A DNA stretch of 64,000 bases from assembly GCA_009602725.1 (NCBI GenBank), contig WELB01000025.1, positions 453,276 to 517,275 on the forward strand, read 5' to 3'. Shown piece after piece: positions 1-64,000 of the stretch; the stretch's first letter is position 1, and each line of letters begins with the position of its first letter. Below the pieces are notes generated by a model. It saw only the letters and a list, made by a program, of their open reading frames with translations, had not been told where the DNA came from and did not search any database. The DNA is from Spirogloea muscicola. Its lineage: Eukaryota > Streptophyta > Zygnematophyceae > Spirogloeales > Spirogloeaceae. The translations under genes and the position numbers were made by a program.

Positions 1-363
1 TATCTGGCTGCAAGACTTCTTTTAACAATCTGTGCTCTTATCTCAGTAGTACTGTACATTGTCGCTGTGAAAGCCCTAGTCCTACTTCTTTTTGACTTCA
101 GACCATGGTCAGAGCTATATGAAAAACAACAGAACAGAATCTCTCAAGCTAGCAGCACATTTTTTCTCCAAGCTGGTGCATCTTGCCAGTCCTTTCAAAC
201 AGCATCTCCTTGTGTCTTGGCTAACTGCGCCAAGATTGTGCAACGTCCTGCTTCAAGACGTACGTGTGCTGATCGAAATCATCAGGGTGTTTCAGTGCCG
301 GACCTGATTGAGTGCTTGAATACTTAAGCCCAGTGTACAGGTAGTTCAGAATGTATGTTGGCG

Positions 364-500
364 TGATCGCAAGGTGAGGACTGGATGAGGGGCAGGATGT
401 GCGACTGTCTCAATTCTCGGACTCTGCATGCTCACAGAAGACGAATGTGGGTCAAGACAGTCGCACATCGTGTCCCTCATCAGTTCTCACCTTGCGATCA
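364..500. repeat. Long imperfect hairpin 1 (inverted repeat)
   Basis: Arms at 364-410 and 455-500 are inverted copies differing at only about four positions (three mismatches and a one-base bulge), with a 44-base loop. The arm begins with TGATCGCAAGGTGAG. No coding frame explains it. It could be a plant-type miRNA precursor or a small inverted-repeat element; I see no clear target-site duplication. Confidence 0.8.
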
Positions 501-554
501 TCAGAGGATGTCCTCACACCTCTCTTGTGTGCTCCTTGTGTGCAGCGCTCAGTG

Positions 555-702
555 TGTCAATTTGCAATAGTATTGGTGACACGAAGACATCCAGCTCTTG
601 TTTCATGGATCACGTATTTCATGCCAGTGCAGAGCGCTGATATGTGACATAGTAAATAATAGCTGGATGTATTCGTGTCACCAATACTACCGCATATTGA
701 CA
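555..702. repeat. Long imperfect hairpin 2 (inverted repeat)
   Basis: Arms at about 555-596 and 661-702. The inner 28 bases (569-596 against 661-688) pair with one or two mismatches and the outer 14 less well. The loop is about 64 bases. Its arm sequence is unrelated to hairpin 1, so the two are separate structures rather than copies of one element. Confidence 0.8.
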
Positions 703-961
703 GAATAGTTCCCTAGCCCATATCGGAGATCCACCATATACTTACGTCAAACAGAGTGCGCAAACCACAGGTTTGTCAGATTTATCTGTCACTAGCAAGA
801 GGATGACACACGAGTTTAGCTAAGCAACTACCCTGTCCAAATCTATGTCTTCTGCTTGTGCACATGACAATTGAAAGAAGCAAATTAAAGAGACTTATTG
901 CAACTCGAGGAGACAATTCTTGAGGATATGGTACAATCTCTTAAGTCAATACAGCTATCTG

Positions 962-1094
962 TGTAAATGAGAAGGTAAGGAAGTTTATGTGGGTAAGTGG
1001 CTTGCTACGATGTAGAAGTTGCCACCATTATACCTCTTCACCTCAGCTTTCACATCGTGGCAAGCCACATAATCTCCTTACCTTCTCATTTACA
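962..1094. repeat. Long imperfect hairpin 3 (inverted repeat)
   Basis: Arms at 962-1013 and 1052-1094 pair over about 43 bases. The left arm carries an extra 8-9 base bulge (GTAAGTGG, a near-duplication of neighbouring sequence). The loop is about 38 bases. This is the third hairpin within 750 bp, again with unrelated arm sequence. Confidence 0.75.
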
Positions 1095-1099
1095 AGAGG

Positions 1100-2256
1100 T
1101 GTAATGGTTAGGGGGTAGAGAGAAGAAGAAGAGATTGTATTGTAGGCACGTAAAAGAACCTGACTCTCTTTAAGGGGGCGGGAATCAGGATAGTTTGGAG
1201 GGGAAGAAAAGTGCTGACACAAATTGGCAAGCATGATATGTGACATCTTCTTGGATCCTCTACTTTACAGCGCAAGTAATGGAAAAATGCACACAACCAA
1301 ATTTACATATTTGTGAGATACAGTTTTTGTGATGGCGACAATTTCAGGTTTTCCAAGCTATATTTCCCAGCGACATTGTCCAATTCTGTTGACTTTTTCC
1401 CTTCACTTTGCTGTATTTTGAAAGTGATATTTTTGTTTAAATGGCAGGAGATAGTAGGTGGGAGTTAAGAGGGGTTTACTCTATTGTTGAACGGAAAGAT
1501 AGTTTGATTATGTGTTACGCTGCTGTGTTGACTACATTATACATGATTTCCAATTTCCTTTTTAGCTACTCAGAGAGAAATTTCAGTTGAAATTACTGTT
1601 TATATAGGAGTGACAAATTGTTTTGACACTGTGACAAATCTCTTGAGAACTCACATGTGCTTTTCACTGTTACAATCAATATTTTCCAACCTTCTTTTTC
1701 TTAGGGAAATTTGCTGTAAAGATTAGCTGAGTGACAACAACATTGATTGTCTAACCTGATGTTACGATTTTCTAATGATTCAATGGCACACAGTATGGGT
1801 CAAGTATTTTTGACTAGGTGTGCACTTGTAGCGGATTGTTTGGTATGGTGGAGTTTCACAAATTGTTTGTGTTCTGGCGTGATTTATGGTTTCACAATAC
1901 GATGATGGACTGACGTGTAAACATTGTGCAAATATAATTTTTCGCTCAATGAAACAAATATGTACATATATACATGACTACGTGACTACACAATTTCATC
2001 ATGGAGAAATTCCTGCTTGATAATCCACTGTTTTAGACACAGAAAAGTTCACAATTTGTATGTAATTGACGCAACACTAATCAGATGAAAAGAATCGTAC
2101 AGATTGGTCATTTCCTGCCATATATACCCAATGTTTGGACGAGATGTTGTAAAATTGAAACATGTGATGGCTCATCACAGGTCAATGTACACTTAAGGAC
2201 CCTTCTCTTGACTACCTTCTGACAGCACCAAAGGCTAGTGCATGGTGTGTGCCAGC
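1100..2256. other. AT-rich intergenic stretch, no gene seen
   Basis: About 1.1 kb of AT-rich sequence without an open frame of note, RNA gene or recognised repeat. It lies downstream of the ELIP stop codon (ELIP is on the minus strand) and probably includes its 3' UTR near 2150-2256. Confidence 0.5.
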
Positions 2257-3283
2257 TTAAGAGATGAGAGCAGAGCCCTTGACAAATTCAGTGATGGCAA
2301 GGGCCACCAACCCCACCATAGCAGCACGGCCATTAATGATTTCAGCTGACGCATTCCAAAACCCCTCGGGCTTGCTTGAAGGGAAGACGCCGCGGAAGAT
2401 GGGGATGAGAGAAGCAGCAGAGAATAGAGCACTGGTTGCGATGAAGGCAGCAAAGCCAGCATTGTCTGCATGACACGTATATATACAATATCAGGAGTTT
2501 GTAAGACAAGCTGAGTGGACGGGAGGCCACTCATATTCTATTCAAGATCTATTCAAGTCTAGAAAAAAGGTTCAATGCTGGATTCACATAAACAAATCAG
2601 AGGTTGACTGATCTACAGAAGCCTCGTACCTCCCCACTGACGAGTGAGGCTGTGGCCGCTCAGAAGCTCAACAACGATGGCAGTGGTGAAGCCGAGCATG
2701 GCAAGACGTCCGTTGATGAGCTCTGGACCAGGGCCAGCAAAGGCGAACACGTCGACAAAGCCTGGAGAAGGCTGCACGAGGGCAGAACAAAGGGAGAGAT
2801 AAAAAAGCATTCAAATAGCAAATATCATTGTTAAGGTGAAACGTGATGGTACAAAAGTCTGTCCAGCGTGAACGGAGACAAACCTTGGGGTTCCTGATGG
2901 CCTGGGCGAGGGATGGGGCAAGCGGCACGTCAGTTGCCAGGGGGCTGCCGAGCTGGGACACTCCGGTGGCAGGCTCCTCTTGCGTGACAGTGGTCTTCTC
3001 AGGTGCCTGCAGAATACGACGACACTCAGGTAAGCACCATGTCAAAGCTGGACGAGCATGGCACTCTTTGCTCGAAGTGTGTCATTGTGCTGCTGAAGAG
3101 GTTGCCAAGCGCGCAGACCGGCCTCACCTCAGTGCTGCAGCGGAGAGCCAGACTGCGGCGGACAGGTGGCAGGCCGGTGGAGGTGCGCAGGGAGGTGGGC
3201 AGGGTAGTCTTCCGCAGGGAAGGCCGGGGAGCCTGGAGGAGCGATCCAGCAGCCGCGGCGCGCTGGGCGAGGAGGGCGGCCAT
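2257..3283 (-). CDS. ELIP: Early light-induced protein (ELIP), LHC superfamily
   Basis: Thylakoid membrane photoprotection protein of the chlorophyll a/b-binding superfamily, thought to bind pigments and quench excess energy under light stress. Four exons close in phase: 3283-3128, 3006-2884, 2771-2630, 2465-2257, giving 209 residues, usual for ELIPs. The first ~60 residues are Ala/Arg/Ser-rich and look like a transit peptide (start MAALLAQRAAAAG, good ATG context). Helix I carries ELINGRLAMLG (about 110-132). A middle hydrophobic helix follows (FAAFIATSALF). Helix III carries EIINGRAAMVG (about 182-204). Two E..NGR.AM motifs flanking a third helix identify a three-helix ELIP rather than a one-helix HLIP or two-helix SEP. 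Introns are 121, 112 and 164 bp with GT-AG ends (the exon 2 donor is GTTTGT). ACGT-type motifs lie upstream (3469-3579). Confidence 0.93.
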
Positions 3284-3468
3284 GGTGGACGGAGGAGGAG
3301 GAGGGCGGAGCTGCGATCGAGCAGAGGCGGGGAGGCGAGGGAGAAGGAGACAGGCTGGAGGCGAGGAGAAGCAGCGGAGAGCTGAAGGTGGAGTGTGTGG
3401 GGGGGAAGGGCCGAGCTATGAGGTAATGAGGGGGGGGGGGAGGTGGACTGCAGGCGGGCGGAGCACCG

Positions 3469-3579
3469 ACGTGGGCCGCCTTTGGGCCAACCCCGGCGTG
3501 GCCGCGCTGCCGGGGCGCCACGCCGCGCGCCCCCGGCCTCATTGGCTCCTGCGCTCTGGGAGACCGGCCGCCGACGTGG
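3469..3579. promoter_or_regulatory. Putative ELIP promoter with ACGTGG motifs
   Basis: Upstream of the minus-strand ELIP start (3283) a GC-rich stretch holds two ACGTGG elements (3469-3474 and 3574-3579), plus an ATTGG (inverted CCAAT) at about 3541. ACGT-core elements bound by HY5-type bZIP factors are known in land-plant ELIP promoters. Their role here is inferred from motif and position only. Confidence 0.35.
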
Positions 3580-4137
3580 CGCGCCGCGCGGCGCCTGCCC
3601 TCCTCCGCCAAGTGGGCCGCTTCTCCCCCGTTGCTTCCATGGAGCAAACCGATAAGTGCTCGCCCATAGAGAAGAGGGGCTGGCAAAGCCAGGCCAAGAA
3701 AAGTACACGAGTTGTGAGCTCTTCAACAGGAATAGCCCTTCCATCTCACCGCAAAGGCCGTCAGAGGCCAGCCCAAAGGAAGGTTCCGAAGGAAGTGAGC
3801 TCTTCTGCCGTGCGAGCAGCCTCTGGCTTTCCATCCCTTTGGGCTGGCCTCTAACAGCCACCAGTCAATCTGGCCACGCTTTCTTTCGTCAGGGGGAGTG
3901 CTTTCGCCCTTCCGAATTTAGTACCTTGCTTTCTCCGCCATCCGGCTCCTTCAGACCTCGTCCATTCCTTTGGGCTGGCCTCTCACAGCCACCAGTCAAT
4001 TTGGCCGCACTTTCGCCTGCTAGTCTTTCTAGTTTGCGGGCTCCTCGCTAGATGCTACTGGCTGATTATCCTACCGGGAGAGCTTTACGACAGCTTTTCC
4101 AGCCCCTAGCCTCAATGGGCGAGCCCTTTCTTCTTCA

Positions 4138-4530
4138 GCGGCTTGCTCGCCAGGCCATTGACCGGCGGCCGGGTCTGCCAGGGGCGATGCCCGGCTTCAA
4201 CGCCGCCGGGTCGCTCGCACAAGTCTTCCGCATGCGCCTGGCCGTATCGCTTCAACGCTCCCTTGCCCACGCCGTCCATACGCGCGCAGGCCGTGCTTAG
4301 CGGCCATAGCACGGCCTGCGCTCTGGGTCTCGGCGGAGCGCCTCTTTCCCTGCAGCGAGCTACTCAGACCTGATGTTGCTCACTCGTGGGTACTGAGGTT
4401 TCCTCTGCATCGTTTCTGTGTTCTGCAGTATGTTGTAGTGTAGTCCTTTCTCCGGCTCCTCTGGCTTTGGCTTTGGACATTGTCCATTCTTTTTTGGGCT
4501 GGCTTGGCCAGCCCCTCTTTCCTATGGGCG
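4138..4530 (+). repeat. Family B element, copy 1 (about 390 bp)
   Basis: Begins near CGCCAGGCCATTGACCG, passes GCATGCGCCTGGCCGTATCG, then GCTACTCAGACCTGATG and GGGTACTGAG, and ends in a family A palindrome (about 4495) and a CTATGGGCG end. Roughly 90% identical by eye to copy 2 at 4846-5222; an inverted copy lies at 26541-26890. Confidence 0.8.
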
Positions 4531-4845
4531 CGCTTTTCTCTTTCTTCTTTGGGACAGCGCTGTTTCTTTGGGACTGCGCTTTTGGGCCCCTTCGGACCTT
4601 CTGTATTCGTTCCGGCGTCTTAGCACTTAGCCCCCCCCAGATCGGCGTCGTTTGCAGGGCACGCGGTCGGCCAGGCGGCCCGGGGCAAGGAGCGAAAATA
4701 TGCTGATCAGAGAATAACTCGCCCGTGATCACCCGCTTGGGTCATCCCCGGGATGAATTCGCGGGGTTGGGGATGAATTCGCGGCCCTGGCGATGGATGT
4801 ACACGGGGCTTTCGGCAGCCGCTGGCTGGATCTCCTTCAGCGGCT

Positions 4846-5222
4846 TGCCCGCCAGGCCATTGACCGACGGCCGGGTCTGCCAGGGGCGATGCCCGGGCTC
4901 AACGCCGCCGCTTCGCTCGCACAAGTCTTCCGCATGCGCCTGGCCGTATCGCTTCAACGCTCCCTTGCCCACGCCGTCCACACGCGAGCAGGCCGTGCTA
5001 TGGCCGCCGCCTCTGGGTCTCGGCGGAGTGCCTCTTTCCCTGCAGCGAGCTACTCAGACCTGATGTTGCTCACTCGTGGTTACTGAGATTCCCTCTGCAT
5101 CGTCTCTGTGTTCTGCAGTGTTTTGTAGTGTAGTCCTTCTTCCGGCTCCTCTTTCTTTGGCTTTGGACATTGTCCATTCTTTCTTGGGCTGGCTTTGCCA
5201 GCCCCTCTTCTCTATGGGCGGC
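4846..5222 (+). repeat. Family B element, copy 2 (about 375 bp)
   Basis: Direct repeat of the 4138-4530 copy, about 700 bp downstream. It has the same module order: GATGCCCGG start region, GCATGCGCCTGGCC, CTGCAGCGAGCTACTCAG, GGTTACTGAG and the terminal hairpin GGGCTGGCTTTGCCAGCCC. No long open frame is conserved between copies, so it looks non-coding. Confidence 0.8.
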
Positions 5223-7187
5223 TTTTTCTTCTTAGCACCTTGCTTTCTGCACCATCCGGCTCCTTCAGACCTTTTCCATACCTTTGGGCTGGCCTCTCAC
5301 AGCCACCAGTCAATCTGGCCGCGCCTTCGTTCCGGCCTGGCTGTTCACAGCCTTTGCCCTTTGCAATTTCTGCCTGAACAATGTATTGGCTTGAATTCGC
5401 CTCCCTTTCATTCTATGCGAAGGCGCGCGCCCTCTTATTTTTGGAAAAGCCACTTTTATTAAAAGGGGGCGAGGGCTGTGAAAAGCCATGCCAGGCAGGG
5501 ACGGACAAGGTCCAGAAAGAAATTAGTCGTCAGAGGAGCGGGAAATGCTCTACATCACACGGCCACAAGGTGGCAGTAATGGGAAACGCTGTTTCCTGTT
5601 GAATCAGCAGCTCGTCAAAGGAGGGCTGTGAAAGGACGAAATAGCTCTACCAACAAAAGGCGAAGTCTGTGTCTCAATATCCCCTAGCGAGCAGCCGCAG
5701 GTCAGGGAAACTAGTCTCCGTGAAAGTGGCTCTTTCAGCTCTTCAAATGGCTGTGAGAGGCCAACCCAAAGACACAGGCTCTTCCAAAGGGGGCGAGGGG
5801 ACAATGATCTTTCTATTTGCTGGCAGCCCACAGCCCTCACCCAGAATGAAGACGGACAAGGCTCAAAGGCCCGGAAGGCGCTAAAAGCACACGGCTATGC
5901 AAGTACCTACAGCGAATGGGAGCTCAGTAACCCCAAGTCAGCAGCCGCATGCTGGAGAGACTTGCAGCTGGAGACTATGGAAAGCCAGCCCAGAAGAAAG
6001 ACTTTCCAGTAAAGGGCGATGACTGTGACTGGCCAGCCCAGAAGAAAGACTTCCAGTAAAGGGCGACGACAGTGACTGGCCAGCCCAGAAGAAGAACGAA
6101 CAGTTTTCAAGGGGCCAGAAAAGCGGTACACAATAAGAAAGCAAGGACAAGGTCCAAAGGGCCGAAAGGCGGGAAAACCACACAGCTATGCAAGAGACTA
6201 TGGCGAATGAAGGCTTATCTACCCGGGTCGGCAGCCGCAAGTCGGAGTAAGTTGCAGCTGGGAAAGAGTCACCCCAAAACACTCGAGAAACTCTCACATT
6301 CTCAGCTAGCTCTTCACACCCATCGCCCGCACTGCTTTAGGTATTCTTGAAAAGGCTGCTCTCCTGCCCGCTTTACAAGCAGGAGACCGCCACCAAGTCG
6401 ACAAGCGTCGAGCAGCCCGCCATTGAGCAGGAATCGGCCGGTTTTTCTCCCCCGCTCCACTCCGTCCACCCTTTGGAGCTGACTTGAGGACAGTTTGAGA
6501 TTCGAGTAGACGGGCGCTCTTCCTCTGACATGAAGTAAGCTCATCCAAAGAGGGGCGAGGGCTCTGACAGAGATTTGCCTACTATTGCTGTTCGCCACCA
6601 TTCTTTTGGGCTGAACTCTCTCCAACAATCGTAGAGGAGCCCTTCTCTTGTTGTCGTATCTCACCGTACAAGACCACTCAATGACAGCCATCGCCCTCCA
6701 CTGAAAAGTTTTTCTCTCTATGCGGATGTACCGCCTTCAAACCCATCCCTTTCAAGTACCAGCGACCACCTTGGCCAGCTATATATTCCCAAATGGCATT
6801 GGAACGTCCTCGGGCGCAGCGCTTTGAGGCCAGGTATTTTCTGCTCTGGCTTGCAAAGCAAACCAGCGGTAAGCTCAGTGAGGTACTAAACGAGGCATCT
6901 GTACCCTGGATGCCAAGGTCTTATTGGCGATTGTTACCGTCCATTCATGCCATTATACAGGCATCCGAATGTGTTATTAAGTGCTGATTGTTTCTTTAGC
7001 TAGCTCTTGATTGCACACCAGGATCTTCCTCCACCTCATTGCTCGCCATGATTTGGTGATGTACTTTTGAAAAATTCAAACTCATACATCAGCGTTATGG
7101 GCGCGCGCCAGGCCAACGGCTTGCGTGGTGGTGCTCTGGCTCCTTCGCTTAGCTTTTCGGGGTTATATATGCTCACTCGTGGGTGCT

Positions 7188-7420
7188 AGAGAACCCCTTA
7201 ACCATTTGCCTACCTTTGTACTTGGCCACTCAGGCCCACTCAGGCCCTCCATCACTCGAATACATATTCCATTCGTGGCTATAGCCAGAAGCTGCAGCCA
7301 GAGCTCGACCGGCATGCAAATGCAGCGCGCGTGCCATTGACGTTGCAGTGGTACTGACAGGCGCATGCAATAAACCTGGGCGACGGAGCCTGCAGCGTTG
7401 AGCTGGCTTTTCGCCTTTGA
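7188..7420 (-). repeat. Partial family C joined to a family B copy
   Basis: 7188-7260 matches part of family C (TTGTACTTGGCCACTCAGG...CCCTCCATC). 7225-7420 is a diverged minus-strand family B copy (GGCGCATGCAATAAACC, GCAGCGTTGAGC). Divergence from 4138-4530 is clearly greater than between the two 4-5 kb copies. Confidence 0.6.
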
Positions 7421-7684
7421 TTGAGCGCTTTTCTCTTTCACTTTTCTCTTTTCTCTGGGACAGCGCTTTTGGCCTTCGGACTTTGTCAATTCCTTTCGGG
7501 CTGGCTATTCACAGCCCTTATTTGGGAGAGCCTCTTCTTTTCACCTTTGGGAGATGTGTAGTGGCACCCCCAATGGGGGCAAGGGCTGTGATATGCCAGC
7601 CCGAAAAAGAATTGACAAAGGTTCGAAGGGGCCAAATGATGGAGGGGCCTAAAAAGCGCTAAGCAGCTACTAAGGGGCCTTACT

Positions 7685-8200
7685 ATGTCAGAACGGGGGA
7701 GGATAGACAACTCAGTAATTACGAGTGAGGAGCCTCATGTTCGACAGACTAGCTGCCGGGAAACTATCCCCCTGACGAAAGCCGGAGGCCGCAGCGAGAG
7801 CACGGTCAGCACGCAGATGCAAGGCGTGGGCCATGGACCGCTGAAGGGAGACGGAGAATCGCATACGGTATACCTTAGCCCACGAGCCAGCGGCGTTGAA
7901 GTCAGCCGGCTCACCGCGCCTGCGGAACACAGCGCGCCTCGCAAGCCTGGCCAGCAGGTCGAGCCACAGGGATCCGAGAGCCCCGTGCATGTCCACAGCC
8001 AGGGGGACGAACTAATCTGCAGCCGGGTGGGTTGGGGAGAGCCCTTTTTCTCTTTTCTCTTTTCACTTTTTCTCTCGTCTTTCCTTACCAATCGAGAGAA
8101 GGGCTCGCCCATTGAGGATAAGGGCTGGAAAAAGCCAGCCCAGAAAAGAATGAACAAAGGACGAGAAGGGGCCAGGGGAAGTACGAAGAACAACACGCAC
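7685..8200 (-). repeat. Diverged family B copy plus family A unit
   Basis: 7700-8010 reads as the complement of family B (GAGTGAGGAGCCTC, GCAGATGCAAGGCGTGG, AGCGGCGTTGAAG). 8095-8195 is a complete family A unit: CTCGCCCATTGAGGATAAGG, then GGGCTGGAAAAAGCCAGCCC, then AAAGAATGAACAAAGGACGA. Confidence 0.65.
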
Positions 8201-8738
8201 CGAAAAGAAACGAAGCAGCTACGAAGCACCAATCCGGCTCCTTCAGACCTCCGGCTTCCGTCAGGGCGACGTCTTTCCGCCTGCTAGCTACTCAGATTTG
8301 CATCTACTGACGAGAGGTTACTGAGAGTTCGCTTACTGCTGTCTCAGTCCTTAGCACTCCGACTCCTTCAGACCTTGTCCATTCTTTTGGGCTGGCCTCT
8401 CCCAGCAACCAGTTAATTTGGCCGCGCTTCAGACCTTGTCCATTCCTTTGGGCTGGGCTGTCCCAGCCACCAGTTAATCTGGCCGCGCTTGCCTTCTTTC
8501 TGTTGTCACAGCCCCCGCCCCGCTTACTCACTTGCTCACTTGCCGTTCTTCCAAGGGCGTGAGTGTCCTCACTTTCTTCATCTTTCTGCTTGTCACCATA
8601 TTCATGGACTGGCCCTTCGCAGCTTTCGAATTCAGCGTTCTTCCCGCTGCCTGCCCACCTGCTGCAGTTCGCCCACTAGCCTGCCAAGCTCGCCGCGGCG
8701 TCCCCCATGCTCCCGGCTCGGGCCTCCCGCCGGCCGCC

Positions 8739-11140
8739 ATGCGCCGCGGCCCGAAGCCCTTGCTCGACGCCGTAGCCCGGGCACGCAGATGGCGCGGCAC
8801 CCGCCTGCTGCTGGGCGTCCTGCTGGCGACCTCAGCCGCGCTTGTCGGCGCCACAGCATGGGGGTTCAGCCGAGCTTGGCGAGGAGCCCCGCCGCAGCTT
8901 CTGGCTGCCGTTCCCGCACCGTCCAGTCTCGCCTTCGCGGACGCTGGCAGGCGGGCCTTACTCCAGGCTTCCAGCAGCTCCGAGCCTCCGGCGGCGGGCC
9001 CGGAGGCGCAGCCCGCTGGCCCAGGCGCAGCCGCGGCTGGCCCGAGTGGCGGCCGCTGCGAGGACGTCTTCGAGGTGCCCACCGCCGCGCGCTGCGAGCA
9101 TGCGCGGGGCCGGTGCGCCGGCGGCGCCGGCCTCGTGAATTACGCCTGGCTGCACTTCTGCTTCCTGGCCGGCAGCCCTGCGCTCTCGGTGCCGCTGCTG
9201 GCAGCGCTCGTGGTGCTCGCCTTCTACCTCCTGGCCGAGACGGCGGAGGAGTACTTCTGCCCCGTGGTGGCGCTCCTCGCCGACCTTCTCCGGCTCGGCC
9301 CCAGCACAGCCGGCGTCACGCTCCTCGCCTTCGGCAATGGGGCTCCTGACGTCTTCTCCTCCCTGGCTGCCTTTGCGGCGGGTGACACCAAGGTTGGCTT
9401 TGGTGGGTGCTGCATTGATGACCCGCAGCACCTCCAACGACACTGCAACGGACCCGCAGTGCTGGCAACTAGACCAGCGCTTGTGCGGTTGAGGAACGAT
9501 GCAGGTGTATGTGTCACTGGTCACTTAGAGCCGGCTGCCAGTCAGTCTGGCATACAGCCTGGTCCTTGCTTCAGCAGCTGAAGCCGTACTCATCGACGCT
9601 TGCTGCGTCGCCCCTGTGACTTGCAGGTGCTATACTAAGCGCGGGAGCTTTTGTAACAGCCTTTGTAGTAGGCTGCATCTCTGTGTTGGTCGGCCCATTC
9701 GAGATTTCGAGGCCGGCATTCCTAAGAGACATCCTTTTCTACATCATCGGCGTCGTCCTCCTGGCAGCTCTATACTCTGGCAGAGTGGTCCATCTCTGGC
9801 ACTCTGCAGGAATGCTGCTGTACTATCTACTGTTTGTGGCTTACGTCGTCTACTCTGACTACCGCAATGATGTGACCAAGGCACTGATGCCTCAGGTATA
9901 GCTGCTTGTCTGGTCCTCCTCCTCGTACAATGACTCAGGTGATTTGTGATGTTCTGCTGCCGAGAGGCCATTTATGAGTATGCCGGTTCTTTGCCTTGCT
10001 CATTTATGACAGGTCGTGGAGCTCATCCATCGGGACGGCCTGTCAAGAAGGCATTCCGTGGAGAGTGGAGTTGCATGGAAGCATGTGACGCAGGAAGGTG
10101 GGCCTTCTTTGCCAGGAGATAGCAAGACAGGCTTATCTCCACTGGCAAGGCTGCTGTCTTGGCAGGAGGATGAAGGCAACACCTCCACCATTGACAAAGT
10201 AACAACTTCACACTCGTTGACATGTACGTTGCGTCCATGTGACATGCTTTTCACAGGGACAAGCCTTCGAGCAGAAACTCTGGCCAGATTGCCGCTTTGT
10301 GTTTCATTTGGCATCTCGTGCAGTGAAAGAAGAGCCATCTCAGCGTTGTAGAGTTGCTGTTGCTGACAGGTGCAGATGATGCTCCACCTCCCTTTTGATA
10401 TAATGAGGAGGGTAACAATACCAGCAGTGGAGGAGTCCTGTCACGGCAGCATCTACGCGGCAGCAAATGTTACATTCTGTCCGTTGCTTCTGCTCTACAT
10501 CTGCAACCCTGTCATACCCTTTGATTATCCTTTGGTGGTGTTCGAAAATTCAATGGGCGTGGTTCCATTGTGGAGCCTGGTTCTCCTTCAAAGCTCAGGC
10601 CTTGGCTTGGCGCACTTCTTGTCATCGAAGGTTGGGCGACCATTTGAAGCGGGCCGGAAGTTCAGCATAGTGGCTTCCTTTGGCATGAGCGTCTTGTGGA
10701 TCAACCTCATTGCGAGAGAGCTTCTTCAGCTCCTGTCCACTATTGGGCTAGTTCTTGGCATCTCTCCGGCCATCCTAGGAGTCACCGTTCTCGCTTGGGG
10801 GAACTCTGTAGGAGATCTTGTTGCAGATGTAACAATAGCCAGAGCAGGTCAGCCTACAATGGCGGTGGCAGGTTGCTTTGCAGGTCCCATGTTCAATATG
10901 CTCCTAGGCCTTGGCTTACCTATGACCTTGAGATCTATTGCAGCTTACCCACGTACTTACGAGCTTGACCCGCACCCCAACATACCCATTGCCATTGGCT
11001 TCCTGCTCACCAGCCTTGTAGGATCCCTCGTCGTCGTCGCTTGCTGCGGCTTCCAGATCACCAAGTGGTGGGGCTGGTGCCTCATCACCATATATATTGT
11101 ATTCATGGGTGTCAGCCTAATGGTAGAAGGCACTTTGTGA
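8739..11140 (+). CDS. CCX: Cation/calcium exchanger (CCX, NCKX-like), complete
   Basis: Membrane antiporter of the Ca2+/cation antiporter superfamily, related to plant CCX proteins that exchange K+, Na+ or Mn2+ across endomembranes or the plasma membrane. Four exons close in phase: 8739-9402, 9627-9895, 10013-10198, 10370-11140 (629 residues). An N-terminal membrane segment is followed by a Cys-containing stretch and hydrophobic helices. Alpha-1 repeat: GVTLLAFGNGAPD (about 192-204). A charged cytosolic loop without helices is encoded largely by exon 3. Alpha-2 repeat: GVTVLAWGNSVGD (about 510-522), then C-terminal helices. GN.x.xD in both alpha repeats is the CCX/NCKX ion-binding signature. 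The start was chosen for its GCCGCC ATG context; an in-frame ATG at 8604 would add 45 residues. Exon 4 could start at 10370 or 10376. Confidence 0.9.
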
Positions 11141-11167
11141 TTACAGGTCACAACTGGTGGTGAAGAG

Positions 11168-11215
11168 TTTGTCTCGCTCGGGCACTGTGGATTTTGTCTC
11201 GCTCGGGCACTGTGG
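11168..11215. repeat. 24-bp tandem duplication after CCX
   Basis: Two adjacent near-identical copies of TTTGTCTCGCTCGGGCACTG plus flanks, just past the CCX stop codon, probably in its 3' UTR or downstream flank. Confidence 0.75.
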
Positions 11216-12170
11216 CTTCTGCTCGTATGTTGTTGAAGTCCAAGCAAAAAGTCTCCTGGGTGTGGGGAAGCTGTTCCCTTTTGGGAGGCAAAGGGCCAGG
11301 TGCAACATGGAAGGGTTGCCTTGAAGCAGCTCATTGGTCACCTCGCAAATAGGCATAGTGTGTGCCACGGCACACACCTCGCCAAGCACCAAACCATAAC
11401 CCGCATGCCTGCGCTATTGCTGGGCATCGGAATAAATAGCGTCTGTAACAAATGAATGGGCCAGAGCGGCTGAGTACAAATGCGAGCACATTATTTGAAA
11501 GTAAGCCACCCCGCTGCTAGGCTGACCTCTCTGAGGCCTTAACTTTGTGTAGCCCGATTCAAGCATTCCATTGTCTTCTGCATAAATAGTGTACTGGCTC
11601 GGCTTGGTCTACTTTTCACCTCCACGCACCTTCTCTCTATAGCCACGGGTCAGCACGTAGAAGTCGCTCACCGAATCGTGAATGTCGGTCAGCTTCCAAG
11701 TACCACAACAAGGAAGCAACAATTGTCTTGTATGCGTCCCTCGGTCTCGCTCCAGCGCTCCCAACCGATTGAGTCGCTGTGTGCTTTAGCTGTGTGCCAC
11801 CACCCTCTCCTGGAAGCGTCCTTCTCGCTGTGTGCTTTCTCCATCAGCGTTTCTGGCCCTTCCGGAGTTTGGCATTTCTCGTCTGGGCTGGCCAACCACA
11901 GCCATCGCCCTCTACTGGAAGAGTCTCTTCATTTAGTATCAAGAAGAAGACGCTTCCAGGAGAGGGCGGTGGCTGGGAGAGGCCAGCCCAGAGAAAAGAA
12001 TGAACGAAGTTCAACGGGGCCAGGGAAAGCGCTAAGCGATTTCGTATTCCTGCTTTTTGCGCCTTCTGGCCCTTTCAGACCTTGTACACTCCTCTGGGCT
12101 GCCCTCTCACAGCCATTGCCTTACATCGGCAAAGCTGTTTCTGTTTCTTCTTCGGATTCTATCTCTCGCC
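11216..12170. repeat. Intergenic stretch with family A units
   Basis: Between CCX and the plastid HSP90 gene. 11216-11640 has no gene. Family A hairpins occur at about 11885 (GGGCTGGCCAACCACAGCC), 11970 (plus orientation) and 12093 (GGGCTGCCCTCTCACAGCC), with the usual TTCAGACCTTGT-type flanks. No coding evidence. Confidence 0.6.
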
Positions 12171-12177
12171 CGTCTGG

Positions 12178-12190
12178 GAGTCTTCTAGAA
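12178..12190 (+). promoter_or_regulatory. Heat-shock-element-like site upstream of HSP90C
   Basis: GAG-nn-TTC-nn-GAA (GAGTCTTCTAGAA), two perfect and one imperfect 5-bp heat-shock units with correct spacing, about 210 bp upstream of the proposed HSP90C start. Function is inferred from motif and position. Confidence 0.4.
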
Positions 12191-12401
12191 GGGCGGCCGG
12201 TGGCGTGCGCGCCGTGCCGTGCGATGTGCTGCCCGACGAATGCACCGCGCCGTCCGATGCGGCCGCGTGTGTCGGCCCATCCCGGCTAAGTCACTGCAGT
12301 GCCACGACAATCCCCTGCTGCTCGATCGCCGCCGCCGCCGCCGTCGCCGCCGCCGCCGCCACTGCCGCCGCCGCNGCGCGGCAGCACTCGCGCGCTGCAG
12401 C

Positions 12402-15400
12402 ATGGCGCCCGCCGCCGCCCTGGCCTTGGCTGCCGGCCTCCGCGCCCCTGTGCCGCTGCCCAATGCCGCCGCCCTCGACCCCGGCTCCGTACGCGAGGTG
12501 CGGAGCTTCGTTAAGTCTGTCTACTCCGTCAAGGGCGCCCGCCCGCCACAATGGATTGCCATCTATCTCCGCCCCGCTGGGGCTCGTCCAGCAGTTCATT
12601 CACGGACGCTCATTGCTCTTGGCGTCCCATGGTGGCGTGCTGGTTATGAAAGCTACTCCGCGCTCGTCGCCCTGGACTGCGTCCCACTTTGAGGCCTGTG
12701 ACTTGTCGTGCTAGGCCACGGGTGCGTGTTGAGGGTTTAAGGTTTGACAGGTCTGGACCACTCGATATTGAGCTGACTTCCAAGTCCTTCCCTCTTGCGC
12801 TTGCAGACCACTGCACGCTGCGCGTCCGGCTCGATCAAGTTTGGCAGAGCGAGCGTCCAGGGCGCGAGGGGGCTGTCCATCGCAGGCGGCCCTTCGGCCA
12901 GGCTCCTACTGGCCCAAGTCCAGCTGAAGCACAGCCAGCGTAGGCAGGCTGCTGCATCAATCCGCTGCGAGGCGACGGCTACTGCTGCTGCACCTCCGGC
13001 TCAGCAGGAAGAAAAGTACGAGTATCAAGCAGAGGTGAGAGGGCTATCAGAGTGTTATTCGTTGCCTAGTGTACATGAAGCTGGACCTCCGGGGCGGGCA
13101 ATCGATCTTGACTATGAGATTTGATGAGCGCAAGAAGAAATTGGTAGAATCGAAGAGCTTGGCTTTCAAATATGGCTTAGTTGCTTTTGAGTTGAAAGTA
13201 GGCTTGCTTGTAAATTCTGAAGTGCAGACAAGATAAGATAACCCCGAAATACTGAGGAGCTTGGAGCCTCCAATGTCACAGGTTAGCCGCCTGCTGGACT
13301 TGATTGTGCACAGCCTCTACAGTCACAAGGAGGTCTTCCTTCGCGAGCTTGTCAGGTGAAGGCCTGTATCTATCAAATACGCCATACAGCCTTGGCGTTT
13401 GCAGACTCCCGCTTCTTGAGATATGAGCTCAGAGCTCAAGAGTGTAGGAACCTGATCTCTCCCTCTGGGGGAGGGGGGTTTTGGGAGGGAAGCTGGGGCT
13501 TGGATAACTTGCTCGCCTTTTCTCAATCTATCAGGCTTGCGTTTCATATTCTCCTCTGAGGTCTTCGGCTGGCAATCACTAGTTACCTAAGCTGTAATGT
13601 TGTCAGCTTGATCAGGCCAATCAGTAATATTCAGGTCTTGGGGGACCAGAGGCTCTGGTAGGCTAGGGGACTGCACGAGAGACGTTAGCCTCAGAATCGA
13701 AGAGGCTGTCAAAGTGCAGATGACATGAAGTGCAGGTTATTCTGGTCTGAGTTCACGTCAAGTAGCTGACAACTGGTGGCAGTGATTTGTGATATAGCAG
13801 CTGGAGTGATGTTGCAGCAGCTTTGATTTCAACATGCGTAGATCGCATGCTTAGATCAAGTCTGCCTCAGACAAGTGCAGATTACAGCGTATGATTGAGT
13901 CAATGCTTGTACTTAGTTGGCTCTTCATGACTCCTGTGCTTGATACCCCATGTCCTACCTGCTTTTGCAGCAATGCCAGCGATGCATTGGACAAGTTGCG
14001 GTTCTTGTCCGTCACGGATGGCAGTCTGCTTGCCGACGGCTCCGATCTCGTCATCCGAATAAAGGCTGACAAAGCAGCAGGCACCATTACCATATCGTAA
14101 GCTTCAGGTTCTCCTCTTCCTCTTAGTAGAAATCTCTCTGTATACTTAGAAATCTCTCTGTATACTGAGGAGCCTTCTCAAGCCCAGTGTCAGTGCAACA
14201 CCATATACTCTTCGTGCCTGCATTGGCCACTCTGGTGCAATCATCTGAAACGAACCACCAATTGTGAAAGACAATCTACACCATATCGTATGGGTGCTGG
14301 CTCATAGAACCCGGCTCAGAGATGTGCTTATTGTTTTTGCGCTGATGCCAGGGACACAGGAATCGGCATGACCAGGCAAGAACTCCAGGACAGTCTGGGC
14401 ACCATTGCGCAGAGCGGGACTGCCAAATTTGTCCAGGCATTGAAGGTCAGTGCAAGATTACAACTGCTGCTGACAGTCCAGCCTAGTGGCGATGTGTAGC
14501 TGACAATGGCTTGTGATTTGTTCACAGAATGTATACCAGAGTTCTACCAGAATGAGAGTTGCAGCAGGTGTGATTGATAATCAATGTGATTATTATGCAG
14601 GACAATAAGGACAACGAGGGCTCTGCTAAGGATAACAACCTCATTGGTCAATTTGGGGTTGGCTTCTATTCTGCGTTCCTGGTTGCTAACAAGGTACACT
14701 CTCTAGCACAATGCTGGAGCAGTGAGTAACAAGAGAGCAGCTGCCTGAAATTCTCACCTTGCAGGCACCAGTCAGTCCACGTCGTCACATGTCCATGTCG
14801 GGGATGACAAGATAGATTTGAGCCAGTTACTTTCAAAAAAGTATTGGCAACCTAGAGTGCCTTATTGCTTAACAACCATTGTGCAACTTCATAGCTAAAT
14901 TCATGACAGGACATGTAGGTGAAGTCATGACATGCTTTGCTGGCCTGTTGAATGGCTCTTGAATATGCACCACTTCACCGGTGCCTCGGGTATCTGCTTG
15001 CTCATCTTTGGATTCGTCATTTTCACAGAGAGTAGCAGTGGCTCGGGTTGTCTGGCTGAGGCACATCCTATCTGCAATTTGCAGGTCACGGTGTCCACGA
15101 AGAGTGCTAAGGACGACAAGCAGTGGGTGTGGGAAGCAGAAGCAGAGCAGAGTAGCTACGTGATCAGGGAGGAGACAGATCCCGAAAGGAAGCTCCCCAG
15201 AGGAACCTCCATTACGCTTCACATTAAGGTGACTGTTTCCAGGGCTGCTTCTGTCAACCATCATTGGCACCGCCACAATGAGACTCCTAGTGGTGTGTTT
15301 GCGTTCGGTTTGTCTCGATGTCGGTTGCATTGAGTCACACGACTGCCTGTCAACAGTCAGGACCTTGACATAGGTTGATTCTGTAGTTTTTTGGATTCCA

Positions 15401-18400
15401 CATCTGAATTCCTAGTGACAGTTTTCCCCCAATTTCGTATGTGAAAGAGTAATGTCAAGAGCAGCTTATCCATTGCTGGTTACATAAGGAGTGGTTGTTA
15501 GTCGTTCAGCAAAATAACATTTACTAAATAGTGTTTTGCAAGATGCTACTATACAGCAGACCTAGGGTTAAATTTTGTTCAAGACAGAACTCTGAGCAAC
15601 TTATCAAGAATTGTGTCTCTGAACAGGCTGACGACGTCGGTGAGTACACAGATCCTAACAGGATTGAAGGCCTTGTGAAGAACTACTCTCAGTTCATCTC
15701 CTTCCCCATCTACTCGTGGAAGGAGCTTTCACGAGATAAGGAGGTACTTTATCAGATTGATGATGTCGACTTTCAGTCCTTGTAGTGGCAATCCATTGTT
15801 TGGTCTGGTCAAGCATCATGAGCAGCTGAATATGGTTACTTATTTGTAACCACTCATGCTGCAAGTGACTCTCCTCAGGAGGAAGTTGAAGAGTTTGCCA
15901 TGGCCAGTCCTGTAGCAGTCAGCAAGTGTGTAGAGCCTTTAAGAGACCACTCACTATGGACTGCTAAATTGAACAGGTGGAGGAAGACGAGGAGGTGAAG
16001 GAGGGCGAGGAGCCCAAGAAGAAGGTGAAGATAGTGAACACTCAATTTAGTGGAGACTGCAATGTCACCTCCTTCTGCAGCAAGGAGAAGCACTTTACAT
16101 GTGCAGTTTCCCATTTGCTGTTGGCTGCACAGTGCTCTTGCCTGAAGTAAAATGTACCCCTCTCATCTCTCAAGTCTTTCACACATCACCTCTGCAGAAG
16201 AAGACAATTCAGGAGAAGTACTACGATTGGGCCCTTGTGAATGACACCAAACCAATTTGGGTAAGTAGCGATTGTTGCAATACATAAGTGTGTGAGCACT
16301 TGTGGGGCATGGCCCTGGTTTGAGAGGTAGTAGTCCAGCACATGTTTTCCAATCTTCCTGCAGTGGCGGACATCTTTAATTGAGAGCTTCAGGGTGCTGG
16401 GTTAGCCATCTGTTGCTTTTGAACACTCTATGGTGATGTCCCTACTGCGGCTGATGCAGATGAGGTCGCCAAAGGATGTGGCTGTGGAGGACTACAATTC
16501 GTTCTTCAAGAATACATTCCAGGAGTTCCTTGACCCCATGGCTTACACACACTTCACGACTGAGGTACTTCACAGCCATCCAGTAGTTTTAAGTGGTCGT
16601 GCACAGTTACTTCTTGCTGTTCCTGCGCCATTTGACACTCTGAAATGGAATAATAATCACCGTGGAGGAATAGGTATGCAACATATCAAATTTCCTCCAG
16701 TTTACTGCACCCTCATGCACTTCACTTGTGACTTCCCAAATGTGGAAATCAGGAAGAGACCACTGATTGTCTTCAGCTCATGCTTAGTGCGTGACGCTGC
16801 TGTACTGCAGGGAGAGATTGAGTTTCGTAGCCTGCTCTTCATTCCAGGGATGGCCCCCTTTAATCAGGACGAATTGATGAACCCAAAAAGCAAAAATATC
16901 CGCCTGTATGTGAAGCGCGTCTTCATCTCCGACGAATTTGATGGCGAGCTTGTGAGAGTCTATTTTCCGCCCCTCACCCACTCGTCCAACACAGATCAAC
17001 ATGCGTTTTGAATTTTCAGGCAAACAGAGGCAGACCTTCAGAGTTACTGCATGCATCACTTGCAAATGCAGCTATATGGCTCCTAAATCTCCGATGACAA
17101 GCGCAGTGGTATGAGGTCATATACAATGTAACGACCTCCTATGTAGCCCAAATTGACATCCTGACACCCTCTGGTTTATGTATGCTTTCCTTTGCTCTTA
17201 CTTGCAGTTCCCAAGGTACCTGAGCTTCATCAAGGGAGTGGTTGATTCTAATGACCTCCCTCTGAACGTGTCCCGTGAGATCCTCCAGGAGAGCCGTGTT
17301 GTATGTCTATATCCCCTTGTTCTTGACTGTCAAGGAGGCTGCCTGAGCTGCACATTTGTTGTGTTGGCTTCAACTCCTTGGATGTGTATGCTTGCTAGCA
17401 TCTCCATTGGTATCCTATACTATGTGCATCTGCACCTCATTTTGGCTTGGCAGCTTAAGGTAGCATGAGTTAGCAATTTTGCCCGACAAATGCAGCTCAA
17501 TATTATCAACGCATAAGGAATAACCCTTCCACAATGACTTATCCAGGTTCGGATAATGAAGAAAAGGCTCATTCGGAAGACGTTTGACATGATTGAGGAG
17601 ATTGCTTCAAGAGAGAAGTCCGAGGTATGAGTCTCTTCAGCAGCAATGTGGCTTCGATGTTGGTGCTTGGTTTTGGTGGAATGCTTTGTGTAGCCCTACG
17701 ATAGCTTGCTGACGTGCAGTTTGCCAATCCTAATGTGCTCAGTGTGACCTTCATGTAGTTACCAGCAGTCTGGCAAGTAACTGCCATTGGAGTAACAAGT
17801 TGTTAGCTGCTTCATGAATAGATGCAATGAGCTCGTTGCTGTGCTCCGCACACTTCAAGAGGAGGCAGGCACTTAAGAAGCAAGAGTCGGTGTTCATGCT
17901 GTCCAGTGGCTGAGAGTGGTCGCTGCCATGATGCTGCACTTGCAGGACTACAATACATTCTGGAGCAGCTTTGGGAAAAACATCAAGTTGGGCTGCATCG
18001 AAGACTCTGCAAATCACAACAAATTAGCTCCTCTCCTACGATTTGCCTCGTCGAAAACAGATGGAGACGAATTGATCAGCTTGAAAGATTACATTGGGCG
18101 AATGAAGGAAGAGCAGAAGAGCATCTACTACCTGGCAGCTGACACGCTGAAGTCTGCAAAGAGTGCCCCTTTTTTGGAGGCCTTGTCTAGCAAGGACTAC
18201 GAGGTATGCCTGGTTGTTGTGTTGCTTGTGCCTGACTGTAAGCAGACTGGGATATGCTTTCACTGCTGCAACTGCAAGACTGTGTGCTTGACTCAATGTG
18301 TTGGCTGGTTCCTATCCATGGTCGGAACATTACCAGGTCTTGTTCCTCGTGGAGCCCATTGACGAGGTGGCCATCACAAGTTTGGCATCTTTTGAGGACA

Positions 18401-19977
18401 AAAAGTTTGTTGACATAAGCAAGGAGGACCTGGACCTTGGTGGTGAGTGACATCACAACCTTAGAAGTTGGCAGCTGATCGGAGTTAGAGCTATTTGCTG
18501 AACAGTCTCAGGATTGTGCCTTAAGATATGCACTTTATAAAAATCTGTTGCTCCCAAGGATCGCATAGGAAGTCCTTTAGGAGTTAATGTTTGTCCAAAT
18601 TTACTTCCTGTGGACCATGGGCTTCCAGGCAATGCTTACTGCAGAGTACAGGCACATTGGGCAATACTTGGTAGGCACTGCAACACCAGGCTTAGCTCAT
18701 AAGCTTGCTGTTGACTAAGTCGACTGATTTGTCTGCAGGTGGAGAAGATGAGAAGGAGAAGGAGAAGCAGCTGGAGAAAGAGTATCAGCCGCTGTGTGAC
18801 TGGATGAAAGGGGCACTAGGAGACAAGGTGGCCAAGGTCCAGATATCCAAGAGGGTCAGCTCCTCGCCGTGCGTGCTTGTCTCCGGCAAGTTTGGGTGGT
18901 CAGCTAATATGGAGAGGTGGGTTGGCTTCTCAGGAGCCTTTGCGACTCATAGTAAGGGTGACTCTTTCCCTGCATCTGTCATTGTGACGTGCATGAAAGC
19001 TCAGAGCTACTTTGGCCTGTCGACACAGGACATAGACCGTAAACCCAGCATCACCAGGTTGGGAGTGGCATGTCCAACCCCGCACGTTGCTCCTGGCGCA
19101 GGTTGATGAAGGCTCAAGCCATGGGAGATGCATCACAGGTGGAGTTCATGAGGGGGAGACGTGTGCTGGAAGTCAACCCAAACCACCCCATCTTACAAGA
19201 CCTCAATGTACTGACATATCCTTGGTCCTTGCCTCGCCCTCCGCTTGTGAATGGAGCTCTTATTTCCAGCCGATCTCCTTTGAAGCTGTTGATTACCCCA
19301 CCAATTGGCTGTCATCTCTGCTGTCTGCCTTGGAAGCTGCAGTCTTTATGCCTGGGTGACATCTGGTGCATGGCTCCCCACTGAGCCAGCACCGTCTTCG
19401 CCAAGTCGTGCAGGAGCTAGCTGTGTAGTGCGGGTGCGTTTATTGCTAGTAGGTGGCGGAGGCTTTGTGTGAGGTTATGTCACAAGTGAAGGCATGATGC
19501 TGAAATTAGACGAACTCAATGCAGGTGACTTGCAAGCAGTCACCAAATGATGCGCAAGCGAAGCAATTGGTGGAGTTGCTCTACGAGACGGCTCATCTGG
19601 CGAGCGGCTTCACGGTGAGTCAGTGGTCTGGAGATGAAGTGGGCGTGCCCTTGCGCAGGCGGAGCTTTGGCAGAGCTTCTGGGGAACTTCCCAATACTGC
19701 AGTAGCTGCCTATGTTGCAATTGACCCGTTGCTTTTCCCTCACTTACGGAGCCTCGCATCCGGCGGCGTGCATGTGCAGCCGGAGAACCCGGCAGACTTT
19801 GGAGGCCGCATCTACGAGCTGATGGGGCTGGCGATGCTGGGCGGCAAGAGGCCGGCAGCAGAAGGTGCGTCGCCTGTGGCGGATGCCAGGCCGGCATCGT
19901 CTGGCGAAAGTGGGGAGGGTGAGAGCACGGTGGTGGAGGCCTCGGAGGTGAGGACGGAGGGAGACCCCTGGAAGTGA
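12402..19977 (+). CDS. HSP90C: Chloroplast HSP90 chaperone (HSP90C), 20 exons
   Basis: ATP-dependent stromal chaperone (HSP90C/CR88 type) acting in plastid protein import and folding. About 815 residues. Exons: 12402-~12509, 12807-13034, 13282-13355, 13971-14096, 14352-14445, 14601-14693, 15085-15228, 15627-15743, 15977-16024, 16198-16260, 16460-16564, 16811-16951, 17208-17300, 17547-17624, 17946-18203, 18337-18442, 18739-18916, 19102-19207, 19525-19614, 19780-19977. All junctions from exon 2 on close in phase. An Ala-rich transit region precedes [24 protein letters not shown] ATPase motifs are [17 protein letters not shown] and [11 protein letters not shown]. Middle-domain motifs include [13 protein letters not shown] short acidic linker ([15 protein letters not shown]) replaces the longer cytosolic one. 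There is no MEEVD end; it ends [11 protein letters not shown], as plastid forms do. The exon 1 donor (GTTAAGT at 12510) is one of three in-phase options. A single N lies at 12375. Confidence 0.95.
14127..14166. repeat. 20-bp perfect tandem duplication in HSP90C intron 4
   Basis: TAGAAATCTCTCTGTATACT occurs twice head to tail within the intron after exon 4; it looks like a simple local duplication. Confidence 0.85.
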
Positions 19978-22329
19978 GGCCACACCACGGCAACCCCTTG
20001 ACCCAGTCGCTCTGTGCGGACCTTGGAGGCCAGGAAACTGGCCATCCAACGAGCGGCCGGCCGGGGGGTTATTGGGGGGGGGTGCTTAGACTGTGTACAA
20101 CGGCCATGCACGGCCATGCTCCATGATTGAAAGAGAGAAGGCGCGCGGTGCGCATGAACTTGAAGCGAGGCCATGATTGAAAAAGCACGATTCCTCTCAA
20201 TTGGCCGAGACGGCCAAGTACAGTAGCGTAGAAGGCGCTCGGTGCGCATGAGAATGAAAGGGGGGGCCAACTGGAGCCAACAGGAAGAAAGTGCTCGCCC
20301 ATTGAGAATAGGGGCTGGAAAAGCCAGCCCAAAAAAGCATCAACAAAGGACGAGAACTGGGCAGGGGAAGCGCTAATAGAAACGATCACACAAAGAAACA
20401 GGGGTTGCTATTTCAGAGCAAGTCCGGTCGGGGCCGGTGGCGGCGGCTGTCTCGACGCGCCGCAGCGGTGGCGGCCTGGCACAGGCCCGGCTGCTGTTGT
20501 TGGAGGAGGAGCGGAGAGCAGAGTGGACGGGGGGAAAAGCCCAGGGGGCATGCCCAGCGCTTTGGCGCTGGGCCCACACGGGGTCGGTCACCTGGCGGCG
20601 GGCCACTCGAGAGCAACCCCAGAGAGAGTGGAAGCAAGGAAGGGTACGGGGGGGGATGGGGGCCCTCGAGCGGGTTGGGCAAGGCGAGGCGGCAAGGTAC
20701 ATAGCTGCAGATGTGGGCTGCGCAGCCGGGCTACCGCTTAGCCACGCGGCGGCGGGTGGGAAAAGCAGGTCATCCCAACGGACTGTGAGAGAGAGCTCGC
20801 TCTTCCACACCTTGTCAGTTATCTTTGGGCTGACTTTCTCTTCCTTTTCACGGCCCTCGCTCCCTTCTGGAGAGCCACTTTCTTCTATGGAGGAGCTCAC
20901 TTCGGTCAATGTTGACGAAACGTCTCTTCCAGTAGAGGGCGATGGCTGTGATTGGCCAGCCCAGAAAAAGGATTGTAAGGGCAATGTAAGGCAATGGCGC
21001 TGTGAGAGGCCAGAACCAACGAAAGAACAAGGTCAGAAAGAGCCGCAAGGTACAAAAAGCACGAAACTCCTCTCCCTGACTTCCGTAAGAGAGAGCGTAA
21101 GCTCTTCCACAGGGGGCGAGGGCTGGGATGGGCCAGCCCACGAGATACTGAACGAGGCCCACAGGAAGCAGCTCGTCCAAGGAGCGAGGCTGGAAAACAA
21201 CAGCTCTTATGATATAAGGCAGTAAGGAGAAGGAAGAGCAGCCCGCCCAAGAGAGTGTAGGAGGGAAGCAGCTCCCTTGGAGTGCCAATTCTTCTTCTGG
21301 AGAGGGGGGAGGGCTGTGAGAAGAAGTGGCACTCCTAATTGGGGCAAGGGCTGTGAGAGGCCAGCCCGAAGCAAGCAGCTCTTCCGATGTTAGGCAATGT
21401 GAGAGGCCAGCCCACAAGAATGCAGAAGGCACAAGGCAAGGAGTGGACAAGGAGTGAACTAGGTCCAGACAGGAAATGATCTTTCAAAGTATGACAATGG
21501 CTGTGAGAGGCCAGCCCGAAAGAAGCACCTCTTCAAATGAAAGGCAATGGCTGTGAGAAGAAGAAGTGGCTCTCCCAGTGAGGGCAAGGGCTGTGAGAAG
21601 CCAGCCCGAAAAGAATTGACAAGGGGCGAAGGGGCCAGACTACGAAGGGGCCAGAATTGCAATTCTCAAAACAGGGGTTAGGAAAGGCCAGCCACAAGGA
21701 AAGTACAAGGGCCGGAAGGTGCAGATAGCACGGAGTTCTGCGTGACTTCTGCGAAGAGAGAGAAGGCGCGCGGTGCGCATGAAATTAAAGCGAGGCCAAT
21801 TCAAGCCATTACATTGTTCAGGCAAAGGGGATGAAGGAGTCGAGATGAGAGCGGGGAAAACGATGAGGGCTCGTCCACAGATAGAGGAGCTCGCCCATAG
21901 AAAAGATGGCGCTGGCAGAAGCCAGCCAGAAAAGAATGGACAAAAACCAAAGAGCCACAACAGGTGCCGGAAAGAAGGGAAATACACAGCCAGAGGACAG
22001 AAACCAAAGGGGGCGGCGAGGGCTGTGGAAGAAAGAAGAAGAAGAAAGTGCTCGCCCATTGAGAGTAGGGGCTGGAAAGGCCAGCCCAGAAAAGGATCAA
22101 CAGGAAGGCCAGCCCAGGGGAAGAGGGAGTGGACGAGCTGCGAAGAAGTGGGGCGGAGAGAGGAAGAAAGTGCTCGCCCATTGAGAATAGGGGCTGGAAC
22201 AACCAGCCCGAAAAAGAATGAACAGAGTACGAGAAGGGGGCCAGGGGAAGCGCTAAGTAACAGAAACAAAGCTGCTACGAGACACTCAGTAACCCCTGCT
22301 AAGCAGCCGCAGATCAGAGATGCTGGGCT
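19978..22329. repeat. Dense family A array between HSP90C and the STEAP-like gene
   Basis: About a dozen family A units in the plus orientation: 20312, 20944, 21120, 21350, 21498, 21590, 22066 and 22190 are clearest. The fullest units (20285-20390, 22036-22100, 22160-22270) read GTGCTCGCCCATTGAGAATA, then GGGGCTGG..CCAGCCC, then AAAGAATGAACA and GCCAGGGGAAGCGCTAA. Two or three inverted family D fragments (20131-20175, 20220-20260, 21760-21822) contain GGCGCGCGGTGCGCATGA. 20400-20760 is GC-rich without a recognised gene. Confidence 0.8.
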
Positions 22330-22339
22330 NNNNNNNNNN
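22330..22339. other. Assembly gap (10 N)
   Basis: Ten ambiguous bases followed by a C run, about 110 bp upstream of the STEAP-like start. Sequence across this point, including the promoter, is not reliable. Confidence 0.95.
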
Positions 22340-22449
22340 CCCCCCCCACTACTCCTGTTGACGTACGTCCCGCTCCGCCATCACAACCCACCACTGGGAC
22401 GACGTCCCGCTCCGCCCCATTGCCGCCAGCGCCAGGCCCCGCCAAGGCC

Positions 22450-25310
22450 ATGGCGGCGCTGGTGGACCAGGCCGACGGGCGGTGGGAGCGGTACGTGAAG
22501 AAGGGCGAGGACGCGGCGGCGGCCGCGCTGCCCCCGCTGCCGCTCTCCCGCACCTCCTCCTCCGCGCTCGCCGAGCAGCGCCGCGTCGCCGTCGTCGGCA
22601 CCGGCGCCCTCGGCGCCGCGCTCGGCAACCGCCTCGCCCAGGCCGGCTACGCCGTCACCTTCGGCTCCCGCTCTGGTACGACACAGCCTCTCCCCTCTCC
22701 GCCGCTCCTCAAACGACGGCGAGCCCCTCCAACGGTCGCTATGCACTCCCCAGTCGCCTCCTTGTGCCAGCTTCGAGTGCTGCTCCGCCGATCCAAGTCT
22801 GGAAGGCGGCGCACGCCGGCCCCTGAGCCGCAGACCTCGCTCGTCGTGGGCTGCCTCGTGTCGGCTGCCTCCGTCGAGCTGGGCGCCGAGACCGGAGACT
22901 GGGCGTTGCCGTCTGCCGGGGCTTTGCTCGCCGGGGCTGCCCGGAGACGTCCGTCCCAATGGGTTTCTCCGTCCGTCTGTCGAGTGCTCCGCCAGCTCGG
23001 CCGACGGTCCGGACGCCATCGGCAATCCCTTGGCACCGCACGCCCACTTCTGGGGGTCTTGACAACCCCCTGGGGCCCCGACACCACTTAATGCTCACCC
23101 TCCCCGGCTGTGCTCTTGTGAGCTGACGGCCCGACACCGCGTGGCTGCTGACAGGCAAGACCAAGAATGCGGTGCGAGGCGACTGCTTGGTGGTGTCCGT
23201 CAAAACTGCCATCTTCATGGGAGACATTGTCATCCTCGCGCTCCCGCCCAAGAGCATCTCCTCGTTCGTGACTGGTGGGGCTTCCTCTTGCACGCTCTTT
23301 ACTCCTGTGCTGCCAGCAGACGAGCTGCTCCTCTGCTATCTGATAGAGCGCTCGCCTTTACGGTCGGCCCCCCTGCACCGCAGTGGTCTAACTCGTACAA
23401 GGTCGCTCATGTGTCACCCCAGTCGATTTGTTGCTCACATGTCGTACGGTGTATGTTGTGGCCGACCTTCCTGTCTTTGGAGTGCAGAGGCTGGCCATGC
23501 TTTGGAAGGCAAGGTGGTCGTGGACACCAGCAACCCCGGGGTCTATTCCGAAGATGGCCAGTCCATGGGAGAGCTTGTGGCGGGCCTTCTTCCCGCATCG
23601 CTCGTCGTCAAGGCCTTTAACACACTCTCTGCTTACCAGGTATCACAGCCCAAAGCGATTTTGAGCCAAGTTTGAGCCAAGTCGTTTGGCCTGCCGATAG
23701 CTCGGAAGCCCTCGAATGAAGAGATTTTAAGAGGGCCAGTCAGTCAGACTTTGAGAGCACGTGCACGCTGTGAAACGTGTTCTGAAGCTCGGTGTATCTC
23801 CTCAGAGCTTCACTAGTTGAGAGCTTGTACAGTTAGACAATGTCTGCTGCATGGTAGCTTCATGACTGCTAAGTGCTCACTATGGCATGGGTTGCTGCTG
23901 GAGCAGATCAATGCAGCAAGCACGAGCGCCGGCCCGAAGGTCGTTGAGCTATGCAGCAACTCCAGCAGAGCAAAGATGCTGGTCGCCAACATGATTTATG
24001 ACATGGGCCTGATGCCAGCCGACTTGGGCAGTAAGTACAGTCTACCTTGCTTGGGTCAGTCTCTAGTGCTAGCCACGAACACAGCCCTTTGAAACACCTT
24101 CAGTCAAAGGGGCTTAATCATTGCGTGAGCGCTTAGCCTTGTCTGAATTGCTAGTCTTTTTACAATGTACGTGCTCCCTATTGACACCAGTCTGCGCTTG
24201 CTTACATGTATCTTCCTGCAGGCATTAAGGCAGCAGGAAAGATGGAGAGAAAGCCCTTCATATTCTATACTAAGTGGCGCCAAGCCCTTCTTGTCAGCCT
24301 CGCCCTCTTCTTGCCATGCTTCGCTTATGTGGTGGTGAGGGACGTTCATTATGGAGAAGGCTGGTCTCATATTCCCTTGTCAGGGGTATCGGGAGCCGTT
24401 GGATGGCTGAGCATCAACCTGATCACTGCCACGTACTCTGCTGGCTTGATAGCCACTGTCCTTTCAAAGCCCCTCCCTAAGTGGCTCATCAGTTGGCTGG
24501 AGATCCGGAAGCAGCTTGGCCTGCTGGCTTTCTTCTTTGCTGCCTGGCATGCTGCCGGCGCCACGCTCATCTTGAGGGATGGCTACAAGCACACGGCAGC
24601 TCTATTCGATGGTGGTGAGTTTCTTCTCATGGCCGCTCTTTTCGCAAGGAAAGCCCTCAGTGGTCCTCGCTAGTCGGCATAGCTTGGGCTCGGCTGAACT
24701 CGTGGTGCCTTGTTCCAGAGAGCAAGATGCTTACAGAATTCCTCTGTTGACCTGCCTACAGCTGGGCGATTGACGGCCTTGGGGGAGAGTTCCCTTCTTG
24801 TCGGCCTGCTCGGCCTGGCGTGTCTGGCCATTCTGAGCATTACTAGCCTCCCCAGCGTTGTGGCCTCTCTCTCCTGGCGAGAATGGGACTTTGTACACAA
24901 GAAGCTCGGATGGCTGTCGGTCATCCTTTCCCTCGGCCACATTGTTATCTTTGCGACGCCACTTGACTGGCCACACAGTGGAAGATGGCAGAGGTATTGT
25001 GCCACGTTCTCCACCCATGGCCTTTGTGAGCTGCACAGCATCTCAGAGGAAGTAGTCAAGTTGCCAGCGGCACTTTCAACCCCTCCTTGTCGTTGCTCTT
25101 GAAGCTTGGGCTCAAGGTCGGACTCTTAATAGTGCTCATCACTGTGGCACTGTCTGCTGCAGGTCTTTGCCACCTGCGACCATCTTCATATTGGCTCCCA
25201 TCTCAGCTCTGGTAGTTTGCAAATTGCTATTGATATTGTCCAAGTACTTATCTGCCATGCTTAGGAGGATGCGGAGGTATCGCACAGTCAGCACTGAAGT
25301 GCCAGTCTGA
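22450..25310 (+). CDS. STEAP-type metalloreductase (FNO-like + ferric reductase TM domains)
   Basis: Predicted NADPH-dependent membrane ferri-/cupri-reductase. Seven exons all close in phase: 22450-22675, 23155-23274, 23488-23639, 23907-24030, 24222-24614, 24762-24993, 25163-25310, giving 464 residues (animal STEAP2-4 are about 450-490). The N-terminal F420H2:NADP-oxidoreductase-like Rossmann domain has VAVVGTGALGAALG (about 46-59), then GDIVILALPPKSISSF, GKVVVDTSNP and SLVVKAFNTLSAYQ. The junction MPADLGSIKAA leads into a six-helix ferric-reductase domain (about 215-450). Its landmarks are WLEIRKQLGLLAFFFAAWH (His317) and SLPSVVASLSWREWDFVHKK, then LGWLSVILSLGH (His398); the two histidines match the STEAP haem-ligand positions. 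Order and landmark motifs follow animal STEAPs along the whole length. The ATG lies in GCCATGG context. A related bacterial-like FNO + YedZ fusion is the alternative; the WREW..F..LGW block favours STEAP proper. Confidence 0.9.
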
Positions 25311-26160
25311 GGTGATTGAAGGGGGTGTGTGATGTGTACTGTGGTGGTTGTGTCGGGGCTTGCGTTGAGCTCATGTAGAGTAAATAAAAGGAGGTCTTTC
25401 TTAGCTCCTGACTGTGCAGCAACTCGCTGGCATATCGTGAAGACTGCTGTTAGCCTCAGCCTTGTTGCCTCACATGAGGCCCTTGGCCCAGGTTTAGACC
25501 AATAATGGGCTGTGCTGAGCAGAAATTGTACATACTCAAGAAGGGCATCGTCATTGTCATCGATGCCCTCATTTTTGTCTACAGATAAGACCTCAGCTCA
25601 CCACAACTACATGCTCCAATGAGGACCACTTTCCGGATTTGCTGCTCGTTCAGCAAGCAAGAAAAGCAGGTAGAACGCAAGAGCCTACGGCAACTGTCAT
25701 CACAATGTTGCCTGGCCGAAGCAGTGTACTAAACAACAGCGCCATTGAATCCACCGAAGGGAGGGGATCAATATGTTCAGAGAGGATGCCGGAAAGGAAT
25801 GCCAGCCGTGGCGACTGTCAGTGCTGGTAGATGTCATAATGCTTGTCAGAGAAGCATTGTGTTCACCTCCAGCTACAATGCTGCATACCAAATGTCCGGC
25901 AGTAGTGTAGGTTGCAGTCATGGCAAGGATTGCAGTGTGCTATGGCTTGCGGGACGGCTGTTGACCTTTATTGACTTCATTAACATAAGCTTGTATATTG
26001 CTAATTTCAATCGTCCTGAATCCGAGCTAGTATCTGTGCTAGCTCCCTCCACTGTCTTCATCCGGGTGTCATTTGTTTGATAGAACGTGCTCCGTCTGCT
26101 TACCGTATGTTGTACTCCCTTGCTAAGCCATCTCAGTTTAGGGTTTAGAGCTTAGGTTAG
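25311..26160. other. Intergenic, no gene seen
   Basis: Follows the STEAP-like stop. AATAAA-containing text near 25381 (GAGTAAATAAAAGGAGG) may mark its 3' end. No convincing open frame, RNA gene or repeat beyond this. Confidence 0.4.
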
Positions 26161-26162
26161 GG

Positions 26163-26540
26163 CTAGAATGCCCGCCCCGCGGCCCCTCCCCTGGCTCCCG
26201 CGCGGCCCGGGACACGTGCCGCGGCCGGCCGCTGCCTGCAGGCCAGCTGGCGCACGCGCTGGGGCTGTGCGTCACCACACGGCGGCCCGTCCGCACACCA
26301 CGCCGCGCGGTCGGGGGGAGCGTGCCCACGTGGGCTGCCGTGGCCGCGCCCTACGTACGGCAGCCGGTCCCGCCGGCTCCGGGCGAGGCCGACGTCACCG
26401 GCGGTACCAGCAGGGCGCTGTCGCGACGCACCTGGGCCAGCCCGGATGGCCGACACAGGCGCCGCGCCGCCCGCCGCTGTCTTCGCTGCCCGAGGGCCCG
26501 ACGGAGGGACGGCCGGCGTGCGGGGCCGGCTGTGAAGAGG
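26163..26540. other. GC-rich island with two G-box-like motifs, no gene assigned
   Basis: An abrupt GC-rich stretch with many CpG, containing CACGTG at about 26214 (GGACACGTGCCG) and a palindromic CCCACGTGGG at about 26329. Composition resembles the first exons and promoters of other genes in the window, but no recognisable protein follows; a family B copy begins immediately after. Confidence 0.4.
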
Positions 26541-26890
26541 AAGTGCGCGCCCATAGAAAAGAGGGGCTGGCAAAGCCAGCCCAAGAAAGGATGGACAATG
26601 TCCAAAGCCAAAGAAAGAGGAGCCGGAAGAAGGACTACACTACAAAACACTGCAGAACACAGAGACGATGCAGAGGGAAGCTCAGTACCCACGAGTGAGC
26701 AACATCAGGTCTGAGTAGCTCGCTGCAGGGAAAGAGGCACTCCGCCGAGACCCAGAGGCGGCGGCCATAGCACGGCCTGCTCGCGTGTGGACGGCGTGGG
26801 CAAGAGAGCGTTAAAGCGATACGGCCAGGCGCATGCGGAAGACTTGTGCGAGCGAACCGGCGGCGTTGAAGCCGGGCATCGCCCTGTGAA
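26541..26890 (-). repeat. Family B element, inverted full-length copy
   Basis: Complement of the 4138-4530 and 4846-5222 elements, with the same module order: hairpin GGGGCTGGCAAAGCCAGCCC, then CTCAGTACCCACGAGTGAGC, CTGAGTAGCTCGCTGCAGGG, GGCGCATGCGGAAGACTTG and a GCCGGGCATCGCCC end. Confidence 0.8.
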
Positions 26891-26989
26891 GGACTGGCCC
26901 ACTGCTTGGGCAGTGGACGCTTTTCTGGAAGAGCTGCTCCCACTCTCCCCCTTCTGCTGCTCAACCGTAGGTACTACCGTCATACTGTT

Positions 26990-29150
26990 ACCTTAGCTTT
27001 TCACAGACCTCGCCCCCTTTGGATGAGCTAACATTTTTCGGGCTGGCCTTCACAGCAGAAGAAGGTGAAGAAGGACGCTTCCAGAAAGGACGCAGCTTTT
27101 CACAGTACTCCCCCACTTCAGCCCTCGCTCCCTTCTGATGAGCTTACTTTGTCATCTTTTCGGGCTATCGGGCTTTTTCTTTTCCTTTTCTTTCGTTTCG
27201 GGCTGGCTGTTCACAGCCCTTAGCCCCCTTTGGAAGAAGCCACAATCTACAGGACCGGTCTTACTTAGCCATCGCCCTCTAATCTGGCCGCGCTTGCTTC
27301 CTCTAATGGAGAAGTCTTGTTTCTTGAAGACAAGCACAAAATATAGAAAGGAAGCACAAAAAAAGGAGAAGAGGTATATTGCAGGAGAAGAGCTCTTGCA
27401 AATGAAGAGAAGGATGGGGCGATGACTGTGAATGAATAGACAAGGTCCGATAAGTGCAACACGCAGCTATGGCTACCATGAAAGGTTGCTCAACGACCCC
27501 AGCACCAGCCGCAAGTGGGATGAAGAGCCGAAGTCAAACAGCTCTATCATGGTAAGGCGATAGCAGAAAGAGAAGCCCAAAAGGAATGGCCAAAAAGCAG
27601 TGGCCAGGCTTGTGCCATAAACCATTTGCAAGTACAAGTGGCTACAAGAGGAAGAGCGGAGTAGAGTAGAGGCAGAGATTCTTGCTTGAAGTATCTAAGC
27701 GGGCCGATTTCATTCCAATGACGCAATGAGGTAGTGAAGGACGCTTCTCACTTGATGGCGGGCAGTGAAAGCAAGGTGGTGCGTGTCAGACTTACAAACA
27801 CTTACCAATCTTCAGAAAACAATCTTCCGTAAGTATCATCAGCTCTTCTACTCTGTGAAACGGAAGACCTTTCTTGTGTCTCATTATCACAAATCAGCTG
27901 CCAGATGGAACGAGCGGTTAGACAGAAGTCAATCCGCTCCTCAGAGAGGGCGGCGGCAGAATGGTTGGCCGAGAGAGGTGCCAGCCCGAAAAGGGAATCC
28001 GATGCACATACTCATTCCGACCTGCGGATGTTACTTGGGGTTCCTGAATAGCTGTTTGCATAAGCTACTTCCTGTGCCTGGTGCGATGTGCTTCATGTGC
28101 TTCCCCCAGAATTTCTTCATCCTGTTTGTGCTGGCCGTGCGCAGTGCCACTCTCTCTGGGATAGATGTTCTGCCAAAGAAATGCGGCTGGGCGAGCAGCC
28201 AGCAGGCGGGGCTTGTCAATTGAAGAGCACTTTCTCAATGGAGGTGGTGCCAGAGCAAGTGGGAGAAGGGAGGCAAAAGCGTGTAGTGAGCAATGGAGGG
28301 CCAATACGGCCAAGTCCAAAAAGCACACCTGAAGAATAAAATATACCTGCTGCTATGCATTCAACCCCTTTGTCACCAAATAGAGCTCCCCCACCTGTCT
28401 GGTGTGGAAAGCATGAGCCTGAGCTCGCTGCAGGCAATGTCCAGCCTCCTTGCGAAAGCCGCACTCACGTTGTTGGACCTGATCAAACACATGGGGAAGA
28501 CCCAAAATGACTTGAGCCTCCGAGGCCTTGGGGCTAATTTTGAGAGCATAGGATATGAGCGTGCGTAGATGTCAATACGGCAGTAGCTGATTTTGTGTGT
28601 AGATCCTTCTTGTGGGTCTGAAGATCCAACTACGCCATGATAGCCGGCGTCAATTGTTCCGGAGCATCCATATAAGCTATGCTATGCCGCTGCACGGCTG
28701 GACCTCCGCTTCGAAGCCTGATGGCACAGCCATGGCAAAGCTCCTCGCACTCAACAGCGCGCCCCTGGCTGTAGCATGACTGCAAAAGTGAACAAACGAT
28801 CCTACTGAGAAAGAGGCAGAGCGGGGGGACCCATTCCTGGAGTGGCGATGGAGGTAAGATCCACTAGGTTCTACGGGGACCCTCGCCCTCCAGCATCTTT
28901 CACAATGTCCTGCATTGTCGTCTTCTCCTGCTGCCGCAAGCCTGGCCTGTGCCCCCGCTCGAGCAAGAAGGAGAAAGGGATGAGGAGGGGTTGTAGAGAG
29001 AGAGTATGCAGCGATCTCTCGAGTTGCGTGTGCTGATGGCGTAAAAAGCAAGTGACTATTCGCTAAGACGGCAGCAAGGGGCGCTCAATAACCTCTAGTC
29101 AGGAGATGCAAGTCGGAGCTAGCAAGCTAGCAAGTAAGACTTTTCCAGCT
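26990..29150. other. Gene-poor stretch with scattered family A fragments
   Basis: Family A-like hairpins at about 27040 and 27199 (GGGCTGGCTGTTCACAGCCC). The remainder, including a 152-codon open frame at 27765-28223, shows no recognisable domain or splice-supported exon series. I see no gene I can defend. Confidence 0.45.
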
Positions 29151-29162
29151 CGACATTTCCAG

Positions 29163-29390
29163 CGAATGGAGTATGCTTTGAGTGACGGAGGGCCTGAGTG
29201 GCCAAGTACCATGGCAAGCACAGTGACAGATGTACATCACCTGCTGCTAAGCTGACCCGCTCAGTAACCACGAGTCAGCAGTAGAGGTCACTAACTGATG
29301 CCCGAATACCGGACGAAATTGCCAAGCCCTTGTGCCACCAGCTAAAGCTCGTCCAGCTTTCTGGTGCAAAGGGGCGAAGGGCTGGGTAAA
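29163..29390 (+). repeat. Family C element, longest plus-strand copy (about 220 bp)
   Basis: Starts TGGAGTATGCTTTGAGTGAC and passes GGGCCTGAGTGGCCAAGTAC, ACATCACCTGCTGCTAAGC, CTCAGTAACCACGAGTCAGC and TGATGCCCGAATACCGGA, ending GCTTTCTGGTGCAAA. About 80% identical by eye to the complement of 57430-57662 and to 46150-46290. Confidence 0.8.
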
Positions 29391-29449
29391 GCGAGCCCAC
29401 AAAAGGGTGAAGAACAAGGTTGAAACTAGCCGGATAGAAATGAAGTATA

Positions 29450-29740
29450 CAGACTCTTCCTGGGGCGATGGCTGTGATTGGCCAGCCCAAAAAGAAAAAG
29501 AATGAACACAGAAGAAACGACCCAAGAAAGCGCGGCCAAGTCAAGTGGTGGCTAGGAGAGGCCAGCCCAAAGAAATGGAGCCAAGAACGACCGGACATGG
29601 CCAGCGGGTTGGGTGCTTGCCGGCGTCAGCTGCAAGTTTCCACGGGAGGGGAGGGGAGGGAGAAGCAAGCGCGGCCAGATCGTCTGGTGGCTGGGAGAGG
29701 CCAGCCCAAAGGAATGGACAAGGTCTGAAAGAGCCAGAGT
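29450..29740 (+). repeat. Family A units upstream of RFC1
   Basis: Three plus-orientation hairpin boxes at about 29470 (GGCTGTGATTGGCCAGCCC), 29550 and 29690 (GCTGGGAGAGGCCAGCCC), with GGACAAGGTCTGAAAGAGCC-type tails ending about 100 bp before the RFC1 start. Confidence 0.75.
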
Positions 29741-29848
29741 GCTAAGGACAGGAGGGAGCGCTCGTTTGGACGGCGCAACGGCGGCGCTCCCGCCCGTCGT
29801 CCCGTCGGCGACTCGTCGCCCGCGCTCCCGCCCTAGCTGCAAATTCGG

Positions 29849-32800
29849 ATGGGGGGGCCCCTCCCCACCCAAGGAGCTCCTGCGGCGACGCCGGGCCGAC
29901 GTCCGCCGTCGGGAGGGCCGAGCTCGCCCCGGCGCGAGCTCCGCCGAGGCGAGCGCCGCCTCCCGCGCCGCCCGACGCNGCTCCAGCTCGTCTCGCCCTT
30001 CTTCGCGCAGCAGCGGCGGCGGCGAGAGGCTGGCGATGCTGACGGCGGCGGCGGCGGCGTCGGCGGCTGCGGAGGCAAGCGCAAGCCTGCCGTGCCACAG
30101 GGTACCGCCGTTGACGGCGAGGACATTGACGACGACGACGCCTTCCATGACAACGCGGTGAGCCGCCGGGAGCAGGTGCAGCGGGCGCAGCCACGGCAGG
30201 CCATCTGGCCATCTGCTGCCATGACGGCTGAGGGCAGTCTTGCAACCCAATTAGGTGCTCCCGCTAGTGCCACCTGGGTGCCACTCTCAGCATTGACATC
30301 AGGTCGACAGCCCAATGTCGCTATCGTCCTGAGAGCTGCATGTTGCTCTGCTTGCAGCAATCGCCGCCAAAGAAGCCGAGGCCCGGCGGGAGCCAGCTCG
30401 CAGTGCAGCCGACATTTGCCGTCAAGCAGGCGCTGCCCCTCCACAGCAGCCCGACGCAGCCCCGGGCGCCAGCCCAGCTCGGCAGCGACAAGCGCTCGCC
30501 GGTCCTGCAGGCACCCACTCCGCCCACCAGGGACGCGCCTCGCCGGCTGGATCTCAAAGCCACGGGGATTGCCACGCTGCAGCCGCCGCCGGCGGCAACC
30601 AAAGAGAAGCTCGTCGCAACTTCCGCACAGCCAGGAAGGCCAGTGCTCGCTCCTGTAGCAGCCCCTGCGTTCAACGCCGAGGAGCCCGCAACTCAGCTGC
30701 TGGGCTCGAAGCTGGAGGAACCCAGTGAATCTGCACCAGTACCCCTTCAGGACGCACAGGTCAAAGGGGCTGCACCACCGGGCAGGGATCCAGACGTGCA
30801 GCAGTGCAGCAAAAGTGGCAATGTCTCACATGAAACGCCGAAGTGGACGGAGCCTTCGTCGTCATGGACACCTAATGGTTGTACCATCACCAAGCCATCA
30901 TCTAATTCCTGCGGCAAGCAACCCGCACGTGGCCCGCCGTCTCCTGTTCCGCAAGCAGAACTGTGGACAGCCAAGCACCGCCCGCATGTAGTTGCAGACC
31001 TTATCGGCAACTCCTCACAGGTGTGATCTTGTCATCCTTTGTAATCGTTAACCACTGTTGTTAGGGTTCCTCGCTGTGCACATTGCAAAGCAAGGCTGCC
31101 TCTTGTCAATTGGAGCGACTACAGATTATGTAGTCCATCAGGGTAATTCAGCGGACAAGCGTGTGCGACGCTCCTATACTTGGGCTGTGATTTCCACCTC
31201 TTTGCAGATCCAACGCCTTCGGCAATGGCTGCTAGATTGGGACAAGCACCATGGCCATGGCAGTCACAAGCAGAACTGTCAGAAGGGTGCTGGCAGAGGA
31301 GGTGTAGGCAGGAGCAAGGCCGGTGACAATGACAAGAAGGCTGTGCTCCTGTATGGCTCTCCGGGCCTAGGCAAGACCAGCGCGGCAATTCTTGTGTGCC
31401 GAGAGCTTGGCTACAGCTGCATAGAGGTTCACATCCTGCTTCACTCGACCTCCCTCCATCTAATGGGCACTGCGCGCCTTCTCCTCCTGAACTTGGTGCT
31501 TGCAACCATATCGTCTGCTTGCAGCAACAACGTGATGTCCTGCTACGTGGCATTGGCTTCAACCACCTTGTTGCCACCAACTAGTCGTTGTGCCGAAAGT
31601 AAAATCTATTCTGCCCTAGAAGCATTTTCACAACGTCACCATGACCTCAGAACACTCTGGCCTGCAGGTCAATGCTAGCGACTCTCGAGGAAAGGCCGAC
31701 AGAGATATCAAACAGGGTGTGAACGGGAAAGGAGTCAACACCTTTAAGGAGCTGATCTCCAACCAGACAATTAGTTTTGCCAAGGCGGGTCAGTCTTTGG
31801 GTCTAAGCTTGATGTGGGCAACCTTTGCTCGACTCCAGGAGCTGGAGCACACCTGCAAGCGTAGTTATTGTGCTTTATACGAGAAGAGACCGGTGCTGAT
31901 ATGCAGACACCTTGACCAACGACGATATTGTATTGCAGGGCGACAGAAGGTCGCTCTCATCATGGATGAGGTGGACGGGATGTCAGGAGGTGATAAGGGC
32001 GGTGTGCAGGAGCTCATACAGTCTATCCAGACCACCAAGATACCTATCATCTGCATCTGCAATGATAAGTACAGCCCAAAAGTCAAGTCCCTTGTCAACT
32101 CCTGCTTGGAACTTAGCTTCCAGAAGCCTATCAAAGGGCAGGTGAGCATACGAGAGTGTTGCAGTGCTGACACAATATCTCGTCGATGTAATGCAGCCAT
32201 GATGCATAGTGCGGAAAGGTTGACAACTGCTTAGTCTTTGTAGTATCTCACTGTCTGACTGTGTCTGGGCTTGCTGCTTCCCTCCCATTCAGGTCATGCA
32301 GAGGCTGCTGCAGATTGTGAGAAAAGAGGGCGTTCAGACGGACGAGGTCGGCCTGGTTACGCACAATTGTCACTGACACAGCCCTAGATGCCGCGTTTCA
32401 CAGTTGGTGCAGAATAGTCGTTGGGCAATGCAAGGCAGTGACAGACAGTGCCATGACATGACCAACCTCCACTCTGCAATTACTGTACATCACAACATGA
32501 TCATGTTTTGCATGTTGCAGGGGGCTTTGGATGTCCTTTTGGAGAATGTGCAAGGCGACATCAGACTTGCTATCAATCACTTGCAGGTAAGTGTGGCAGA
32601 CGTTCAGAGTTTCTCGCCTCTGGTAGTATACCTTAGTCTGCGGGTTTTCAATGTTGCTTGCAATTCTCCTGACCTTCACCCTGCTAGTTCCTGCACAAGA
32701 AGTGGATAGAGCTGCACAGAAATGCATGTTCATGATGCAAGTGTTAGACGTGGTTAAAGTAGAGGAAGAGCAGGAGCTTTGAGAAATTCACCGACACCGT

Positions 32801-35344
32801 GGAGACTTTCTTGCAGTTCTTCAGGAGCACCTCCAACAGCTTCAGAAGTCAAGATGTCAACATACAAGCTGGAGTGACTTATAAGAACCAGGAGCTAAGC
32901 CCATTCATCGCAGCTGACAGGTAGCTGCATTTGAACATGGCATTGTGCCTCTGAGAGCCTGCGCTGCACGTGTCAAGTGTCTGGAAGTCCATTGGAGATG
33001 TAAAAGCACAGATGGCCGGAGTGACTGGAAGACCTCTGAGCAACCCCTCTTCATGGCTGGCTGATGCAGGTTGCTTGGCATGGGCAAGAACTTGACAATG
33101 AATGACAGGGTTGACCTCGTCTTTCAGGATGCCGACCTCGTTCCTCTCCTTATTCAGGTCTTATTCTTGTCATTAAGATCACGGCTTGGTCGTATTTGCT
33201 TTTTGCAGTCATTCCTTGTACACATCCATCTACTGCTTGTCCTGTGTTGTGCGAGCTGTCTGTGCTCTTGCTACAATACTGATGCGAGCTGATCACATGT
33301 GGCTTGCCAGGAGAACTACCTGAATTACAAGCCCGCTTCTTGTAGATCCGACCATCAGCGACTGGAATGTGTAGCCAGAGCAGCTGACTGTATCGCCATT
33401 GGCGACATAGTCAACAGTCGAGTCCGACAACAGCAACGCTGGGACCTCATGCCGTTTGGAGCTATTGCCTCTTCTACAGCATCGTGCGTCCCTGAAAAAG
33501 CTTGAGACTTGATTCATAGTGTGTTTCTCGGTCTTCTGTGTTTGAAAAGCTTTGCATGCAGATGACAATATATTTTTGCAGTTTTCATGGTCAATCATAC
33601 CATTGCTCATCAGATGGAGCTAAATACACTCTGAAAACTTTGCATTGGAGCTGAATAGCAGTCCATGGCAGGTAGCAGGAGTAGTGGACTCAAAGCCTCA
33701 CACCTCACATACATTCTCGGTCTGTGATTGGGTTGTAGTGCTTTTCACATGTGCGGTGTACGGGAGCCATTTGCTCAGGTCCAACCTGGCACCAAAGAGT
33801 AGATGGCCCTCTTCTGTGTGAATACTTTATCGCAGTATCGCAGCGCCCTTGTTTCTTGTAGACAGGGGTCAACTTGAAGCCAAAGAGGCATAGCTGTGGT
33901 GTATCTGTAGTACATGCATTGGACTGACTGATGTAGTTGCTTTGCAATGAAGGGCGAACGCAACTTCAATCGCTTTTCCGCTTGGCTTGGCAAAAACTCG
34001 AGCACAAGCAAGAGCTGGAGACAACTAGCCGAACTTCAACTGCATCTGCTGGTCTCCGGCAACTGTTCAGCGAGCAAGTGGGCTTCACACCGATGGCTAC
34101 CAACGCGTCATTCTGTTGCAGGGCAAGAAATTGCTTGCAAAGGCTAGACTGAAGTGTACCTCAGCCCCAAGTCCAAAACAAGAATCCAGTCAAGCTACAC
34201 AAATGCATCTCATGCACAAATACATCTCATGCATCAGGTATTGCACACATAGACTGGGAATTTACTACACTGCTTGGACTTGCTAACAGCAGATGATTGT
34301 AATTGCATATGCAGGGATGCAACCAGACAGGACTACATGAGAAGTTTATGCACTTCGCTAACAGAACCCCTGCTAATGCATGACAAGGTGAGATAGGTAG
34401 ACTCTGGCTTTAGCTCAAGAACCCTGATAAGAGGAGGTACATTCAGTTGCTGAATTAGACTCCAGTCATTTCTTGGCGGCAATCTCCTCTGCTGAAGCGC
34501 TCAATGAGATCTACTTGCTGGTTCATGCATTGACGCTTGCTACTTTGACGGCATCCTTTGACAGGAGGGAATTAGAGAGGTTCTCGATACAATGTATGAG
34601 TACTGCATCACAAGAGAGGATCGTGACATCATTGTAGAGCTAGTACACTTGCAGGTAAGATGCACTGGACAAGGCATTCTGAAAATGTCTGCATCGTTGA
34701 CGTTCATCATTACAGTTCTCTATGCTCGCCCCATTGCATGACCTTGTACCATGTGGAGGTTTTGCATGATAACAGAATAATGTGATACTGCTGTGAGCTC
34801 AACGAATAAGCCGGCAGAACTGACAAGCATCCTCACCTGGTTTGTCAGGGCATGCCTGACCCTTCTGCAAAGATAACAACGCACGTGAAAAGTGCATTCA
34901 CGCGTGTATATAATCAAGAAGCAGCAGGAGTATCAGTCAAGTCAAGCTGCCTTCTTCCCAACGCCAAAGGCAAGCACAAAGTCAGCATGGCTGCAAGAGA
35001 GGTCCAGATGGTCGATGCTGACACGGGTACAGGTAAGCAGCTTCACTGTCTGCTGGTACAACTGTGTGCTGCCAAGAGGCCTTGTGAGCGCAATTCAGTA
35101 GTGAAGGACAAAAAGGACAAAGAAGACAAAAACTGTCTAATTACTGCAGAGCAATCTGTCTTCTTGCTCTTCACATGCCTCTTGCAAGACTTGCTTAACA
35201 AGTGGCCATTGTGACCCTTGTACAGCCTCAGTTGAGGAGGACCTGGAGATGGAGGAAGATGCGAGTCGAGGAGTGTTGCAGCCAATACCAGGTGTGAAGA
35301 AGAGTAAGGAAGTAACTGCTAAGCGCAAGGGAGGTATTCGTTGA
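29849..35344 (+). CDS. RFC1: Replication factor C large subunit (RFC1), BRCT not seen
   Basis: Large subunit of the clamp loader that opens and loads PCNA on primed DNA in the nucleus. Sixteen exons, all in phase: 29849-30157, 30358-31020, 31208-31426, 31668-31788, 31939-32141, 32293-32346, 32521-32586, 32817-32920, 33070-33157, 33311-33483, 33739-33778, 33953-34077, 34315-34387, 34565-34654, 34849-35032, 35226-35344 (about 876 residues). Residues 1-300 are low-complexity Pro/Ala/Ser-rich. The AAA+ module starts at LWTAKHRPHVVADLIGNSSQ, with Walker A GSPGLGKTS (about 374-382), VNASDSRGK and Walker B ALIMDEVDGM. The RFC1-specific C-terminal domain includes NDRVDLVFQDADLVPLLIQ, ENYLNYKPAS and GERNFNRFSAWLGKNSS. 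A lysine-rich tail ends the protein. The BRCT domain normal for eukaryotic RFC1 is not visible between the start and the AAA+ module. One ambiguous base (29979) lies in exon 1; the start codon is uncertain. Confidence 0.9.
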
Positions 35345-35880
35345 GGATTTGTTGCATCACAACATGGTGACCAGTCTTTAACACCGATCTCCAATTTAGA
35401 CATTCATTTAGAAGGACAGGAGCAGTCTTGACTGCTCTGCCGTGCATTGGAGATTGTTACAGGCCTAGTTCTGCAAATCCCTGCAGGGATATGCAGAACA
35501 CTTCTCTGTTCAAGTAAGAAGCAATGACCATGCTACGAGCTAGCTGAGCATGCTTGCCTCAACGCTCTCCCAGTCCGTGTCAGGAGCTCTTGACTGCTCT
35601 ACAGATGCACATATGCAGGCCCTGCAGACCTCGTTGTGTGAGTTCCTGCTTAATACTCACTTTGTGATTAAGGTCGTGAGCACAGTAATGCTAAGAGCGA
35701 AATTGTCCATCTGCCACCTCAGCATCTTTGATACCCTCAACAAGAGCTTCAAGCAGCAGCTTGCATCGTGTACTATTGTAGGTCACGCTTGTCTTGTGGG
35801 CCCTGGCTTACTTGGAAGAGCATGGACAGTCCACTCTGATGCCAATGTTCAACTAAAGTACGTCACGAAGTGGGTCTGAA
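35345..35880. other. Intergenic after RFC1, no gene seen
   Basis: Includes the likely RFC1 3' UTR and a 109-codon open frame (35550-35879) without recognisable features. Nothing else noted. Confidence 0.4.
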
Positions 35881-37620
35881 GTAGCACAACAAGACTACGT
35901 GCTCCCACAAAAGGGCGATGGCTGTGCAAGAAGCAGCTCATCCGAAGGGGGCGAGGGCTGGGAACAGCCAGCTCACAAACGAATGAACAAGGGCTGTGAA
36001 GTAAGCTCTTCCAGAGGAGGCGAGGGCTGTGACACTGAGAAAGCAGCTCTTCCAATCCACGGCAATGGCTTTGAAAAGTAAAGAGAAAAGCGCGCTGCCA
36101 AAATTGACAGCAGTGGCTTTGAGGGGCCAGCCCAAGGGAAAGGACGAGGTCTGGACGGGCCGGATGGTGCAAAAAGCATGACACTGACTCCGGCCGGTGT
36201 ATCGGGGTGGGCGTCCGTGCGGGTTGCGGTCAGCCTGATTGGTCAGCCTGACTTCAACGCAGCAGGCTCTCGAGCTGCAGCCTCTGGGCTGGCCTCTCAC
36301 AGCCATTGCCGTAAGTTGGAAGAGCTTTACTCTCGCTCAGGTGTATTGCATGCGCATGTCAGTCTCGCTGCAGCGGTCATTGGCAGGCGCGTTGCATCTG
36401 CGTGCGGTCGCGCATTGGCTGCAGCCTCCGGCCTCCGGTCGGGGGACCTGCTACATGGAGACTAGTTCCTCTGACCTGCGGCTGCTCAACAGGGGTTACT
36501 GAGTGCCTCGTGGCCACTTGATTCACTGTGTGCTTCACAGGGAATCAAGTCTCAGTGCGTTCTCTGGCCCCTCCGAAGTTTCGTAAATCTATTTCTGGGC
36601 TGGCTCTCACAGCCATCGCCCTCTACTGGAAGCGTCTTTCTCCCGATTGGTCAGGAAAAAGTAGCTCTTTGTCAAGTAGTTCCTCTGACCTGCCGTTGCT
36701 TAATCCTGAGCACCCAGTGACGACTTGATTCGCTGTGTGCTTTAGCGCCTTCTTGGCCCCTTCAAACTTTGTCCATACTGCTGGCCGATCACAGCCACCG
36801 CCCTCACTGGAAGAAAGTTCCTTCGAAGGGTTTCATCCGAAGGGCATTCATTTCGAAAAGCGGCTGCAAGACACATTTCCCTGCAGCGAGCTACTCAGAC
36901 TTGATGTTGCTCACTCGCGGGTACTGAGCTTCCCACTGCATCGTCTTGTGTTTGTAGTGTAGTCATTTTCCGGCTCCTCTTTCTTTGGCTTTGGACATTG
37001 TCCATTCTTTTTGGGCTGGCTTTGCCAGCCCCTCTTTCTATGGGCGAGCACTTTCTTCTTTCTAGACATAAGAAGCAAGGCCAGCCAAAATGAAACAGCC
37101 CAAACAGAAAGAACATGCCCAAAAGGAACGCAAACGAGAAAAGAATGTACATGAGAGACTCTTCCAGTAGAGAAGGGCTCGCCCATTGAGGATAGGGGCT
37201 GGGAACAGCCAGAGAAAGCGCGGCCAAAATGACTGGAAGAAAAGAAGAGGCACTCCCCATGGGGGCAAGGGCTGTGAAAAGCCAGCCCGAAAAAGAGTTG
37301 ACAAAGGTTCGAAGGGGCCAAAATGATGGAGGGGCCCTAAAAGGGTCCTTAGCACTCCGACTCCTTCAGACCTTGTCCATTCTTTTGGGCTGGCCTCTCC
37401 CAGCCACCAGTTAATCTGGCCGCGCTTGCTCTCAAAAAGCAGCTACCGAGGGGCCTGAAGATGCTATGTCAGAACAGAAGAAAAGAAGAAGTGGCTCTCC
37501 CAATGGGGGCAAGGGCTGTGAGAAGCCAGCCCGAGAAGAAAAGGGATGTAAAAATTACGAGGGCGACGGCTGTGATTGGCCAGCCCAGCAAAGAATATTC
37601 AACAAGGATTGCGGGGGCTC
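35881..37620. repeat. Repeat block with family A units and a family B relative
   Basis: Plus-orientation family A boxes at about 35950, 36112, 37196, 37268, 37512 and 37568; minus-orientation at 36286, 36596, 37013 and 37387. Family B relative at 36205-36505 (GTATTGCATGCGCATGTC, GGCTGCAGCCTCCGG, GGGGTTACTGAG) and a truncated copy at 36876-37055 (CTGCAGCGAGCTACTCAGAC to GGGCTGGCTTTGCCAGCCC). No gene seen. Confidence 0.75.
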
Positions 37621-37737
37621 GGTGCCCCGTAGTCTGTAACCGGTGGGGGCAGCGTCGGGCGAGGGCGCCGCTCCAGGCCGGTTAACCGATCGGCCAGCCT
37701 GGCCCGCCCAGTTGCGCAACCTGCAGCTCCCCGGCCC

Positions 37738-37769
37738 CCCCCCCCCCCCNTCCCCCCCCCCCCCCCCCA
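37738..37769. repeat. Poly-C tract with an ambiguous base
   Basis: Two long C runs around an N at 37750. This is a likely sequencing or assembly weak point immediately upstream of the unassigned gene candidate. Confidence 0.9.
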
Positions 37770-37831
37770 AAGCTCTCACCTCACGAGCTCACTCCTTACC
37801 TCCACAGCCGGCGCCCTCTAAGATACCCACT

Positions 37832-40085
37832 TTCTTGTCTCCGGCAGTCCCCTCTCGCCTACTTCCAGCCCGTGGGCATGCTCCCGCGCCTGCAGCTGGG
37901 AAGCTAACGCCCGCACCTCCATCCCGCCGTGCCGCGCCCCCGTGCTCTCTTCTCTTGACGACGGGGAGTTGCTCGCTGTACGAGTGGGCCGGCGACTGCT
38001 TCTGTACCACACCATGTTGCAGCGTGAAGGTCAGAAGCGCGACTAGCTCTAGCTGCTGGCTCGACAAGGCATCATGCTGCTCCAGACTAGGCGGCCCTAC
38101 CAATACAGCGTCTTGTTGCTGCGTTCACAGTCATGCACAGCAGTCACCGGCTGCTGTGCATCTCCACTATGTCACTTGTCACGAGGTTAGGTGTTTACTG
38201 TGCTTGTGCTGAGCTTACTTTCATTCTTTAAAGCAGAAGTGATGATGCACTGTAGCACCTTGACTGATCCCCAGGATCCAGTTGAGGCTTTGGGAGCTCA
38301 CAAGCTGCACGTGCAGGCTTTGGATAGTCATATAGTACAATCTAGCGATGAGGTGGAGCATTCTTGTTGTGCTCCTACTTGCAGTATTTGCAAGTCGATT
38401 TGCTCATCCTGCAGAAGCAACTGGTATGGTTCGCAGCTGGTAACCTACCCTCTATACAGTCTTGCTTTGGGACAGCTCTTGCATGTGAGGTCTCGCTGGA
38501 TCTGGGTGACGTATCTAGTTCGCTGCTATGCACAGACTAGAAATAAGGCGAGCTGTACATCCAAAGATACGTACGTCACGTGGCCACATAGCTATACAGG
38601 CCGAATAATCCATCGTCCCAATTGGTGCACATGCGTATGTACTAACCATGAGCAAGACAAGGATGCCTACCCCCGTTTCATGCCTCATAACTTACTACAT
38701 GGTTGTCCAAAATGCTCCCCACCAGGCAATGAGCCTGCCACTGTGGCAGCAGCTGTAGGTACCAGCAGAGTGGTCGAGGTCCCCGGACATTACGGGGGTT
38801 TGGCTTGCGAAGGGCTGAACATGACTGCTTGGTCGCCACTGGAAATCGCTGCTGCGTGTGCATACATGCGTAACCTCAAGAACATCACTGGGACAAGCCT
38901 GCGGCAGGCAGCGCCAACCTTTGGTGAGTGCGAGTGAGCAGCTCCTGACAGTCGAATCTTGGCGAGCCTTATCTTATGCGTAAGCAAGTGTGCTCCGCTG
39001 CAGATCTTGTCACTTCGATAGCCAACTTGTATGTGTTTGTGCATCATTAAGGCGCAGTATGTATAAACAGGGCTTGCGCCAGCAAATGGTGTTATCGAGG
39101 ACCAGCTGTCACTGCATTGTTGCAGGCTGCACAACCAGTATGATACAAGTCATACAGAAGACAGACAATCCGCCTATATTCTACCAAGATCCCATGTGGT
39201 GTCCAGGTCAATACTGCTGGTTGGCAACTTATCAGGTCTATTACATTTATATTGTTAACCACTGCTGGACTGCCAAGGCCAGGGTCATTTATTTAACATC
39301 CCAATATTTCCAGAACTTCTGGCCTTGGCAACCGCAACATGATGGACTTCACTCAATCGGTGGTAGCAAGCACCACTTCCGCTTCCAAATCGTGAGTGCC
39401 AGGACCATGCCCTTGAGCAATTAACGAGATGGAGTTTGATACCCTACTTGACCTGTACTTCGATTGCTGCTACTACCTGCACCAATGATATCACTTGGTC
39501 ATACCTGCACTAGCAATCTACTCCGTAGACTAGTGCAAAAAGTTAGGAGTATAAGATGATGCTGCCATTGCTGATATGGAAACTGTATAGTCTGCAGCCA
39601 GGTAAAGGGCATGCGTTGCTGATAGGTCAAGAGTGGGTGGTCCGATATGCTACCAACTTTGGTCAAATTGCACGTGCTCCGTTTGACGGCTTCCCCTACG
39701 CCATTTGGCCTTCCAGTGTGGTATGGGCAGAGCAAGAGGACGGCGATGTAAGTCCCTGATCTGCGCTTGCTGCCAATCCGCTCAAGCATGTCCAAATTGA
39801 CTGCATACTGCTGAGAGTGACTTCAAGTATTCTCACAACCTGGCAAGTGATGGGATTATCTTGCAGATCTTATTGTCTGACACTGGTATTCCTCGTCTAC
39901 AGGCTTCATGACACTGGACTTGCTATTTGGCGCTTGGTGTATACAAGAAAATCTGGAATGTTTGAGTAGTGGGTTGCTTCAAAGCTAAGAGTTCAGCTTC
40001 ACTCTACCACAACAACCTAAAGTGGGCAAGAGATACGCTATCATTTGGCAAGTCTTATGGAAACATCACAAAGATCACAAAGTGA
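37832..40085 (+). CDS. Unassigned multi-exon gene candidate
   Basis: I do not recognise this protein. Several open stretches bounded by good splice sites run on the plus strand between the poly-C tract and the convergent PPD6-like gene. The best-supported exon is 39598-39747 (50 codons, contains GQEWVVRYATNFGQIARAPF and SSVVWAEQEDGD, acceptor CTGCAG, donor GTAAGT). A downstream pair ends at a TGA (40083-40085) after NLKWARDTLSFGKSYGN. A probable 5' exon ending near 38029 reads SLDDGELLAVRVGRRLLLYH. Between 38657 and 39393 two different frame paths both close in phase: one gives HNQYDTSHTEDRQSAYILPR, the other DNPPIFYQDPMWCPGQYCW. I cannot choose between them. The exon structure is therefore provisional and no function is proposed. 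Confidence 0.35.
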
Positions 40086-40326
40086 CACCACATGGCACCA
40101 CATATATCTATGCTTATCATCATATCAGGTATGAGCCTGCACGATTCGAGGAGAAGGACCAGATAACAATGATGGAGTACCCACAATTCTTCAAGCATAG
40201 TTCCTCAGAAATACATGGCTCGTACCAGTCTTGCAGCCACAACTTGCAAACAATGTGTAGCAGGGCCAGGAAGGCGGCCTTACGCTTAAGCTCAACTTGG
40301 AAGTCCTGAGATTTGGGAGAGATTCA

Positions 40327-41864
40327 TCAGACTGAAAAGGACTCAACAAGTTTGCGAAGCATCGCCTTGTTGGCAGACCACTGTGAGTCTGAGGCGCTGA
40401 CCACCAGCAGAAGCACAACATTGCCCTTGGCAGTTGCTGCTGCCAGATTATGTGCACCAGATCTCGCATAAGGAGTCTCCAATGCATATGTGTAGTACTG
40501 CACAAAAGCGATACGCTACAACTCAGTCTGAGCAGATTAAAGAACTGACTTGAAGTATTGCAAGCAATTTGGCAGTCTAGGCCAGCAGGCTTTAATCCAG
40601 AGACGAGTATGACTGAGGCAGTTCTAGCTGTCAGGTACCTTGTAATCTAATAAGAGAGTGTCGAGCACTTACTGTTTGACCGTTGTTCTGCCGTATATTG
40701 GTCTCTACAACCTCCTCTGAGTCATAACTGTCACCGGTAACAAACGGACCCAGAGCAGAGATTATCTTCTCTGGGTCACCAATCTCCTCAATTGTTGAAT
40801 TTGGCTTGTTCGTAAGTCGAACCATAGGAGAAGCTATCACCTGCAAAATATCTGTCCCATCGATGTGAGTGCGATAATATCCTCCATTGCATGTCAACTG
40901 GCCTATACAAGGACTACAATCGTGGTGTACAAGTGGGATGGCTAAGAACTGAGAGAGACAAGGACCGAATTTGGTGCACAGAGCTTCCTATGACATGCAT
41001 AACCGGCTGGACTACAGAAGATTGAGGTGCAAGAGCACCACCTGCAGCATCCCTTGACTTGGGTCCTCAAACTTGACCTCTGTCCACGGCTCAGCACACT
41101 TGGGCTGGCAGTAGTTGCCAGACATGATGTTGGCAATGCGAGCTTCCTTCCAGGTCGGAGGCAGGTAGAATGTATAGGGAGACACATTGCCTGTGAGCGG
41201 TGGAATGGAAGCCTTGAAAAGACAGGTCAGGGGGATTGCAGCACCAGGACAGTCTGAATTCAAACAAAGAACAAACGAACGAAGGAGCGTCCTCCAGAAG
41301 CCCACAACGAAGACCCAAATCAGCTCTGACTGCTGCAGGAGCATTTGTGATTGCTTCAGAACGGCACGGACTGGTGAACTGACAAGCCAGGACTGCGAGT
41401 CCCCTGCAACGAGCAAGCGGGCTGTCCTGGATCAGCGCACCGGCTCTGAGGGCTGGCGTTGCCGTGGAAGCAGGCGTGAAGACGACGAAGCCGTCGTCGG
41501 AGGCCTTGGGCAAGTACTTGCCGACCTCCACAACTGCGGCAGATGCTTCGCCCCGACTGCCGACGCCGGAGGTCGCAGCGGCCAGGCATGCGCCCGCAGC
41601 AGCCAAGAAGGCTTGCCTCCGGGAGAGCTCCAGGCGGCCGCCCGCTTCAGCTTCACTTGGCGACGTCCCGGCGGAGCCCCGGGGAGCGTCGGCAGCCAGG
41701 CACGCCAGTCGTGGCGAGCTGGGCTGCCCGGCGCCGTCCTGGCGGTGGCCGCCGGTCAGGCAGCTCGCCGGCGGCGGCGCGGCCGCGAGGCGCGGCGCCA
41801 TGGTCTCCGTGAGCGACGAGCGGGCCGAGAGCGCGCAGCAGGCGCCGCTGGCCAGCGCCGCCAT
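40327..41864 (-). CDS. PPD6: PsbP-domain protein, thylakoid lumen (PPD6-like)
   Basis: Lumenal protein of the PsbP family, closest by memory to plant PPD6; PsbP-domain proteins act in photosystem assembly or lumen biology rather than as the oxygen-evolving PsbP itself. Four exons close in phase: 41864-41441, 41190-41042, 40840-40673, 40497-40327 (303 residues). The N-terminus is a chloroplast transit region, then a twin-arginine signal: SRRQAFLAAAGACLAAA (RR at 82-83) with a processing site near EASA (about 109), implying Tat transport into the lumen. Mature-domain motifs are YTFYLPPTWKEARIANIMSG, NYCQPKCAEPW, VKFEDPSQG, GDPEKIISALGPFVTGDSYD, LETPYARSGAHNLAAATAKG and LVVSASDSQW. The paired Cys in YCQPKC are typical of PPD6. 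The gene is convergent with the unassigned candidate (243 bp between stops). Confidence 0.92.
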
Positions 41865-41949
41865 GGCGGCAGCCGGGCGCGGGGCGCGGAGCCGAGGCGG
41901 GTGGCAGGGGACGTCTGCCTCGACGTGAGGACCAGCCGGGTTTGTCTGA

Positions 41950-43290
41950 CGCCTCAGATGGCCAGCTTCTGGGCTTCACAGCCGTTGCCTTACGTTGGAA
42001 GAAAGTGGCTCTCCCAAATGGGGGCAAAGGATGTGAGCAGCTTTGGCAAAGCTTTTCCCGGATTGAAGCGTGCTAGCAACCCACCAGCAAGAGCTACGTG
42101 GCGCCACAGGCCACGGACTATGTCCGCAGGCCCACCTTCACGGAGGTGGCTGTCGGCTCGACGGACGCTTCACGGTGAGGTCAAGTTCTGGTTCTGTCTT
42201 GCCCTTACCGCCAGGGCGTGCCCGCCACAGAATCTCTTTTGGACCTCGTCATACTTTCGTGGGCTGGCCCTTGCTCGCCCCTTAGATAGGAAGACTCTTC
42301 CAGTCAACTTAAAGTCCGAAGGGGCTGGACAGTGCTAATAAGTGAAGTAGCTTCGTCGAAGGGCCGAGGGCTGCAAAGGACTAGCTCACGAATGAAAGAC
42401 AAGGCACAGAAGCAATAAAAAGGGACAGCCCTAATTTAGCTTGTCGCAGTAACATGTGCACACTCGTAGGAACCGAAGTCCACCTTCAGCTGTGCTTTCG
42501 CCCTGTTAAATAAAGCGCCATCATATGAGGCTTCGCTATGTGTAGCCCAATCTTTGCACTACATTTTGCCTGAACAATATATTGGCTCTTGGCCTCGCCT
42601 CCTTTCACCTCCTTCTCCGCACTAACTTTTGCCTTAACAGTATACTGGCTTGATGCGGCCTGCCTTCCATTTTGTGCGCACCGTGTGCCTTCTTCGTTTC
42701 CCTAAGTAGTTGTCCCTTCCTTTTGGGCTGGCCTTCCACAGCCACCGGCCCCCCTATAAGCCTGCTGCCTTCCTCTGCTTGGCCATTCTCTTGTCTGGGC
42801 GCCTAGCACAGCCCGTCCGTCTGAATGTCACTCCAGCTATTCGCTGGCGTTTTCTGGCTTTCATCTACTTCAACAAGGGAACCCCTTGGCTGCACTTCCT
42901 TCAACCTGAACTGGTCTCTGTAAGTTGGCCGCTTCCAGCTACTACGTTGCTCATCCATCTCTCCTAAACACCGCCCCTGACATAGGCGACACATCGTCTT
43001 TCGATATGCTTCATGCACATAAGCTTGTGTGCTGGATTGCTAACATCCTCCAAGCTCGCCTCTTTCATTGCAAGCTTGCACAGACCTGCTGCCAAGGGTC
43101 GAAACGGCCAAGGCCACTGACCAATAAAGTGCGCAAGCCTTCTCGTTAGGCTACAGCGTGCTTTGAGCAGCTTGCGTGCTCTTTGGCCCAATCTGTGTTC
43201 AGAGTTCTCATCAGACGTATGTTCCAAGACTTAATGTGGGTGCCTGTACTCGATGGCAGTCCTTTAGGCAAGTCTTCAGGACATTCTATT
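41950..43290. repeat. Intergenic with family A and D fragments
   Basis: Family A-like text at 42000-42060, 42258 and 42725 (GGGCTGGCCTTCCACAGCC). Family D units at 42553-42615 and 42625-42690 contain TGCCT(G/T)AACA..TAT(A/T)..TGGCTTG and TGCGCACCGTGTGCC. No coding evidence; the 383-codon open frame across 41187-42338 is antisense to the PPD6-like gene. Confidence 0.6.
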
Positions 43291-43295
43291 GGCAC

Positions 43296-45602
43296 TTAGC
43301 TTTCTCTTGGATACAGGATGTCATAGTGGCCTGGCCGATAAAGCAAGTGGACCAGTGGTTGCGAGCTTGTCGAGCAGCTTTGTCCTTCCTTCAGTAATGG
43401 AAGAAAATCGTGATGGTTGGTATCGGCCAAGTTCATACTTGTTCCTGTCGAGCTCCTGTCAAGATACTCAACCCGAACAGGGACCCCCAGAGCATCTGTA
43501 AGAGCAGTAATCTGCACGTGATCACTTTCTTCGCCCATGGGCTCAACCGAGCCTCGGCAGAACTGCACCAGAGTAAGTAACCATCCAGGATGCATGTAAT
43601 AAGCACATCTGCAGGAGGATGCAAGATGGGTGAAACTGCAGGAGTACTACACTCCTGAGTCGGATTTTCATCTGAGATCAAGATAAATCGTATGACTTCA
43701 TTGCTACTGGGAAAAGCCCCATCCAACACAAGGATGTTACATCAACTTTGTATAACTCCATTCCACAAGAGTTTACTGACCTTCAGAACATCCATTCCAG
43801 TCAGGCCAAGGATGAAAGGCTCAAAAAATTCAGCTCGAGCCTGTATCTCACAGGATGTCACAAAGCGTAGAAATATTACAACTGCCACGCCATATATTCA
43901 CGTCAGACTACGTTGTGAGAGCTCATAAAGTTTGCCTGCCATGGCACAGACTTGACATGCATGCCTGATGTAGAGAAAAACCACGGTAAAGTTCATAGAG
44001 CAGAGCCGGTAGTCCTGAAGAAGAAGAGTGATTCTTGGTAGCTTGGCTGAGACATGGCATACACGTATGTAGAACTCATGGACTAGACCAATTACCGTAA
44101 TTTGATATGGTCGGGTCCCGGCAGCGCTGCACCAGGTCATCAATGCTTGAAATGAAAGAAGAACACACCGTCAGTTGTTTGAGGCATCAGCGAGCTGTAA
44201 GAGATACACGGGCTATCCATCTCTTCAGAGGGACAAGCGGATAGCCTATGATATCAGCAGTAACATTCGCGTGTATCGATCACCTTATGCTTGCCTCATC
44301 ACCAGGAACAACTGCTTCAAGCTGCTCAACAAAAGTCTGCACGCGTGCAAATCATTTGATCAGTGAAGCCAACCGGTCAAGCCATAGTTCATATGACCGT
44401 AAGCAGATAGAATCACTTCGAAATCTGAGCAGCCTAGTATCACCATACTGGCATTCATCTCACTGCGAGGAAGTCTTCCCAAGTCAGCTCAGGATAGCCA
44501 GCCTTGACAAGAGAGTGCTTGCATTGCTCGAGAGCGTTGAGCATTCGGTCAACCTCCTCCTTGTCTTCTCGAATCAGAAGCTGCTCCTGCTTAGACAAAG
44601 AGTAGCGAAATTGCCTCAGCTGCTCCTCATAGCCAAGTAGTTTGCTGCATGAAGAGATTGTGGCCTGGATCATATGCACAACTGACTTTCCAGGAACCAA
44701 TAGCCGCGAGAAGATACCAGGTATGAAAACATGAAACTTCTGAAAAAACAGTTGCCATCTCCACGAGCTCGTCGGAATGCACCATAAGACTTGCTCAAGC
44801 TCTGCACAAGTGATGTAAACAACATCTAGGATGTGAACAGTTGGACAACTGCGTAGCAACACACAGACTGATCCTCAGTTACGATGGCTGATTGCATTGC
44901 AGTCTGAGGATGGCGAAGGAAGCCTGCCAGAAGTGCTTCTACAGCCAGGTCTACCACATATGGCAGACGAGCGAGAAATGCCAAGAGATGCTAGGGACTA
45001 ACTTATGAATGACGTGGTTCAAGCACAGCCTCAAGCCAACAGGGAGATGCTTCACCTCAATCTTGGTTCTGAAGATGGTTGTGCCAATTGCATACTCAGC
45101 CGCAAGAGCAGCAATGCCCTCCTGGGCAAGGCAGGAGTTTGAAGAACAATCTAAACACACAACTGCTGCATGTGCTGGCATTCATAGCAGTTGAAGTCCA
45201 CTGCATGGCTCCTTCTACTGAAAGAAGATATCTACGATGACCTGGCAAGCCAGGTCCAGCAAATGTAGAGCTTGTCACCTTGTCACCGACAAGCTCCGAT
45301 TTTTGTGATACTGCTGCCTCTATGGCATTCTCTTGTGCTATAATGGAATCATCGGATGGCCGGCAATCTCCAGCTGAATCTATACAGGGGGTGCTGCAGC
45401 TGTCAACTTTGTGAGAGCACTCATCAATCGACAAGTTACGATCATAGATTCCCATTAAGTGCTCCAACCTGCGTAACAAGAACACCAACGTAGACGCTGT
45501 CAGAATGTCATCCCTATGCTCAGGCGATCTGTGATCAAACAAATCTATCCTGCTGCTGAGATTGTGAGTTTCCAAGTCAGCCATGACCAAGCGTGAGTGC
45601 AC
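43296..45602 (-). CDS. OTUB1: Otubain-type ubiquitin thioesterase (OTUB1 family)
   Basis: Cysteine deubiquitinase of the OTU family, expected to cleave Lys48/Lys63 ubiquitin chains. Nine exons: 45602-45279, 45121-45056, 44801-44718, 44586-44464, 44336-44284, 44145-44096, 44033-44002, 43840-43781, 43562-43296 (about 352 residues, all in phase). A non-conserved N-terminus of ~105 residues precedes GIAALAAEYAIGTTIFRTKI. The catalytic block ARGDGNCFFRSFMFSYL contains Asp145 and Cys148. Further motifs: EEVDRML, PELTWEDF, SIDDLVQRCRD, ARAEFFEPFI, VEPMGEESDHVQITALTDAL and the His motif RPGHYDILYP. Exon 7 (44033-44002) needs a GC donor and gives SLFFFRTTGS, the counterpart of the VMFFRFVTAG stretch in plant otubains; it is the least certain exon. 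The start is at 45602 or 45584. Confidence 0.9.
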
Positions 45603-46140
45603 TACTTCGACTACATACGAGAGTCAGCTCAAGAAAGACGAGTCTGCCTGCTCAAGACAGCCATTTGCCGACCCCAACCATATCTTGCAAACAAGAGTCT
45701 CTATTCTGAAGTGAGCCAGCTTGGAATTGACACTGACGAGCGCGGTAAGTGAGCCTCCTGCTGGTCGGTGGTTTGCTGGCGCCCGCTCCTCAGTTGTCTT
45801 CAAGGCCAGCTGGCGTCGCTGGCCCAGGCAGGCTGGCTTGCTCGAGCGAGGGCTCCCTCAAAGCCGATTTCCGCTGCCGCAGCCCCGGCAGACTCCGCGC
45901 AGACTGGACGCAGGACCGCCCCGTGCCGGCGCTGGCGGCGCGCGTGGAGGCCGGCAGGCAGGCAGGCCAGCGTCTGGGGGGCCAGGAGCAGTTGGGGAAT
46001 GTCGGACAGGAAAGAAGACTCGAAGAAGTGAGATCTTCCGAAGAAAAAAGTGCTTGACCCGAGAGAAGGAAGGATTCCGTGTATTTGAAACAAACGAAGG
46101 CCAAATGGGCAAGTACAAAGGCAAGCACATCTTGAGACCT
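45603..46140. other. Otubain upstream region, no gene seen
   Basis: Contains a GC-rich patch (45750-46000) that probably includes the otubain promoter or 5' UTR. Overlapping open frames here have no recognisable domain. Confidence 0.4.
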
Positions 46141-46149
46141 ACCTAACCT

Positions 46150-46300
46150 ACAGAAGTTGACCCGCTCAGTAACCACGGGTCAAAACCGAAAGGTCGCTAA
46201 TCGATGCCTGAATACTAGATGGCAGATACGAAGCCCTTCTGCCACCAACTAGAGCTCGCCCAGCTTTCTGGTGCAAAGCATTAGCCTGAGCAAGCTGCAG
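46150..46300 (+). repeat. Family C element, partial copy
   Basis: Contains TTGACCCGCTCAGTAACCAC, TCGATGCCTGAATACTAGA, CCACCAACTAGAGCTCGCC and ends GCTTTCTGGTGCAAAGC. Matches the 3' two-thirds of the 29163-29390 copy. Confidence 0.75.
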
Positions 46301-46514
46301 ATAGGCCGAAAGTCGTCGTCGCAAGAACGACAAATATGCAGCTGGCAAGCCCACCTCAGCCGGGAACACATCTGCATGTCGTGTGTAGCATAGATTGGCT
46401 ATTTATAAAAGGAGAGTAAGGAAACGAGAACCTAAGCAGCCAAAGATGTCGACTGCCGCTGGCAGGAGCTGATCACATAGGGGGTAAACGTAGTAAATCT
46501 GCAGCTTCCTTTGT

Positions 46515-46952
46515 TCAGCACTGCCCACTGCGTGGCCAGCGTGTCGATGCTGGACCTTTACAGGCCTCCGTACTCACAACATCGACCAAGGCCCGTCGAC
46601 CTCCACCAGGTTGCACGCCCACAATGTCAAGTGTGCGGCGATGATGACGTCCCTGGGCATTCGCGGTGATAGGCATGATATTGTGCACTTCCACGACCAC
46701 ACGGTACCCGGCGTCGCGCATCAAACCCGCCAGGGCATCACGGAGGAGGTTGTGCATGCCCACAACTTCTGGTCCAGTGGGGCGTCGCAGCATGTGAGTG
46801 GCGAGCTCAGCACCCTCTGCACGGAAGCCGCACTCACACTGGCGCACCCTAATCAAGCAGTTAGGTGGGAGGCCGAGGAAGAGTTGAAGCAACGTCCGAA
46901 AGGCCTCGGAGCTGATGCTGAAGGCGTTGGCTACAGCCAACGCCTTCAGCAT
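46515..46952 (-). mobile_element. LINE-like C-terminal fragment (putative restriction-like endonuclease)
   Basis: A 145-codon minus-strand open frame. Visible features: LLQLFLGLPP, a Cys-x-Cys and His-containing patch (RQCECGFRAEGAELATHML), a helical segment MHNLLRDALAGLMRDAGYRV, then RRTLDIVG and, 11 residues on, ALVDVVS. The Cys/His patch followed by D...(D/E)-type acidic residues resembles the C-terminal zinc-knuckle and PD-(D/E)xK-like endonuclease seen after the reverse transcriptase in some non-LTR retrotransposons. No reverse transcriptase motif is visible nearby, so at most it is a 3' relic. Assignment rests on pattern memory only; a host protein fragment is possible. Confidence 0.4.
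46915..46952. repeat. Perfect palindrome, 18-bp arms, 2-base centre
   Basis: ATGCTGAAGGCGTTGGCT at 46915-46932 is followed by AC and its exact reverse complement at 46935-46952. No mismatch. It overlaps the beginning of the LINE-like frame. Confidence 0.95.
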
Positions 46953-47039
46953 TGTTGTGAGGTGATCCAGTCTGTGGCTCTAGGTGTGGCGAGGGAAGTA
47001 AGTCTTGCCAGGCTCCTTGGATTGTTGTGAATCTCTGGC

Positions 47040-48170
47040 AGCCTCCTCAACCTTCTGCGGCGCTCATCTTCCGCTCACCTTCCACTGCCGTAACCAGTGT
47101 GGATTGTGCCCCTCTATCAGAAGCTTGGGCGAGGGCGGAGAATGGCCTGAGGAGGGGTTGTATAGAGGAAAAAGAGCCGATTGCCGAGCAAGCCAGCCCA
47201 AAAAAGAACAATGTCCATAACCAAAGAAAAAGGTGCCGAAAGAGGACTACACTACAAAACACGAGATGAGGTTCCGAAGGGAAAGTGGCTCTCCCGAAGT
47301 GGGCGGGGGCTCTAAAAAGCCAGCCCGAAGAGTATAGAGAGAAGGCGCGCGGAGCGCCGAAATAGGAAGAGGGGAGCAGTTGTCAAGTGTGCGGCGCCGC
47401 TCAAGGGGCCGAGCGGCGGCAGGAATAGCCAACCACTGGTAGGTGCTGACAACGCTACCCGTGCGCTTGCAAGGAAAGAGAGGCCAATCCGAGACTTGAC
47501 AAAGTCCTGGAAGAGAGAAAGAAGGAATGAGTGTGTACTGAGAAGCCTCGTCCCCTTTAGAAGAGCTGATTCACATCGACTTCCAAAGTAAGTCGATGGC
47601 TGTGAGAGGCCAGCCCAAAAGGAATGAATTAGGTCCGACATGGCCGGAAGGTGCAATCATACGAAACTACTCTCAGTGAAGGTCGCAGTGTCGAAGACGG
47701 GAGGCGGCAGCCAACGCGCACTAGTTTGGGCAACACATTTTAGCGAAGCCCTGGAGGAGCTAAGGAAGCAGGTGGAAGAAAGATAGAAACAACTGGTCCA
47801 ATGTAATGGAAAGCACGCCTGGAAGGGGCGTTTCAGTATCCACGAGTGAGCGCATCACCTTAAGAAAACGGAAATAGCGCGCGTGCATGTCGGACAGGCT
47901 GACTTGGGGAGCAGAGCGGAAGCACCGCGGAAGCCGGTGCGCCAGCATGCTGAAGGAAGAAATTGCCAGCCCATAGAAAATAGGGGCAGGGAAAGGCCAG
48001 CCCAAAAGGAATGGACAAGACCCAAAGACCCAAAAGGTGCTGATAACAAAACCCAAACTGCTGGACACGAGACGACGCAGATGGAAGCTTTAGTACCGAC
48101 GAGTGAGCAGCAGCAAGTCCGAGTAACTCGCAGGAGGGCCTGGGCATGCGAGCGCTACAGGCTCAGCAAG
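47040..48170. repeat. Repeat block with family A units
   Basis: Plus-orientation hairpins at about 47306 (CTCTAAAAAGCCAGCCCG), 47600 (GGCTGTGAGAGGCCAGCCC) and 47980, with AAAAGGAATG..AGGTCCGA tails. A TCAGTATCCACGAGTGAGC box lies at 47836. No coding evidence. Confidence 0.7.
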
Positions 48171-48175
48171 AACCG

Positions 48176-48277
48176 CAGTTTGTAGCACGCAACTAACGCC
48201 TTCGGTAAGCTTGTATGCCCCAACCACAGTTTGTAACACGCAACTCACGCCTGCGGTAAGCTGGTGTTTCCCCTAGC
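48176..48277. repeat. Two-copy tandem repeat, period 51 bp
   Basis: CAGTTTGTAGCACGCAACTAACGCC... at 48176 recurs at 48227 as CAGTTTGTAACACGCAACTCACGCC..., roughly 85-90% identical, 215 bp upstream of the HD2 start. Confidence 0.8.
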
Positions 48278-48491
48278 TGCCTCCGCCGACTTTGGAGGCA
48301 AAACTAAGGGACGAGGTCCAAAAGGGCCGGAGAAAGCAAACCAAGGGCTCTCCCGTGACGAGGCGGGGCGAGCGCCAGGGTTTAGGCTTACCTAGTAGTG
48401 CCTCCTGTGAACCACTCCGCCCCCATTTCCACGCCGCCGGCCGCCACTACCGCCGCCGCCCTCGCCGCCGGCGGGCTTACCTTCTCACGCG

Positions 48492-51400
48492 ATGGAGTTC
48501 TGGGGTAAGGCTGCTCGCCCGCGCGGCTCGCGACGCCGCGGCCGCATCAGGCGACGGCCTCTCGCCATCGGCGGCCTGCCCTGAGTGCCGTTTTCATGGA
48601 GTCACTGCTCGTGCCACACTCGGCAGGCGTGGAGGTCAAGCCGGGGAAGGGCTTGGAGCTGGAGCCAGAAACCTACGTCCACATCTCTCAGGTAAGACCC
48701 CTGGTTCCCATTGCGACTCCTCTGCTTGCTTCCCTCCTCTTTGCTGGCCGCCCATCACTTGAGAATGGCCTATCTGTTCATTACAATGAGCCTAGTTCAC
48801 AAAGCCTTTCTCAATGGAGTGTGTGAACTGGCGGTGTTCTGGGTATGGTCAAGTCTATGCGGCTGGGCCCTCATTGACCCTCGCATGGCAGCAGGGTTAT
48901 CTGTCAAAACATCGTCTCGCCACTGCGTTGTCCAAGATGCAGTATGCTGCATGAAGCCAGCTAACCCTGCCATTGGTGACAGAGCCTGCCTCAAAGCTCT
49001 GGCTAGGCTCCAGCAGTGCGTAGTGTACTGCACAGCAGTCCTGAGTCCAGAAAGAGGCGTTTTTCGTGTACAACTGAGCCACACGGTGGTTCTGCCCAGG
49101 CAGTTCCTTTCGCATGTCGGAGTAATCAGGCACTCACAAAGATTCACATGTACTTGTTCATTGGATCCTCAGGCTGCTCTGGGTGCCAACCCAACAGATG
49201 GAGAAAGGGTGGTTCTCCAAGTGGCCAATGAGGGTGGAGACCCAATAGTGCTGGGGACCCTATCCAAGGGCAAGTGTGACCAGATACACCTCGATCTGGT
49301 CTTCGACCGCGACTTCCGACTCTTTCACACTGGGACGTCGAGCGTGTACTTCGTCGGATACACAACACCTGGGACACTATATCCTCTTCTTTACTGCTGT
49401 AATCATGGACGCTTGTTTCATGGTCATGATGGGCAATAAGAATGCCATGACCCGCAGTCAACATCCACTCTGCTGAGGCAGAGATATTTGTTGGCAGCAC
49501 TGCAATTGAGATTGGTTAAGGCCCTTGATTCTGGCTTACCGAAGATGACTTTGACGAAGATGATCTTGAGGACGAGGATGAAGAGCTTGAAGAAGACGAG
49601 GAGGATGATGAAGACGAGGCAGATGCTGGTGAAGGAGGTGCTGTCCACTTTCATTCCTTGCAGCCACTGATAAGCCGCCGAAGCCTTGCACGCTGATCTT
49701 CCCTTTTTGTTTTGCAACTACCAACTCTGGTGATCACAACCTACTTTGTCCAACTTTTCTATCAGCTGCAGGCATAGAAGCTGCTGTCAAGGAGAATGGC
49801 CGAGCGGCAGGTAGTTGCTTGGTCACTTCACCTTTCTTTCAAGCTTGCATACTTCCATCTTGCCATGTTCCAACAAGATTCTGAATTGCAGAAAATGTTG
49901 GGACAATCAGGAAAACTCATCAAGTCTACGCAAAAAGCAGCGAAGGCAGCAATTGCTTCAAGGGCAGCAGGCGAGGTAAATTGCTGTCATCATATTATAT
50001 TGTCATTCCAGATTGTGGAGTGTACAACCTGCTGCTCTTACCGCATAAGGCATATATACTGCCTCTCTTACAGCCTTCATATATTTGCTAAGCCTTTTTA
50101 CTTATTTTTTGTCAATGTGCTAAAATATATGGGTATAGGATGATGATGACGATGACAAGGACGAGGACGAGGACGACAAAGAATTCCTGAAAACAGCCAA
50201 CACCTTTGACATGGACGATGACGATGACGATGAATCTGACGACGAAGATTTCAATAATGCCGATCTTGCTGACCAGGTGCAGAGACATAGAGTGCTTCAT
50301 AGCTATCTTTACCCTTCATGATAGAGCACTTAACCTATGTCCATTGTGTGACGACTGAAGGCCATGCAATCCTTCGCATTGACAGAATGATGGATTCAAC
50401 TAAAACTCAATATCTCACTCATGGTGCTGTTTACATAAAGGAAAGGCCAAAGTAGAGTCAGTATTAGACCATTGCTCTAATGTCATTCCACATGTATGAC
50501 TGATTGGCAGTCTCAGTAGCTTGTCGGAATGGTCAATGGCCATCAGGCTTACTTGTGAGAGTCTTGCAGGAGGACGATGATGAGGACGACGATGATGATG
50601 AGTTTGATGATGACATGGACGATGACGATGATGAGGAGGATGAAGAAGACGAGGAATTGGACGTCCAGGGAGCCACTAAAGCAGTAGGCATTACTCACTC
50701 TGCCTATGGCATCAAGCATTTGTGGTCGTCGGTACAGAAGAAAGACACTGCCTGACAATCTCACTAGAAGCTCTAGGACTTCACTCCCAACTAGGATCTT
50801 TCGAGTACAGATCTTGGGTAGAATCATCGTCAGAATTACCAAGTAATTATTCATTGCAGGACATCCTTAATGAGGACAATATGCCCATGTGTGCATCACA
50901 AGTGTAATTACCAGGGGTCTTGACTGCATCGCAAGCAACATCAGAGTTGCTGGCTGCTTCCAAGATACGCCAGTCGGCCCTCTTCACTGTCTACTCTGAG
51001 CTGTTGTCTTATCTGGCACCACACAGGCTGGGAGCAAGAGAGCAGCTGCTGGCCCTATGCCTGTATCTGCAAAGAAATTGAAGGCTGAGACGCCTGGCAA
51101 GAAGCAAGGTGAGAGTAGCTGGCAGTACAAGAAGGAGAGAGTATTATTGTGCTTGATTCCGAAGCACTGGCTTTAGTACGCTCGGTGGTCAGCTGACCAC
51201 TGAGTGTAACGAGCCATCTTAGGCTGGTGTGCTTCCCTGGACATCTGCATGGCTGGAGTCTACGAGTCATTGTTCACAATTCAAAAGTCCGCTTCGTCAC
51301 TTTCATTGTAGTTACTCCAGCCACCAAGGGAGCCCCTGCAACTGCCAAGGCGACCCCAAGTCCTGGCAAGACACTAACACCTGCAGCAAAATCAAGTCAG

Positions 51401-52414
51401 GTACAGATTTTCAATGTATAGTGCAAAGGACAAGTAGTAGGTGTTTGGTATGCAATGGCATGTTATTCACTACCAGCCTTGAGAGTTATTCAAGGTTAGC
51501 AATCTGACATAGGTGACATTTGTAGCTGCATGATAGTGCAATCTTTTGGCTGCATCAGATGTTCCCATCCTGATTCATATACTTTGTACTGTCTACATTT
51601 GTACAGAAGCCTGCCAAAAGCGCATCACCAGGAACGCCGGGAACACCAGGCTCAGGCAAGAAACCGGGACTGGGCGAGTACACCTGCACGCCATGCAACA
51701 GGTAATGTGAATCTCGCTGACGGGGCTATGGTTGGACATGCTGTCAAACAGCTTTGCAGAGGCTAAGTCTGGTATCTGGCTTCATACGACTATACTGGTT
51801 CGCTTGTTGGGGCTGTCCATAGCCTGTCTTTTGTCCATACCATCTGAGAAGATGTGGCTACAGAGGGATGTAAGTGGCTGTGAATGGGTGCTAGTAAGCT
51901 GCCATTGATGCCATGATGATATGCATCTCGTTAACCTGAATAGGTTGAAGCCTCAAGTAGACAACCATCCATTTCCTACCTGAGCATTCAATGGCATATT
52001 AGTTGTCAATTCAGAGCCATCTTGTGATGTGTGTTTTGTGGAAGATGCTCGTCAGACATCTGACAATCTCAGCATAGGCCGCTGCCCTGTCTTGCTGCTG
52101 CATTTATCCTTTCATCAGACGTGTGGGTAACACTGTTAGCTTTGGCTGTGGCAAGCAGAGCTCTATATAGTAGGAGGTGCTTGACAAGAGAGTCGTGCCA
52201 GACCTTCAGCAATGTCTCTGACAAAGTTTCGATGGTTGCGGCAGGAAATTTGGCACAGAGCTGGCTTTGAACCAACACAGCAAGTCCAAGCATGGGTCTT
52301 AAGATAGGCCTCAGCAGCACTGCTGGCATCCATCTCGTCTCTCATGCTGCAAGCATGCACAAGATGTTGCTGGAGGGTTGTTCTGCTGGAAGTAGCATGC
52401 AAGGTGGAGGGTAA
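48492..52414 (+). CDS. HDT: HD2-type (plant-specific) histone deacetylase with C2H2 finger
   Basis: Nucleolar/nuclear chromatin protein of the plant-specific HD2 family (nucleoplasmin-like fold). Twelve exons close in phase: 48492-48504, 48627-48691, 49173-49422, 49545-49637, 49772-49810, 49878-49975, 50139-50276, 50570-50683, 51027-51108, 51312-51400, 51607-51701, 52315-52414 (391 residues). Starts MEFWGVEVKPGKG, the HD2 signature, split after a 13-base exon. ETYVHISQAALG holds the conserved His; IHLDLVFDRDFRLFH holds the conserved Asp. Then come three Asp/Glu-rich exons (about 110-140, 161-180, 207-240) separated by Lys/Ala-rich spacers, a basic Thr/Pro/Ala region with KKLK, and a C-terminal C2H2 finger: YTCTPCNRSS, 12 residues between the second Cys and the first His, then HAASMH (C354, C357, H370, H375). 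The end of exon 3 is the least certain boundary. Acid tracts likely bind histones. Confidence 0.88.
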
Positions 52415-53360
52415 CTATGCTCTTACAGGTGTTAGGCCCTTGGCCCCTGGTGGGCGAAGAAGGGCCCTGTAATCATCAGTAGGTGCAATGCTTGCGTTAC
52501 TTAGACCCATCCTCCCGGAAGATTGGGAAGGGATGTTTTGTTGAGCACCTCATAGCACTTGGTTTGGCAGGATTTCCTAGACTTGAGTCTGGGTGCCCTG
52601 CAGGTGTATTTTTGCTCGCTAATGCATAGTCATGCATCCTAGAATCTCTCATTGAGCAGAAAAGCTTCAAATTCACATGGGTTTCTTTCAGTTGGAACCA
52701 GCTTAAACCCTATAATTTTCAAGGGCAGTGAGGGATGAGTGACATCATCGTTGTGTAATTGAAGTAACAGTGGGTTTTGCTGTCAGGTTAAGGGAGGTAG
52801 CAAGGTAGCTTCATGGGTGAAGAGGAGACTGGAGCAATGGGAAGGGTTGTCATATTATAGCAAGTGGATCACCAAGCAATTTAAGTTGTACTGACAAGGT
52901 TCTCAATCTATCAGCAGCCGCTCAAGCTAGACTTCATTCAACCTTTTCCCCTGTGGATCTCAGCCAGACATAGTACATGCAGGGCATATCTACAGAAAAA
53001 TTTGACGGCAGCTATTTCTATTCCTTGTGAGTGTGTGCAAATAGGTAATTTTGCTGGTGGCTATTTCTTGTTTCTTGTGAGAGTGTAAGGATTGGTGCGA
53101 AGCATTGAAAGCAAGCTGTCATCAGATCTGGCTTGGAGAGGTCTTGGCACCTCTCCTTATTGATCGCCAAGTAGAGGAAGCCATTCGAATGAGCAGATGG
53201 GCAGCCCCACGTTGGAACAATGAATGCAATGTATGCTCCTGCTGTTTACTAAGCTGCCAATACCTTGGTGGAGCACGTTGAGAAACTGAAAAGGATTGAG
53301 CAGCTGGACCGGAGTGGCCTGATCCTAGAGTAGAGGAACTTTTGCTGGACTAAGACTTGG
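52415..53360. other. Convergent intergenic region, no gene seen
   Basis: Lies between the HD2 stop and the UBE2C-type stop (convergent genes). Holds their 3' flanks. A loose duplication of a CTATTTCT..TTGTGAG motif occurs at about 53008-53086. No coding evidence. Confidence 0.4.
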
Positions 53361-54793
53361 TTAGCTAGTTGGTAGTCCACATTCAGTGTACTTCTTCAAG
53401 AGGACATCTCGATACTCTGTAAGAGACAAGCAGCATCAAAGTGAAAAGGAAGGCAGTACTGAGGTATCTCACAGCTTGCCTCGTATTTAGAGCAGATTGT
53501 CTCATGGAACTGATTTGACGCTAACATCACTTCAGTACCACAGCTTGTCTGCAAAATTGTGGACTAACCGTTCTGGTTGGACCACAGGCTGGCTGCAAAA
53601 GCGTTGAGTGGGCTATCGTTATTGGGCTCTGGAAAATCACAACCAGTAGTCAACAGAGTTCCAGATTCAGTCCATGACTACTTTTTGTTGTCCAACGTTG
53701 CAGGCTTTTTTGAGCTGACACTCATGTAGACTTCAACATATTCAACATATAATACTGGTGACAAGCTTGGAGGTTACTCTTTTAGCAACTGCAAGAGGAA
53801 GACTTGGCAGTCATCAGACTCAATGAGACAAGCTGACTCACGAACCTCCCAGGAGGCTTTGTATTGAGAGGAGGATTGAGCGGATGTCGTAGGCTGACGA
53901 CCATTTCTCCTGCAATGGCGTTGGATCAGATTGCATTTAGCCAACAGGTGTCATGCATGAGCACCGAGGAGCTTGCGAGCAAGCCAGCTACCGTCCCATT
54001 GTGACATGGTAATATTGCAAAGCTTGGGGTGGCCTGAGCGAGGACGGGTGGTCAGATGCAGCACACACCTTCAGAATGTCCAGGCAGATGTTGCCGTACT
54101 GGTCGACGTTGGGGTGGAAGCAGTAGGTGTCGAACTTCACCGCTGGTGCCTTGAAGGGATACTCACCAGGAAACCGGAGGCTCAGCTTGTAGGTGAGCCC
54201 CTCATAGACGGTGCCGGCGCTCCCCTTGATGGTGCCTGCCCACTGGAAGATGTTGTCCCCTTCTGGGAACGCGGAGATGCCGGGGTCTCCACAAGTCTGT
54301 CCAGCTCCACAGACAAGGATTCAGCAGTCTACGGCCAGCTCGAGCTGCCGTCGAGGCCTGCTGTGCCCATCTCCCGCCTTGCTAACTGGCCGTCCTGCTA
54401 GGCTCGAGCCAGCAGCTAAATCCAACCAAAAATTAACGAACGCTCAAGTACAAGCGGAGCGCATCTCTTGACTTTCGTGCTGCGAAGGTGAGCAATGCAG
54501 GTGGCAGCAGTCTGCGAGCAATCGTCCCAACAAGGCCCACACTGGGTGTGCACGCTGACACCTTACCATGAGCCCCATGAGCTCCGACTGGAGCCTGCCA
54601 CAGGTACAAAATGGAGCGTGGAGTCAGCTCTGGCAACGCGTAGTTGGCGCTGCGCAGAGACGTGGGCGTCCAGCTGGGAGCGGGCGGAGGTGGCCCACCT
54701 GCGGGCGACGGAGTGGCCGTCGGCCGAGGGGCAGCCGGGCTGGCTGTGCTTGCCCGCCGCCGGCGCCGGGAGCCCGCCGTGCTGTAGATTCAT
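53361..54793 (-). CDS. UBE2C: Ubiquitin-conjugating enzyme E2 C (UBE2C/UBC19-20 type)
   Basis: E2 of the anaphase-promoting complex pathway, needed for destruction of mitotic cyclins. Six exons close in phase: 54793-54699, 54594-54567, 54296-54069, 53909-53846, 53628-53569, 53416-53361 (176 residues; human UBE2C 179). A short variable N-terminus is followed by [10 protein letters not shown]. The UBC fold shows [57 protein letters not shown] (HPN 102-104, catalytic Cys112), [36 protein letters not shown] and [19 protein letters not shown] plus SPLN..AA.LW are diagnostic of the E2-C group. The start ATG follows a (GCC)n run in good context. Divergent from the A3-like gene across a (CT)n tract. 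Confidence 0.94.
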
Positions 54794-54993
54794 GGCGGCG
54801 GCGGCGGCGGCGCCGGCGCCGGCGCGAGTTGCGGCGGCTAAGGCGGCGCTTTGGGCGGGGGGGCACTGTGTATGTGGGGGTGGATTTGTGGGGGCCACTG
54901 ATTCTTTTGGGGGGGGTTGGCAGCAGCCCGGATTTTGGACGGGCTCGGGGAACGGCTAGAAAGGGGCCCTGACGGGACGGAACGGGCTGCCGN

Positions 54994-55087
<94 letters not shown>
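54994..55087. repeat. (CT)n microsatellite, about 47 units
   Basis: An uninterrupted CT run begins right after an ambiguous base (54993), in the divergent intergenic space between the UBE2C-type gene and the A3-like gene. Its length may be mis-assembled. Confidence 0.97.
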
Positions 55088-55089
<2 letters not shown>

Positions 55090-55099
55090 GCTCGCGCGC

Positions 55100-55495
55100 T
55101 CTATCCCACTCTCGCAGCCCGTCGGAGGATGGAAGCTCGCTCTTCTCTTCCATAGGTGCCGCTGCTGAGGGTGGCCAGCCCTTCACCAAGTGTCTCTCTT
55201 TCTTTCCATCCTTAGCCAGCCGCCTTTCAGGACCCGGCACCACCCGCCTAGAGTACCTGCTCTGCCGCTCTTTCCGCCACCAGCAGCCTGCCTCCCACCA
55301 GTCAGCGTCGGTTGCGCGACACCTTGTCGGGTCTGCTTTGCTAGCAGCTGGCAGCTAACAGTCACTGGTGACGGCTGCCCTCTCCGTGTGCACGCTGATG
55401 GCCTCAGGTGTGTGCTTCTCCTCTCAAACGGCCCTTCGCACGCGTGATTGCAGGCTCATAGAGTTCTGGGCCAGCACTGCCAACGTTGTACTCAA
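55100..55495 (+). other. 5' region of the A3-like gene 1
   Basis: Pyrimidine-rich flank, probably promoter and 5' UTR. Possible GT..AG intron signals are present, but no coding frame joins the downstream exon. Confidence 0.35.
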
Positions 55496-56526
55496 ATGGG
55501 GGGCGAGGGCAAGGTGCTTGCTGGCCAACATGCTCATCCTCGCCTCGCAAAATGCAATTGTGGGTGCCCGCATGCAGAGCCGCCGCAACCGCCGCCCTCC
55601 TCCTCCGCCTATCCTACGCTGGCCGATGAGGCCGCTGAGCAACCTCCAGCGGGCTACCCAGGCGTGATCGGCTCTGCTGCAGACCATCAGCCAGCCACGG
55701 CTTATGCGGGCTTGGCCGCATCCGCCCCGGAGCCGCTGCCACCTGGCTACCCAGAAGCCGTCAGCGAAAGCGAGGCCAGCGACAACGGCTTGCCCTCTGA
55801 GAAACTTGGCGACAAGGGCCTGCCAGACGACATTGTGAACAGGGGCCACCATGGCCATCATCATGGACACGGCGCCTATGGCTACCCTCCGCCGCTGTAT
55901 GGACCACCAGCACCAGCCTACGGTTACCCCCCACCAGGAGCATATCCTCCCGCCTATCCACCGCCACCTGGTTACGGTCCTGGTGAGTCATTGACATCAC
56001 GGAGCAAAAGCAAGATGGAATGTGCAGGAAATCTCCCCGCCCCATGGTCTTAAGCGTGCTGCTCTCTTGCTGATCGACTAATGGTGGGACGGGACCCTTG
56101 TTTTTGCTGTCACTAGTTCCGTGCTAAGCTTCTTACCCAGCAACTGGTGGTAACCCTCATCCATTTTGGCCAGTAGTGTGTCAGCATCTCTTTGGCCACC
56201 TGGCAGTGTCCTCTTTGGGCGCGGTTGCTTGCGAGTGCACTTGCTGCATAAGCCCTTTAGGTGTAGGCACGGCGGCGGCGGCCGTTGGTTGGTCGCTCAT
56301 GACACCGAGCTTGTTTTGTGGTGGCACAGTGCCTGGAGCATACCCGGCACCATACCCGGGGCACTACCCGCACGCAGGGTATGAGCAGCACGGTCACCAC
56401 CACTACAAGCACGGCAAGCACAAGTACAAGAAGCACAAGCCTTTTGGGAAAATCAAGCGCAGTTGGAAGCACTTCAAGCACGGTATCAAGAAGCCCTTTC
56501 ACCACCTCAAGCTCAAGAAGTGGTAG
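55496..56526 (+). CDS. Glycine-rich A3-like protein 1 (Tyr-Pro-Pro and His/Lys-rich)
   Basis: Small low-complexity protein resembling plant glycine-rich protein A3 / XYPPX-repeat proteins; biochemical role unknown. Two exons, 55496-55982 and 56330-56526, join in phase (227 residues). MGGEGK start, as in A3-like proteins. An acidic/Pro linker with AGYPG and PPGYPEA, then GHHGHHHGHGAYGYPPP, and repeated Y-P-P units (PAYGYPPPGAYPPAYPPPPG). Exon 2 begins VPGAYPAPYPGHYPHAGYEQ and continues with a His/Lys-rich stretch (HHHYKHGKHKYKKHK) and a basic Phe/Trp-ended tail (FKHGIKKPFHHLKLKKW). No signal peptide or membrane segment. The long N-terminal part before the repeats is longer than in plant relatives, so the true start could lie further in. 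Tandem paralog at 58241. Confidence 0.75.
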
Positions 56527-57425
56527 GGGAGCTGGAGCTTTCTACTGCAGAGTGATAGATGTTGAACCTTTGATACTTCAGCTTCTAGAGGAGCTCTAGC
56601 AAGCTGCACTTCTAAGCAAAGGCATGACAATAAAAGGAGACGTGAAACTCCTCATCACTCGTGCACGTGGCAAGCTCGGCAGGAGTAGCAGCTGACTGCA
56701 ATATCTGTATTCCGCTAACTTTCTGTACAGACATTTCTGCTGAAAGCCCGTCAGACACGCTTGCGATCACTTCCAGGCTGGCATTCACAGCCATTGCCTT
56801 GCTGCATTTAAGAAGGGGTTCACTGGGAGTCGCCGACACTGGGAGAAATTTCTCCGCAATTGAAGACATCGTCTTGCTAATCTCAACATGTAGCCAACGT
56901 TTGCATATGGGGAAGCCAATTCGGGACTGTCTTGTAACAGAGTCCCACCGGCCAGGTACAAGAACAGCAACTTCATAGCAGTGAAGCACCACTTCTGCCC
57001 TTGCTCAACAGAGGCCAAAGGCGTCCATCAAGGCAGCCGCTTGCCTTCCAGGTCTGCAGTCCTCCTGGCTGGCCCTTGCTGCTTGTCCAACTCTCAGTCC
57101 TGTCAATTGTGGTGATGTGTTGAACGAACAAATTGGTCTGAGGATCCAATCTATCAATGCGGTAACATGGTTGATCAGTCATTCGGCTGGGGGCCATCCT
57201 GTCAAATGTGATAGTGTGATGAACCAGCGCATAGGCTGGGAATCATCCGACTCAGGCTACTGGGCCATCGGAGCCCTTCCTGTGAGAAGGGGTTCCCTGG
57301 CACATTGGACTTGTTCGGATCTCAGGCAACCGCGCTGCTCCGGTGCACCCTACCTATGGCTGCAACCCTAACCAGATGAGCATGCCGGCAGCCACTTGTC
57401 ATTGTGCGATGGTGTGTGTCAGCCT
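56527..57425. other. Intergenic between A3-like paralogs, no gene seen
   Basis: A possible AATAAAAGG polyadenylation-like signal lies at about 56628, following the first paralog. No gene or clear repeat up to the family C element. Confidence 0.4.
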
Positions 57426-57429
57426 GCTT

Positions 57430-57662
57430 GCAGCGAGCTCAGGCTCACGCTTTGCGAAAGAAAGCTGGTCGAGCCTGAGCTGGTGGCACAAGAGCTTGTC
57501 AATGGCTGTCCGGGTTTCGGGCATCGACTAGCAACCTCTATGTGCTGACCCGTGGTTACTGAACGGGTCAGCTCAGCAGCAGGTGATGTACACCTGCCAA
57601 TGTGCTAGCCTTTGTACTTGGCCACACAGGCCCTCCATCGCTCAATGCATACTCCAGTTCTC
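57430..57662 (-). repeat. Family C element, full inverted copy
   Basis: Reverse-complement relative of 29163-29390. It holds the hairpin GCTGACCCGT (57544-57553) / ACGGGTCAGC (57563-57572) around the loop GGTTACTGA, plus GGTGATGTACACCTGCC and TTGGCCACACAGGCCCTCC. Confidence 0.8.
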
Positions 57663-58240
57663 CTACCTGCAACCCCACCCTAGGTGCGGGCGGAGCCTGC
57701 GCTAGTCTGGTATGTACCTGCCGCCAAGAGCGCCTCTGAGTCTGTACCGCCAAGTGGAGGGCGGGCTGCTGGTTGTGAGCGACGGGCGAAGTTCCAGCTG
57801 AGGACAGGGAGGTAGAAAGTCAACGAAGGTCGTCGAGCACCACCGGCCTTTCTCGCCGTTCGAAGGCGGCTGGTCAACGGGGGCAGCTTGGAGAGCGCGG
57901 AAGCTTCCGAGCCCCCGACGCGGCGGCGACGCCCGTCGGGCCCGACGGCTGCCCGATGGGGGCCAGGGGCAGGCCGGAGTGCCCACCAACATCGCCGTGC
58001 TTGCCCGCGCACTCCTTGGCCGCTGGGGCCCTCCGCCACTCGGTACGCACCTGGGTGGCCCACAGCTTCTCCTGTAACATCAGCAGCCGCATTGATATTC
58101 GGGCACTCGGTGCTCGCCGTCTGCCGTCTCCCCCACGACCTGCGGCGGCTCCGGCGAGGCAGCCGGCCGCTCATCTCGTGGCGAGGCTGAGAGCCCACGC
58201 AGCGCAGACGAGGCGGCGGGCGCTGTTCCGACGTCCGAGC
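57663..58240. other. GC-rich flank upstream of A3-like gene 2
   Basis: GC-rich, probable promoter of the second A3-like gene. The open frames on both strands (for example 57680-58243 minus) have no recognisable domain and fit base composition. Confidence 0.4.
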
Positions 58241-59154
58241 CATGGCGTCCGGTGAGGGCGGCGGCCCAAGCGACGAACCTCGCGGCGGCGCGCGGCTTTC
58301 GCAGCCGCCGTCCTGACGCTGGCGCCGCCATGGCGCAGGCCCTCCGCCTCCGGGCTATCCTGGGGGGCAGGCCCCTCCGGCGGGCTACCCGACTGTCACC
58401 GGCGCGCCCGGCGAGGGGCACGCCGACGACGGTGAACGTGGCCTCGGTAGCGGCGGCGGTCATGGTGGGTACCCACCTCATGGCTACTATCCTCCAGCCG
58501 GTTTTGGGTTCCCCCCCGCGTACCCGCCGCCGCCGCCGCAGTACGCCTCGGCGCCAGCTTATGGCTACCCTCCCACTGGGTACCCGCCATATCCAGGTGA
58601 GCATCCGGCACAGTCGTCGTCGCACCCCCAGCCAGTGTCGAAGCAGTCCTTGTTGTAGGTCCCGCTCGACTGCCAGGCCCCTCTGGCTGCAGAGGGGCCG
58701 CCTCTTGACATGAAGTGCTGCTCGAGACTGGAACCTTACGTAGGACCTTCATGTGTCGCATGAGATGCAATGCGGCCAGTTGGCGGCTTGCATTGTACAG
58801 TAAGAGCTGGTCCTGTTGTTCCATGTGGGTGGCTGTCGCCACTGTTTGCGGTTGCGCCAGACCCTCTCCACTTGTGAGCTGTGTTATGTCGCAGTTCCTG
58901 GAGGCTATCCGGGGCCTCCGCAGTATGAACAGGGCGGCCACGGCGGCCACGGCGAATACGGCGGCCACGGCGGCCACGGCGGCAAGGACAAGCACAAGGA
59001 GCACGGGGGGCACGAGGGCTGGAGCGCGCATGGGCATGGTTATCCCCCGCATGGCTTCCAACCTGGGTACCACGAGCAGCACGGGCATGCAAAGCACAAG
59101 GAGCACAAGCACAAGCACAAGCATTGGAAGAAGGTATGCTCATTATCATCTTAG
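58241..59154 (+). CDS. Glycine-rich A3-like protein 2 (tandem paralog)
   Basis: Same family as the 55496 gene, in the same orientation about 1.7 kb downstream. Exons: 58241-58250 (MASG, 10 bases), 58339-58596, 58895 to 59154; about 175 residues. Y-P-P repeats: PPPPGYPGGQAPPAGYP, YPPHGYYPPAG and YGYPPTGYPPYP. After the intron come VPGGYPGPPQYEQ, Gly-Gly-His repeats (GGHGGHGEYGGHGGHGG), a KDKHKEHGG patch and a His/Lys tail (HAKHKEHKHKHKHWKK). The last intron phase matches paralog 1, where exon 2 also starts VPG.YP. The 3' end is uncertain: reading on past 59133 stops at 59154 after VCSLSS, while a GT donor at 59134 and an AG at about 59260 would allow a short terminal exon. Confidence 0.72.
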
Positions 59155-60007
59155 CAGTACTCATGCTCTCTGTGACCATGTAGTCAGATGTCACCTCACT
59201 GTTTGTGACCAGGTAGTAAGAGGTCTCTCACATAACTCACGTTGTTTTTCTGGCAAAGCACGCCGAAGTCACCATGATCTGCAACGTAAATGCTTAGGCT
59301 GTTGAGCCCACTTGATAAGCTGAGGGCTCCTCTTTCTTCGAATTTGACCACTATGTGCAGTGAACAATAGATTGAAGATGCAGCTGTTCCAAAAGGGGAG
59401 CGAGGGCTGCGGAAATCCAGCCCACCAAAGAAAGAACAAGGATAGACCGCTTAGAGGAGTGCTGCCACTACCGGTGGATGAATGACGCTGGAGAAAAAGC
59501 AATGAGCTGAGCAGCCTTCCTGTTGCTCGCTCCAGCTGAGACTGTGATTTGATTTGTATATTCTTCAGCTATTCTACAGCTTTTTATCACGGCATTCAAT
59601 GATCGAACCCTGTGTTTCCTGTTAAACAGTCGGCAGCTACTACATAAAATCTAGCAAATATAAGTATTGCAAGCTCTTGGTGCAGTCTTCGTTTCATTAT
59701 CATTATTCAAATGCTTGTCGGTTGCTGAAAAGTGAAAGGACAGAGAGTACGTCTTGCAATTTGGGATTGCCAATCAGGATCTTTAGCTGCATGCTGTCCA
59801 GATCGAAAATTGCTGTATGCAACGTAAACACCCGCGGACCTGCAAAAGCATGATATATGTACTGCATCATGACACAACATTAAAGCCGAACAAAGTACAA
59901 GCGAAAGTTACAGGACGTGCCATCAAAACATGCTGCACCAAATGTAGTCCAAGTAACACATGCAGGAAAAGTGGACACTTGCAAAAGAAAGGGCTAATCT
60001 CCCCCTG
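59155..60007. other. Convergent intergenic region with one family A unit
   Basis: A family A relative lies at 59385-59450 (GGGCTGCGGAAATCCAGCCC). The rest is AT-rich 3' flank of the A3-like gene 2 and of the C45-type gene. No other feature seen. Confidence 0.5.
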
Positions 60008-62312
60008 TCAATGTTGGTGACTGTTGCTATCTACTAGAAGCATGGGTTCTGGATTACCTGCTGTCTCGAAAACGATGCCGCCCATATACATCGGAAACTC
60101 CTTATCTGCAGTATCTCCTAGAATCGCTGAGATGGAAACCTCATTGCAGCCAGGAGGCAGCTCTTCAGCTCGCCTTTGCCTGTGGAGGGAGCTTGGCTGC
60201 TGCCTCTGCATCATTTGCCAACTTAAACATCAGTCAGAGCAATAATAATGTTTGCTGATGAACAGAGAACGCTACTTGATATACCAACAAGCCTTTGCAT
60301 AAGCCACCTTCTAGCACTTAAGAACGGCTCCATCTGAGTAACCAATTGCACGCCCAGCCTTGCCATGGCTGTCAACTGACAAACATCTGAAAAACGTCTG
60401 CACGTGCTGTGAACGGTGACACCTGTGCAGGGTATGTTTTCCAGGAAGATCCGAGCAACGTACCTGCTTGACCAGAAGCCGCCTGTACATGTTAGCATGG
60501 AAATAGGGTGTTTCACCTATCTCCAGCAAAGAGTGGCGATCTCTTGATGTTGTCTCAACAGTCACTATGTGGCGATTCCCAATGTCCATGATGTTGTAAT
60601 TGTGTCCTACTGCAAGATTTGGTAGTACGACTCGCTGCAGGACTAGATTAGGGCAATTTGGGCAATGCAATGCTCCAACACCACACGGCACAATCCATCA
60701 GAATACATGATAACACAGAGTGGCACATGCAGTCAACAGCATGTCATTGATAGGAGGTGCTACCATCTGCAAGCAAGGCAACCTTAGTGCTCAATAACCA
60801 AGGAGTGGATGTGGTCGCCCATGTCATTATGGCTATCTTAGGTACAAAGTGTGGCTTGGCACATTCTTGACTATGTCCCCACTTACTCTGATGGCGTCCT
60901 GATAATCAGCAGCTTCCAGGAGATCACGAGAGACAAAGTTGCGAGCTACTCCACCAGCCACCACTTCAGATGGGCAAGGTGGTACAGCATTCAGCGTGAA
61001 GGCCTGAGACCACACGGTCTGAGACCTTGATGAGAAAGGACAACGTCTTGATGAACACCCTCATGCTGTGACATGGCCACACCGTCATACATGCAGCAGG
61101 TCTTGACAAAAACCCAAGGGGGGCAAGCAAAGCAGCTGTAGCTGCTCTGAGGACCACAGTAGTAGGTCTGTTATTATTGACAGGAAAGTTCGGCTCAGTA
61201 CAAAGCTCTACCAAGAGACCTCACCACACCATTGCTGTTGTAACCAAATGCACAACTTGGCAACTCGCCAGCATATGTGTAAGCTGGAAATTTAACTCCA
61301 GTCTCTAATTTGGCATGCACCAGGTACCTGTCACGAAGGTGGTACTATGTAAGGCTCACGAACAGGATTCCCATATCTGAGAGTGGCCATTGAAGGAGTG
61401 AGGAGCCAAGGAGGTACATTTAAAGGTCAGATTTGTAAATAGAAGGGCCAATTGGGATGGAGCTACGAGCATGAATGCAGGTTCCCCACCAGCAAGCCTA
61501 CTGGTGCTTACACGTGGCCTCTCAGAGCTTCGTCGGCATCCTCGTTATGGCCAACAAGTGCAGCAGCTTTGCTGCACACGAGCACGTCCGAGCACTGATC
61601 GGCCTGCGAGCCTGCCTCCCGCGCTTGGGCGTCAGGCAGAAACGGAGCCAGCTCCTTTCGAAGGTTAATAAGCAATATCTGCATCGCAGAAGGCCGAGAA
61701 GAATTTGTCACCTCGTAATCAGCCAAATGCAGGGCGCTGAGAGGCCCATGCAGGCTGAAGCTCAGTCTCTATGCTCCGGGCCATGTAGGCTGGTATCGAG
61801 ACGCGATCCCCACCTCAAGGAAGGGCTGGTCACTGCCTGCAGCGACTCCCTGCAGCTCCGACCAGTACCTAGGGAACAGAGACCTGCAGAGCTGACGCAG
61901 AGCGCCATGCCCCGCTAGTAACCGCGATCAAGTAGTGGACACCCTGACGGAATTTGAGCGTCAGAAGCAGGGATGATCATCAGCTTGTGCAGATCGACTG
62001 AGGAGCCGACGATGGCTTCGTCATCACGTCACTACCAATGTCTCCTCGTTAGCATCGCAACAAAGGGACCAAGCTGTGTCACTTGTTGGTCTCGGACAGC
62101 GCTTCCACCAGCTCGGCGCCCCGGGGGCTCGCCGCGAACGGCAGCAGCGCCGTCCGCAGGTTCCGGTCGCCCGCCAGCCTGCCGGCGATGAGCTCCGCGA
62201 ACGCGCGGCCGATGGCGAGGCCCATCTGGTAGGGGCTGCCGGCGACGGCCAGCGACGGGAGGCGGCGTTCGGCGGCGGCCGCCGCGGCCGGAGCGGCGGC
62301 GAGGCCCGCCAT
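60008..62312 (-). CDS. C45-family N-terminal-nucleophile hydrolase (acyltransferase-like)
   Basis: Homolog of plant proteins annotated as peptidase C45 / acyl-CoA:6-aminopenicillanate acyltransferase-like; these are Ntn hydrolases cleaving or transferring amide-linked acyl groups, substrate in plants unknown. Seven exons close in phase: 62312-62083, 61883-61814, 61678-61512, 61327-61225, 61003-60887, 60634-60464, 60205-60008 (351 residues). Landmarks: GSPYQMGLAIGRAFAELI, SLFPRYWSELQG, ILLINLRKELAPFLP, then QADQCSDVLV with Cys129 as probable nucleophile, VGHNEDADEAL, FPAYTYAGELPSCAFGYNSN, AFTLNAVPPCPSEVVAGG, RNFVSRDLLEA, VGHNYNIMDI, PYFHANMYRRL and GDTADKEFPMYM. No cleavable signal peptide is obvious, so the protein is probably cytosolic or autoprocessed. 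It is divergent from the F-box gene with 182 bp between starts. Confidence 0.9.
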
Positions 62313-62448
62313 GCGGCCAGGCTTGGGTGCACACTGACTTCCCTCGTTCAGTATTTCCGTCTTCTCCCAATAGATCCCCATTATTGTCTCCCATCTATCG
62401 CCGTCGCACCACCGACGGCGCCTGGCCCTGCCAATGTCCGCCGGCCCT

Positions 62449-62483
<35 letters not shown>

Positions 62484-62494
62484 GCATTGCCTCC
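62313..62494. promoter_or_regulatory. Compact divergent promoter (C45-type gene / F-box gene)
   Basis: Only 182 bp separate the two divergent start codons, so the promoters and 5' UTRs must overlap. Contains a (CCG)n tract at about 62449-62483, likely in the F-box gene 5' UTR. No TATA-like box is obvious. Confidence 0.5.
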
Positions 62495-64000
62495 ATGGAT
62501 GCCTCGCCGCTGCCGCAGGAGCTGCTGTGGAAGGTGCTGGCCTGCCTCGAGGACGCGCCGGACCTGGGGCTGGCCATGTGCGCCTGCCGCGCCTTCCGGG
62601 AGGCCGCCCGCCGCGCGCGCCGCCTCCGCTTCCGCTTCTCGCACAAGGCCCGCGCGCCCGGCCTGCTGTCCGTCGACCAGGCGGCCCTCTGGACCGGCGA
62701 GCACGCAGGCCAGTGGCCTGGCTTCGGCTCGTCCACGATGGGCTCGTTCACAATGGGCTGCCCATTAGTTATGTCCTGACCACTCTGGAAAGGGCGGAGC
62801 TCCTCGGCTAACGTGGGTTTCGCGTGGCTTGGCAGATGCCCTCCTCACCAGCATCATCTTCAACCTTCAGCGCAGCCACCTGCAGGTCCTCGAGATCGGG
62901 TGGAACGACAAGCCCGTGATAGCGCAGAGCTTCACTGGCTACTCTCCTGGGGCGGTGGCCGCGTGGCTCATGTGCCTGAAGTCCAGTCTCAAGGGTGAGA
63001 GTACCACCGTAAAGCTCATGGCTGCCCTTTGCTCGACTTTGAGTACGAGCTGGGCACGAGCTGGGAAAGTGTTAGTAGTGGCATTCATAAGACCGTGCTC
63101 ATTTGACCTTCGGCTTCATGCTTCTGCATCCTGCAGAATTCCGCTTGGAGAACAGGCGGGTGGTTCACGAAGACTATATCGAAAATGACAGTCGGAAGAG
63201 GTGCCATACTTGTGAATGGAGCATGCTGTCCCCTGACTGAAGCCATAGACATACAGACTGATGCATGCATCTTCCAACAGTACAATCATATGGATACGCT
63301 TTGTGCCGTTTGTGGAAGCTTTGAAGATGGGTTTTGCAGCATACATGTTATCTGACGGTGGTTGATCTGTCTTTCAACAGCCCTGTACTGAGCCATCAAG
63401 TGTTCACTCATCTCCACAAGAGCGGCATCTGCGTGCTGGAACTCACTGATATCCAGCTGCCAAGCCAGCTGCATATGCTTCGACTACCCAGCCTGGTCAA
63501 ACTTCACCTCAGCCACATCTCACTTGCACCAACTAGAAGTGTCATTGATGACATTTTGACTGGTGAATACATGCTGTCTCTTAACCTACTCTAAGCAGTC
63601 TCTGGGGATGTTTCTGGTGAAGCTTTTGCTTTGCTACATTTGAAGTGGACTATTGAGGCGTGCTATGTCAATTTGCTCGCGTCTGTGCACAATCAAGAGC
63701 TGCTTCACTTACACAATCACCAACTGACAGGAGACTGTGTTGTCTCTCACTGGAAGCTTCCTTTGGTGGTCCACTCACGCCATCGCTGTGTCCAAGCCAG
63801 GTTGCCCTGTTCTTGAAGATTTCACCCTTGAAAAAGTAGGTATGCATCATGGAGACCCTCTGGCGTATATGTGGAGATCTGCAAGCCTGAAGAGGCTGCA
63901 AATTCGACAAGTTGGAGTTGTGGATGACCTCTGCTTGCACATGCCCTCCTTGAAGGTCTTACAATCAGCTCAAGTCCATCAATATACTTGCACGCATTAG
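62495..64000 (+). CDS. F-box protein with leucine-rich repeats (3' end outside window)
   Basis: Likely SCF ubiquitin-ligase substrate receptor. It starts at 62495 after a (GCC)n leader. The N-terminal F-box is SPLPQELLWKVLACLEDAPD then LAMCACRAFREAARRARRLR. A following motif, ALWTGEHAGQWPGF, ends exon 1 at an unresolved donor before 62784. Exon 2 (62836-62994): LTSIIFNLQRSHLQVLEIGW. Exon 3 from 63137 (EFRLENRRVVHEDY), 3' boundary unclear. Exon 4 (63340-63562): VVDLSFNSPVLSHQVFTHLH, then CVLELTDIQLPSQL and LVKLHLSHISL, typical LRR spacing. A last stretch, 63800-64000, reads CPVLEDFTLEKVG, SLKRLQIRQVG and MPSLKVLQ. The gene runs off the right edge. Exon boundaries past exon 2 are provisional. 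Confidence 0.75.

Follow-up and report, generated by a model that had tools for sequence, protein, structure and literature searches.

The window, by which we mean the whole stretch of 64,000 nucleotides analysed here, carries on its forward strand a seven-exon gene (22450-25310) that runs from ATG to stop and encodes a STEAP-type metalloreductase of 464 residues. The gene lies downstream of a plastid-type HSP90 gene, within a longer segment that is collinear with another contig of the same algal genome. The features needed below are as follows, with the basis of each in brackets.

12144-33720, no strand: stretch blockwise collinear with contig C165 (and partly, downstream of the gene, with contig C75), representing homeologous segments that include the STEAP gene (alignment)
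16406-19977, forward: plastid-type HSP90 gene, the upstream neighbour, three exon ORFs matched, giving a green-lineage context (PDB matches; within the C165-collinear block)
22450-25310, forward: STEAP-type metalloreductase gene (splice model, Pfam, PDB matches)
22450-22675, forward: exon 1, with the N-terminal tail, the GTGALG nucleotide loop and SRS (splice model)
23155-23274, forward: exon 2 (splice model)
23488-23639, forward: exon 3, with DTSNPG and VVKAFNTLSAY, including the tunnel serine S163 and the adenine-stacking aromatic Y165 (splice model, alignment)
23907-24030, forward: exon 4, for which 23904 is a possible alternative acceptor (splice model)
24222-24614, forward: exon 5, with the end of the FNO domain and TM1-TM3 (splice model, hydropathy)
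24762-24993, forward: exon 6, with TM4-TM5 and the SLPSV and WREW blocks (splice model, hydropathy)
25163-25310, forward: exon 7, with TM6, the C-terminus and the stop codon TGA at 25308-25310 (splice model, hydropathy)
22573-24259, forward: coding span, introns included, of the FNO-like NADPH domain, residues ~42-220 (Pfam, PDB matches to FNO domains)
24266-25250, forward: coding span, introns included, of the six-helix ferric-reductase domain, residues ~223-445 (Pfam, alignment, hydropathy)
24506-24508, forward: codon of Arg303 in TM3, the YedZ/STEAP signature Arg, aligned with STEAP4 R290 (alignment)
24548-24550, forward: codon of His317 in TM3, a predicted heme ligand, aligned with STEAP4 H304 (alignment)
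24896-24898, forward: codon of His384 in TM5, where STEAP4 has Gln383 and bacterial MsrQ/YedZ-type domains have His (alignment)
24938-24940, forward: codon of His398 in TM5, a predicted heme ligand, aligned with STEAP4 H397 (alignment)

The exon joins were obtained by trial of splice-site choices near the expected positions, together with spliced alignment to the resulting protein, and all six introns are of the GT-AG type. Single-codon, in-frame splice alternatives are present; acceptor 23904 of exon 4, for example, would add one Gln, and the choice of 23907, which gives the 464-residue product, is arbitrary on the sequence data. The start at ATG 22450 is supported by upstream indels among three copies of the gene (see below), some of which are not multiples of three.

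The product has the architecture of STEAP2-4, namely an N-terminal F420_oxidored domain (PF03807; residues 45-132, E=3e-13) fused to a six-helix Ferric_reduct domain (PF01794; residues 268-392, E=2.6e-8), both matches being above the Pfam cut-off. A PDB search matched it to STEAP4 (6hcy) over residues 28-443 (E=3.3e-55) and to STEAP2 (7tai) over residues 43-454 (E=2.4e-51), with separate FNO domains and STEAP1 at lower ranks; STEAP3 appears in this list as its FNO domain only (2vns). The six expected helices correspond to peaks in a simple hydropathy scan at approximately residues 228-246, 270-288, 307-325, 350-368, 388-406 and 423-441. The same scan marks residues 87-113 and 141-163 inside the Rossmann-type domain, which were not taken as membrane helices. 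The earlier note on this DNA had claimed a complete STEAP-type gene of seven exons and 464 residues, and the splice model, the Pfam domains and the STEAP4 and STEAP2 matches agree with that claim; the landmarks that it listed (GTGALG, VVKAFNTLSAY and the SLPSV/WREW block) are all found in the translation.

How closely does the protein follow the human STEAPs at the cofactor sites? Residue roles were taken from PMC6194020 and mapped via an alignment of the algal and human STEAP sequences. Nine of the 15 STEAP4 cofactor-site residues are identical in the alga (H304, H397, R290, K291, G294, K434, L362, S366 and S138). The other six are replaced: F359 by Leu360 (a position that is Leu in STEAP1-3, according to an excerpt from PMC10659578), L255 by Ile, W140 by Tyr165, Q383 by His384, S384 by Lys385 and D148 by Ser173. 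Two membrane histidines, 317 and 398, had been singled out previously, and their alignment with STEAP4 H304 and H397 bears this out; they are the predicted ligands of a single outer heme. The place of the first heme His in TM3 is taken by Arg, both in the window protein (R303) and in a divergent paralog on contig C207, a replacement described as the YedZ/STEAP signature in an excerpt from PMC3591440. R303 and K304 correspond to the FAD-site residues R290 and K291 of STEAP4, S163 corresponds to the strictly conserved FAD-tunnel serine S138, and the nucleotide loop GTGALG is present by sequence. The protein thus resembles animal STEAP2, STEAP3 and STEAP4 (7tai, 2vns and 6hcy) in its nucleotide loop and in the order of an FNO-like NADPH domain followed by a six-helix ferric-reductase domain; it also shares with animal STEAPs the VVKAFNT-SA motif (STEAP4), the TM3 Arg-Lys plus His, the bis-His outer heme site and the TS[LI]PSV and WRE blocks. 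Identity to human STEAP2 and STEAP4 is 30-34%.

The position of STEAP4 Gln383 in TM5 is a different matter. Gln occupies it in human STEAP1, STEAP2 and STEAP4, and this flavin-sandwiching residue is termed strictly conserved in STEAPs in an excerpt from PMC6194020; the window protein has His384, its two near-identical copies (see below) keep the histidine, and the C207 paralog likewise has His, followed by the equivalent of Lys385 (S384 in STEAP4). Because of His384, we file the algal protein as a STEAP-type variant rather than as an ordinary animal-type STEAP. It further differs from the animal proteins in having Lys, Ser and Tyr at the positions of S384, D148 and W140, and in its partial basic ring and its outer loops, which are shorter than those of human STEAPs.

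The basic ring bears on what the enzyme might reduce. In STEAP4, nine basic residues ring the chelated metal and are thought to hold chelated iron (PMC6194020, in excerpt). The loops align poorly, and on that alignment only two of the nine positions are matched with Arg in the alga (R221 with R247, and R413 with Arg413); R237 is aligned with His257, R245 with Gly265 (Lys in the paralog), and R320, K404 and R405 with Leu, Pro and Leu. No algal residue is aligned with R314 and R318, which lie opposite a gap in a shortened, uncertainly aligned loop that has R326 and K330 nearby. Since the ring is partly missing, we hold metal as the substrate with less confidence than electron transfer itself. 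Perhaps the same fold serves a different acceptor, with electrons from NADPH passing via flavin and heme to oxygen, a quinone or an extracellular protein, much as MsrQ passes them to MsrP. The MsrQ-like TM5 His, the short outer loops and the incomplete retention of the ring for chelated iron would fit such a role, and we retain it as a rival because short outer loops, of which MsrQ and bacterial NOX are examples, are described as exposing the distal heme to versatile acceptors (PMC11031084, in excerpt). Considering that R221 is kept (as R247), that R413 is aligned with Arg413, that R326 and K330 lie near the positions of R314 and R318, and that the best full-length PDB matches are metalloreductases, a non-metal acceptor nevertheless seems quite unlikely.

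A search for further copies in the genome (a 153-Mb assembly of 471 contigs, in which the window lies on contig C25) uncovered two that are nearly identical, on contigs C165 and C75, both with intact reading frames and interrupted by the same six introns. The proteins are about 98% identical (453/461 for C25-C165, 453/464 for C25-C75 and 456/461 for C165-C75), and dN/dS (NG86) for the same three pairs is 0.076, 0.098 and 0.048, at dS values of 0.10-0.13; the three copies are under strong purifying selection. The likeness extends beyond the gene. Window positions 12144-22329 and 22344-26126 match C165 at 87% and 86%, with more blocks in order to 33720, and C75 matches positions 22342-26133 at 87% and then, downstream, 27971-29034 at 73-75% and 29757-31274 at 85%. 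Collinearity with C75 is found only downstream of the gene, the upstream side of that contig copy being a run of N. The fourth copy, on C207, is the divergent paralog mentioned above, in which 226 of 440 residues (51%) are identical to the window protein. It was modelled as eight exons, without its start (a run of N lies upstream), and four of its introns have the same position and phase as introns 1, 2, 4 and 5 among the six of the window gene; these four introns are therefore older than the duplication that separated the two.

Could the gene simply be a contaminant, a pseudogene or an assembly chimera? A join of 10 N at 22330-22339, 110 bases ahead of the ATG, might suggest a chimera, but the C165 copy lies in 28 kb of N-free DNA (213818-242000 of that contig) and is collinear with the window on both sides. 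A pseudogene would be at odds with three intact frames under strong purifying selection. The collinear copies, the introns shared with the paralog, the plastid-type HSP90 neighbour (whose best PDB matches are chloroplastic HSP90-5 at E=5e-29, the next entry being at 3.6e-14) and the 34% identity to human STEAP4 together argue against both animal and bacterial contamination, a conclusion that had been reached before and that is upheld here. We regard the whole set of explanations as refuted by the collinear copies, and its probability as close to nil. The original identification as STEAP was thus right in kind, but it was incomplete, having overlooked H384, the partial basic ring, the two near-identical copies and the C207 paralog.

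Other families in the genome are also present in three copies, including NAD_binding_6 proteins (C68, C300 and C314), a second Ferric_reduct set (C355, C271 and C197) and Nramp (C186, C6 and C24, with further Nramp matches on C60, C27 and C28). Genes in threes fit Spirogloea muscicola, for which an excerpt from PMC10487979 describes a recent whole-genome triplication, and the host is probably that species or a near relative. The alga also carries a NOX/FRE-type set with FAD_binding_8 and NAD_binding_6 (the C68 gene), so its STEAP is no stand-in for a missing FRE-type system. Plant FRO, fungal FRE and NOX enzymes share the Ferric_reduct membrane domain (PF01794) with the algal STEAP-type protein; unlike it, they have FAD_binding_8 and NAD_binding_6, neither of which Pfam detects in the algal protein, and they are described as having more heme histidines (PMC3591440, in excerpt). 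STEAPs are paired with Nramp in animal endosomes, according to an excerpt from PMC7972479; by analogy, and given several Nramp-type transporter genes in the genome, a STEAP-Nramp pair is possible in the alga.

The TM5 histidine was compared with bacterial ferric-reductase domains in a sample of 30 loci returned for PF01794 and chosen without regard to motif, from a single phylum in which 31 of 60 genomes gave 41 matching places; of these loci, only L113 overlaps with an earlier, motif-chosen set. The motif W-x3-H-x12/13-H occurs in 26 of the 30 picked ORFs and is absent from L153, L156, L157 and L163, in the last three of which the picked ORF did not fit the listed length. The alignment took in 26 loci (all but L152, L153, L157 and L163), of which L156 is in the wrong frame, leaving 25 correctly framed rows. 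Each of these 25 rows, as well as E. coli MsrQ, has His in the column of algal His384. The TM3 Arg is found in 22 of the 25 and in E. coli MsrQ, with Ser or Thr in the other three. In bacterial Ferric_reduct domains and E. coli MsrQ, TM3 usually carries R-x13-H and the outer TM5 His is usually preceded by W-x3-H, and the algal protein has the same MsrQ/YedZ trait of a TM5 W-x3-H accompanied by a TM3 Arg, along with the outer histidines in TM3 and TM5. It differs from bacterial MsrQ in that the two TM5 histidines of MsrQ are one residue closer and TS[LI]PSV and WRE are lacking there, and from E. coli MsrQ in particular in that the latter is a stand-alone membrane protein whereas the algal one is fused to an FNO domain.

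All four STEAP-type rows contain TS[LI]PSV, which is missing from all 25 bacterial rows. A profile built from 17 bacterial ferric-reductase domains scores the two algal domains at 32.4 and 26.0 bits, compared to 20.5 for human STEAP2 and 13.3 for STEAP4. From the TM5 His, the profile scores and the distribution of TS[LI]PSV, the algal proteins are STEAPs by architecture and most motifs, yet resemble MsrQ more closely at the inner TM5 site. Most likely, to judge from these alignments, the algal STEAP is a branch that kept an older TM5 state and separated before the animal Gln arose, where "older" rests on few rows, the animals being represented by human STEAP2 and STEAP4 and, in the alignment only, STEAP1. 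The alga could also have regained the histidine.

Did the complete gene come from a bacterium? When GTDB was scanned with two patterns from the STEAP membrane domain, a search that sees only carriers of those patterns, 104 stretches matched, none of them a relative at E<=1e-3. A second GTDB scan, with the FNO half, found 136 relatives, the best 80 of which were kept; these are 25-39% identical in the best segment and, as with bacterial and archaeal FNO-like reductases in general (4huj, 1jax), the likeness lies in the NADPH-binding domain. In contrast to the algal protein, none of these best 80 of 136 loci has a fused C-terminal membrane domain, since their ORFs end at most 233 codons past the match start (one, L072, breaks after 22 codons). 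An adjacent membrane gene is also missing from the 80 loci (best E 0.59 among 3612 ORFs, in flanks of up to 2.5 kb, 11 of the loci being shorter than 5 kb), by the 17-domain bacterial profile, which scores E. coli MsrQ at 267 bits; an earlier membrane profile gave it only -2.6 bits. In cyanobacteria, the full-length profile matched 28 of 117 genomes, in the NADPH domain only. Membrane profile A4, whose reach towards MsrQ is poor, was run on three phyla and matched weakly and in part in 5 of 200 genomes of the first, 6 of 149 of the second and 0 of 149 of the third, the last being a search without a positive control. Viral contigs yielded 94 pattern matches and no relative, plasmids 141 matching records of which none covers 80% of the query, and phages one short FNO match only. 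With no fused protein in the GTDB, cyanobacterial, plasmid, phage and viral searches, which were not exhaustive, we rejected a bacterial donor of the complete gene. These results contradict nothing in the statement, in an excerpt from PMC3591440, that fusion to the NADPH domain is not predicted in bacteria.

The relationship to animal STEAPs was approached with two trees. The FNO tree has 85 rows, including the 78 of the 80 GTDB loci that were long enough and one plasmid FNO; it places the algal and human rows together against the bacteria with SH-aLRT support of 89, subject to a long-branch warning. When the animal rows are removed, no bacterial row comes close to the algal FNO domain, the nearest path being 3.8 changes per site. 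The membrane-domain tree has 21 rows, 17 of them bacterial and picked by the TM5 motif (16 of 22 loci plus E. coli MsrQ), so that the grouping counts as evidence while the motif does not. Here the algal and human rows are together against the bacteria at 89/85, again with a long-branch warning, but support for the pair of algal rows is just 61/23, and midpoint rooting puts a distant bacterial row, L114, on the STEAP side. The earlier note had looked to a tree of animal STEAPs and bacterial sequences; with human proteins as the only animals, both trees set alga and human apart from bacteria.

One alternative to a common origin is that the union of FNO protein and MsrQ-like membrane domain came about independently in the alga, in convergence with animal STEAP. 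The resemblance of TM5 to MsrQ would be accounted for, and the support of 89 for the algal-animal grouping is moderate and not decisive. However, alga and human STEAPs have in common a TM3 Arg-Lys where the bacteria have Arg-Arg, or Ser/Thr-Arg in three rows, and the TS[LI]PSV and WRE blocks are as in human STEAPs and occur in 0 of 25 bacterial rows. Moreover, one alignment spans both domains, and 0 of 80 bacterial FNO loci have a membrane domain fused or adjacent within flanks of up to 2.5 kb. Independent fusion is therefore highly improbable, and the comparisons favour a single fusion origin common to algae and animals, which could reflect either descent or transfer from one eukaryote to another.

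An excerpt from PMC3591440 places the STEAP family in Metazoa and considers bacteria its possible source, and a report of a green-lineage STEAP was not found among the literature matches listed, in a search whose coverage leaves out most subscription journals. A transfer, one of two origins that the earlier note had weighed (the other being an ancestral eukaryotic STEAP since lost from land plants), would consist of a complete STEAP gene arriving from another eukaryote, animal or protist, followed by duplication and intron gain. The placement of STEAP in Metazoa (PMC3591440) and its absence from Dictyostelium, as stated in excerpts from PMC4582194 and PMC3777012, make for the kind of patchiness that transfer gives. 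On the other hand, only 138 of 408 aligned residues (34%) are identical to human STEAP4, the path in the FNO tree is about 3.5 changes per site, and the TM5 His is unlike human STEAPs. The C207 duplication, moreover, came after at least four introns existed. An old transfer is still compatible with these observations; overall, we consider transfer unlikely.

The explanation that we prefer, and hold to be probable, is that the gene encodes a STEAP-type NADPH-to-metal reductase, of a branch that retained the older TM5 His, in a green and probably zygnematophycean genome with many triplicate genes. Its foundation is the observed gene structure, domain order, residue conservation, purifying selection and copies; the cofactor roles, topology, substrate and order of descent are those that we infer by comparison with known proteins. 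In the proposed mechanism, the cytosolic FNO-like domain would bind NADPH and pass hydride to a mobile FAD. The reduced flavin would then be sandwiched near the inner membrane face by TM3 (Arg303, Lys304 and Gly307) and TM5 (His384), from where electrons would travel one at a time past Leu360 to a single b-type heme with His317 and His398 as its ligands. On the outer or lumenal side, this heme would in turn reduce complexed Fe(III) or Cu(II).

A more far-reaching proposal, to which we give somewhat less than an even chance, sees in the algal proteins living intermediates that link bacterial MsrQ-type cytochromes to animal STEAPs. On this view, FNO would have been joined in an early eukaryote to an MsrQ-like domain with a TM5 His; the green lineage would have kept the His, perhaps with another flavin or heme arrangement at the inner site, and animals would have swapped it to Gln. 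STEAP would then be an old eukaryotic protein that was lost in many lines.

The finding in a green alga of a STEAP-type gene that is intact, present in several copies and under selection challenges the view, as given in an excerpt from PMC3591440, that the family is metazoan and possibly came from bacteria. It adds a second reductase class beside the FRE/NOX-type enzymes in an alga that is probably close to land plants, and its TM5 His provides a natural test of the role of the "strictly conserved" flavin Gln. If the algal proteins are indeed living intermediates, STEAP would not be an animal acquisition from bacteria of the kind proposed in that excerpt.

The genome of Spirogloea muscicola also carries, on contig C207, a divergent paralog of the STEAP-type metalloreductase gene in the window:

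L011 (extracted stretch of C207), 4228-6481: divergent STEAP paralog, eight-exon model, 51% identity to the window STEAP

The model of this paralog has no start, and a run of N lies upstream of it. The genome search of the same assembly, in which the counts are lower bounds, gave no near copies of the paralog among the matches listed.

Directly upstream of the window STEAP gene, an interspersed repeat of about 170 bases occupies positions 22163-22329. Stretches resembling it are found in both orientations in the region of C165, which holds a near-identical copy of the gene; the regions of C75 and C207 contain such stretches too. Elsewhere in the window lie:

8478-11140 (upstream of the HSP90 gene): sodium/calcium exchanger family protein, as exon ORFs
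48696-49439: nucleoplasmin-like (NPL) domain, encoded in an ORF

Contigs C355, C271 and C197 of the assembly carry a second Ferric_reduct triplet, for which the search of that assembly reported no matches to NAD_binding_6, a domain of NOX/FRE-type reductases. Among bacteria, the ORFs at loci L130, L131 and L132 each match both an MFS transporter and an MsrQ-type Ferric_reduct domain.
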